From: an uncultured Ruminococcus sp.
Lineage (GTDB): Bacteria; Bacillota; Clostridia; Oscillospirales; Acutalibacteraceae
DNA length: 32,927 bases
NCBI GenBank assembly: GCA_902800065.1
Contig: CADCDE010000018.1
Location: 1-32,927 of the forward strand
Reading direction: 5' to 3'
Shown here: positions 1 to 32,927 of the stretch, piece by piece
Layout: each line of letters begins with the position of its first letter
Numbering within the stretch: position 1 is the stretch's first letter
Notes under the pieces: generated by a model
Seen by the model: the letters and a program-made list of their open reading frames with translations, nothing else
Database searches by the model: none
Told to the model about the DNA's origin: nothing
Program-made: the position numbers and the translations under genes

Positions 1-31
1 AATTCTACTATATTCAATTCCTTGTGAATTC

Positions 32-72
32 AAACACGGAGTCAGATTATTATATTCTGACTCCGTGTTTTT
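32..72 (+). terminator. Rho-independent terminator, possibly bidirectional
   Basis: A perfect 15-bp stem (32-46 with 56-70) closes a 9-nt AT loop and runs into five T residues. The left arm begins with AAA, so the reverse strand also gets a short U run. It probably ends a plus-strand transcript entering from outside the window. Confidence 0.85.
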
Positions 73-233
73 CAATACGCTTCACTTTTGACGCTTACAA
101 ACGATCAAGCTTCTGCATCAGGGTATTCCGATAATGAATGAAAATAATTGGCGGTACAGTATTAAAGAACAGTGGTTCGAAGTTTATGGTAGGTAAGCAA
201 AAATATCATTTTTGTATTCTGTTGACATTTTTT
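73..233. other. Unassigned intergenic DNA
   Basis: Between two terminators I see no convincing gene, tRNA or repeat. A 60-codon open frame starting at 138 has no ribosome binding site, no recognisable product, and runs through the terminator at 234-265, so I do not call it. A GTTCGA-like stretch near 175 recalls a T loop but has no matching arms. Confidence 0.5.
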
Positions 234-266
234 AAAGCCTTGATTAAGTTCAAGGCTTTTTGTTTT
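234..266 (+). terminator. Rho-independent terminator
   Basis: A perfect 10-bp stem, AAAGCCTTGA (234-243) with TCAAGGCTTT (250-259), has a 6-nt loop and is followed by a T-rich run (257-266). What it terminates is unclear; it may end an unannotated short RNA from the 73-233 stretch. Confidence 0.75.
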
Positions 267-280
267 ACTTGGATTTTACG

Positions 281-318
281 AAAAAAACAGACGGCAGAAT
301 TTAATATCTGTCGTCTGT
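281..318 (-). terminator. Terminator of the RING-galU-cyclophilin operon
   Basis: Read on the minus strand, a 12-bp stem (307-318 with 287-298, one G-U pair) is followed by seven T residues (complement of 281-287). It lies 18 nt beyond the cyclophilin stop codon and matches an intrinsic terminator for that operon. Confidence 0.9.
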
Positions 319-335
319 GAATTTTTTATGGGATA

Positions 336-857
336 TCAGACCTTTTCAGGTTCGGGATAATCAATGCCGAAAGTCTCGACTGTAACAGTTTCCATTATCT
401 GAGGGTCAAGAGGCTTGTCGGAGAAGTCTGTATCGGTTTCGGCAATGGCATTAACGATGTCCATGCCTTCCGTTACTTTACCGAAAGCTGCATACTGACC
501 GTCAAGATGAGGGGCATCCTTGTGCATGATGAAGAACTGTGAGCCTGCTGAATCGGGTATCATGGTACGAGCCATTGAAAGGACACCTGCAGTGTGTTTG
601 AGGTCGTTTTTGAAGCCGTTCATGGAGAATTCTCCTTTAATGTGATAGCCTGGACCGCCTGTGCCTGTACCGAGAGGACATCCGCCCTGAAGCATGAAGT
701 TATAGATGACTCTGTGGAAGGTCAGACCATTATAAAAACCTCTTTTGATAAGGCTGATGAAATTGTTTACAGTGTTGGGAGCGATTTCGGGATAGAGTTC
801 TGCTTTGATGACATCACCGTTTTGCATTATGATTGTAACAATGGGATTTTGTGGCAT
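336..857 (-). CDS. Peptidyl-prolyl cis-trans isomerase, cyclophilin type
   Basis: A 173-aa single-domain cyclophilin that would catalyse cis-trans isomerisation of X-Pro bonds. With no signal peptide it is probably cytoplasmic. Visible family landmarks are FHRVIYNFMLQGG, GSQFFIMHKDAPHLDG and AAFGKV, which carry the catalytic Arg and the substrate-pocket aromatic residues. I place the start at the ATG at 857 because AAAGGA lies about 10 nt upstream and the protein then begins MPQNPIVT, as bacterial cyclophilins do. A longer frame from 923 would overlap the end of galU and add a lysine-rich tail unlike the family. The gene begins 19 nt after the galU stop, is last in a three-gene minus-strand operon, and is followed by a clear terminator. 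Confidence 0.93.
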   Translation of the reverse strand: MPQNPIVTIIMQNGDVIKAELYPEIAPNTVNNFISLIKRGFYNGLTFHRVIYNFMLQGGCPLGTGTGGPGYHIKGEFSMNGFKNDLKHTAGVLSMARTMIPDSAGSQFFIMHKDAPHLDGQYAAFGKVTEGMDIVNAIAETDTDFSDKPLDPQIMETVTVETFGIDYPEPEKV

Positions 858-876
858 GATATTATTTTCCTTTCGA

Positions 877-1749
877 TTAAAGAGTTTTAGCAATTTCTTT
901 AAGATAATTTGCGAATGGTTCACGAAGAAGGGGATTTTGGAGAGCTATTTCAACAGTAGCCTGAAGTATGCCGAATTTATCGCCCATGTCATAGCGTTTG
1001 CCTGTATAGTCAACGCCTGTCATGCCGACAGTTTGTGCGAGAGTTCTCATGGCATCTGTAAGCTGTATCTCACCGCCTGCACCGACAGGGGTATTGTCGA
1101 GGATATCAAATATATCGGGAGTAAGAACACATCTTCCGAGTATGGAATAGAGTGAGAGGACAGCTTCTTTTGTCTTTGGTTTTTCTACCATGTCCGTACA
1201 GCTGTAGATGTTGTCTTCAAGCTGTTCAACTTTGAGGGAACTGTATTTTGATATTTCACTTTCGGGAACGGCTTTGATACCAACAACAGCTTTGCCGTAT
1301 TTTTCATAGGCTCTGATAAGCTGACCACAGGCAGGGTCTTCACCGATTATAACGTCATCACCATAGAGTACTGCAAAGGGTTCGTTTCCGACAAATGACC
1401 TTGCACAGTTTACTGCATGACCGAGACCTTTGGTTTCTTTTTGACGGATATAGTAGATGTTTGCTAACTTGGAGATATCGACAAGCTGATCATAAACATC
1501 CTTTTTGCCTGATTCGAGAAGTCTCTGTTCAAGTGCAGGAGTACGGTCGAAATGGTCTTCAATGATACCCTTGCCTCTGTTGGTGATGATGAGGATATCG
1601 GTGATTCCTGAACGAACAGCTTCCTCAACGATGTATTGGATAGCGGGCTTGTCAACGATAGGGAACATTTCCTTGGGCATAGCTTTTGTTGCAGGAAGAA
1701 CTCTTGTGCCAAGTCCTGCAGCGGGGATGACTGCTTTTGTTACTTTCAT
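877..1749 (-). CDS. galU: UTP--glucose-1-phosphate uridylyltransferase
   Basis: GalU makes UDP-glucose from UTP and glucose-1-phosphate, feeding cell-envelope glycans, glycolipids and galactose metabolism. The 290-aa length matches the family. The nucleotidyltransferase signature is intact at the N terminus (AVIPAAGLGTRVLPATKAMPKEM region, residues 7-29, with GxGTR and the catalytic-site Lys), followed by VDKPAIQYIVEEA and, later, YGDDVI and VEKP. AAAGGAG sits 8 nt before the ATG. It is the middle gene of the operon, 28 nt after the RING-like gene and 19 nt before the cyclophilin gene. The neighbours have no obvious link to sugar-nucleotide metabolism, so the operon looks like loose housekeeping grouping. 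Confidence 0.95.
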   Translation of the reverse strand: MKVTKAVIPAAGLGTRVLPATKAMPKEMFPIVDKPAIQYIVEEAVRSGITDILIITNRGKGIIEDHFDRTPALEQRLLESGKKDVYDQLVDISKLANIYYIRQKETKGLGHAVNCARSFVGNEPFAVLYGDDVIIGEDPACGQLIRAYEKYGKAVVGIKAVPESEISKYSSLKVEQLEDNIYSCTDMVEKPKTKEAVLSLYSILGRCVLTPDIFDILDNTPVGAGGEIQLTDAMRTLAQTVGMTGVDYTGKRYDMGDKFGILQATVEIALQNPLLREPFANYLKEIAKTL

Positions 1750-1777
1750 GAAAAGAACTCCTTTAAAAAATATATTT

Positions 1778-2806
1778 TTATAACAGAGAAAAAACGAAAG
1801 CTGCTATTATATAGCATACAATTACAGAACAGGCAAGAGGTGTATTGACACCGCCGTTCTGAGCGATGGTTTTCAATAGATTTTCGCTTTTATTCTGTTT
1901 TTTTATCTGTTTGACTTTTTTTATGCTGTGTTTGTAATAGCTTCTGTTTGCGGTCAGACCGCATATAAATTGCAGTATAAAAATAACAGTGCTTATGAGA
2001 TATGGGAGGAATATAAAATACAAGTCATTTTGGGGACTGTTTTCCAACGCCCATGAAATAATATCTCTCGAATCGGGATTTGACAAGCCTGAGGATATGA
2101 GAATATCACGAATATCTTTGAGTATCGGCAGTGAGTAAGTTATAGTTATCATATATCTTGCTATAACGAGCAAAAAATATAACAAAGATATAATAGTGCC
2201 TTTTATATATTGTTTTCTGTAAAGATACCATGATCCGGTAAGAAAAAATGCAGGGAAACTGAAACGGCTCCTTGCGCCATTTTTTATCCTCTGAAAAACA
2301 GGCATATAATAAGTAGTATTTGCCCTGACGAATTTTGCAAGCTCTGCACCTTTTACTCCGTCAAAATCCTCATCCTTTTTGACACCGCCCATCGGATCGA
2401 CAAAAAACATGAACGGATTGCCTTCAGAAAGCTCCTTGAGTTTTTCCTCGAGCTGATCATCGTCATCAATATTGTTCTTATCAATATGGATACGGACACT
2501 CTGCTTGAGCATATTTCCGCATTTTCCGCAAAGAAGATAGCTTCGGGGATTTTCCTGACCGCAGACGGGACATATTACAGTATTTGGGGATTTGTTATTC
2601 TTACTGTCGGGTGAGATATCCTCCGATTTGTCATAGACTTCCTTCCAGCTTTGCTTTGATCTGTGAAGGTCGGGGAATATACACTTGCCCTCAATGGAAT
2701 AACAGTCTCTGTGATACGGAGCACCGCATTTCGGACATACAACTATATCATCATCATTTTCAAACTCTTTTGAACATACAGGACATATCTTTCCTTTGAA
2801 ATCCAC
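1778..2806 (-). CDS. RING-finger and zinc-ribbon membrane protein (DUF2628-like)
   Basis: A 342-aa protein of unknown function. Residues 8-48 form a treble-clef/RING-like metal site (C8, C11, C24, C27, H32, C35, C42, H48). A second zinc ribbon follows at C79-x2-C82 and C93-x2-C96. After an acidic linker come membrane segments around 190-225, 265-290 and the last 20 residues; the stretch SWYLYRKQYIKG resembles DUF2628-type integral membrane proteins. The N-terminal zinc modules probably face the cytoplasm. The start is GTG, with AAAGGG about 10 nt upstream. It is first in the operon with galU and the cyclophilin gene. The architecture is clear, the function is not; scaffolding or stress sensing would be guesses. 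Confidence 0.8.
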   Translation of the reverse strand: MDFKGKICPVCSKEFENDDDIVVCPKCGAPYHRDCYSIEGKCIFPDLHRSKQSWKEVYDKSEDISPDSKNNKSPNTVICPVCGQENPRSYLLCGKCGNMLKQSVRIHIDKNNIDDDDQLEEKLKELSEGNPFMFFVDPMGGVKKDEDFDGVKGAELAKFVRANTTYYMPVFQRIKNGARSRFSFPAFFLTGSWYLYRKQYIKGTIISLLYFLLVIARYMITITYSLPILKDIRDILISSGLSNPDSRDIISWALENSPQNDLYFIFLPYLISTVIFILQFICGLTANRSYYKHSIKKVKQIKKQNKSENLLKTIAQNGGVNTPLACSVIVCYIIAAFVFSLL

Positions 2807-2825
2807 GCTTCCACACCCTTTTTTT

Positions 2826-2875
2826 AATTAGCAATTTGCAATGTGCAATTATTTCTGCATTGTAAATTGCTAATT
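2826..2875. repeat. 18-bp hairpin in the operon 5' leader
   Basis: Arms 2826-2843 and 2858-2875 pair over 18 bp with one G-U. No T run follows within the stem orientation, so it is not a normal terminator. It starts almost at the predicted transcription start of the minus-strand operon, so it would form the very 5' end of that mRNA. It could be an mRNA-stabilising stem or a small MITE-like repeat. Confidence 0.6.
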
Positions 2876-2877
2876 GT

Positions 2878-2906
2878 ATTATACTATATTGTTTGCAAAT
2901 AAGCAA
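2878..2906 (-). promoter_or_regulatory. Promoter of the RING-galU-cyclophilin operon
   Basis: On the minus strand TTGCTT (2906-2901) and TATAAT (2883-2878) are separated by 17 bp. Transcription would start near 2871, about 65 nt before the GTG start. Confidence 0.75.
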
Positions 2907-2992
2907 GGTTTAATTTTTTTGAACAGATTTTTGTCAAGGATTTTTTGATATTCAGATGTACGATAAATTGTACTTTCAATAAAAATGTCTAA

Positions 2993-3020
2993 TTGACTTT
3001 ATAACTGTGTGATGTTAAAA
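2993..3020 (+). promoter_or_regulatory. Possible promoter for the small coiled-coil genes
   Basis: TTGACT (2993-2998) is followed after 16 bp by TTAAAA (3015-3020). The -10 is weak, but position and orientation suit the gene remnant at 3041. Confidence 0.4.
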
Positions 3021-3040
3021 TAAAAAAGGAGATGAGACAT

Positions 3041-3282
3041 ATGGAGATGTCACTTGAAGAAATAAAAAAATTTTTGAAAATGCGAAACAAAATGCCGAAG
3101 AAATTATTTTGAAAAAAAGCCGGATGAATATGATGCAGCAATTATGGAAGAAGAACGAATTATTGCAGAGATAGAAGACATGATACAAGAATGTAATGAA
3201 ATTGATGCGGAATTCAACGAAAAACCTGACTCTGCTCTGGCACATGGTTTTGAGCTTGCCAAAAAATATAATTTATACTGAC
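3041..3282 (+). pseudogene. Frameshifted small coiled-coil gene, two shifts at A7 runs
   Basis: The start is good: AAGGAG lies 9 nt before ATG 3041, and the frame begins MEMSLEEIKK. It then hits a stop after 23 codons. Moving to the -1 frame at the A7 run 3064-3070 continues as IFENAKQNAEEIILKK, and another -1 shift at the A7 run 3112-3118 continues as KPDEYDAAIMEEERIIAE to a stop at 3280-3282. The rebuilt protein is about 80 aa, charged and helical, and resembles the next gene (shared EMSLxEI start). This looks like a decayed copy of a duplicated gene, each shift explained by loss of one A. Programmed or transcriptional slippage is possible, since the first site is an in-phase A-AAA-AAA heptamer. 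Function unknown. Confidence 0.6.
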
Positions 3283-3302
3283 GTGAAAGGCGATGATGTT
3301 AT

Positions 3303-3692
3303 ATGTCCCGTGAAAATGAAAAGTCCGAAATGTCATTGCAGGAAATAAGTGAACTTTTAGATGTTAAAGATGAAAATTCGCTGATTCGCAAGAAAATAGA
3401 AAAATATGACAGACAAATACAGGAACTTTTCAAAAAAACAGATGAACTGGAAATCCAAATGGAAAAAAAGAAAGAAGAATATGAAATTGGCAGAGATTTT
3501 GCAAAATCAAAGGAAAATGAAATTAAAAATATGACTCAGCAGGAAAAAGAAGAATTAAATGTCAGATTGAAAGAAACTATCCGTGCAAACTTGGAATTTC
3601 AAAGGCTTGTACTTGAATATACATCAGATGTAATAAAAATCAGCAAGCTGTCACTTAAATTGAAGGAACTGAAAAATAAATTCAACTTATAA
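3303..3692 (+). CDS. Small charged coiled-coil protein, function unknown
   Basis: A 129-aa, Lys/Glu-rich protein predicted to be almost wholly alpha-helical coiled coil (residues about 25-125), with no signal peptide, membrane segment or Cys pair. The N terminus (EMSLQEISELLDV) resembles that of the frameshifted gene just upstream, suggesting tandem duplication and decay of one copy. AAAGG lies 12 nt before the ATG, slightly far; nearby ATGs at 3293 and 3296 are in another frame. The gap to the upstream remnant is only 20 nt, so the pair is probably co-transcribed. I do not recognise a family. Confidence 0.65.
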   Translation: MSRENEKSEMSLQEISELLDVKDENSLIRKKIEKYDRQIQELFKKTDELEIQMEKKKEEYEIGRDFAKSKENEIKNMTQQEKEELNVRLKETIRANLEFQRLVLEYTSDVIKISKLSLKLKELKNKFNL

Positions 3693-3722
3693 ACAAAAAT
3701 TAAAAAAATAAAAGAGTCTCTA

Positions 3723-3751
3723 TTGACAATCATGTGGCAAAATGGTATAAT
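3723..3751 (+). promoter_or_regulatory. Perfect extended promoter of rpsF-ssb-rpsR
   Basis: TTGACA (3723-3728), 17 bp, TATAAT (3746-3751), with TG at the extended -10 position (3743-3744). This is a full consensus sigma-A promoter, fitting a highly expressed ribosomal protein operon. Transcription would start near 3758. Confidence 0.93.
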
Positions 3752-3758
3752 TGCACTG

Positions 3759-3830
3759 TTGCACAAAATTGTGTAGCTTTCCTTACTCTCGTAAAAGAGA
3801 GTCATATGTCCAGAAGGAGGTGCAATTGAA
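3759..3830 (+). promoter_or_regulatory. Structured rpsF leader, possible S6:S18 autoregulatory site
   Basis: TTGCAC (3759-3764) can pair with GTGCAA (3820-3825), which overlaps the 3' end of the Shine-Dalgarno AAGGAGGTG. Inside lies a 6-bp hairpin, ACTCTC (3785-3790) with GAGAGT (3797-3802). Such a closed leader could mask the ribosome binding site. The S6:S18 complex is known to bind its own rpsF leader in many bacteria. I do not see a clear copy of the published CCG-containing bulge, so the assignment is tentative. Confidence 0.4.
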
Positions 3831-4124
3831 ATGGCAGTTATCAATTCTTACGAAGCAGTTATCGTAATTTCTCTCAAACTCGGCGAGGAAGCTGTTAACG
3901 AAACTGTAAAGAAATTCAAGGAGCTTATCGAAAAGAATGCTACTGTTGAAAAGGTTGACGAATGGGGCAAGAGAAGACTTGCTTATCCCATCAACAAGGA
4001 AACAGATGCTTACTATGTCCTTTTCGATTTCAAGTCAGAGCCTGAATTCCCTGCAGAGCTTGACAGAATCACTAAGATAACGGACGGTGTTCTCCGTTCC
4101 ATGATCATCAAAAAAGAGGCTTGA
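3831..4124 (+). CDS. rpsF: 30S ribosomal protein S6
   Basis: Ribosomal protein S6, 97 aa, binds 16S rRNA in the platform of the small subunit as a pair with S18. The sequence begins MAVINSYEAVIVIS and contains the typical VEKVDEWGKRRLAYPI block (residues about 39-54) followed by a YYVLFDF strand. It is first in the rpsF-ssb-rpsR operon, the usual order in Firmicutes. AAGGAGG lies upstream of the ATG. Its 3' end nearly abuts the ssb start region. Length and sequence are ordinary. Confidence 0.97.
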   Translation: MAVINSYEAVIVISLKLGEEAVNETVKKFKELIEKNATVEKVDEWGKRRLAYPINKETDAYYVLFDFKSEPEFPAELDRITKITDGVLRSMIIKKEA

Positions 4125-4144
4125 TTGAGGAAAGGAAGTTTTTT

Positions 4145-4672
4145 ATGAACAACGTATCTTTGATCGGCAGACTTACCGCAGATCCCGAACTTAAACATAC
4201 CCAGACAGGACTTGCTTATGCAAGATTCAACATTGCTGTTGACCGTCAGTTCGTCAAACAGGGTGAAGAACGTCAGGCAGATTTTATAAGCATAGTCGTA
4301 TGGAATAAGACAGCTGAGTTTGTATGCAAGTATTTCAATAAGGGCAGAAGAATCGCTCTTAACGGAAGAATACAGACAGGCTCTTATACCGACAGAGACG
4401 GCAACAAGCGTTATACAACAGACGTTGTAGCCGATAATGTCGAATTCTGTGACTCAAAGTCGGAATCGTCGGGCGGTAATAACGGTGGTTACAACAACTA
4501 CCAGAATAATAATTATCAGAATAATAACTATCAGCAAAACGGCTATCAGCAGGGAGGTTATCAGCCCCAGCCGCCAAGACAGGAGCAGCCTGTTGTACCG
4601 ATGAATAACTATTCAAACGGTGATGCAGGTGATTATATCGCAACTCCGTCTGATGAAGACCTGCCGTTCTGA
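4145..4672 (+). CDS. ssb: Single-stranded DNA-binding protein
   Basis: SSB coats single-stranded DNA during replication, repair and recombination and recruits partners through its C-terminal tip. The 175-aa protein has an OB fold at about 1-105 (starting MNNVSLIGRLTADPELK), a disordered Gly/Asn/Gln/Tyr-rich linker with repeated NNYQ units at about 115-150, and the conserved acidic tip ending DEDLPF. I chose ATG 4145, preceded by AAGGAAG, because it gives the standard SSB N terminus; a frame from 4121 overlapping rpsF would add eight atypical residues. It sits between rpsF and rpsR, as in Bacillus subtilis ssbA. Confidence 0.97.
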   Translation: MNNVSLIGRLTADPELKHTQTGLAYARFNIAVDRQFVKQGEERQADFISIVVWNKTAEFVCKYFNKGRRIALNGRIQTGSYTDRDGNKRYTTDVVADNVEFCDSKSESSGGNNGGYNNYQNNNYQNNNYQQNGYQQGGYQPQPPRQEQPVVPMNNYSNGDAGDYIATPSDEDLPF

Positions 4673-4708
4673 TAGACTAACGATGAAGTTTGAAGGAGGA
4701 ACCCACCA

Positions 4709-4960
4709 ATGGCTGAAAGACCTGAAAGAGATAACCGCAGGGGCGGTCGCAAGGGTCGCAAAAAAGTTTGTTCTTTCTGCGTAGATAGAGTAGAAACTAT
4801 TGACTATAAGGATATATCAAGACTCCGCCGTTTCGTATCGGAGAGAGCTAAGATACTTCCCCGCAGAGTAACAGGCACTTGTGCACGTCATCAGCGTGAA
4901 CTTACAGTTGCAGTAAAGCGTGCAAGATATCTTGCATTGATGCCCTATACAAGCGACTGA
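4709..4960 (+). CDS. rpsR: 30S ribosomal protein S18, zinc-site form
   Basis: Ribosomal protein S18, 83 aa, partner of S6 in the small-subunit platform. The N terminus is basic ([10 protein letters not shown]), followed by VCSFC (C21-x2-C24) and later TGTCARHQ. These four Cys/His positions form a metal-binding site, so this is the zinc-containing (C+) version rather than the zinc-independent paralogue. The core [17 protein letters not shown] is typical. AAGGAGG lies 11 nt before the ATG. It closes the operon and is followed by an intrinsic terminator. Confidence 0.97.
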
Positions 4961-4974
4961 TAAAAAGAATTTAC

Positions 4975-5010
4975 AAAACCGATGTCATTCAATGTGGCAT
5001 CGGTTTTTTT
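4975..5010 (+). terminator. Terminator after rpsR
   Basis: AAAACCGATG (4975-4984) pairs with CATCGGTTTT (4998-5007), and the T run extends to 5010. It ends only 19 nt before the next start codon, so the small downstream gene either depends on read-through or uses a promoter I could not identify. Confidence 0.9.
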
Positions 5011-5029
5011 GAAAAAAGGAGATATTTCA

Positions 5030-5272
5030 ATGAAGCATACTTACAAAACAAAAAATACCTGCTCACGCTCAATTGAATTTGAAGTTGAAAACGGTATTGT
5101 CAGAAATGTTAAATTCAACGGCGGCTGTATGGGCAATACTCAGGGAATAGCCGCACTTGTCGAAGGAATGAAAATAGAAGACGTTATTGCAAAATGTGAG
5201 GGAATACAATGCGGTTTCCGTGGTACTTCCTGTCCCGACCAGCTTGCTAAGGCATTGAAAAGTGTGGAATAA
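5030..5272 (+). CDS. TSCPD-domain small protein (TIGR03905-like)
   Basis: An 80-aa protein with the TSCPD motif (GTSCPDQLAKAL near the C terminus) and further Cys residues in NTCSRS, NGGCMGNTQG and IQCGFRG. Family members are stand-alone versions of the C-terminal TSCPD domain of some vitamin-B12-dependent ribonucleotide reductases; their role is unsettled. The Cys pattern suggests metal binding or a redox role. AAGGAG lies 9 nt before ATG 5030; a frame from 4982 would read through the rpsR terminator and is rejected. The gene lies between that terminator and the tRNA promoter. Confidence 0.85.
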   Translation: MKHTYKTKNTCSRSIEFEVENGIVRNVKFNGGCMGNTQGIAALVEGMKIEDVIAKCEGIQCGFRGTSCPDQLAKALKSVE

Positions 5273-5300
5273 TTTTTTTGTTATTAAATTAAAAAAACGC

Positions 5301-5329
5301 TTGACAAATGAATGAGAATGTGTTATTAT
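5301..5329 (+). promoter_or_regulatory. Promoter of the tRNA-Ser genes
   Basis: TTGACA (5301-5306), 17 bp, TATTAT (5324-5329), with TG at the extended -10 position (5321-5322). The start would be near 5336, about 35 nt before the first tRNA. The second tRNA, 53 nt further on, probably shares the transcript. Confidence 0.88.
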
Positions 5330-5370
5330 ATTAAACGTTGCAGGGAGAGACCTGTAACGTAGATATATGT

Positions 5371-5459
5371 GGAGAGGTATCGAAGCGGTCATAACGAGGC
5401 GGTCTTGAAAACCGTTTGTCCGAAAGGGCACATGGGTTCGAATCCCATCCTCTCCGCCA
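5371..5459 (+). tRNA. tRNA-Ser (UGA)
   Basis: Acceptor arm GGAGAGG (5371-5377) pairs with CCTCTCC (5449-5455), discriminator G at 5456, and CCA is encoded at 5457-5459. The anticodon loop CTTGAAA places UGA at 5406-5408. A long variable arm (around TGTCCGAAAGGGCA) and the T loop GGTTCGAATCC are present, as expected for a class II tRNA-Ser. Confidence 0.97.
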
Positions 5460-5512
5460 CATTTTTTATAAAAAACCATTTCTTGACAGGAATGGAGTTC
5501 ATTTTCACTAAT

Positions 5513-5602
5513 GGAGGATTACTCAAGTGGTGAAGAGGCTCCCCTGCTAAGGGAGTAGGTCGGGAAACCGGCGCGAGAGTTCGAATCTCTTGTCCTCCGC
5601 CA
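5513..5602 (+). tRNA. tRNA-Ser (GCU)
   Basis: Acceptor arm GGAGGAT (5513-5519) pairs with GTCCTCC (5592-5598, one G-U), discriminator G, CCA at 5600-5602. Anticodon stem CTCCC/GGGAG encloses CTGCTAA, giving anticodon GCU at 5546-5548. The long variable arm includes GGTCGGGAAACCGGC, typical of tRNA-Ser. Confidence 0.97.
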
Positions 5603-5603
5603 A

Positions 5604-5651
5604 AATCGCATGAATACAGGCTTTACAGCTTGCAATTCATGCGGTTTTTTT
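5604..5651 (+). terminator. Terminator of the tRNA operon
   Basis: CGCATGAAT (5607-5615) pairs with ATTCATGCG (5635-5643), extended outwards by A-T and G-U pairs, followed by a seven-T run starting at 5645. Confidence 0.85.
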
Positions 5652-5859
5652 ATGCCCAAATTTAGAAAAATTGTCCTGAATTTTTAAAAATTGTGTCCTA
5701 TTTCCCCTTGTGTTTCCCCTTTGAAAGCTATATCATATTTTATTGACAGCGGCTAATTTTTCAGATAACGGGATATGCATGGTTACCGAACAGCGTTCGG
5801 AATGACAAATTGTTTGTGTATTTTTATAGTATATCAATAAAATATAAATTCGTATATTC
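5652..5859. other. Intergenic region with a repeat fragment
   Basis: There is no gene here. Two imperfect direct copies of AAAAATTGTCCT lie around 5672-5703. A small hairpin CCGAAC-AGC-GTTCGG (5786-5800) leads into TCGGAATGACA (5797-5807), the same 11 nt that end the dispersed repeat at 9234-9299, so this is probably a degraded copy of that element. Confidence 0.5.
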
Positions 5860-5888
5860 TTGACATCATTGTAAATGTTTGATAAAAT
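5860..5888 (+). promoter_or_regulatory. Promoter of the GGDEF signalling gene
   Basis: TTGACA (5860-5865), 17 bp, TAAAAT (5883-5888). The predicted start near 5895 rules out the ATG at 5875 and supports translation from 5923. Confidence 0.85.
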
Positions 5889-5922
5889 TATATATAAATT
5901 TGTTTTTAATTGGAATGATAAT

Positions 5923-7143
5923 ATGGATTTTAAAACTTATGTTCAAAGCGTTATCGCTTCATATGTCGAAAAACAAAACAAACGCATTGTTTTCATCAAG
6001 CACTATAATACACTTAATATAACGGAAAACGAGATTCTTGCAAATGTCGAAAAGACTGATGATAAGATATTTTTGTATCATGAGTATGCTATGCATGATA
6101 TGCACAGCTCATATGCACCGTTTTTGGAATGGATACGCCTTTGCTATGACATGTATTATAAAGATACCATGACTGCCGAGGATTTTCTCAGAAAATGCAG
6201 TGTATATTCCATGCATATAGAAACTCTGGCAAACTTTATCCGTGATGATCTCTGTTCACGAAAAGAAGATGCCATGTATTTTGAGATACAGTATGAAACG
6301 CACAGAATGATACAGGATATACTTGGCATACTCGAATATATATCAAATGAACATAAGATAATATTTATAATCTCAAAGCTCCATCTTGCACCTTACAGCA
6401 CTCTCAGACTTATCAAAGAAATAATTGACAGGACGATAGATATACACGCTGTTTTGATGTACAACGATGAATTTATGATAACAGATTATAAAAAGCAGGT
6501 ATGGAATGAGCTTCTCCGGTCCGTGTCAAATCAGGATCGTCCGCTTGAATGGGGCAGGCTCGATTCCGAAAGGACAATGGATGTACAGGATGAGTTCTGG
6601 TTTGATAAAGCATATAAAAATGAGTATCTTATCAGGTTGAGAAATATGTATTATACATTTTCACTTGAGGATGCATACTATTACATGAACAATATACTCA
6701 GTCGTATTGATGAAAAAACTGTCAGGTTTGAAAAGAATGAACAAATAAATTTTATCCTTCTTGCAGTACTTATAGATATGGATATGAAGAAGATAGATCA
6801 GGCACTCGTAATGTGTAACAGACTTGCCAATATGCAGTGTCATGTCAGTGAGGACAGATATATGCGTTATATCTATTACTATACATATGCAAGAGTCAGA
6901 ATGATAGCTTCAAATCCTGATGCTGTAACCGGATGCTGTGAAAAGTGCATCGAGATTGCCAACAGTATGAATGACGGTTTCCTTGCCTGCAAGGCAAGGG
7001 TACTCATGTGGTCTAACTACTGCGGTATCGGCAGAGATATATTTGAATATGATTTTAAATACAAATGCGATGACCATATCATAGAACAGGCGAAAAATTA
7101 TGGCTTTTCCAATTTCCTTGCATATATATGTCTTCGGCTTTGA
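5923..7143 (+). CDS. N-terminal part of a split GGDEF signalling protein
   Basis: This frame encodes 406 aa that look like the N-terminal half of one long sensor. Residues about 1-190 resemble a degenerate AAA/STAND-type ATPase region: a hydrophobic beta strand (IIFIISKLHL) recalls a Walker B strand, but no P-loop GxxxxGK is visible, so ATP use is doubtful. The rest is helical repeat of TPR type (for example ALVMCNRLANMQCHVSEDRY). I prefer ATG 5923 over 5875 because the promoter -10 box lies at 5883-5888. The frame stops at 7143, inside a protein-like stretch, while the next frame carries on in sense. Loss of one TA from the TA tract at 7122-7129 explains the break: adding it back gives FLAYIYVFGFEN continuously. 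It may be a mutation, a phase-variable switch or a sequence error. Confidence 0.7.
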   Translation: MDFKTYVQSVIASYVEKQNKRIVFIKHYNTLNITENEILANVEKTDDKIFLYHEYAMHDMHSSYAPFLEWIRLCYDMYYKDTMTAEDFLRKCSVYSMHIETLANFIRDDLCSRKEDAMYFEIQYETHRMIQDILGILEYISNEHKIIFIISKLHLAPYSTLRLIKEIIDRTIDIHAVLMYNDEFMITDYKKQVWNELLRSVSNQDRPLEWGRLDSERTMDVQDEFWFDKAYKNEYLIRLRNMYYTFSLEDAYYYMNNILSRIDEKTVRFEKNEQINFILLAVLIDMDMKKIDQALVMCNRLANMQCHVSEDRYMRYIYYYTYARVRMIASNPDAVTGCCEKCIEIANSMNDGFLACKARVLMWSNYCGIGRDIFEYDFKYKCDDHIIEQAKNYGFSNFLAYICLRL

Positions 7144-9211
7144 AAATGAAGCCGATACCATACGTGATATTGCTCTCGGAATAAAAAAATCATATTATTT
7201 TGACCTCGGCATAAAGCTTGGAACTTCATTGGGAAATGATAATTTTCTGATGAATGCCTATATGAAAAATATCATATTGTATTCCCGCTTCGGCTATCAC
7301 CGTTTTGTAAGGGAAATGTATAAAAAAAGACTTGCTGTTCTGAAAAAACCGAATCCGCTCAGGGAATCACATATGCTTGCAGGTCTCGGCTATAACAGCA
7401 TCATACTCGAAGATTTTGAAACTGCCCATGACTATCTGATGCAGAGTGTAAAAAATCTCACCGAGCTTGAAGAACCTGATGATGTTATGAATTCTCTCTA
7501 TAATATTGCCATGCTCCATTTTGTATCAGAAAATTATCAGGGAGCTGTATCCGCTGTGGAGCTTATCCTGAAAATGATGAAGGAAATGAATTATAACTGC
7601 ATACGCTCATGCAGTACTGTGAAGCTGTATGCCATAACAGGAATGAGCTGCTATTATAATAATGAATATTACAACAGCTATTATTTTCTGAGTAAAATGG
7701 AAATACTGGTCGAGCATATGATAATGGTGCTGGATGAAAATGAAAATACATGGGATGAAGACCTGTTACTTTATCATCTTCTGAAAGGAATGCTCTATAA
7801 ATACGAGGGCAACTTTAAAATGAGCCTTGAGGAATTCCAAAAAGCCGAGCGGAGAACCAAGACCTACCGAAATTCACTTTTCTTTGTGCTTCCGATATAT
7901 TATACCGAGCTTGCAGAATTATATTTCAGTCAGGGAATGTATAACGAGGCAGACAAAGCCATATACGAGGGGATACGATTCTGTGAAGCTGAGGGACTTG
8001 AACGCAAAAAGCAAAAGCTCATCTATTTCATGGAAAATCATGTACGGGATACCGAGCCTATCATGCAGAAGGAGGATGACCTTCCGCTTGAAAAGATAAA
8101 GCAGATAACACGCCATGCCGCTACACTGATAAAGCTGAACAGGCGTGACAAGGATATCAAGTTTCTTACCTCTCTCCAGAAGACTATCGGACGTGAAAAT
8201 ATGTCCGTTGACGAGCTGTATTTCAATACCTCGGCTGTAATAAAAAACAGCTATTCGATTGATGAAATAATCATCCTCCGCCGTACAAACGGTAAACGTG
8301 AGTCGATGTCCGACAATAATATAAAATTATCAAACGAGGATTTCGATATGATATTTGATTTCTTCGGCAAATACAAACATTCATTTCTCTCAAACCGCAC
8401 CGACAAGAATTTTACCCAGTTCCTGCCAATAATGGATATTTTCAATATACCGATAATGACAATGATAGGTATTCCCATGCTCGAGGAATCAGAGACTGAA
8501 ACGGTTTTTCTCGCATATATAAAAGTAAAAAAGCTGACACTGAGCAGCCGTGTGCTTCTTAACAGCAATGACCTTATGATACTTACCTTTGCATTCATCC
8601 AGTTCTGTGAAATGATAAGAAGGATCGACAACAGACTCATGATAGAGGACATGAACCGCAAACTGGAGCAGTCTGCCGTTACAGACCATCTGACAGGCAT
8701 AACCAACCGAAGTGGTTTCAGCCGTCAGGTAGATATAATATGCTCCCAGAGCAATATGAAAAATAATGTCCTGCTTTATATCGACCTCGATAATTTCAAA
8801 TACTATAACGATACCTTCGGACATGAGATAGGTGACCTTGTACTCGTTAACTTTGCACGACTTGTCAAGCGTATGTCTCAGGGAAACGGTCTGGCTGTCC
8901 GATACGGCGGTGATGAATTCATCATCCTTCTGTATAACAAGACCGCTCAGGAGGGTGTTGAATTTGCAGAACAGATATACCGTGAGATAAGTGACGGCTT
9001 TGTTGAATCCATAAGAGCCAAGCTCAAGCAGAATATTTCCATTCCCGATGAGAAAAAAATATCCTGTTCTATCGGTATAGCAACATTCATGGGCGGTTCA
9101 AGGGATGAATTTGAGCTTGCACTCAACAGGGCTGATCAGATGCTCTATTATGTAAAAAGACACGGCAAATCAAAATACAAACTATTCGACAAAAATGAAA
9201 CAGATAAATGA
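7100..9211 (+). CDS. C-terminal part: TPR region with diguanylate cyclase domain
   Basis: This 703-aa frame starts with an ATG lying inside the upstream frame (44-nt overlap, no strong ribosome binding site), so it is probably the continuation of the same protein rather than an independent gene. Residues about 15-340 are helical TPR-like repeats, 360-510 a GAF-like or linker region, and 525-695 a GGDEF domain. The active site is intact: LLYIDLDNFKYYND binds metal and GTP, and RYGGDEF is at about 601-607. GGDEF enzymes make cyclic di-GMP from two GTP. The inhibitory RxxD site before the signature is replaced by QGNG, so product inhibition through it is unlikely. No membrane segment is seen, so the protein is cytoplasmic. 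If not rejoined with the upstream frame it could still be made by reinitiation. Confidence 0.8.
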   Translation: MAFPISLHIYVFGFENEADTIRDIALGIKKSYYFDLGIKLGTSLGNDNFLMNAYMKNIILYSRFGYHRFVREMYKKRLAVLKKPNPLRESHMLAGLGYNSIILEDFETAHDYLMQSVKNLTELEEPDDVMNSLYNIAMLHFVSENYQGAVSAVELILKMMKEMNYNCIRSCSTVKLYAITGMSCYYNNEYYNSYYFLSKMEILVEHMIMVLDENENTWDEDLLLYHLLKGMLYKYEGNFKMSLEEFQKAERRTKTYRNSLFFVLPIYYTELAELYFSQGMYNEADKAIYEGIRFCEAEGLERKKQKLIYFMENHVRDTEPIMQKEDDLPLEKIKQITRHAATLIKLNRRDKDIKFLTSLQKTIGRENMSVDELYFNTSAVIKNSYSIDEIIILRRTNGKRESMSDNNIKLSNEDFDMIFDFFGKYKHSFLSNRTDKNFTQFLPIMDIFNIPIMTMIGIPMLEESETETVFLAYIKVKKLTLSSRVLLNSNDLMILTFAFIQFCEMIRRIDNRLMIEDMNRKLEQSAVTDHLTGITNRSGFSRQVDIICSQSNMKNNVLLYIDLDNFKYYNDTFGHEIGDLVLVNFARLVKRMSQGNGLAVRYGGDEFIILLYNKTAQEGVEFAEQIYREISDGFVESIRAKLKQNISIPDEKKISCSIGIATFMGGSRDEFELALNRADQMLYYVKRHGKSKYKLFDKNETDK

Positions 9212-9233
9212 ACAGTTTTTTTGTAAAACAGTC

Positions 9234-9299
9234 TGTCATTCTGAGGAGCGACAGCGACGAAGAATCTTTTAAAGATTCCTCGCTTTGCTCGGAATGACA
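9234..9299. repeat. Dispersed hairpin repeat, full-length copy
   Basis: Ends TGTCATTC (9234-9241) and GAATGACA (9292-9299) are inverted, and inner blocks AGAATCTTT and AAAGATTC also pair, giving one long imperfect hairpin. The core resembles the GTCATTCTGAGCG...GAAGAATC elements scattered in many bacterial genomes. Related pieces are at 5797-5807 and 9451-9481. Confidence 0.75.
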
Positions 9300-9341
9300 T
9301 AGAGAAATTTAGTTTGTCGTTTACTTTATAGGTTTAAAAAT

Positions 9342-9381
9342 AACAGGAAGTATTTCAAATATTTGTAATACTTCCTGTTTT
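9342..9381. terminator. Terminator between convergent genes
   Basis: AACAGGAAGTATT (9342-9354) pairs perfectly with AATACTTCCTGTT (9367-9379), ending in a short T run for the plus strand and a T-rich run for the minus strand. It can serve both the GGDEF gene and the converging lipoprotein operon. Confidence 0.8.
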
Positions 9382-9450
9382 GATTTAATGTCAAGAACAG
9401 ACTGACACCTGGCACGGAAATCAAGTTTCTCCAAAAGAAAAATAAAATTA

Positions 9451-9481
9451 TGTCATCCTGAGCGAAAGCGAAGGATCTTTG
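9451..9481. repeat. Partial dispersed repeat at a gene end
   Basis: TGTCATCCTGAGCGAAAGCG and the following GAAGGATC match one half of the repeat at 9234-9299. It supplies the last ten or so codons and the stop of the minus-strand lipoprotein gene. Confidence 0.65.
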
Positions 9482-10865
9482 TCACAAAAGTATCACGAAG
9501 ACAAAGATTCGTTAGTTCAGCACCCGCAAATACAGCCTGTGCCTTTTTTGTTTCGTAATCAAGTACGACCATGTGCGTGAGGGAGTAGCTTCGGAAGTTG
9601 ATGAGAGAACTGTTGACTATTTTTTCTGATGTGAGAAGCTCCCTGAAGCGTTCATTGGAGAATTTGGTTTTTGGATTTGAGAAAAGCCTGTTGTATTTAA
9701 GCCATCTTACGATATTAACAGGTTCATTTGTAATCCTGTCAGCATTGCCGCTTGTTACAAAGCTGTTGACAACACACAGTATATCGGGATCATTCCATAT
9801 AAGACCATCAAGAAGCTGTGAATTAGTATCACGAATAGTGGGAGTGCCGTCATTGTCTGTTATGGCGGCTTCAACGCAAAAGGCATCCGTACTGTCGGTG
9901 ATGAAAAAGTTGGCATTATATGTATATTTGGGGACATTGCCGTAAATATATTTCGCAGCTTGTCTTGCAGTAGTGAAGGATTCGGCTGCAGTGCGTATAT
10001 CATAGCTGTAGCATATCTTGTCTTCAACCGTGAACGGCTCATTGTATTTGCTGCCGACATCAAGTATCCCTACCATAACGCCGCTGCTGTTTATTGCCGT
10101 AAGTACATCGAACATTCCGAGAAGTCCGACAGATGTTATGGAGTTCTGACCGTTTTTGAAATGCACGACACTGTGAAAGCCTGTAAGCTGACGATTTTCT
10201 CCGGGGAACCACTCCACAAGTCTTGCGGAAATACGCTTGCCGCTTTCGGTTTTATTTCCGTTTGCTGTAATGGCACTGCACGCTGTAGTTCTTAACAGGT
10301 CGGGTACCATACTGATAATAACCGCTTCTTCATAGGATATTCTGCCGTCAGACTTTATGCCGTGAAGACCGTCGCTCATCTTTTCAGCATAAGCGTCAAG
10401 TTCTTCCTGATATTTTTGGTCAAGAGAATTTTTGAGAGTTGTCATACCGTATTCAATAATATCTGTATTATATTCATCTGTAAGCGTACCAAACAGTTCA
10501 AAAATATATCCGTCAATAGTTACAGGGTAATCGGGACATATCTCAAGTATTGCTTCAGCATAAGCACTGCCTATCTGAGCAGGAGTGCCGTTTTCATAAT
10601 TAAGAGTGACTTCATAATAGCTTGTCTTTTTTTCTATCGTACAAAGTCCGTCTGAGGAAGTATATGTTTTTACAGTCTTTTCAACTGTCGGCTGAATGTT
10701 TGTATAATCTCTTTCAATAAAGTAATCACCGTTTTCAACGGGCTTGAGCTCACTCGGCTTTGACGGAGGAGGCTGAAAGTCATCATAGCTCGGTACTGAA
10801 CAGCCTGACATCAGACATACAACCGATGCAAGTATTATACAGGTCAATGATTTGAATTTTTTCAT
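9453..10865 (-). CDS. Lipoprotein with Ntn-hydrolase (peptidase C45-like) domain
   Basis: A 470-aa protein. The N terminus is a lipoprotein signal (MKKFKSLTC, hydrophobic stretch, lipobox MSGC with Cys22), so it is anchored outside the membrane. A Pro-rich spacer follows. From about residue 190 the sequence resembles the C45/acyl-CoA:6-APA acyltransferase and choloylglycine-hydrolase fold: CSAITANGN with candidate nucleophile Cys196, then the matching SARLVEW strand, and later AGAELTNL. Such enzymes cleave or transfer amide-linked acyl groups. The nucleophile is not at the N terminus of the translated protein, so processing after residue 195 would be needed for Ntn catalysis. ATG 10865 is chosen over 10904 for its GGTGG site and the correct signal peptide. 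It lies 14 nt after the ATPase gene. The last ten residues come from the dispersed repeat at 9451-9481. Confidence 0.75.
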   Translation of the reverse strand: MKKFKSLTCIILASVVCLMSGCSVPSYDDFQPPPSKPSELKPVENGDYFIERDYTNIQPTVEKTVKTYTSSDGLCTIEKKTSYYEVTLNYENGTPAQIGSAYAEAILEICPDYPVTIDGYIFELFGTLTDEYNTDIIEYGMTTLKNSLDQKYQEELDAYAEKMSDGLHGIKSDGRISYEEAVIISMVPDLLRTTACSAITANGNKTESGKRISARLVEWFPGENRQLTGFHSVVHFKNGQNSITSVGLLGMFDVLTAINSSGVMVGILDVGSKYNEPFTVEDKICYSYDIRTAAESFTTARQAAKYIYGNVPKYTYNANFFITDSTDAFCVEAAITDNDGTPTIRDTNSQLLDGLIWNDPDILCVVNSFVTSGNADRITNEPVNIVRWLKYNRLFSNPKTKFSNERFRELLTSEKIVNSSLINFRSYSLTHMVVLDYETKKAQAVFAGAELTNLCLRDTFVTKILRFRSG

Positions 10866-10879
10866 ATCAAGCACCACCT

Positions 10880-11635
10880 TTACCAACCCTGATCCATAAG
10901 CCATTTATTTAGCCAGTGGTCACGCATGGGCAAATCATTTTCATTTTCGAGCCTTCCGAGATGAACATCTCCCTGTATCGTACCGTCAACAAGATATATC
11001 ACCCTGTCGGACTGAGCAGCGACCTTTACACTGTGAGTTACCATCATTATGCCTGTACCTGTGTGGTTTATTTTTCTTAATTCCTGCATTACTTCGTTTG
11101 CGGAACGGGAATTCAATGCACCTGTAGGCTCATCTGCAAAAATAACTTTGGGTTCATTGATGAGGGCACGACAGATACAGGCTCTTTGAAGCTGTCCGCC
11201 GGAGACCTCACTTACTTCTCTGAGAGATATATCGCTGATACCGAGGCTGTACATTAATTCAGAGGCACGGGAATTTGCTTCATCCCTGTTTTGTCCTGCC
11301 TGATATGCAGGCAATACAATATTGTCAAATACACAGAGTTTTTTAAGCATATACATCTGCTGGAAAATAAAGCCCATTTCAGTAAGCCTGACCGAAGAAA
11401 GTTCTTTTCTTTTGAGAGAGCTTATTTCTCTGCCGTTAAATACCACGCTGCCTGAATCAATATTATCCATGCCGCTGACGGAATACAGGAGAGTTGATTT
11501 TCCGCTTCCGCTTGGTCCCATTATTGAAACGAATTCTCCGTCCTCCATTGTAAAATCAATATTTCTGAGTACTTCGTTGTCATATCCCTTCATGTGATAG
11601 GTCTTGCAAAGCTGTTTTACGGTAATAATATCCAT
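10880..11635 (-). CDS. ABC transporter ATP-binding protein, MacB/LolD type
   Basis: The 251-aa ATPase carries a full motif set: Walker A GPSGSGKST (residues 40-48), Q-loop FIFQQ, signature VSGGQLQRA, Walker B VIFADEPTGAL and switch His in VTHS. The family powers FtsX-like permeases that act by mechanotransmission, for example on lipoproteins, cell-wall hydrolases or antimicrobial peptides. It lies 16 nt after the permease gene and 14 nt before the lipoprotein gene, so the three are one operon and probably one machine at the membrane. Confidence 0.93.
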   Translation of the reverse strand: MDIITVKQLCKTYHMKGYDNEVLRNIDFTMEDGEFVSIMGPSGSGKSTLLYSVSGMDNIDSGSVVFNGREISSLKRKELSSVRLTEMGFIFQQMYMLKKLCVFDNIVLPAYQAGQNRDEANSRASELMYSLGISDISLREVSEVSGGQLQRACICRALINEPKVIFADEPTGALNSRSANEVMQELRKINHTGTGIMMVTHSVKVAAQSDRVIYLVDGTIQGDVHLGRLENENDLPMRDHWLNKWLMDQGW

Positions 11636-11651
11636 AATAATAGATCCCCCT

Positions 11652-14057
11652 TTATTCGTCTCTGATACTGCGTATATCTATATTATCTATTCTGCGGAGC
11701 GTGATAAGTTGTGTAATAATTACAACTGCCGTTATCAAAACAGGAATCACAATAAAACTCATGAAAAATTCGGGAAGAAGTTCAAAACCTGTTATTCCAA
11801 TGCTCTCCATTATAATACCGACTATATACTGACCGAGAGTTCTCAGCAGGATTTCACCGAAAATTACAGAAACAAGTGAAAGTATAAGTATTCTGAAAAT
11901 ATGTGCAGCTTTTATAGATATTGCCCTGAAGCCGATGCTTTTCATAAGTGCAGCCTCCGTTGTTTCCTCGGCAATGAACACACTTGAATAAAGATATGTC
12001 ATAAGTGCAAGTATCAACAGCACAGCCGCTCCGACTGCATATTCCAATATATCAAAAATAGTGCTGTACGTTATCAGCATATTTCTTGTATATTCCATTC
12101 CGGTGAGTACAGTTTCTGCTCCGAAATGGTCTTTAAGCTGTTCAAGGACTGCATCTTTATTGTCAGAGTCGATTATCGTTGCTATATATATCTTGCCGCG
12201 TGAAGGAATATCAAATTCAGAGCCTATCAATGCAATAGGTACACCGCCGTCAATTGCATTGACGAATCCCGTTACCTTGAATTTAGTTTTTATTTCTGTA
12301 TATTCTGTTTTGTCATTTTTTATGGTACTGTATGGGATAGTTAATTCCACCTCATCACCGAGTGCTATACCAAGACTGTTAGCTGACGACCAGCTCAAAG
12401 CAACTTCATCTTTATGTACGGGGATACTGCCTGCATGATAGGATAATTTGCTTATATCACCGCTGCCCCACCAGATAACACTGCTGTATTCACTTTCGTT
12501 ATGTTTAAGTCTGCCCAGAGACTGATAGTGTTCTGCATCAATGTGTGCGGGAATACCTGCTTCTTTTATTTCATCATTAACTATGTCCCACAGTTCTTTG
12601 TTGGTTTTCTGCGCTTTATCTATATATTCCCAAAACTGCTCATCGGGGAATCTAAGAAAAAAATCCACCTGATAATTAAGACTGTATTTAAGGAATTCCG
12701 GAGTTATAACGGAATTTTTTATATTTACGGCAAAAAGTATTATCAGAACACCGAGAGTATATGCGATAAAAAGGAAGATATATCTTTTAAGGCGTTTAGT
12801 AAGGTCGGCACAGGCAAGATAAAATGACGGTATCATTTTTTGGTGTTTGTGCAGAAGCAATCCCCTTGTACTGCCGAAATGTTCGGCCTTGTTTTGGCCT
12901 TTGATAGCGGCAACAACGGATATTTTATTTATATGTCTCATAACAAGCAGAGAAAAGAATATTATAATAGCTGTTATGAATAGGACTGAACAGACACCTA
13001 TTATCAGCATTTCTCCGAGTGAAGGCATGATATTTCCGGGAGAAAATGTCAGAAGAACCGTTTTTGAAACAGGCAGACCTGCAATGATACCGATGATACC
13101 GCCTGTGAATGCGAAGAAAATGTATTTTGCGGCAAATATCCACCTGAATTTTATCGAATCCGCTCCTATTGCACGAAGCATACCGATTTCACGTTCCTCA
13201 TCTTTCAGAGCGGCTATAATTGTAAAGCGTATTGTCATTACGACAATAAGTATCAGGAATATACTGATAAGAGATATAAAAATTGCAATGATATAACTGA
13301 GGATATATTCATCACTGCTTTCGGGATTCTGCAATTCTGTATCAGCAAAAGTGGATTTGGTTATCTTATCATTCAGAACAATATAGGAGGCTATATCCAT
13401 TGTTTTGAATTTCACACCGTACATTTTGGTTTTATTGAATATCTCTCCCGACAACAAATCATAATCTCCGTCTGATACGATATACCATTTGGTATATTTT
13501 GATGAATACGGCTGTTTATAGAAGCCTGCAATAACAAGCTCATAGGTATTGCCAAGGTCTGTAGTCAGTCTCACCGTCTGACCGACTTCTGCATAAGCGA
13601 CGCTTCGCATTTGTTCCGATATCCATATAGTGCCGTTTTCAACAGCAAAGGGCTTGTCGTCAAGCGTATACAGCAGGTCACCCTCCAAATTGAGTTTCAT
13701 GAGATAATATCTGCCGTATTTAAGTTGGTCTGTCTCAGATTCTTCAGCATAGGGAAAATCAAAGCATCCGGCAGACAGTTCTCTTATCTCCTTCCTGTAA
13801 AAGCCTGCTACATTCGTATCTTTATCAAGGATATTTTCCAATTCCTTTTCATACTTATCCTCGCTCATGACAGGAGAATATACTATCATATCGGAGCTTT
13901 TGCAGGCAGTACTGTTTCGTTGGGCAGAGGTAAAGAATTGATATATCTGCACTCCGCTGACAAATACAAGTACAGATGCGGCTGTGATAAACAAAAACAA
14001 GACTATACTGAGTCCTTTTTTTTGTTTGAGGTCGCTTTTCAGCATTTTGAGGAACAT
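11652..14057 (-). CDS. FtsX-family ABC transporter permease with two FtsX domains
   Basis: The 801-aa integral membrane protein has a first segment at about 17-40, a large extracellular region (about 45-245), three segments around 250-370 containing the cytoplasmic-loop motif EREIGMLRAIGA, a central segment near 430, a second extracellular region (about 455-690), and three closing segments with a degenerate copy of that motif (ALMKSIGF). This duplicated layout is typical of MacB-like or Firmicute FtsX-type permeases. There is no BceRS-like two-component pair nearby. A GGGTGAT ribosome binding site precedes the ATG. It is first in the operon; the divergent upstream region holds a promoter with an inverted repeat. 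Confidence 0.9.
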   Translation of the reverse strand: MFLKMLKSDLKQKKGLSIVLFLFITAASVLVFVSGVQIYQFFTSAQRNSTACKSSDMIVYSPVMSEDKYEKELENILDKDTNVAGFYRKEIRELSAGCFDFPYAEESETDQLKYGRYYLMKLNLEGDLLYTLDDKPFAVENGTIWISEQMRSVAYAEVGQTVRLTTDLGNTYELVIAGFYKQPYSSKYTKWYIVSDGDYDLLSGEIFNKTKMYGVKFKTMDIASYIVLNDKITKSTFADTELQNPESSDEYILSYIIAIFISLISIFLILIVVMTIRFTIIAALKDEEREIGMLRAIGADSIKFRWIFAAKYIFFAFTGGIIGIIAGLPVSKTVLLTFSPGNIMPSLGEMLIIGVCSVLFITAIIIFFSLLVMRHINKISVVAAIKGQNKAEHFGSTRGLLLHKHQKMIPSFYLACADLTKRLKRYIFLFIAYTLGVLIILFAVNIKNSVITPEFLKYSLNYQVDFFLRFPDEQFWEYIDKAQKTNKELWDIVNDEIKEAGIPAHIDAEHYQSLGRLKHNESEYSSVIWWGSGDISKLSYHAGSIPVHKDEVALSWSSANSLGIALGDEVELTIPYSTIKNDKTEYTEIKTKFKVTGFVNAIDGGVPIALIGSEFDIPSRGKIYIATIIDSDNKDAVLEQLKDHFGAETVLTGMEYTRNMLITYSTIFDILEYAVGAAVLLILALMTYLYSSVFIAEETTEAALMKSIGFRAISIKAAHIFRILILSLVSVIFGEILLRTLGQYIVGIIMESIGITGFELLPEFFMSFIVIPVLITAVVIITQLITLRRIDNIDIRSIRDE

Positions 14058-14081
14058 AATTTTTTATCACCCGTTTTCATT

Positions 14082-14125
14082 ATTATATTCTGTAAATGAG
14101 CAGATGACTACGATGTTCATTTACA
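14082..14125 (-). promoter_or_regulatory. Promoter and candidate operator of the permease operon
   Basis: On the minus strand TATAAT (14087-14082) has TAGTCA 17 bp upstream (14110-14105). A perfect 9-bp inverted repeat, TGTAAATGA (14091-14099) and TCATTTACA (14117-14125), is split by 17 bp and brackets the -35 box. A dimeric regulator bound here would control access of RNA polymerase. The weak -35 suggests an activator or a tightly controlled promoter. Confidence 0.6.
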
Positions 14126-14262
14126 ATTATCATAATAACATTATTTTTGTTTTAAGACAATAAAAAATTTTGTTTTTTATGAAAATTTTTATCTGATTTA
14201 TAGATAACTTTTTTGTAATTGTCTGTGAGTATTATCAGAAAGTTCACGGTTTTAAAAATGTG

Positions 14263-14291
14263 TTGACAAATTGAACAAATAGTATTAGAAT
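14263..14291 (+). promoter_or_regulatory. Promoter of the biosynthetic-like cluster
   Basis: TTGACA (14263-14268), 17 bp, TAGAAT (14286-14291). It is the only good promoter I see before the eight-gene cluster; the start would be near 14298. Confidence 0.85.
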
Positions 14292-14339
14292 ATAGTCATA
14301 ATATTTATACAAAAAACAGAAAAATGATTTTTAGATTTT

Positions 14340-15419
14340 ATGATAAAGAAAATGACAATGAACGATAGAAGTATAATGAAGAAACTGATACCCCAGACCT
14401 GTAGTGTAAGATTTGACAGGAGCTGCACAGGAGGAATAACAAATAAGCTGACCGGCAGCACACCTAATATTCGTGTCCTTCTGATAGAGCTCAGCGGCGG
14501 AGGACAGAAAAGTGTTGTATTAAAGAAAACTTCCGGTATGATAGTTTTGAAGGGCAGTATACTTATGAGCAGAGGTAATATGCTGCTTCTGGCGGAATTG
14601 GTAATGTCTCATAAGATTTTCGGCTATAAGGGAAGCTATTTGAGGGAAAGCTGTATATATGAGCATTTTGCAAAAGAGTTCCGAAGTATTATTCCGGAAT
14701 ATTACGGAAGTCTGAAAAGACATCTCAGACATGAATGCTATATCTGCATTGAAAAATTTTCGGTAAATTCCTTTGGTGGAATGAAGGATTATACAGAGCT
14801 TACAGAACGGATAGCACATATAGCTGCTTTCTATTATCTTTATCCTGATAAAATAAATGGCATGATGCTCAACAGATATACTGCAGGAGATTACAAAAGA
14901 GGCAAACATCTTTTGCGTAAAATGTATGTCAAACTTGATAACACCGTGTTCGGAGAACTTGAGTGTGTGCTTGATGACTTTCTTGGGAATCTTGATATCG
15001 AGTTTTCAATAAACAGGGGTGTAAAGACTATTTCGCATAATGACTTTTCCGACAGAAATATAGTTAATGATGGGAATATTAGGATATATGACTGGGAGCT
15101 TGCCTGTGTTCAGAATCCCGAGCATGACCTTGTGGAATTTCTGGTGTCTGTTGCTCATAAATTGAAGAATGAAGAAATTGCGGCTCTTGTCGGACATTTT
15201 TGCCGCACCTTTTATGGCTCGATAGATAAAGATATTTGTGATGAAGAATTTAATGATATATTGATATATAATCTGCTTGAATATTCTGTCAATAAGCTCA
15301 CACTGCTCAGAACGGCAGCTTTGAATATGGAATTGAGCTTTACAAAAATATATGAAAAAAATGTAATAAGACTTTATGCACTGTTAAAGGAGAATGAAAA
15401 AAATGGACAGGGAACTTGA
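14340..15419 (+). CDS. APH/choline-kinase-like phosphotransferase
   Basis: A protein of up to 359 aa with the C-terminal catalytic signature of aminoglycoside/choline kinase-fold enzymes: SHNDFSDRN at about 232-240 (Brenner HxDxxxxN motif, written HNDFSDRN) and the metal-binding IYDWE near residue 251. These enzymes phosphorylate small alcohols, sugars or lipid head groups with ATP. The N-terminal lobe is less conserved, with a Gly/Lys-rich start and GGGQKSVVLKK as a possible nucleotide-binding strand. It is first in the cluster. No strong ribosome binding site precedes 14340; ATGs at 14352, 14358 or 14376 are alternatives. Context suggests a substrate in lipid or metabolite synthesis rather than antibiotic resistance. 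Confidence 0.72.
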   Translation: MIKKMTMNDRSIMKKLIPQTCSVRFDRSCTGGITNKLTGSTPNIRVLLIELSGGGQKSVVLKKTSGMIVLKGSILMSRGNMLLLAELVMSHKIFGYKGSYLRESCIYEHFAKEFRSIIPEYYGSLKRHLRHECYICIEKFSVNSFGGMKDYTELTERIAHIAAFYYLYPDKINGMMLNRYTAGDYKRGKHLLRKMYVKLDNTVFGELECVLDDFLGNLDIEFSINRGVKTISHNDFSDRNIVNDGNIRIYDWELACVQNPEHDLVEFLVSVAHKLKNEEIAALVGHFCRTFYGSIDKDICDEEFNDILIYNLLEYSVNKLTLLRTAALNMELSFTKIYEKNVIRLYALLKENEKNGQGT

Positions 15420-16284
15420 GATACTGAAATATGCCCATTATTACGAAAAAATTACTGTCGGGGAATATTCGCTTTATATGATGATAAACGATCAGATTGG
15501 CAAGGATGAATGTCTTTTCGGATTCTGTCGTCTCGAAGATGACATTGGACAATGGAAGGAATTGTTTTCTCTGCTGGAGAAAAAAGCGGCTGAAAAGGGA
15601 TGCCGTATTATTACGGGACCAATTAATTATACATCATGGATGAGTTACCGCTGGACAATTTCAAATTTTGACCTGAAACTTTTTCCCGACTGCGATAATC
15701 CGCCGTATTACCCGGATAATATACGGAAACTCGGCTATAGCGAAAGATATACCTACCGCAGTGCTGACATCGTTATAGAAAATCCGCTTTATACCATAGG
15801 CAGGGACATTTATGAGGAAAAGCTGAGGAAAGGCGTGAAATTCTTGCGTTTCAGAGGTGAGCAGGTATACAGCCATTGCAGGGAGGTTTATGATATTTCA
15901 ATTGATGCCTTTGCAGGGAGTTATCTTTATTCTGAAATACCATTCGGGGCTTTTGAACGTATATATACTGTCTGGACACGACAAGTGAATGTTGATCTTT
16001 TTATTGCATATATTGACGGAAAGGCTGTCGGTTATGTTATGGGATATGAGCATGACGGGAGATATATTTCAAAGACAAGTGCTGTATTAAAAAGACTTCA
16101 GGGAAACAAGCTGTATCTTGCTCTGCTGTATGCAGGCTGTCGGTATGTCAGGGAGACATTGGGATACGATGATATGATATACCATTTCCAGTGTGAGCAG
16201 AGAGCAACTTTCAGGCGTTTTGATGAGACAATAGAAAGCAATGAAAAGCGTTATGCAGTATTCTGCAAGGAGATTGTAAAATGA
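15403..16284 (+). CDS. GNAT-fold N-acyltransferase-like protein
   Basis: A 293-aa protein resembling the YghO-like GNAT group, where a block of type GPxNYxxW...NPPYY...LGY precedes the acyl-CoA domain. Here GPINYTSWMSYRW, DNPPYYPDNIRKLGYSE and the C-terminal fold with VDLFIAYIDGKAVGYVMGY (a GNAT beta4-beta5 pattern) are visible. GNAT enzymes move an acyl group from acyl-CoA or acyl-ACP to an amine. Start ATG 15403 has AAAGGAG 10 nt upstream; the ATG at 15394 is only 1 nt from it. It overlaps the kinase gene by 17 nt and the next gene by 4 nt, so translation is probably coupled. Confidence 0.7.
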   Translation: MDRELEILKYAHYYEKITVGEYSLYMMINDQIGKDECLFGFCRLEDDIGQWKELFSLLEKKAAEKGCRIITGPINYTSWMSYRWTISNFDLKLFPDCDNPPYYPDNIRKLGYSERYTYRSADIVIENPLYTIGRDIYEEKLRKGVKFLRFRGEQVYSHCREVYDISIDAFAGSYLYSEIPFGAFERIYTVWTRQVNVDLFIAYIDGKAVGYVMGYEHDGRYISKTSAVLKRLQGNKLYLALLYAGCRYVRETLGYDDMIYHFQCEQRATFRRFDETIESNEKRYAVFCKEIVK

Positions 16285-17345
16285 TATGCAAAATATGTCT
16301 TAATGATAATTCCGTCAGAAATATCAGCTTTAACAGTGAAGGTATATGCTGTTTTTGCGAAAATTACGGAAAAATAAAGTATAAACTGGATGATCAAAGC
16401 AGCCTGAAAAGATTGTTTGAACAGCGTATTGAAGGCGTTAGGGAAAAATATGCCTATGATGCGGCTGTCGGGATATCAGGCGGTAAGGACAGTGTTTATG
16501 TACTGTATAGTCTTGTAAAGGACTACGGACTTCATGTGAAGGCTTTCACAATGAATAACGGTTTTCTCAGCACAAAGGCACGGGAAAACATTGACCGTGT
16601 TGTAAGCCAACTTGGTGTTGAGCATGAATACATAGAATTTGATATGAAAAAGCTGCAAAGGTTTTATCATTATTCAATGAAAAAATGGCTTGTGCCTTGT
16701 ATTGCCTGTTCTTATATAGGGTATGCTTCCATGGTGAATTATGCATCAAGGATAAATGCGGGTATGGTCGTACACGGAAGAAGCCCTGCACAGATGCTGA
16801 GATTTTATGATAAGGATATATATTCCGAACTGATAAAGCCGGGACTTTTGCCCCCGGAAGATACAGACATCAGCGGTCTTTACAGCAGTTTGTTGAAAAA
16901 TATAGAGAAAAAAATTGACAGGGATATCATGCTTGATGTTCGTGAAATGCTGATGAATGATACGGATGAAGAAGATTTGCGTGAATTTGTCGCATTTTTT
17001 TTGTATCATCCGTATAACGAGAATAAAATAGTTGACTTTCTCAGAAAGAAAGTCGGTTGGGATACTCCGGAGGATTATGACCATTATGACTGCACCATAC
17101 ATAATGCAGCAAGATACATATATCAAAAAGCCGAGGGAAGACCACACACTTTACCTGAAATAAGTTCACTTATCCGTATGGGAGAGCTGACAAGGGAAGA
17201 AGGAAACCGAAGGCTTGAGGAACTTATTATAAATGAAAAGCCGTCTGAGGAGCTTGAGCGTCTTTTGGATTTTGCAGATATCAATGAAACAATGCTTTTT
17301 CTTAAAGCAGGAGTATACCGAATGAAACTAAAGCTGAATAATTAG
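16281..17345 (+). CDS. PP-loop amidotransferase-like enzyme (N-acetyl sugar amidotransferase family)
   Basis: A 354-aa ATP-pyrophosphatase. A zinc-knuckle-like start (C3-x2-C6 and C23-x2-C26) is followed by the PP-loop GISGGKDS at 64-71. This is the layout of WbpG/PseA-type amidotransferases, which adenylate a substrate carbonyl and insert nitrogen or sulfur. A Cys pair in VPCIACSYIGY (near 139-145) may bind metal or act in catalysis. The family normally takes ammonia from separate HisH/HisF-like subunits; none is encoded nearby, so the nitrogen or sulfur donor is unknown. AAGGAG lies 7 nt before the ATG, which overlaps the previous stop (ATGA). Confidence 0.75.
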   Translation: MICKICLNDNSVRNISFNSEGICCFCENYGKIKYKLDDQSSLKRLFEQRIEGVREKYAYDAAVGISGGKDSVYVLYSLVKDYGLHVKAFTMNNGFLSTKARENIDRVVSQLGVEHEYIEFDMKKLQRFYHYSMKKWLVPCIACSYIGYASMVNYASRINAGMVVHGRSPAQMLRFYDKDIYSELIKPGLLPPEDTDISGLYSSLLKNIEKKIDRDIMLDVREMLMNDTDEEDLREFVAFFLYHPYNENKIVDFLRKKVGWDTPEDYDHYDCTIHNAARYIYQKAEGRPHTLPEISSLIRMGELTREEGNRRLEELIINEKPSEELERLLDFADINETMLFLKAGVYRMKLKLNN

Positions 17346-17354
17346 GGTGAATCT

Positions 17355-17852
17355 ATGAAAAGTTATCTGATGTATAAAAACAGGCTTATAATATATACGG
17401 TCATTTCAGCGGCTGCGGCTTTTATAACAGGCTTGGTTTCAGAAGATATGTCCGCTGAAGGAATAGTCAGGAGTGCAGTTTATTTCTGGCTTCTCATACA
17501 TATTTCAAGGGCAGTGGATGACCTTTCGGATTATGAAAGTGACAGCATTCATTTGATAGATAAAAAAACGCTTTCAGTCTATATTGCTGTTCTTATGGTG
17601 ACGCTTGTGGGCAGCAGTGTATTTTTTTTCGGAATGAGGGGATTTGTGTCCGTTGCAGCGGCAGTTTATCTGTTCATTATGGAGAAATTTGATTTACTGA
17701 CACTGCTTTCTGCATTTGTCGGCTGTGTATGCCTGTTTTTTATGGCTGAGGGTGCGGAAGTCTTTACAAAAATGTCGGTTATTGTTTTTCTTGCTTTGAC
17801 GATTTTTTGGGAAACGCTTTTTTATGTTTATAAGAGGAGTAAAAGAGAATGA
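17355..17852 (+). CDS. Small integral membrane protein with UbiA-like acidic motif
   Basis: A 165-aa, very hydrophobic protein with about five or six membrane segments (near 11-30, 36-54, 75-95, 97-112, 115-132, 138-160). After the second segment it has RAVDDLSDYESDS, which resembles the first Asp-rich motif of UbiA prenyltransferases (NDxxDxxxD). The second Asp-rich motif is absent and the length is about half that of UbiA, so it is either a truncated or reduced relative or an unrelated membrane protein. AGGGTG precedes the ATG and its stop overlaps the next ATG by 4 nt. It could hold a lipid substrate for its soluble neighbours. Confidence 0.55.
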   Translation: MKSYLMYKNRLIIYTVISAAAAFITGLVSEDMSAEGIVRSAVYFWLLIHISRAVDDLSDYESDSIHLIDKKTLSVYIAVLMVTLVGSSVFFFGMRGFVSVAAAVYLFIMEKFDLLTLLSAFVGCVCLFFMAEGAEVFTKMSVIVFLALTIFWETLFYVYKRSKRE

Positions 17853-20401
17853 TAATTACATACAGAGATACAGACTGTGATATAAAAAAAGCAGGCGGAA
17901 AGGCGTATAATCTTTGGAGGCTGAGCAGAGAAGGCTTCAATGTTCCAAAGTGGATAGTATTGTCTGCTGATATATTTTCTGATGCTCTCGGCAGTTATCT
18001 TGTGCAGTACCGTATGCTTTTGGAAAATTACAGAAATGAAAACAGAGAAAAAATAACATATATTATAAATAATTGCAGCTTTACCGAGAAAATGAAACAG
18101 GATATACTTTCCGCTGTAAAAGAAAATATCGGAAGTTTTCCTGTTGCAGTGCGTTCAAGTGCAGTGGATGAGGACGGAGACAAGCATTCCTTTGCAGGAA
18201 TGATGGAATCGTATCTTAATGTAAATGAGGACAGTCTGTTTGAAAGCATAAAAAAATGCTGGTGTTCATGCTTTTCTGAAAGGGCAATGCAGTACCGTCT
18301 CCAAAACGGGCTTGATATTTCGTCACTCAGTATGGCTGTTATAATACAAAAAATGATAGAGCCTGATATTGCAGGTGTTATGTTTACAACGAATCCCAAA
18401 ACTAATGATACAGACGAGGTATTTGTAAGTCTTGTAAGGGGCAGCGGTGAAAAGCTTGTTTCAGGTGAATGCAGCAGTGAGGACCATACTGTTGACAGCA
18501 GCGGAAATATTACTGACAGTGAATATAATGAAAAGGAATGTATGGCAGATAAGGAAATGCTACGCCATCTTGCGGAAACGGCTGTTCGCATAGAAAAAAT
18601 GTCAGTTCCCCGTATAACTGTCGATGTGGAATTCTGTGTAAGGGACACAGAGATATTCATACTGCAGTCAAGAGCGGTTTCTGCATACAGTCATATCGAC
18701 AAGAACAAACCGAGAATAATACTTGACAATTCAAATATAATAGAAAGCTACAGCGGGGCAGTCACCAATCTGACCTTTTCATTTGCAAGAGAGGTGTATT
18801 CAAAGATATACAGACAGGTTCTGCATTATTTCGGAGTGCCAAAGGAGTCTGTAAGTGCGATTGACAGTGACCTTGACAATATGCTCAGCTTTTATGAAAA
18901 TAAAGTATACTATAAAATGAACAGCTGGTACCGTATGACTGCTCTGTATCCCGGTTATGAAACAAACCGTAAATATATGGAAAATATGATGGGCGTAAAA
19001 AAGGGAAATAACAGTGAACAGGATATTCAGTCTGTTTCAAAGGGAAGGATATATTTTCGCCTGTTCAAAAAGTATCTTACTCTGAAAAAGGACAGTGATA
19101 AATTCCGCCGCCGGTTTGACGAGGTCACACATGGTCTTTACGGAAATGATTTTGAGGGAATGGATAACAAGGCACTGATGGATATTTATGCAGGACTTGA
19201 AAGAAACATACTTGATGATTTTATAACACCTATTGCCAATGATATGTTTGCAATGGTGTTTTACGGTGTGCTTACTGATAAGCTGAAAAAGAAAAATATC
19301 CCCGGCAGTGACGGTCTGATAAGCGAGCTTCTCGGTAAACAGGGAAATGTTGAAAGTGCTGTACAAAGTACTGTTCTGATTGGGATAGTAAACCGAATCA
19401 AAGAGGATAAAGACCTTGAAAAACTGTTTCTTGAGTCAGATAACGATACACTGAAAAAATTTATATCAGAAAGCGAAAATGACATTTTTTTCAGTTTAAG
19501 AAAGTATATCCATGATTACGGCTGTCGGACAATGGATGAATTGAAACTGGAGACTGTTACCATGCTTGAAGACAGTTCATATCTGATTGGCACTATAAGA
19601 AACTATCTGACAGTTGAGCTTCCTTCTTTACATGAAAAGCCCAAGGAAAGCGATATGAACAAAATTTTCAGTGCTTATGGAATTTTCACAAGACCATTCA
19701 TAAAATTTCTTGTTGAGAAAACCAAGTATCTTATACGCAACCGTGAATCACTACGTCTCAGGCGTACATATATTTATTCTATCGTAAGGAAAATCTATAT
19801 AAGAGTCGGGATAAATCTCGCCCGTGACGAAATCATAAAAAATCCCCGTGACATATTCTTTCTTGAAAAGCCGTTTATCACTGATGTAATCGAAGGCAGG
19901 CAGACAGATATTCAGCTTATACAAAAAAGAGTCGAGGAAAACAGAAAGAGATATATTGAAAATAAAGAAAAAGAAACATATGAACGAATTTATTTTTACG
20001 GTGAAATGACAGAGGAAAATGCAGTTCCGGTGTATTCCTCACAGGAAATCGGCGAGGAGAATGGTGTACTTCACGGAGTTGCAGGAGGTGGAGGAACTGT
20101 TACCGGCAAGGTAAGGCTTGTATTGTCACCGGAGGATTCGGATGTCAGGGGCATGATACTTATGGCAAAAAGAACAGATCCAGGCTGGACGATACTTTTT
20201 CCGATGGTCAAAGGGATAATAATAGAGAGGGGCAGTATACTGTCACATTCTGCCGTAATCGCAAGGGAAATGGGAATCCCGCTCGTTGCAGGGATAAGAG
20301 GACTTACAGATAAGATACATGACGGAGATATTGTGGAAATAGACGGCATAAACGGTACAGTGCGAGTTGTAGGTGAGGAAAATGGAGAACAAGGTTTTTA
20401 G
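17849..20401 (+). CDS. PEP-synthase/rifampin-phosphotransferase-like dikinase
   Basis: The 850-aa protein has the three-part layout of PEP synthase and rifampin phosphotransferase. The N-terminal ATP-grasp region (about 1-280) shows KAGGKAYNLWRL and AVRSSAVDEDG. A long central region (about 290-740) would hold the substrate. The C-terminal swivelling domain (about 755-850) shows ERGSILSHSAVIAREMGIPLV, with phospho-carrier His800. Such enzymes split ATP into AMP and phosphate and pass the beta phosphate through the His to a substrate. The PEP-synthase pyruvate domain is not visible and the length is close to Rph, so the acceptor is probably another small molecule, perhaps the cluster's product. 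It is translationally coupled on both sides. Confidence 0.82.
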   Translation: MIITYRDTDCDIKKAGGKAYNLWRLSREGFNVPKWIVLSADIFSDALGSYLVQYRMLLENYRNENREKITYIINNCSFTEKMKQDILSAVKENIGSFPVAVRSSAVDEDGDKHSFAGMMESYLNVNEDSLFESIKKCWCSCFSERAMQYRLQNGLDISSLSMAVIIQKMIEPDIAGVMFTTNPKTNDTDEVFVSLVRGSGEKLVSGECSSEDHTVDSSGNITDSEYNEKECMADKEMLRHLAETAVRIEKMSVPRITVDVEFCVRDTEIFILQSRAVSAYSHIDKNKPRIILDNSNIIESYSGAVTNLTFSFAREVYSKIYRQVLHYFGVPKESVSAIDSDLDNMLSFYENKVYYKMNSWYRMTALYPGYETNRKYMENMMGVKKGNNSEQDIQSVSKGRIYFRLFKKYLTLKKDSDKFRRRFDEVTHGLYGNDFEGMDNKALMDIYAGLERNILDDFITPIANDMFAMVFYGVLTDKLKKKNIPGSDGLISELLGKQGNVESAVQSTVLIGIVNRIKEDKDLEKLFLESDNDTLKKFISESENDIFFSLRKYIHDYGCRTMDELKLETVTMLEDSSYLIGTIRNYLTVELPSLHEKPKESDMNKIFSAYGIFTRPFIKFLVEKTKYLIRNRESLRLRRTYIYSIVRKIYIRVGINLARDEIIKNPRDIFFLEKPFITDVIEGRQTDIQLIQKRVEENRKRYIENKEKETYERIYFYGEMTEENAVPVYSSQEIGEENGVLHGVAGGGGTVTGKVRLVLSPEDSDVRGMILMAKRTDPGWTILFPMVKGIIIERGSILSHSAVIAREMGIPLVAGIRGLTDKIHDGDIVEIDGINGTVRVVGEENGEQGF

Positions 20402-21440
20402 TGAGATTATAAGATATGCGTCATGCTGGGAAGATACGGAAAATTTGTTGAGGGCAGGCACAATAAAAGACAAGACTTGTGTATCGGTCATTTCAGGCGG
20501 AGACAATACGTTTTCACTCTTGACAGAGAATCCTGCACATATTATCGGATTTGACCTTAATCCGAAGCAGATAGCTCTTTTTAAGCTGAAGGCATCGGCA
20601 TTCAGAACTCTTTCATACGAAGAATTGCTTGAATTTTTAGGGATATATCCGTGTGAAAACAGACTCGGATTATTTGACAGTCTTCCGCTTGAGGATGATG
20701 TCAGAAAATCATTTCAGCCTGATGTTATTGAAAAAGGTATTATCCATGCAGGAAAATTCGAGCATTATTTTCAGCTTTTCCGTAAAAGAATAATCCCCCT
20801 GTTTTCGACCGGTGAGCGGTTCAGGGAATTTGCAGTGCTTGACAATACTGATATTCAGAAGGAGTATTTCCGGAAATACATTGATACAAGGCGTTTCAGG
20901 ATAATATGCAGGATATTTTTCGGAGCAAGGGCAATGGGAAAACACGGGCGTGACAGGTCATTTTACAGGTATGTGAGCGATAAGGAAAATCAGGGAAATG
21001 AAATAATAGACCGTTTTATATTCGGCATATCAAATACAGTAAACCGCACAAATCCATATTTGCGTTATATATGCACGTCAAATTATGCACCCGAAGCACT
21101 TCCGTTTTATCTGAGAAAAGAGAATTTTGAAAAGATACGAGGCGGTCTTGACAGAATAGAGATAAGACAGGGTGACCTTTTGAATCTGAAGGAAATAAAG
21201 GCGGATTTCTTCAATCTTTCAGATATATTTGAATATATGAGTACGTTTGATTTCCGCAGGAATACTGCTGTTCTCAGGAAAATGGCAAACCCTTTTTCAG
21301 CAGTGGTTTATTACAATATGCAGAATAAAAGATATATAAATGATCCTGCATTTGAGCTTGACGAGGATTTGTCACGGATTCTGTATCGTCAGAATCAGTC
21401 ATTTTTCTATCGTGATTTTCTGATATATAACAGATCATAA
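20382..21440 (+). CDS. DUF3419/BtaA-like aminocarboxypropyl transferase
   Basis: A 352-aa SAM-dependent enzyme of the DUF3419 family, whose best-known member, BtaA, moves the 3-amino-3-carboxypropyl group of SAM to diacylglycerol to start betaine lipid synthesis. Visible features are IIRYASCWEDTENL at the start, the SAM-site SVISGGDNTFSLL (35-47) and IIGFDLNPKQIALFKLKA (54-71, acidic residue in DLNP), and a second half with FFNLSDIFEYMS. Start ATG 20382 is preceded by AGGTGAGG; a GTG at 20373 is possible. It overlaps the dikinase gene by 20 nt. No BtaB-like N-methyltransferase is nearby, so the product would be an unmethylated homoserine ether or something new. Confidence 0.8.
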   Translation: MENKVFSEIIRYASCWEDTENLLRAGTIKDKTCVSVISGGDNTFSLLTENPAHIIGFDLNPKQIALFKLKASAFRTLSYEELLEFLGIYPCENRLGLFDSLPLEDDVRKSFQPDVIEKGIIHAGKFEHYFQLFRKRIIPLFSTGERFREFAVLDNTDIQKEYFRKYIDTRRFRIICRIFFGARAMGKHGRDRSFYRYVSDKENQGNEIIDRFIFGISNTVNRTNPYLRYICTSNYAPEALPFYLRKENFEKIRGGLDRIEIRQGDLLNLKEIKADFFNLSDIFEYMSTFDFRRNTAVLRKMANPFSAVVYYNMQNKRYINDPAFELDEDLSRILYRQNQSFFYRDFLIYNRS

Positions 21441-21462
21441 AGTGACAGAGAGGCATGAAAAT

Positions 21463-22911
21463 ATGAGTGTGATTACAGAAAGATTTGAAGAAAAATGCAG
21501 GGAATGCAGTGAAAAAACGGCTGTTATTACAGTACAGGACGGTAAAAAATTCTGCAGAACTTTCGGACAGCTTTATGAAGATATAAAGAGCTTTTCGGGA
21601 TATTTTGAAAAAAAAGGGGTATTAAGTGGACAAAAGATACTTCTCTTTGCGAAAATATCATACAGATTGGTCGTATTTATGATAGCAGCTATGAGAATGG
21701 GAATTGCGGTCATGTTTGTTGATATATCGGCTTTGCAGGATGATCCCGGGAATGTTATAGAAAGATTCAGACCTGATCATATCCTTGTTTCAAAAAAGAC
21801 AAAGCTGCTGCGTTTTTTGTTTCGGGGAACGAGAAAAATAAAGAGTTTTATTGATATTGACAGCATTTCATTTAATTTGGAAGATGCTGTAATTACAGAT
21901 GCAGCAGAAAACTCTGTTGCACTTCTCACAATGACAACAGGCTCTACAGGAGTACCAAAGATAATACCACGGACACATTCCGAGCTGCTTTCACAGCTTG
22001 AACTGATACGAGCCAATATGAAGGATGCTGAAAATGATATTATACTGACAACGTCCTTTATGTATGTATTTGCAAATCTTATTAGCGGATATACTACTGT
22101 TCTTCCTACAGTATCCCTTGCAGGAAAGGGAACACAGCTTAATAAGTATTTTTCTTCTTTTAAAGATTTGAGGATCACAATGATAATAACCTCACCTGAT
22201 TTTTGTCTTAAAGTCAGCGGTATGTTCCCAGAACTCAGAACGATGTATATAGGTGGTGCAATACTGAACCGATATGAGACAGAGCGTATCCTTGAAAAAT
22301 TCGGACAGGCGGATATTTTTTATATATATGGCTCAACAGAATGCAATCTGATGGCTTGTACAAGGCTTGATTATTATAAGGAGAGGCTTTTTTCAGATGA
22401 AAGTTGTCTTGGAGAGATTGTCAATGGTGTTTCGGTCATGATCAGGGATGATGAAATATTTGTCAGCAGCAGTGCTCTCCTTAAAAATGACATAAGCGGT
22501 TTTTCTTCAAATTGTTTGACGGAAAACGGAAATGTATGGTATTCAACGGGAGATGCAGGGTATATAAAGGACAGTAAGTTGTATTATCTCGGGAGAAAAA
22601 AATTTTCATTTAAAGAAGGCGATAGAAGGATATATTATAATCAGATAGAACAATATGTATCTGTAAGAATGCCAGAAATTCAAAAATGTGCTTTTATTCA
22701 AAATGATGGTATGAAGCTGTTATTTACGGAAGGCAATAATGTTTCATTTGAAAATGCGGCAAGGCTTGTCAAAGAAGGCTTTGGATTTGATGTGACCGTA
22801 AAAAGTCTTGATCATATTCCAAGGGATGTAAAGCACAATACGAAAGTTGATTATAAGAAACTCTTTGCGGAGAATAAAAAAATATGGAATACACAATTGA
22901 CAATGCGTTAA
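21463..22911 (+). CDS. Adenylate-forming acyl ligase (OleC/peptide-synthase-like)
   Basis: A 482-aa ANL-superfamily enzyme. The phosphate-binding loop MTTGSTGVPKIIPRTH is at about 157-172, the Y-G-S-T-E adenylate motif (IYGSTECN) near 289, and STGDAGY near 360. The C terminus ends in IPRDVKHNTKVDYKKL, close to the (D)IRHNAKI tail of OleC/long-chain acyl-AMP ligases. It would activate a carboxylate as acyl-AMP. Start ATG 21463 has GAGAGG upstream; a GTG at 21442 directly after the previous stop is an alternative. It overlaps the next ligase gene by 28 nt. Confidence 0.82.
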   Translation: MSVITERFEEKCRECSEKTAVITVQDGKKFCRTFGQLYEDIKSFSGYFEKKGVLSGQKILLFAKISYRLVVFMIAAMRMGIAVMFVDISALQDDPGNVIERFRPDHILVSKKTKLLRFLFRGTRKIKSFIDIDSISFNLEDAVITDAAENSVALLTMTTGSTGVPKIIPRTHSELLSQLELIRANMKDAENDIILTTSFMYVFANLISGYTTVLPTVSLAGKGTQLNKYFSSFKDLRITMIITSPDFCLKVSGMFPELRTMYIGGAILNRYETERILEKFGQADIFYIYGSTECNLMACTRLDYYKERLFSDESCLGEIVNGVSVMIRDDEIFVSSSALLKNDISGFSSNCLTENGNVWYSTGDAGYIKDSKLYYLGRKKFSFKEGDRRIYYNQIEQYVSVRMPEIQKCAFIQNDGMKLLFTEGNNVSFENAARLVKEGFGFDVTVKSLDHIPRDVKHNTKVDYKKLFAENKKIWNTQLTMR

Positions 22912-24290
22912 AAGAAAATATTGTAAAATACGGCAGCAGAGGCTATATTTATGAAAAGGAAAACGGTAAATACCGTGAGCACACCTACAGGGAATTCTGT
23001 GAAGATGTGTACCGCTGCTCAAATTATCTGCATGATAACGGATTCGGAAAGGTCATCGCATTGTATGCGGCAAATTCATATAAATATATGGTACTTGATA
23101 CAGCAATAATGGGATATATCGGAATATGCATGACGCTTTCAAAAGAATGGACATATGATGATATTGACCGTATGCTGGAGACAAAAAAAATAGACAGTCT
23201 GATCTATGACAGTGACCGTGCGGAGTCTGCAAAAAGGCTTGCGGAAAAGCATAAGGAAATAAAGTTTGTCTGTATGGAAGAAATAAAGCTTTCAGAGGAA
23301 TATACTATTCTCAGTCCGCAGGACAGGGAAACAAGCTGTAAGGTGATATTTTCATCAGGGACTACAGGTATACCAAAGGGAGTGATGCTTTGTCAGAGGA
23401 ATATGTTTGCAAGCTGGGAAAACCTTCTGAGAAGGGCACACTTTGATTATACTGATGTAGACTATCTTTTTTTGCCGCTTAATCACACCTATGCCGGGAT
23501 ATGCAATTTCCTTTATTCTGTACTGAGCGGAATGCAGATATGGCTTTGCTCGGACACAAAAAAGATTTTTGAGGAAATACTTGAGGTCAGACCGACTATG
23601 TTTTGTGCTGTACCTCTGATATATGAGAGGCTTTATTCGGTATGCCTTGAGAAAAATCTCAATCCTGTTGAGGTTCTTGGAGGCAGAATAAGATTTCTTT
23701 TTTGTGGCGGTGCATATATGAAGCCCGAGATACGAAAATACTTAAAGGAATGCGGGCTTAATCTGATGGAGGCATACGGTCTGAGTGAGACATCATCTCT
23801 TATTTCTACGGAGTATTCTTATTCAGATGATGACTTTACCTCCTGCGGCAAAATATACGAGCATCTTGATGTAAAAATCTCCGATGACGGAGAAATAATC
23901 GTAAAGGGTGATAATATTTTTAACGGTTATTATCAGGATAAGGAGCTTACTGCAAAGTGCTTTGACAAGGACGGATATTTCAAAACGGGTGATCTCGGCG
24001 ATATAAGAGACGGAAAGCTGTATATCACGGGCAGAAAAAAACGTGTTATAATCCTGTCAAACGGAGAGAATGTCTATCCGGATGATATAGAGAGATGCTT
24101 TGAAGGAACAGCGAATATTGCAAAGGTAAAGGTTTTTGAGAAAAACAAGGAGATTTTTGCGACTCTTTATGTATCAGGTGAGATAAATGCCGAAGATGTG
24201 GTCGTAAGGGTAAATGCTTCTCTGCCGAAGTATTCACGAATATCTGCTTATGAGGTGATCCGTGACAGTATTTCAAGCAGGATGAAATAA
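22884..24290 (+). CDS. Long-chain acyl-CoA synthetase-like AMP ligase
   Basis: A second ANL enzyme, 468 aa, shorter than typical FadD-type ligases (about 550 or more). Motifs: IFSSGTTGIPKGVML (about 155-169), AYGLSETSS (about 297-305), FKTGDLGDI (about 366-374) and TGRKKRVIILSNGENVYP (about 380-397), the hinge and the start of the C-terminal domain. It should activate a fatty acid or other carboxylate. It is only distantly similar to the preceding ligase, so the two probably use different substrates. It ends the cluster; a hairpin lies 31 nt downstream. Confidence 0.85.
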   Translation: MEYTIDNALKENIVKYGSRGYIYEKENGKYREHTYREFCEDVYRCSNYLHDNGFGKVIALYAANSYKYMVLDTAIMGYIGICMTLSKEWTYDDIDRMLETKKIDSLIYDSDRAESAKRLAEKHKEIKFVCMEEIKLSEEYTILSPQDRETSCKVIFSSGTTGIPKGVMLCQRNMFASWENLLRRAHFDYTDVDYLFLPLNHTYAGICNFLYSVLSGMQIWLCSDTKKIFEEILEVRPTMFCAVPLIYERLYSVCLEKNLNPVEVLGGRIRFLFCGGAYMKPEIRKYLKECGLNLMEAYGLSETSSLISTEYSYSDDDFTSCGKIYEHLDVKISDDGEIIVKGDNIFNGYYQDKELTAKCFDKDGYFKTGDLGDIRDGKLYITGRKKRVIILSNGENVYPDDIERCFEGTANIAKVKVFEKNKEIFATLYVSGEINAEDVVVRVNASLPKYSRISAYEVIRDSISSRMK

Positions 24291-24321
24291 TAAATTACAG
24301 GTCGTATATATGATTAAATAA

Positions 24322-24359
24322 AGCCCCTGTTTGCAGTGTGTGAGCTGCAAACAGGGGCT
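24322..24359 (+). terminator. Strong hairpin after the cluster, poor U tract
   Basis: AGCCCCTGTTTGCAG (24322-24336) pairs perfectly with CTGCAAACAGGGGCT (24345-24359) around an 8-nt loop. It is followed by ATTAAAATTT, not a proper T run. It probably ends or stabilises the cluster mRNA. Confidence 0.6.
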
Positions 24360-24567
24360 ATTAAAATTTATACCGTTAAAGCAATAGACAAATTTATAGT
24401 AAATTTCACTAAAAAATGTGATTTAAAAAAACAAAATGATAAAGTACGTTATATCAGAATATTTTTAAATCCCATCAAAATCGCATTTATAAAGTATAAG
24501 TTTATAAGTTATGATTTTTTATCACAATTAATATAAGATTATTTGAAAAAATCACACAAATTAACTC
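24360..24567. other. AT-rich cas upstream region with repeated ATCACA boxes
   Basis: There is no gene here; a 66-codon frame from 24336 begins inside the hairpin and is lysine/isoleucine-rich noise. Four copies of TGTGAT or its complement lie at 24417-24422, 24521-24526, 24551-24556 and 24585-24590. Two of them extend to direct repeats ATCACA(CA)AATTAA whose starts are 30 bp apart. They may be sites for a cas regulator. Confidence 0.4.
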
Positions 24568-24595
24568 TTGCAATTATTTTATAATGTGATATAAT
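24568..24595 (+). promoter_or_regulatory. Promoter of the cas operon
   Basis: TTGCAA (24568-24573), 16 bp, TATAAT (24590-24595) with TG at the extended -10 position (24587-24588). The start would be near 24602, giving a leader of about 35 nt with AAAGGTGG before the cas3 ATG. Confidence 0.75.
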
Positions 24596-24637
24596 GTTTA
24601 TAAAATACAGTTAATTTATAAAAGGTGGTAATTTTAT

Positions 24638-26815
24638 ATGAAAGCTGCACATATAAAACCTGACTCTGATGAGATACAGTCTGTCAGGGATCACTCGTAT
24701 GCTACGGCGGATATGGCACGGAAATTTGCTGCTGCACCGATAGAGAGTATTATTTACAATATGGGGCTTTTACATGATATAGGAAAATATCAGGATTCTT
24801 TTCAGCAAAAAATATTGTACGGCAAAAACTTCAGAGTAGATCATTCAACCTGTGGAACAGTTGAAGCTGCAAGGCTTTTCGGAAAAGGTCCTGCTTCTTT
24901 GATGATGCAGTATTGCATTGCCGGACACCATTCGGGTATACCAAACGGCGGAACTCCCCAGGATACTGCTGATGATACCTCACTGTATGGAAGACTGAAA
25001 AGAACTGAATTGCTTGAAGACTATTCGGATTACAGATTAGAGATATCGGCAGACAAGCCCGATGAAAATGAGCTTAAAAAATTTCTGAAAAAAACAACTT
25101 ATGATAATGAAAGCCTGATAGAGTCATTTGCGTTTGTTACACGCTATTGCTTTTCATGTCTCACAGATGCAGATTCCCTTGATACAGCATATTTTTGCAA
25201 TGGAAGAAGGGATATTGAGCTGACATCAGATTTCGGGAACTGCCTGAAAAAATTGGACTGTAAAATGTCATCGTTTAAAGCCGAAACTCCGCTGCAAAGA
25301 TCACGTTCACTTCTTCAAGAACAAGTCTATGAAAAAATCCGTACCGATTCCGAAATATATCTGATGAATATGCCGACAGGCAGCGGAAAAACCTTATGCA
25401 GTATCAAATTTGCATTGATGAGGGCGATGCTTTCAGGGAAAAAAAGAATTATTTATGTTATTCCCTATAACAGTATCATTGATCAGACTGCTGCTGTATT
25501 TGAGGATATATTCGGAGATAGTATGCAGATACTTCGACACCAGTCATCATTCTGTGTTGATGATGCCGACAGAGATGAAGATTATAGGCAGCTTATCAAA
25601 AATGTGACGGAAAACTGGAATGCACAGATAATTGTTACGACATCTGTACAGTTTTTTGAATCGGTATATGGAAATAAAAGAAACAAGTTAAGAAAATTGC
25701 ATAACATGGCAGACAGTATAATTGTATTTGACGAAGCTCACCTTATGCCGACAGAGTACCTTCAGCCATGTCTTCGTGCAGTTTCATATCTTACGAGACT
25801 CTTTAACAGTGAAGCTGTATTTCTTACAGCTACGATGCCTGACTTTGACGGGCTTATCAAAAAATATGCATTGAAGAACAGCCGTATTACAGAATTGGTC
25901 ACCGACAAATCACTTTTCGACAGCTTTAAAAAAGGTGATTTCTGCAATATGGGTATGGTCAGTGAAGAAAAATTGCTTGAAAATGCCTGTTTACAGCCGT
26001 CCTCGCTTATAGTTGTCAACAAAAGGAAAACGGCTTCAAGGCTCTATGATATGGCACCAGGTAAAAAATATCATTTATCTACATATATGTCAGCCTTTGA
26101 CAGAAAATGTGTAATTGATGAGATAAAGGAAGAATTGGATGCTTTGTACCGTGATTATCCGACACTTGAAAATGTCCCGAAGGAAAGGCATATTATTGTT
26201 ATTTCCACTTCACTGATAGAAGCGGGTGTTGATTTGGATTTCTTTACAGTCTACCGTGAATTGTCCGGTCTTGACAGCATACTTCAGGCAGGCGGTCGAT
26301 GCAACAGGGAAGGAAAAAGACAGAATGCAAGGATAAATGTTTTCAGATTCGGTGAAGGCGTTGAAAGCACCAAGGTCAATATAACAAGGTCGCTCATAGA
26401 AAAATATCAAGACATTGCCTCACCTGAATGCATCAAGGAGTATTATGAAAGACTGTATGATTTTAACGATGAGCAGATCAAAAAGAATTCCATTGCCAAC
26501 GGAGTCACAAGGCTTGAATCGATTCCTTTTGCAGAATATGCTGATAAATTCAGTATGATAGATGACAATACGGTTGCAGTAGCTGTTGAATGTAATGATG
26601 AAAGCAAAGAACTCATTGCCCGGTTGAAATCAACAGGGTTTACCGATCACCGCAGGCTTCAGAAATACACCTTCACTGTATATTTATATGAACTGAATCA
26701 GCTCAGAGAACAGGGTGTCGTGAAAGAATACGGCGGGATATGGTGTCTTGAAAACAATGAATACTACAGTAATGACAAGGGTATCACATTTGAGGCAAAG
26801 GATTATTATTGTTAA
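24638..26815 (+). CDS. cas3: CRISPR-associated helicase-nuclease Cas3
   Basis: Cas3 is the nuclease-helicase that degrades DNA recognised by the type I-C Cascade complex. The 725-aa protein has an N-terminal HD nuclease (H19; LLHDIGK with H46-D47; AGHHSG near 95; TDADSLD near 175-181) and a superfamily 2 helicase: Walker A MPTGSGKT (about 245-252), DEAH box VFDEAHLMP (about 363-371), SATMP-like LTATMP and motif VI QAGGRCNREG. All catalytic residues I can check are intact. AAAGGTGG precedes the ATG. It is first of seven cas genes in canonical I-C order. Confidence 0.95.
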   Translation: MKAAHIKPDSDEIQSVRDHSYATADMARKFAAAPIESIIYNMGLLHDIGKYQDSFQQKILYGKNFRVDHSTCGTVEAARLFGKGPASLMMQYCIAGHHSGIPNGGTPQDTADDTSLYGRLKRTELLEDYSDYRLEISADKPDENELKKFLKKTTYDNESLIESFAFVTRYCFSCLTDADSLDTAYFCNGRRDIELTSDFGNCLKKLDCKMSSFKAETPLQRSRSLLQEQVYEKIRTDSEIYLMNMPTGSGKTLCSIKFALMRAMLSGKKRIIYVIPYNSIIDQTAAVFEDIFGDSMQILRHQSSFCVDDADRDEDYRQLIKNVTENWNAQIIVTTSVQFFESVYGNKRNKLRKLHNMADSIIVFDEAHLMPTEYLQPCLRAVSYLTRLFNSEAVFLTATMPDFDGLIKKYALKNSRITELVTDKSLFDSFKKGDFCNMGMVSEEKLLENACLQPSSLIVVNKRKTASRLYDMAPGKKYHLSTYMSAFDRKCVIDEIKEELDALYRDYPTLENVPKERHIIVISTSLIEAGVDLDFFTVYRELSGLDSILQAGGRCNREGKRQNARINVFRFGEGVESTKVNITRSLIEKYQDIASPECIKEYYERLYDFNDEQIKKNSIANGVTRLESIPFAEYADKFSMIDDNTVAVAVECNDESKELIARLKSTGFTDHRRLQKYTFTVYLYELNQLREQGVVKEYGGIWCLENNEYYSNDKGITFEAKDYYC

Positions 26816-26829
26816 GGAGATGATAAAAA

Positions 26830-27552
26830 ATGAGCAGAGGGTTCAGAATTATGGCAGAGGGAGACTATGCATTGTTTACCCGTCCTGAGATGAAGGTTGA
26901 ACGAGTAAGCTATGATGTACCGACTCCCGGAGCACTTGAGGGTATGCTGAAAAGCATTTACTGGAAGCCTGCCATCCGCTATAAGATTGACAAAATTATT
27001 GTATTCAACCCCATTCATTTTACCGGTGTACGCAGAAATGAAGTTAAGGATAAAATATTGTTTCAGAACATGAAGGGGCAGATGAACGGCAAAGGAAATG
27101 ATCCCTGTATTTATGAGGAAAGAACACAAAGAGCGTCTATGCTTTTGAAAGATGTCTGCTACGGGATAGAATTCCATTTTGATATGACAGGTCTGAAAAG
27201 TACACATGATGACGAGGACGAAAAAAAGCACTATAACATCATCAAAAGACGTTTGGAAAAAGGTCAGTGCTTCCGTACACCGTGCTTCGGATGTGCGGAA
27301 TTTCCGGTAAGAAAGATAGAGCTTGTTGAAGACTTTGATATGAACCGTATCAGTCCTGAAATAAAAGCTATGGGTGATGTTGATCTGGGCTTTATGAGTT
27401 ATAGGTTGGAATTCAAGGACAACGGCATACCGCTCAATAACAACTGGGATGATCCGATATTTTCAGACAAGGCATCAACGAAATATTACCGTCCGCATAT
27501 GATAAACGGCATAATAGATGTCCGCAGGTATAAGGAGATGATGAAATGCTAA
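26830..27552 (+). CDS. cas5c: Type I-C Cas5 (crRNA-processing subunit)
   Basis: A 240-aa Cas5d/Cas5c protein. In type I-C there is no Cas6; Cas5c cuts the pre-crRNA at the repeat stem and stays bound to the 5' handle in Cascade. The sequence shows the RAMP-type start (FRIMAEGDYALFTRPEM), the family motif SYDVPTPGALEGMLKSIYWKP, and VRRNEV. AAGGAG lies 9-10 nt upstream of the ATG, 14 nt after cas3. It overlaps the cas8c start by 7 nt. Confidence 0.94.
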   Translation: MSRGFRIMAEGDYALFTRPEMKVERVSYDVPTPGALEGMLKSIYWKPAIRYKIDKIIVFNPIHFTGVRRNEVKDKILFQNMKGQMNGKGNDPCIYEERTQRASMLLKDVCYGIEFHFDMTGLKSTHDDEDEKKHYNIIKRRLEKGQCFRTPCFGCAEFPVRKIELVEDFDMNRISPEIKAMGDVDLGFMSYRLEFKDNGIPLNNNWDDPIFSDKASTKYYRPHMINGIIDVRRYKEMMKC

Positions 27553-29306
27553 TAAATGCCCTGTGTGAATATTATGATGAATTGGCAAAGGAAGGCAAGG
27601 TAGTGCCGGAGGGATATTCAAAACAGCCGATAGATTACATTATCACCATTACACCAGAAGGAAAAATGGATAGTATAATACCCGAAGAAAAAATAACCCC
27701 CACCTACGCTCCAAGAAGAGAAAAAACCACTTCGATCAAGGCTCATAAACTTGATCATAGAGCTGGATATATATTTGGGTTGGAATATGATTCAGAAAAC
27801 AAAAAAATGTGTATTGCTATCGAAAAACATAATAAATTCGTAGAAATGAATTTGTCATTCATTAAAGGAATGAGTTCTCCGCTTATCAATGCCTATCGAA
27901 TTTTTTTGGAAACATGGATTCCAGAAAACGAAACCGAAAATCCATTTTTACTGAAAATTGCTCCAAAAATGAATTCGGCAAAGTTTGCATTTTCACTTAC
28001 CGGAACCCCTAATGAAAACTTATTTTCTGAACCGGAGATTAAAAATAAAGTATTGTCTGATTTGACAGAAAATGGTAAATATGAAAAGGATATTGCTCGC
28101 AGCCAATGTGCTATTACCGGAAATATGTCCGTTATTTCCAAATTGCATGATAATATTAAGGGAATAGCTGGTACTAAAAGTTCAACACTGATTAGTTATA
28201 ACGAAACAGCATTTTGTTCCTATACTAACAAAGCATCGTATAATAGCAATATATCCAATGAAGCTATGAAGAAATATACAGAGGCTCTGAACTCTTTACT
28301 GTCTGATAAAAAGCATTATACCATCATTTATGATACAACAGTAGTTTACTGGGCAACAGGTGATTCAGTGAATAATGATCGCTGTAATCTTTTTAACTCT
28401 TTCTTTAACGATACAACAAATTATGAAGAAGAAGATAAGATGGACATATCACAGACAGATCAGATGCTGTCTGATACCTTCAAGTTGGCAAGAGAAGGAA
28501 AAATTACAAGAGAAAGGATTTCCGATCTGACAGGTATCAGCGAAAATATTGATTTTTATATTGTTGGCTTTAAGCCTAATACACAGCGTCTTGCACTTAA
28601 ATTCATCTATCGCAGACGCTTTGCTGATATCCTGTTTTCCATCGCAAAGCATCAGGAGGATATGTATATCACAGGAAGTAAAAGATCGGTTCCGTTTTGG
28701 ATTCTGAAAAAAGAGTTGGTTTCGCCTAAAGCAAATAATCCGAGTATTGATGCATCATTATTGTCGGCTGTCTTCAAATCAATTCTCTATAGTTCACCAT
28801 ATCCGAATTATCTGCTTTCGACTCTTGTTTCAAGAGTTAAAACAGACCAGTATATCAATACTGTCCGTGCAGGTGCAATAAAAGCCTGCATCAACAGACA
28901 GGAAAGAGCTGTAAATAAAAAGGAGGAATTAACAGTGGCTCTCGATATCAACAATACCAACCAGGCATATCTTTGCGGAAGACTTTTTGCTGTACTCGAA
29001 AAGATACAGAGAATTTCCTTAAATGGAAATGAAATCAACCGTACCATCAAGGATGCGTATTTCGCATCTGCCGCATCAAAGCCCTCGCTCGTCTTTCCAA
29101 AATTACTTTCCCTTTCACAGAATCACATCAAGAAGCTGAATGACGGCAATAAGGTGTTTTACAGTAAAATGGTACAGGAGATCATCTCCAAAATAGACGG
29201 AGAATTTCCCGATACACTCATGCTCACAGATCAGGGAAAATTCATGATAGGATATTACCATCAGGTACAGGCTTTTTTTGAAAAAAATAACAAGGAGGAA
29301 AATTAA
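27546..29306 (+). CDS. cas8c: Type I-C large subunit Cas8c (Csd1)
   Basis: Cas8c, 586 aa, is the large subunit of the I-C Cascade, which reads the PAM and helps recruit Cas3. The start MLINALCEYYDELAKEG and the following KQPIDYIITI are characteristic of Csd1. The C-terminal helical part (from about residue 464) doubles as the small subunit Cas11c through an internal start (28935). It overlaps cas5c by 7 nt and ends just before the cas7c ATG. Confidence 0.93.
   Translation: MLINALCEYYDELAKEGKVVPEGYSKQPIDYIITITPEGKMDSIIPEEKITPTYAPRREKTTSIKAHKLDHRAGYIFGLEYDSENKKMCIAIEKHNKFVEMNLSFIKGMSSPLINAYRIFLETWIPENETENPFLLKIAPKMNSAKFAFSLTGTPNENLFSEPEIKNKVLSDLTENGKYEKDIARSQCAITGNMSVISKLHDNIKGIAGTKSSTLISYNETAFCSYTNKASYNSNISNEAMKKYTEALNSLLSDKKHYTIIYDTTVVYWATGDSVNNDRCNLFNSFFNDTTNYEEEDKMDISQTDQMLSDTFKLAREGKITRERISDLTGISENIDFYIVGFKPNTQRLALKFIYRRRFADILFSIAKHQEDMYITGSKRSVPFWILKKELVSPKANNPSIDASLLSAVFKSILYSSPYPNYLLSTLVSRVKTDQYINTVRAGAIKACINRQERAVNKKEELTVALDINNTNQAYLCGRLFAVLEKIQRISLNGNEINRTIKDAYFASAASKPSLVFPKLLSLSQNHIKKLNDGNKVFYSKMVQEIISKIDGEFPDTLMLTDQGKFMIGYYHQVQAFFEKNNKEEN
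28935..29306 (+). CDS. cas11c: Cas11c small subunit from an internal start in cas8c
   Basis: Inside cas8c, in the same frame, AAGGAGG (28920-28926) stands 8 nt before GTG 28935. Initiation there gives a 123-aa helical protein starting MALDINNTNQAYLCGRL, the expected size of Cas11. Internal translation of Cas11 from cas8 has been shown experimentally for type I-C and other subtypes; in this sequence it is inferred from the near-perfect ribosome binding site. Cas11 lines the target-strand side of Cascade in several copies. Confidence 0.85.
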   Translation: MALDINNTNQAYLCGRLFAVLEKIQRISLNGNEINRTIKDAYFASAASKPSLVFPKLLSLSQNHIKKLNDGNKVFYSKMVQEIISKIDGEFPDTLMLTDQGKFMIGYYHQVQAFFEKNNKEEN

Positions 29307-29307
29307 A

Positions 29308-30168
29308 ATGATCAACAACAGATATGATTTTGTAATGCTTTTCGATGTGGAGAACGGAAATCCCAACGGTGATCCCGATGCAGGAAATGCTCCGAGAATA
29401 GATGCCGAAACAGGCTACGGTTATGTGACCGATGTATGCCTGAAAAGAAAGATAAGAAATTATGTGGAGCTTGTCAAGGGCGGAGAGGAAAAATATAACA
29501 TTCTTATCAAAATAGACAAGGCTCTGAATACGAAATTTACTGATGTCTATATAAAAAATGGACTCGATAGAACCAAGAAAGGAAAAAAGAACAAGGATAA
29601 GAAAGATGTAAATGCAGCAAGGGAATATATGTGCAAAAATTACTATGATGTCCGTATGTTCGGTGCTGTCATGGATACAGGTGATGATCCATGCGGCATC
29701 GTGAGAGGTCCTGTGCAGATAAACTTTGCAAGAAGTATTTCTCCTGTGAATATACAGGATATCACTATTACCAGGCAAGCTGTTACAAAAGAAGAACATT
29801 TTAAGGATAAGGATAACGAAATGGGAAAAAAGAGTTTTATTCCTTATGGACTGTACCGTGCAGAAGGCTATGTTTCAGCAGCACTTGCCAATAAAACTAC
29901 TGATATCAGTGATGAAGACATTGAATTGCTTTGGCAAGCCATTATAAATATGTTCGAGGAAGACCACAGTGCAGCAAGAGGAAAAATGTGTATGAGAAAG
30001 CTGATTATTTTCAAGCATGACAATGTTCTCGGAAATTGCCCGTCACATATTCTTTTCGATAAGATAACTGTTGAAACATGCTCTGTTTCGCCGAGAAATT
30101 TCTCTGATTATAAAATTACTGTTGACCAGACAATGCCTGAAGGTGTCGAGATAATAGAAAAGCTATGA
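29308..30168 (+). CDS. cas7c: Type I-C backbone subunit Cas7c (Csd2)
   Basis: Cas7c, 286 aa, polymerises along the crRNA to form the Cascade backbone. The family hallmark FDVENGNPNGDPDAGNAPR (residues about 11-29) is intact, followed by GYVTDVCLKRKIRNYV. Later RGPVQINFARSISPV and EDHSAARGKM are also typical. The ATG at 29308 has AAGGAGG upstream; a frame from 29278 would add basic residues overlapping cas8c. It overlaps cas4 by 4 nt. Confidence 0.95.
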   Translation: MINNRYDFVMLFDVENGNPNGDPDAGNAPRIDAETGYGYVTDVCLKRKIRNYVELVKGGEEKYNILIKIDKALNTKFTDVYIKNGLDRTKKGKKNKDKKDVNAAREYMCKNYYDVRMFGAVMDTGDDPCGIVRGPVQINFARSISPVNIQDITITRQAVTKEEHFKDKDNEMGKKSFIPYGLYRAEGYVSAALANKTTDISDEDIELLWQAIINMFEEDHSAARGKMCMRKLIIFKHDNVLGNCPSHILFDKITVETCSVSPRNFSDYKITVDQTMPEGVEIIEKL

Positions 30169-30797
30169 CAGAAAATGATATATCTATACGTTCCATACAG
30201 CATTTTCTCTATTGTCCGCACAGATGGGGCTTAATAGAAATAGACTGTGCATGGGCGGAAAATTATTATGTAACAAAATCCAATCTCATGCATGAAAGAG
30301 TACATGATACAGGCTCATATACTTCAAAAGCTAAAAAGGTATATACAGCGGTCAGTGTCTATAATGACCTGCCTGAATACCGCTTATACGGAGTGACGGA
30401 TTGTCTTGAATTCAGCTCAGGCTTGTATCGTCTTGTTGAGTACAAGCCTGCCAAGCCTAAATCATGTGAATATAATCATGACGATCTGATGCAGGTATTC
30501 GCTCAGAAAATATGTACGGATTATGCTTTGAAGTGTGACTGTGAGGGATATATTTATTATTCCGATGTGAAAAAGCGTATAAAACTTCCCTTGCACGATG
30601 GATATGCAGAATATGACCGTGAACTGAAAGAGCTTTTGGCAAAGATGCGTGATTACAGGCAAAGGGGAGTTATACCGCCAATCGTGAAAGGACAGAAATG
30701 CAGCGGCTGTTCCATGAAAGATATATGTATGCCAAAATTAAAAAACAGCAAAAGTCTGCGTGATTCTGTCAGGGAGTTACTGGAGAAAGAAACATGA
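30165..30797 (+). CDS. cas4: Cas4 exonuclease, iron-sulfur type
   Basis: The 210-aa Cas4 trims prespacers and selects PAM-proximal ends together with Cas1-Cas2. Iron-sulfur ligands are C17 (in FLYCPHRW) and C179, C182, C188 (KCSGCSMKDIC). The RecB nuclease core has the motif III pattern LVEYKPAKPK and a preceding GVTDCLE Asp. It starts with ATGA overlap with cas7c and overlaps cas1 by 4 nt. Confidence 0.95.
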   Translation: MTENDISIRSIQHFLYCPHRWGLIEIDCAWAENYYVTKSNLMHERVHDTGSYTSKAKKVYTAVSVYNDLPEYRLYGVTDCLEFSSGLYRLVEYKPAKPKSCEYNHDDLMQVFAQKICTDYALKCDCEGYIYYSDVKKRIKLPLHDGYAEYDRELKELLAKMRDYRQRGVIPPIVKGQKCSGCSMKDICMPKLKNSKSLRDSVRELLEKET

Positions 30798-31816
30798 GAA
30801 AATTACTGAATACGTTATATATCACAAATGAAAATGCCTATCTGTCACTGGACGGCGAAAACCTTGTATGCAGAATAGAAAATGAGGACAAGTTCAGGAT
30901 ACCGTTTGATAATATAGAAAATATCGTGTGTTTCGGTTATATGGGATGTTCGCCTGCAGTGATGGGAAAATGTGTGAGTAAATGTATCCCGATAAATTTT
31001 GTTTCTCCGCAGGGAAAATTCCTTGCGAAAGTGTGCGGTGAAACAAAGGGAAATGTTTTTCTGAGAGTGGCACAACTGGATAAATTTCGCGAGAAAAGCC
31101 TGATACTTGCACAAAATACGCTTTCGGCAAAATTCTGTAACTGTGTACAGACATTAAAAAGAACCCTTCACGATTCACCTGAACTGCGTGAGGATGAGAA
31201 AATACAAAATGCTATAAGTACCCTGACAAAAGGAACGGAAAATCTTTTTTGTGCATCGGGGGCGGAACAGCTTTTGGGTATCGAGGGAAATTGTGCCCAT
31301 GCATATTTTTCTGTTTTTGGTAAGATGATAACAAATAAGAGCCCTGCTTTTCAATTTGAATACAGGAATAAACGTCCTCCGCTGGATAATATCAATGCAA
31401 TGCTGTCGTTTGTATATACACTGTATACCAATGAATTTGCGGCGGCTCTCGAAACAGTCGGTCTGGACAGCTATATCGGCTATATGCATACACTTCGCAG
31501 CGGACGCAGTTCACTTGCCTGTGACCTTGTTGAAGAAACACGATGTCTTGTTGAACGATTTGTGCTGTCAACAGTCAACCTCCGAATAGTGTCCGAGGAT
31601 GACTTTGAGAAGCAGGTATCAGGTGCAATATGGCTGAATGAAAGCGGAAGAAAAAAAGTTATCACACGCTGGCAGGAAAAGAAAAGAACAGAATATATGC
31701 ACCCGTATCTTAAACAAAAAATACAGTTCGGTATGATTCCCTATGTTCAAAGTAATCTTCTGGCAAAGTATATAAGAGGGGATATAGATGAATATCCTTG
31801 TTTTCTGCTGAAGTAG
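30794..31816 (+). CDS. cas1: CRISPR integrase Cas1
   Basis: The 340-aa Cas1 is the catalytic subunit of the spacer-integration complex. The metal-binding triad is present: E164 (LLGIEGN), H232 (YMHTLRSGR) and D244 (LACDLVEE). The N-terminal beta domain begins RKLLNTLYITNENAYLSLD as in I-C Cas1. It overlaps cas4 by 4 nt and is followed by cas2 after 11 nt. Confidence 0.97.
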   Translation: MRKLLNTLYITNENAYLSLDGENLVCRIENEDKFRIPFDNIENIVCFGYMGCSPAVMGKCVSKCIPINFVSPQGKFLAKVCGETKGNVFLRVAQLDKFREKSLILAQNTLSAKFCNCVQTLKRTLHDSPELREDEKIQNAISTLTKGTENLFCASGAEQLLGIEGNCAHAYFSVFGKMITNKSPAFQFEYRNKRPPLDNINAMLSFVYTLYTNEFAAALETVGLDSYIGYMHTLRSGRSSLACDLVEETRCLVERFVLSTVNLRIVSEDDFEKQVSGAIWLNESGRKKVITRWQEKKRTEYMHPYLKQKIQFGMIPYVQSNLLAKYIRGDIDEYPCFLLK

Positions 31817-31827
31817 GTGATATAATT

Positions 31828-32118
31828 ATGATGGTGCTTATAAGCTATGATGTTTCGACATCCGATGAGGGTGGAAAAAAACGTCTGAGAAAAGTGGCAA
31901 GGGAATGTCAGAATCATGCTCAGCGTGTACAAAATTCCGTTTTTGAAGCAGACCTTGATTATTCTGCTTTCATGAAATTGAAAAGCAGATTAGAGGATAT
32001 AATAGATAAAGACAATGACAGCCTGAGATTCTATTATCTCGGTAACAACTGGAAACATCGAATAGAGCATATCGGAGCCAAAAATACATACGATCCCGAA
32101 GGGGTGATAATCATCTGA
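31828..32118 (+). CDS. cas2: CRISPR adaptation protein Cas2
   Basis: Cas2, 96 aa, bridges two Cas1 dimers during spacer integration. It has the ferredoxin-like start MMVLISYDVST with the conserved Asp, the RVQNSVFEADLD strand, and a type I-C C terminus (HIGAKNTYDPEGVIII). The start at 31828 (AGGTGAT upstream) is chosen over 31798, which overlaps cas1. It is the last cas gene. Confidence 0.96.
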   Translation: MMVLISYDVSTSDEGGKKRLRKVARECQNHAQRVQNSVFEADLDYSAFMKLKSRLEDIIDKDNDSLRFYYLGNNWKHRIEHIGAKNTYDPEGVIII

Positions 32119-32292
32119 AATGATGTGCGAACCTTAGGTGACGCTGAAAACCCGCAGAGGTTCGCCTGAAAAATATAAATATTTCAGCATTTATAGTTCT
32201 GAATTAGAAAAATAATTCAGATAGTCCGCCTTATGGAGTGTGTGAGAAACAATATATTGTGGTGAAATAGCTTTATTATACTATATATTGCG
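32119..32292 (+). promoter_or_regulatory. CRISPR leader with hairpins and a degenerate repeat-like block
   Basis: The 174-nt leader between cas2 and the first repeat contains GCGAACCT (32127-32134) paired with AGGTTCGC (32158-32165), an arrangement I recall from other type I-C leaders; an imperfect hairpin at 32166-32187; and a perfect 8-bp hairpin CTGAATTA/TAATTCAG (32199-32220). At 32224-32253 a block shares GTC, CCT, ATG and TGTGTGAG with the array repeat. It should carry the array promoter and the integration site; AT-rich TATACTAT near 32277-32284 may be part of a -10. Confidence 0.75.
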
Positions 32293-32927
32293 GTCACACC
32301 TCGCATGAGGTGTGTGAGTAGAAATTCAGATATATGACCGATGAACAGATACACGAAAGGTCACACCTCGCATGAGGTGTGTGAGTAGAAATGCAAAAGT
32401 ATCAGAAGCACCGAAACTCCAAAGCCGTCACACCTCGCATGAGGTGTGTGAGTAGAAATCATCTTTGAGAGCCTGCGTATCTTCTGCACTGGGTCACACC
32501 TCGCATGAGGTGTGTGAGTAGAAATGTTATCCACTTGTTGGCAGATATTAACTTGATACGTCACACCTCGCATGAGGTGTGTGAGTAGAAATGCAAAATT
32601 AAAGCAATTTTGCTATTATTTTCTTGTAGGTCACACCTCGCATGAGGTGTGTGAGTAGAAATTCCGCCATGAGTATGTTATCCGCAAAAGATACAGTCAC
32701 ACCTCGCATGAGGTGTGTGAGTAGAAATATAAATCTCTGACCTTTGATACAAAAACAGATGCTGGTCACACCTCGCATGAGGTGTGTGAGTAGAAATAAG
32801 CAGATAAAATCCATGTCTTGCAATACTCCAAGTCACACCTCGCATGAGGTGTGTGAGTAGAAATCCTGAATGCCAATTTTTGACGGTGTAACGGTTGTGT
32901 CACACCTCGCATGAGGTGTGTGAGTAG
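32293..32927 (+). CRISPR. Type I-C CRISPR array, 10 repeats and 9 spacers (continues past window)
   Basis: Identical 33-nt repeats start at 32293, 32360, 32427, 32493, 32560, 32630, 32696, 32765, 32832 and 32899; the last is cut by the window end after 29 nt. Spacers are 33-37 nt. Each repeat holds a perfect 8-bp stem, CACACCTC and GAGGTGTG, around GCAT, which Cas5c should recognise, and ends GAGTAGAAAT, which would form most of the 5' handle of the crRNA. The leader is on the cas2 side, so the spacers nearest 32293 are the newest. No spacer matches another part of this window by eye. Confidence 0.98.

What the first reader, a model, noticed from the sequence alone, without database searches (positions are those of the whole stretch)
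14340..24290. Eight-gene biosynthetic-like cluster joining a BtaA-like enzyme, a dikinase, a PP-loop enzyme and two AMP ligases
The genes are co-oriented, mostly overlapping, and follow one good promoter. The combination (APH-like kinase, GNAT, PP-loop amidotransferase, small membrane protein, Rph/PEP-synthase-like dikinase, DUF3419/BtaA-like transferase, two adenylate-forming ligases) is not one I recognise. A reasonable reading: the ligases activate acyl groups, the GNAT attaches one to an amine, the BtaA-like enzyme adds a homoserine unit from SAM, and the kinase and dikinase phosphorylate a head group. The product could be a new amino-lipid or acylated metabolite. Families are seen in sequence; the pathway is inference.
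Basis: partly seen in the sequence, partly recalled or inferred. Interest (0 to 1): 0.8.

Follow-up and report, generated by a model that had tools for sequence, protein, structure and literature searches.

The report
Widespread SAM-derived lipid-type gene cluster
Eight overlapping genes in this bacterium are one form of a gene set that recurs across some twenty bacterial phyla; it is predicted to build an acylated molecule, likely a membrane lipid, from the homoserine part of S-adenosylmethionine, by a pathway that our literature searches did not find described.

Summary
In detail: eight co-oriented, mostly overlapping genes (14340-24290) follow an 11-of-12 promoter match. All eight occur in the same order in 14 of the 80 best DUF3419 loci. 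A core of dikinase, BtaA-like transferase, GNAT and AMP ligase, with a UbiA-type membrane protein and a lipid or APH kinase, recurs in loci carrying 22 phylum labels. Families co-vary (distance correlations 0.58-0.93; 0 of 500 permutations) and are fused in places: mini-UbiA with dikinase, lipid kinase with GNAT, HMG-CoA-reductase-like with APH. The 'small membrane protein' is a truncated UbiA. Catalytic residues are kept. Canonical-type BtaA lacks the dikinase (0 of 59 control loci), and three genomes carry both types, so ordinary betaine-lipid synthesis is unlikely. Limit: other DUF3419 types mostly lack the dikinase too (5 of 29 sampled loci have it), so the link holds for one clade. Best reading: a membrane pathway that likely adds aminocarboxypropyl from SAM to a phosphorylated lipid alcohol, N-acylates it and, in Bacillota, may convert the amide to an amidine. 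The product is unknown; paper searches found no description.

The parts
14263..14291 (+). promoter-like site TTGACA-17-TAGAAT, 48 nt before g1
   Evidence: consensus match only
14340..15419 (+). g1, APH/choline-kinase-like phosphotransferase (359 aa)
   Evidence: Pfam APH 25.5 bits; HND, N240 and D251 (YDWE) kept in 17 of 17 rows
15394..16284 (+). g2, GNAT-fold acyltransferase (296 aa), predicted N-acyltransferase
   Evidence: Acetyltransf_1 20.6 bits, just under cut-off; family in 68 of 80 loci
16281..17345 (+). g3, PP-loop ATPase of the WbuX N-acetyl-sugar-amidotransferase type (354 aa)
   Evidence: TIGR03573 157 bits over 2-337, below its cut-off 203; SGGKDS and four Cys kept in 21 of 21 rows
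17355..17852 (+). g4, mini-UbiA membrane protein (165 aa) with DDxxDxxxD motif
   Evidence: profile match to the full UbiA family of the other clusters, 94% probability; fused to the dikinase N-terminus in L072, L077, L080
17849..20401 (+). g5, RPH-type dikinase: ATP-grasp, central domain, C-terminal phosphohistidine domain (850 aa)
   Evidence: catalytic His800 kept in 75 of 75 readable rows (77 rows aligned)
20373..21440 (+). g6, DUF3419/BtaA-like, predicted SAM 3-amino-3-carboxypropyl transferase (355 aa; likely start at 20382)
21442..22911 (+). g7, adenylate-forming ligase A, the core one, nearest to the OleC/PRK09274 type (489 aa)
   Evidence: A10 Lys in 65 of 69 readable rows, Arg in 4 (72 rows aligned)
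22884..24290 (+). g8, adenylate-forming ligase B, FadD/MenE-like (468 aa), in the Bacillota-type clusters
   Evidence: family in 21 of 80 loci
24322..24359 (.). 15-pair GC-rich hairpin after g8, probable end of the unit
   Evidence: scored as terminator on the - strand

Best explanation
The eight genes form one conserved gene cluster, predicted to be a single operon, that likely makes an N-acylated aminolipid whose amino-acid part would come from S-adenosylmethionine through the BtaA-like enzyme. Shown: gene set, order, co-variation, fusions and kept catalytic motifs. Inferred steps: (1) an alcohol, likely a lipid alcohol, is phosphorylated by a kinase (APH type g1 here; a CdsA/dolichol-kinase-like membrane kinase in other phyla). 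(2) The RPH-type dikinase g5, held at the membrane by or acting with the mini-UbiA g4, transfers the beta-phosphate of ATP through its phosphohistidine onto the intermediate. (3) g6 transfers 3-amino-3-carboxypropyl from SAM to it. (4) Ligases g7/g8 activate an acyl group and g2 attaches it to the new amine. (5) In the Bacillota form, the PP-loop enzyme g3 adenylates the amide and may turn it into an amidine, as WbuX-type enzymes do with N-acetyl sugars (this reaction is recalled). Step order and substrates are inference.
For: Same eight genes in order in 14 of 80 loci; core set in loci carrying 22 phylum labels; distances of nine partner families correlate with DUF3419 (r 0.58-0.93; 0 of 500 permutations each); fusions mini-UbiA-dikinase, lipid kinase-GNAT, HMGR-like-APH. 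Kept catalytic residues: dikinase R/E 73 of 73 and His 75 of 75 readable rows, PP-loop 21 of 21, APH 17 of 17 (RPH residues from passages of PMC4844700). SAM-methyltransferase fold of the g6 model. Lipid setting: UbiA and CdsA-like membrane partners, LplT-Aas (10 of 80) and HAE3/MMPL-type RND exporters (5 of 80) near the set. APH and lipid kinase never share a locus (0 of 80), as expected if one replaces the other, though this also follows lineage.
Against: The 80 loci were picked as best matches to the window's own subfamily; in an independent look at 29 lower-scoring Planctomycetota DUF3419 places only 5 have the dikinase, so DUF3419 as such is not tied to it. Some Saccharibacteria loci (L007, L022) have no AMP ligase or UbiA nearby, two Bacillota genomes have only an HMGR-APH fusion next to DUF3419, and 20 of 80 loci show neither kinase as a stand-alone hit, some because contigs end or because of fusions. 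g3 lies below the WbuX cut-off and no HisF/HisH partner is in the operon. The co-variation test does not separate shared pathway from joint inheritance or joint transfer. The lipid kinase and g6 models have no Foldseek match at E <= 0.001.
Confidence: 0.5

Rival explanations
1. A non-lipid secondary metabolite: the genes build a soluble N-acylated amino-acid product (antibiotic, signal or metal-binding compound), with g6 adding aminocarboxypropyl to a small molecule.
For: ACP transferases also make soluble products such as isonocardicin C and discadenine (passage of PMC10491745); the dikinase family includes prodigiosin ligase PigC (292 bits); the set is patchy and rare in its genus (2 of 37).
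Against: UbiA-type and CdsA-like membrane partners, LplT-Aas and RND exporters; the known function of BtaA is on diacylglycerol (passage of PMC3972451).
Confidence: 0.22
2. A variant of betaine-lipid (DGTS) synthesis: g6 is an ordinary BtaA and the other genes only tune head group or acyl supply.
For: Same Pfam family, PF11899.
Against: No BtaB-like methyltransferase among the eight genes; canonical-type loci have no dikinase (0 of 59, about 1.5 kb each side) and R. leguminosarum has DUF3419 next to a SAM methyltransferase; genomes G240, G237 and G923 carry a high-scoring, canonical-type copy as well as the cluster copy; in the tree 83 rows stand apart from the two Rhizobium rows, though these have long branches and one of them was set as the root.
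Confidence: 0.13
3. Decoration of an envelope polymer or polyprenyl-linked glycan (PP-loop and GNAT as in acetamidino-sugar pathways).
For: g3 is nearest to WbuX, named in a surface-polysaccharide cluster (passage of PMC11340318).
Against: No glycosyltransferase, flippase or polymerase family among the eight proteins; none was identified among the recurring neighbour families, though F12, F15-F17 and F19-F21 were not searched against Pfam; g3 is absent from the clusters of most phyla (20 of 80 loci, 3 of 22 phylum labels).
Confidence: 0.08
4. Chance neighbours or several independent transcription units.
For: Homologues of single families are common elsewhere (general knowledge); many weaker promoter-like sites lie inside the region.
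Against: Overlapping starts and order kept in 14 loci, fusions, co-variation.
Confidence: 0.02

Closest known systems
BtaA/BtaB betaine-lipid (DGTS) synthesis (R. sphaeroides, S. meliloti)
   Same: g6 is of the BtaA family PF11899 and its model has a SAM-binding fold
   Different: no BtaB methyltransferase in the operon; separate subfamily; dikinase, UbiA-type, kinase, GNAT and ligases are added; three sampled genomes have both types
Rifampin phosphotransferase RPH / prodigiosin ligase PigC dikinases
   Same: ATP-grasp + central domain + C-terminal phosphohistidine domain; residues K22, R117, R666, E667, H825 of RPH kept, K670 as Arg, T136 as Ser
   Different: scores far below the Rph and PigC models (233 of 999, 292 of 1300 bits); conserved R560..ELKLE motif (73 of 73 readable rows); sits in a lipid-type operon
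WbuX/PseA N-acetyl-sugar amidotransferases
   Same: full-length similarity, PP-loop and Cys motif; follows a GNAT gene
   Different: below the family cut-off; no HisF/HisH partner and no sugar genes in the operon
UbiA prenyltransferases
   Same: g4 keeps the first Asp motif; full-length UbiA relatives take its place in other phyla
   Different: g4 has only the first half; in the full-length relatives the region of the second Asp motif reads EIGRKIR..EE.GVETYS (motif position recalled)
HMG-CoA reductase (in related clusters, not in this window)
   Same: strong PF00368 matches; catalytic Glu in 18 of 18 readable rows, Lys, Asp and His in 19 of 19 (which residues are catalytic is recalled)
   Different: Glu or Asp where 6hr7 has Ser (19 of 19); tested hosts use the MEP route and lack HMG-CoA synthase

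Membership tests
BtaA (PF11899) | match over the Pfam gathering score | tested here: met
   147.9 bits against 28.2
BtaA (PF11899) | SAM-binding class I fold | tested here: met
BtaA (PF11899) | transfers aminocarboxypropyl to diacylglycerol | not testable with these tools
   needs an assay
BtaAB / DGTS pathway | BtaB-type N-methyltransferase partner | tested here: not met
   none among the eight genes; the rest of the genome was not searched for one
Rph dikinase | three-domain order with C-terminal phosphohistidine domain and catalytic residues | tested here: met
   residues named in passages of PMC4844700; two of them conservatively changed
Rph dikinase | NCBIfam NF041857 cut-off (rifamycin-inactivating) | tested here: not met
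   232.7 bits against 999
PEP synthase | C-terminal pyruvate-binding domain | tested here: not met
   only PPDK_N and the mobile domain pass their cut-offs; the latter ends at residue 836 of 850
WbuX amidotransferase | TIGR03573 cut-off | tested here: not met
   157.3 bits against 203.2
WbuX amidotransferase | PP-loop SGGKDS and Cys motif | tested here: met
   21 of 21 rows
UbiA (for g4) | first Asp motif | tested here: met
   R52, D55, D59, D63 invariant in 14 rows; profile match 94%
UbiA (for g4) | full length with second Asp motif | tested here: not met
   165 aa, matched over the first motif region only; no Pfam match
OleC beta-lactone synthetase (for g7) | NF045786 cut-off | tested here: not met
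   48.6 bits against 900
Anti-phage defence system | PADLOC model match | tested here: not met
   0 of 8 proteins at E <= 0.01

The most novel reading that the evidence does not exclude
The operon is one branch of an unrecognised class of bacterial membrane lipids spread over some twenty phyla: sphingolipid-like molecules built not from serine but from the homoserine arm of SAM, with an N-acyl chain and a phosphorylated alcohol, the carboxyl group being reduced to that alcohol by a repurposed HMG-CoA reductase in several phyla, and the amide being turned into a cationic amidine by the PP-loop enzyme in Bacillota.
Probability: 0.1. Interest if true: 0.92.

Novelty: new variant of a known kind. 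Interest (0 to 1): 0.74.

Why it matters
BtaA, which makes betaine lipids, is the only characterised function of DUF3419 that I know of. Here a second subfamily is tied to a dikinase, a UbiA-type protein and an acylation module in loci of about twenty phyla, including oral and gut Bacillota, Saccharibacteria, Fusobacteria, Planctomycetes and Chloroflexi. A pathway this widespread without a known product is a direct target for lipidomics, and genomes with and without it are at hand. The altered HMG-CoA reductases in related clusters are a separate testable surprise.
Full report
What is in the window. Eight + strand genes fill 14340-24290 with overlaps of 4-29 nt or gaps of 1-9 nt. One strong promoter-like site precedes them and a 15-pair hairpin follows. 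Families: APH-type kinase, GNAT, WbuX-like PP-loop enzyme, small membrane protein, RPH-type dikinase, DUF3419/BtaA-like enzyme, two AMP ligases. GNAT (20.6 bits, cut-off 20.7) and PP-loop (157, cut-off 203) are under their curated scores. Upstream, on the other strand, lie an FtsX-type permease and its ABC ATPase; downstream a type I-C-like cas operon and a repeat array.

How far it is conserved. DUF3419 relatives number 3213 proteins (best 120 listed). I mapped families on these loci with tblastn, ORF clustering and family HMMs; each frame got one family, so fused domains are not counted twice. All eight genes in the same order and strand: 14 of 80; seven of them (no APH): 2 more (L006, L011). 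Over all 80: dikinase 76, ligase A 71, GNAT 68, full UbiA 46, lipid kinase 44, ligase B 21, PP-loop 20, mini-UbiA 19, HMG-CoA-reductase-like 19, APH 16, LplT-Aas 10, RND 5. The dikinase lies directly upstream of DUF3419 in 63 of 80 by a strict rule and in 68 if longer frame overlap is allowed. The four loci without any dikinase are L026, L034, L039 and L074, the last two on short contigs. The loci carry 22 phylum labels, 11 loci being unlabelled. Twenty loci in other lineages have UbiA-dikinase-DUF3419-lipid kinase-GNAT-ligase in that order. A plasmid of Roseinatronobacter has the same six, annotated only as UbiA, PEP/pyruvate-binding, DUF3419, two hypothetical proteins and AMP-binding.

Rarity near home. 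In the window's genus 2 of 37 genomes have g6 (2 of all 60 relatives searched); in the order 1 of 197, the window's own; in the phylum 3 of 398, the window's own included, have any DUF3419. Many of the genus genomes are incomplete.

Evidence that the genes work together. Pairwise distances of nine partner families correlate with those of DUF3419: dikinase 0.85, ligase A 0.88, GNAT 0.85, UbiA 0.72, lipid kinase 0.88, PP-loop 0.93, ligase B 0.81, APH 0.89, HMGR-like 0.58; 0 of 500 label permutations reached any of them. This does not tell a shared pathway from joint inheritance. Fusions: mini-UbiA with dikinase in L072, L080 (Treponema) and L077 (Bacillales); lipid kinase with GNAT in L053; HMGR-like with APH in L034 and in two Bacillota genomes whose locus is that fusion plus DUF3419, without a dikinase in the stretch (L089, L090). 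APH and lipid kinase never share a locus, nor do PP-loop and full UbiA (0 of 80 each).

Controls. Canonical BtaA: R. leguminosarum has DUF3419 next to a SAM methyltransferase and no dikinase. Of 59 high-scoring loci, canonical-type by my reading of the score, from Planctomycetota and Pseudomonadota, fetched with about 1.5 kb on each side, 0 have the dikinase. I then fetched 29 of the lower-scoring Planctomycetota places; two known clusters (G240:C54, G237:C294), four higher-scoring places without loci and the short or weakest fragments were left out. Five of these 29 have the dikinase; of the four that score over 430 bits with the cluster HMM, three do (L158, L162, L163; the fourth, L169, has the lipid kinase and little upstream contig). 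So DUF3419 is a diverse family and the dikinase link marks one clade. G240, G237 and G923 carry a high-scoring canonical-type copy and a cluster copy.

The HMG-CoA-reductase clue (relatives only). Nine genomes with a cluster HMGR (ten asked, L056 not held) have one HMGR match each (9 of 9), while HMG-CoA synthase is absent (0 of 9), mevalonate kinase over cut-off is absent (0 of 9, with weaker matches in 5) and DXR is present (9 of 9). All 19 cluster copies have Glu or Asp where 6hr7 has Ser, and Ala or Val after DKK where 6hr7 has Pro, while catalytic Glu (18 of 18 readable), Lys, Asp and His (19 of 19) are kept. That this Ser holds the HMG group is recalled. I infer a changed substrate, possibly another acyl-CoA reduced to the alcohol that the kinase then phosphorylates. 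Twelve genomes with the Bacillota-type cluster, the window's own and one Saccharibacteria genome among them, have no HMGR at all (0 of 12).

Mechanism and doubt. The most economical reading is a membrane pathway in which an alcohol is phosphorylated (g1), worked on by the dikinase with the mini-UbiA (g5, g4), given an aminocarboxypropyl group from SAM (g6), N-acylated (g7/g8 with g2), and in Bacillota modified by the PP-loop enzyme (g3), perhaps to an amidine. BtaA chemistry is known from passages of PMC3972451 and PMC10491745. Every step in this operon is inference; a soluble product is not excluded. None of the papers listed by the searches aimed at the cluster reads as a description of it.

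Noticed in passing
window 24638-32927: Type I-C-like CRISPR-Cas locus (Cas3, Csd1/Cas8c, Cas1 by Pfam) with an array of nine 36-nt repeat copies and a tenth cut by the window's end.
   Followed up: partly
L030, L034, L040, L041, L043, L046, L047, L051, L053, L055, L056, L057, L062, L064, L065, L068, L071, L074, L079: Cluster-borne HMG-CoA reductase homologues, all with Glu or Asp in place of the Ser of 6hr7, in hosts that use the MEP route where tested (9 genomes).
   Followed up: partly
L034:4591-7359: HMGR-APH fusion whose N-terminal part looks PilZ-like by eye (motif recalled, not searched).
   Followed up: no
L072, L077, L080 GNAT genes: The GNAT carries an N-terminal HAD-phosphatase-like part (by eye, not searched), and the neighbouring dikinase carries the mini-UbiA.
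   Followed up: no
L153, L155, L156: Other DUF3419 types of Planctomycetota sit beside RND transporters without the dikinase: further uncharacterised contexts.
   Followed up: no
window 1778-2806 (-) and 7100-9211 (+): A prokaryotic RING-finger/zinc-ribbon protein and a TPR-GGDEF protein.
   Followed up: no
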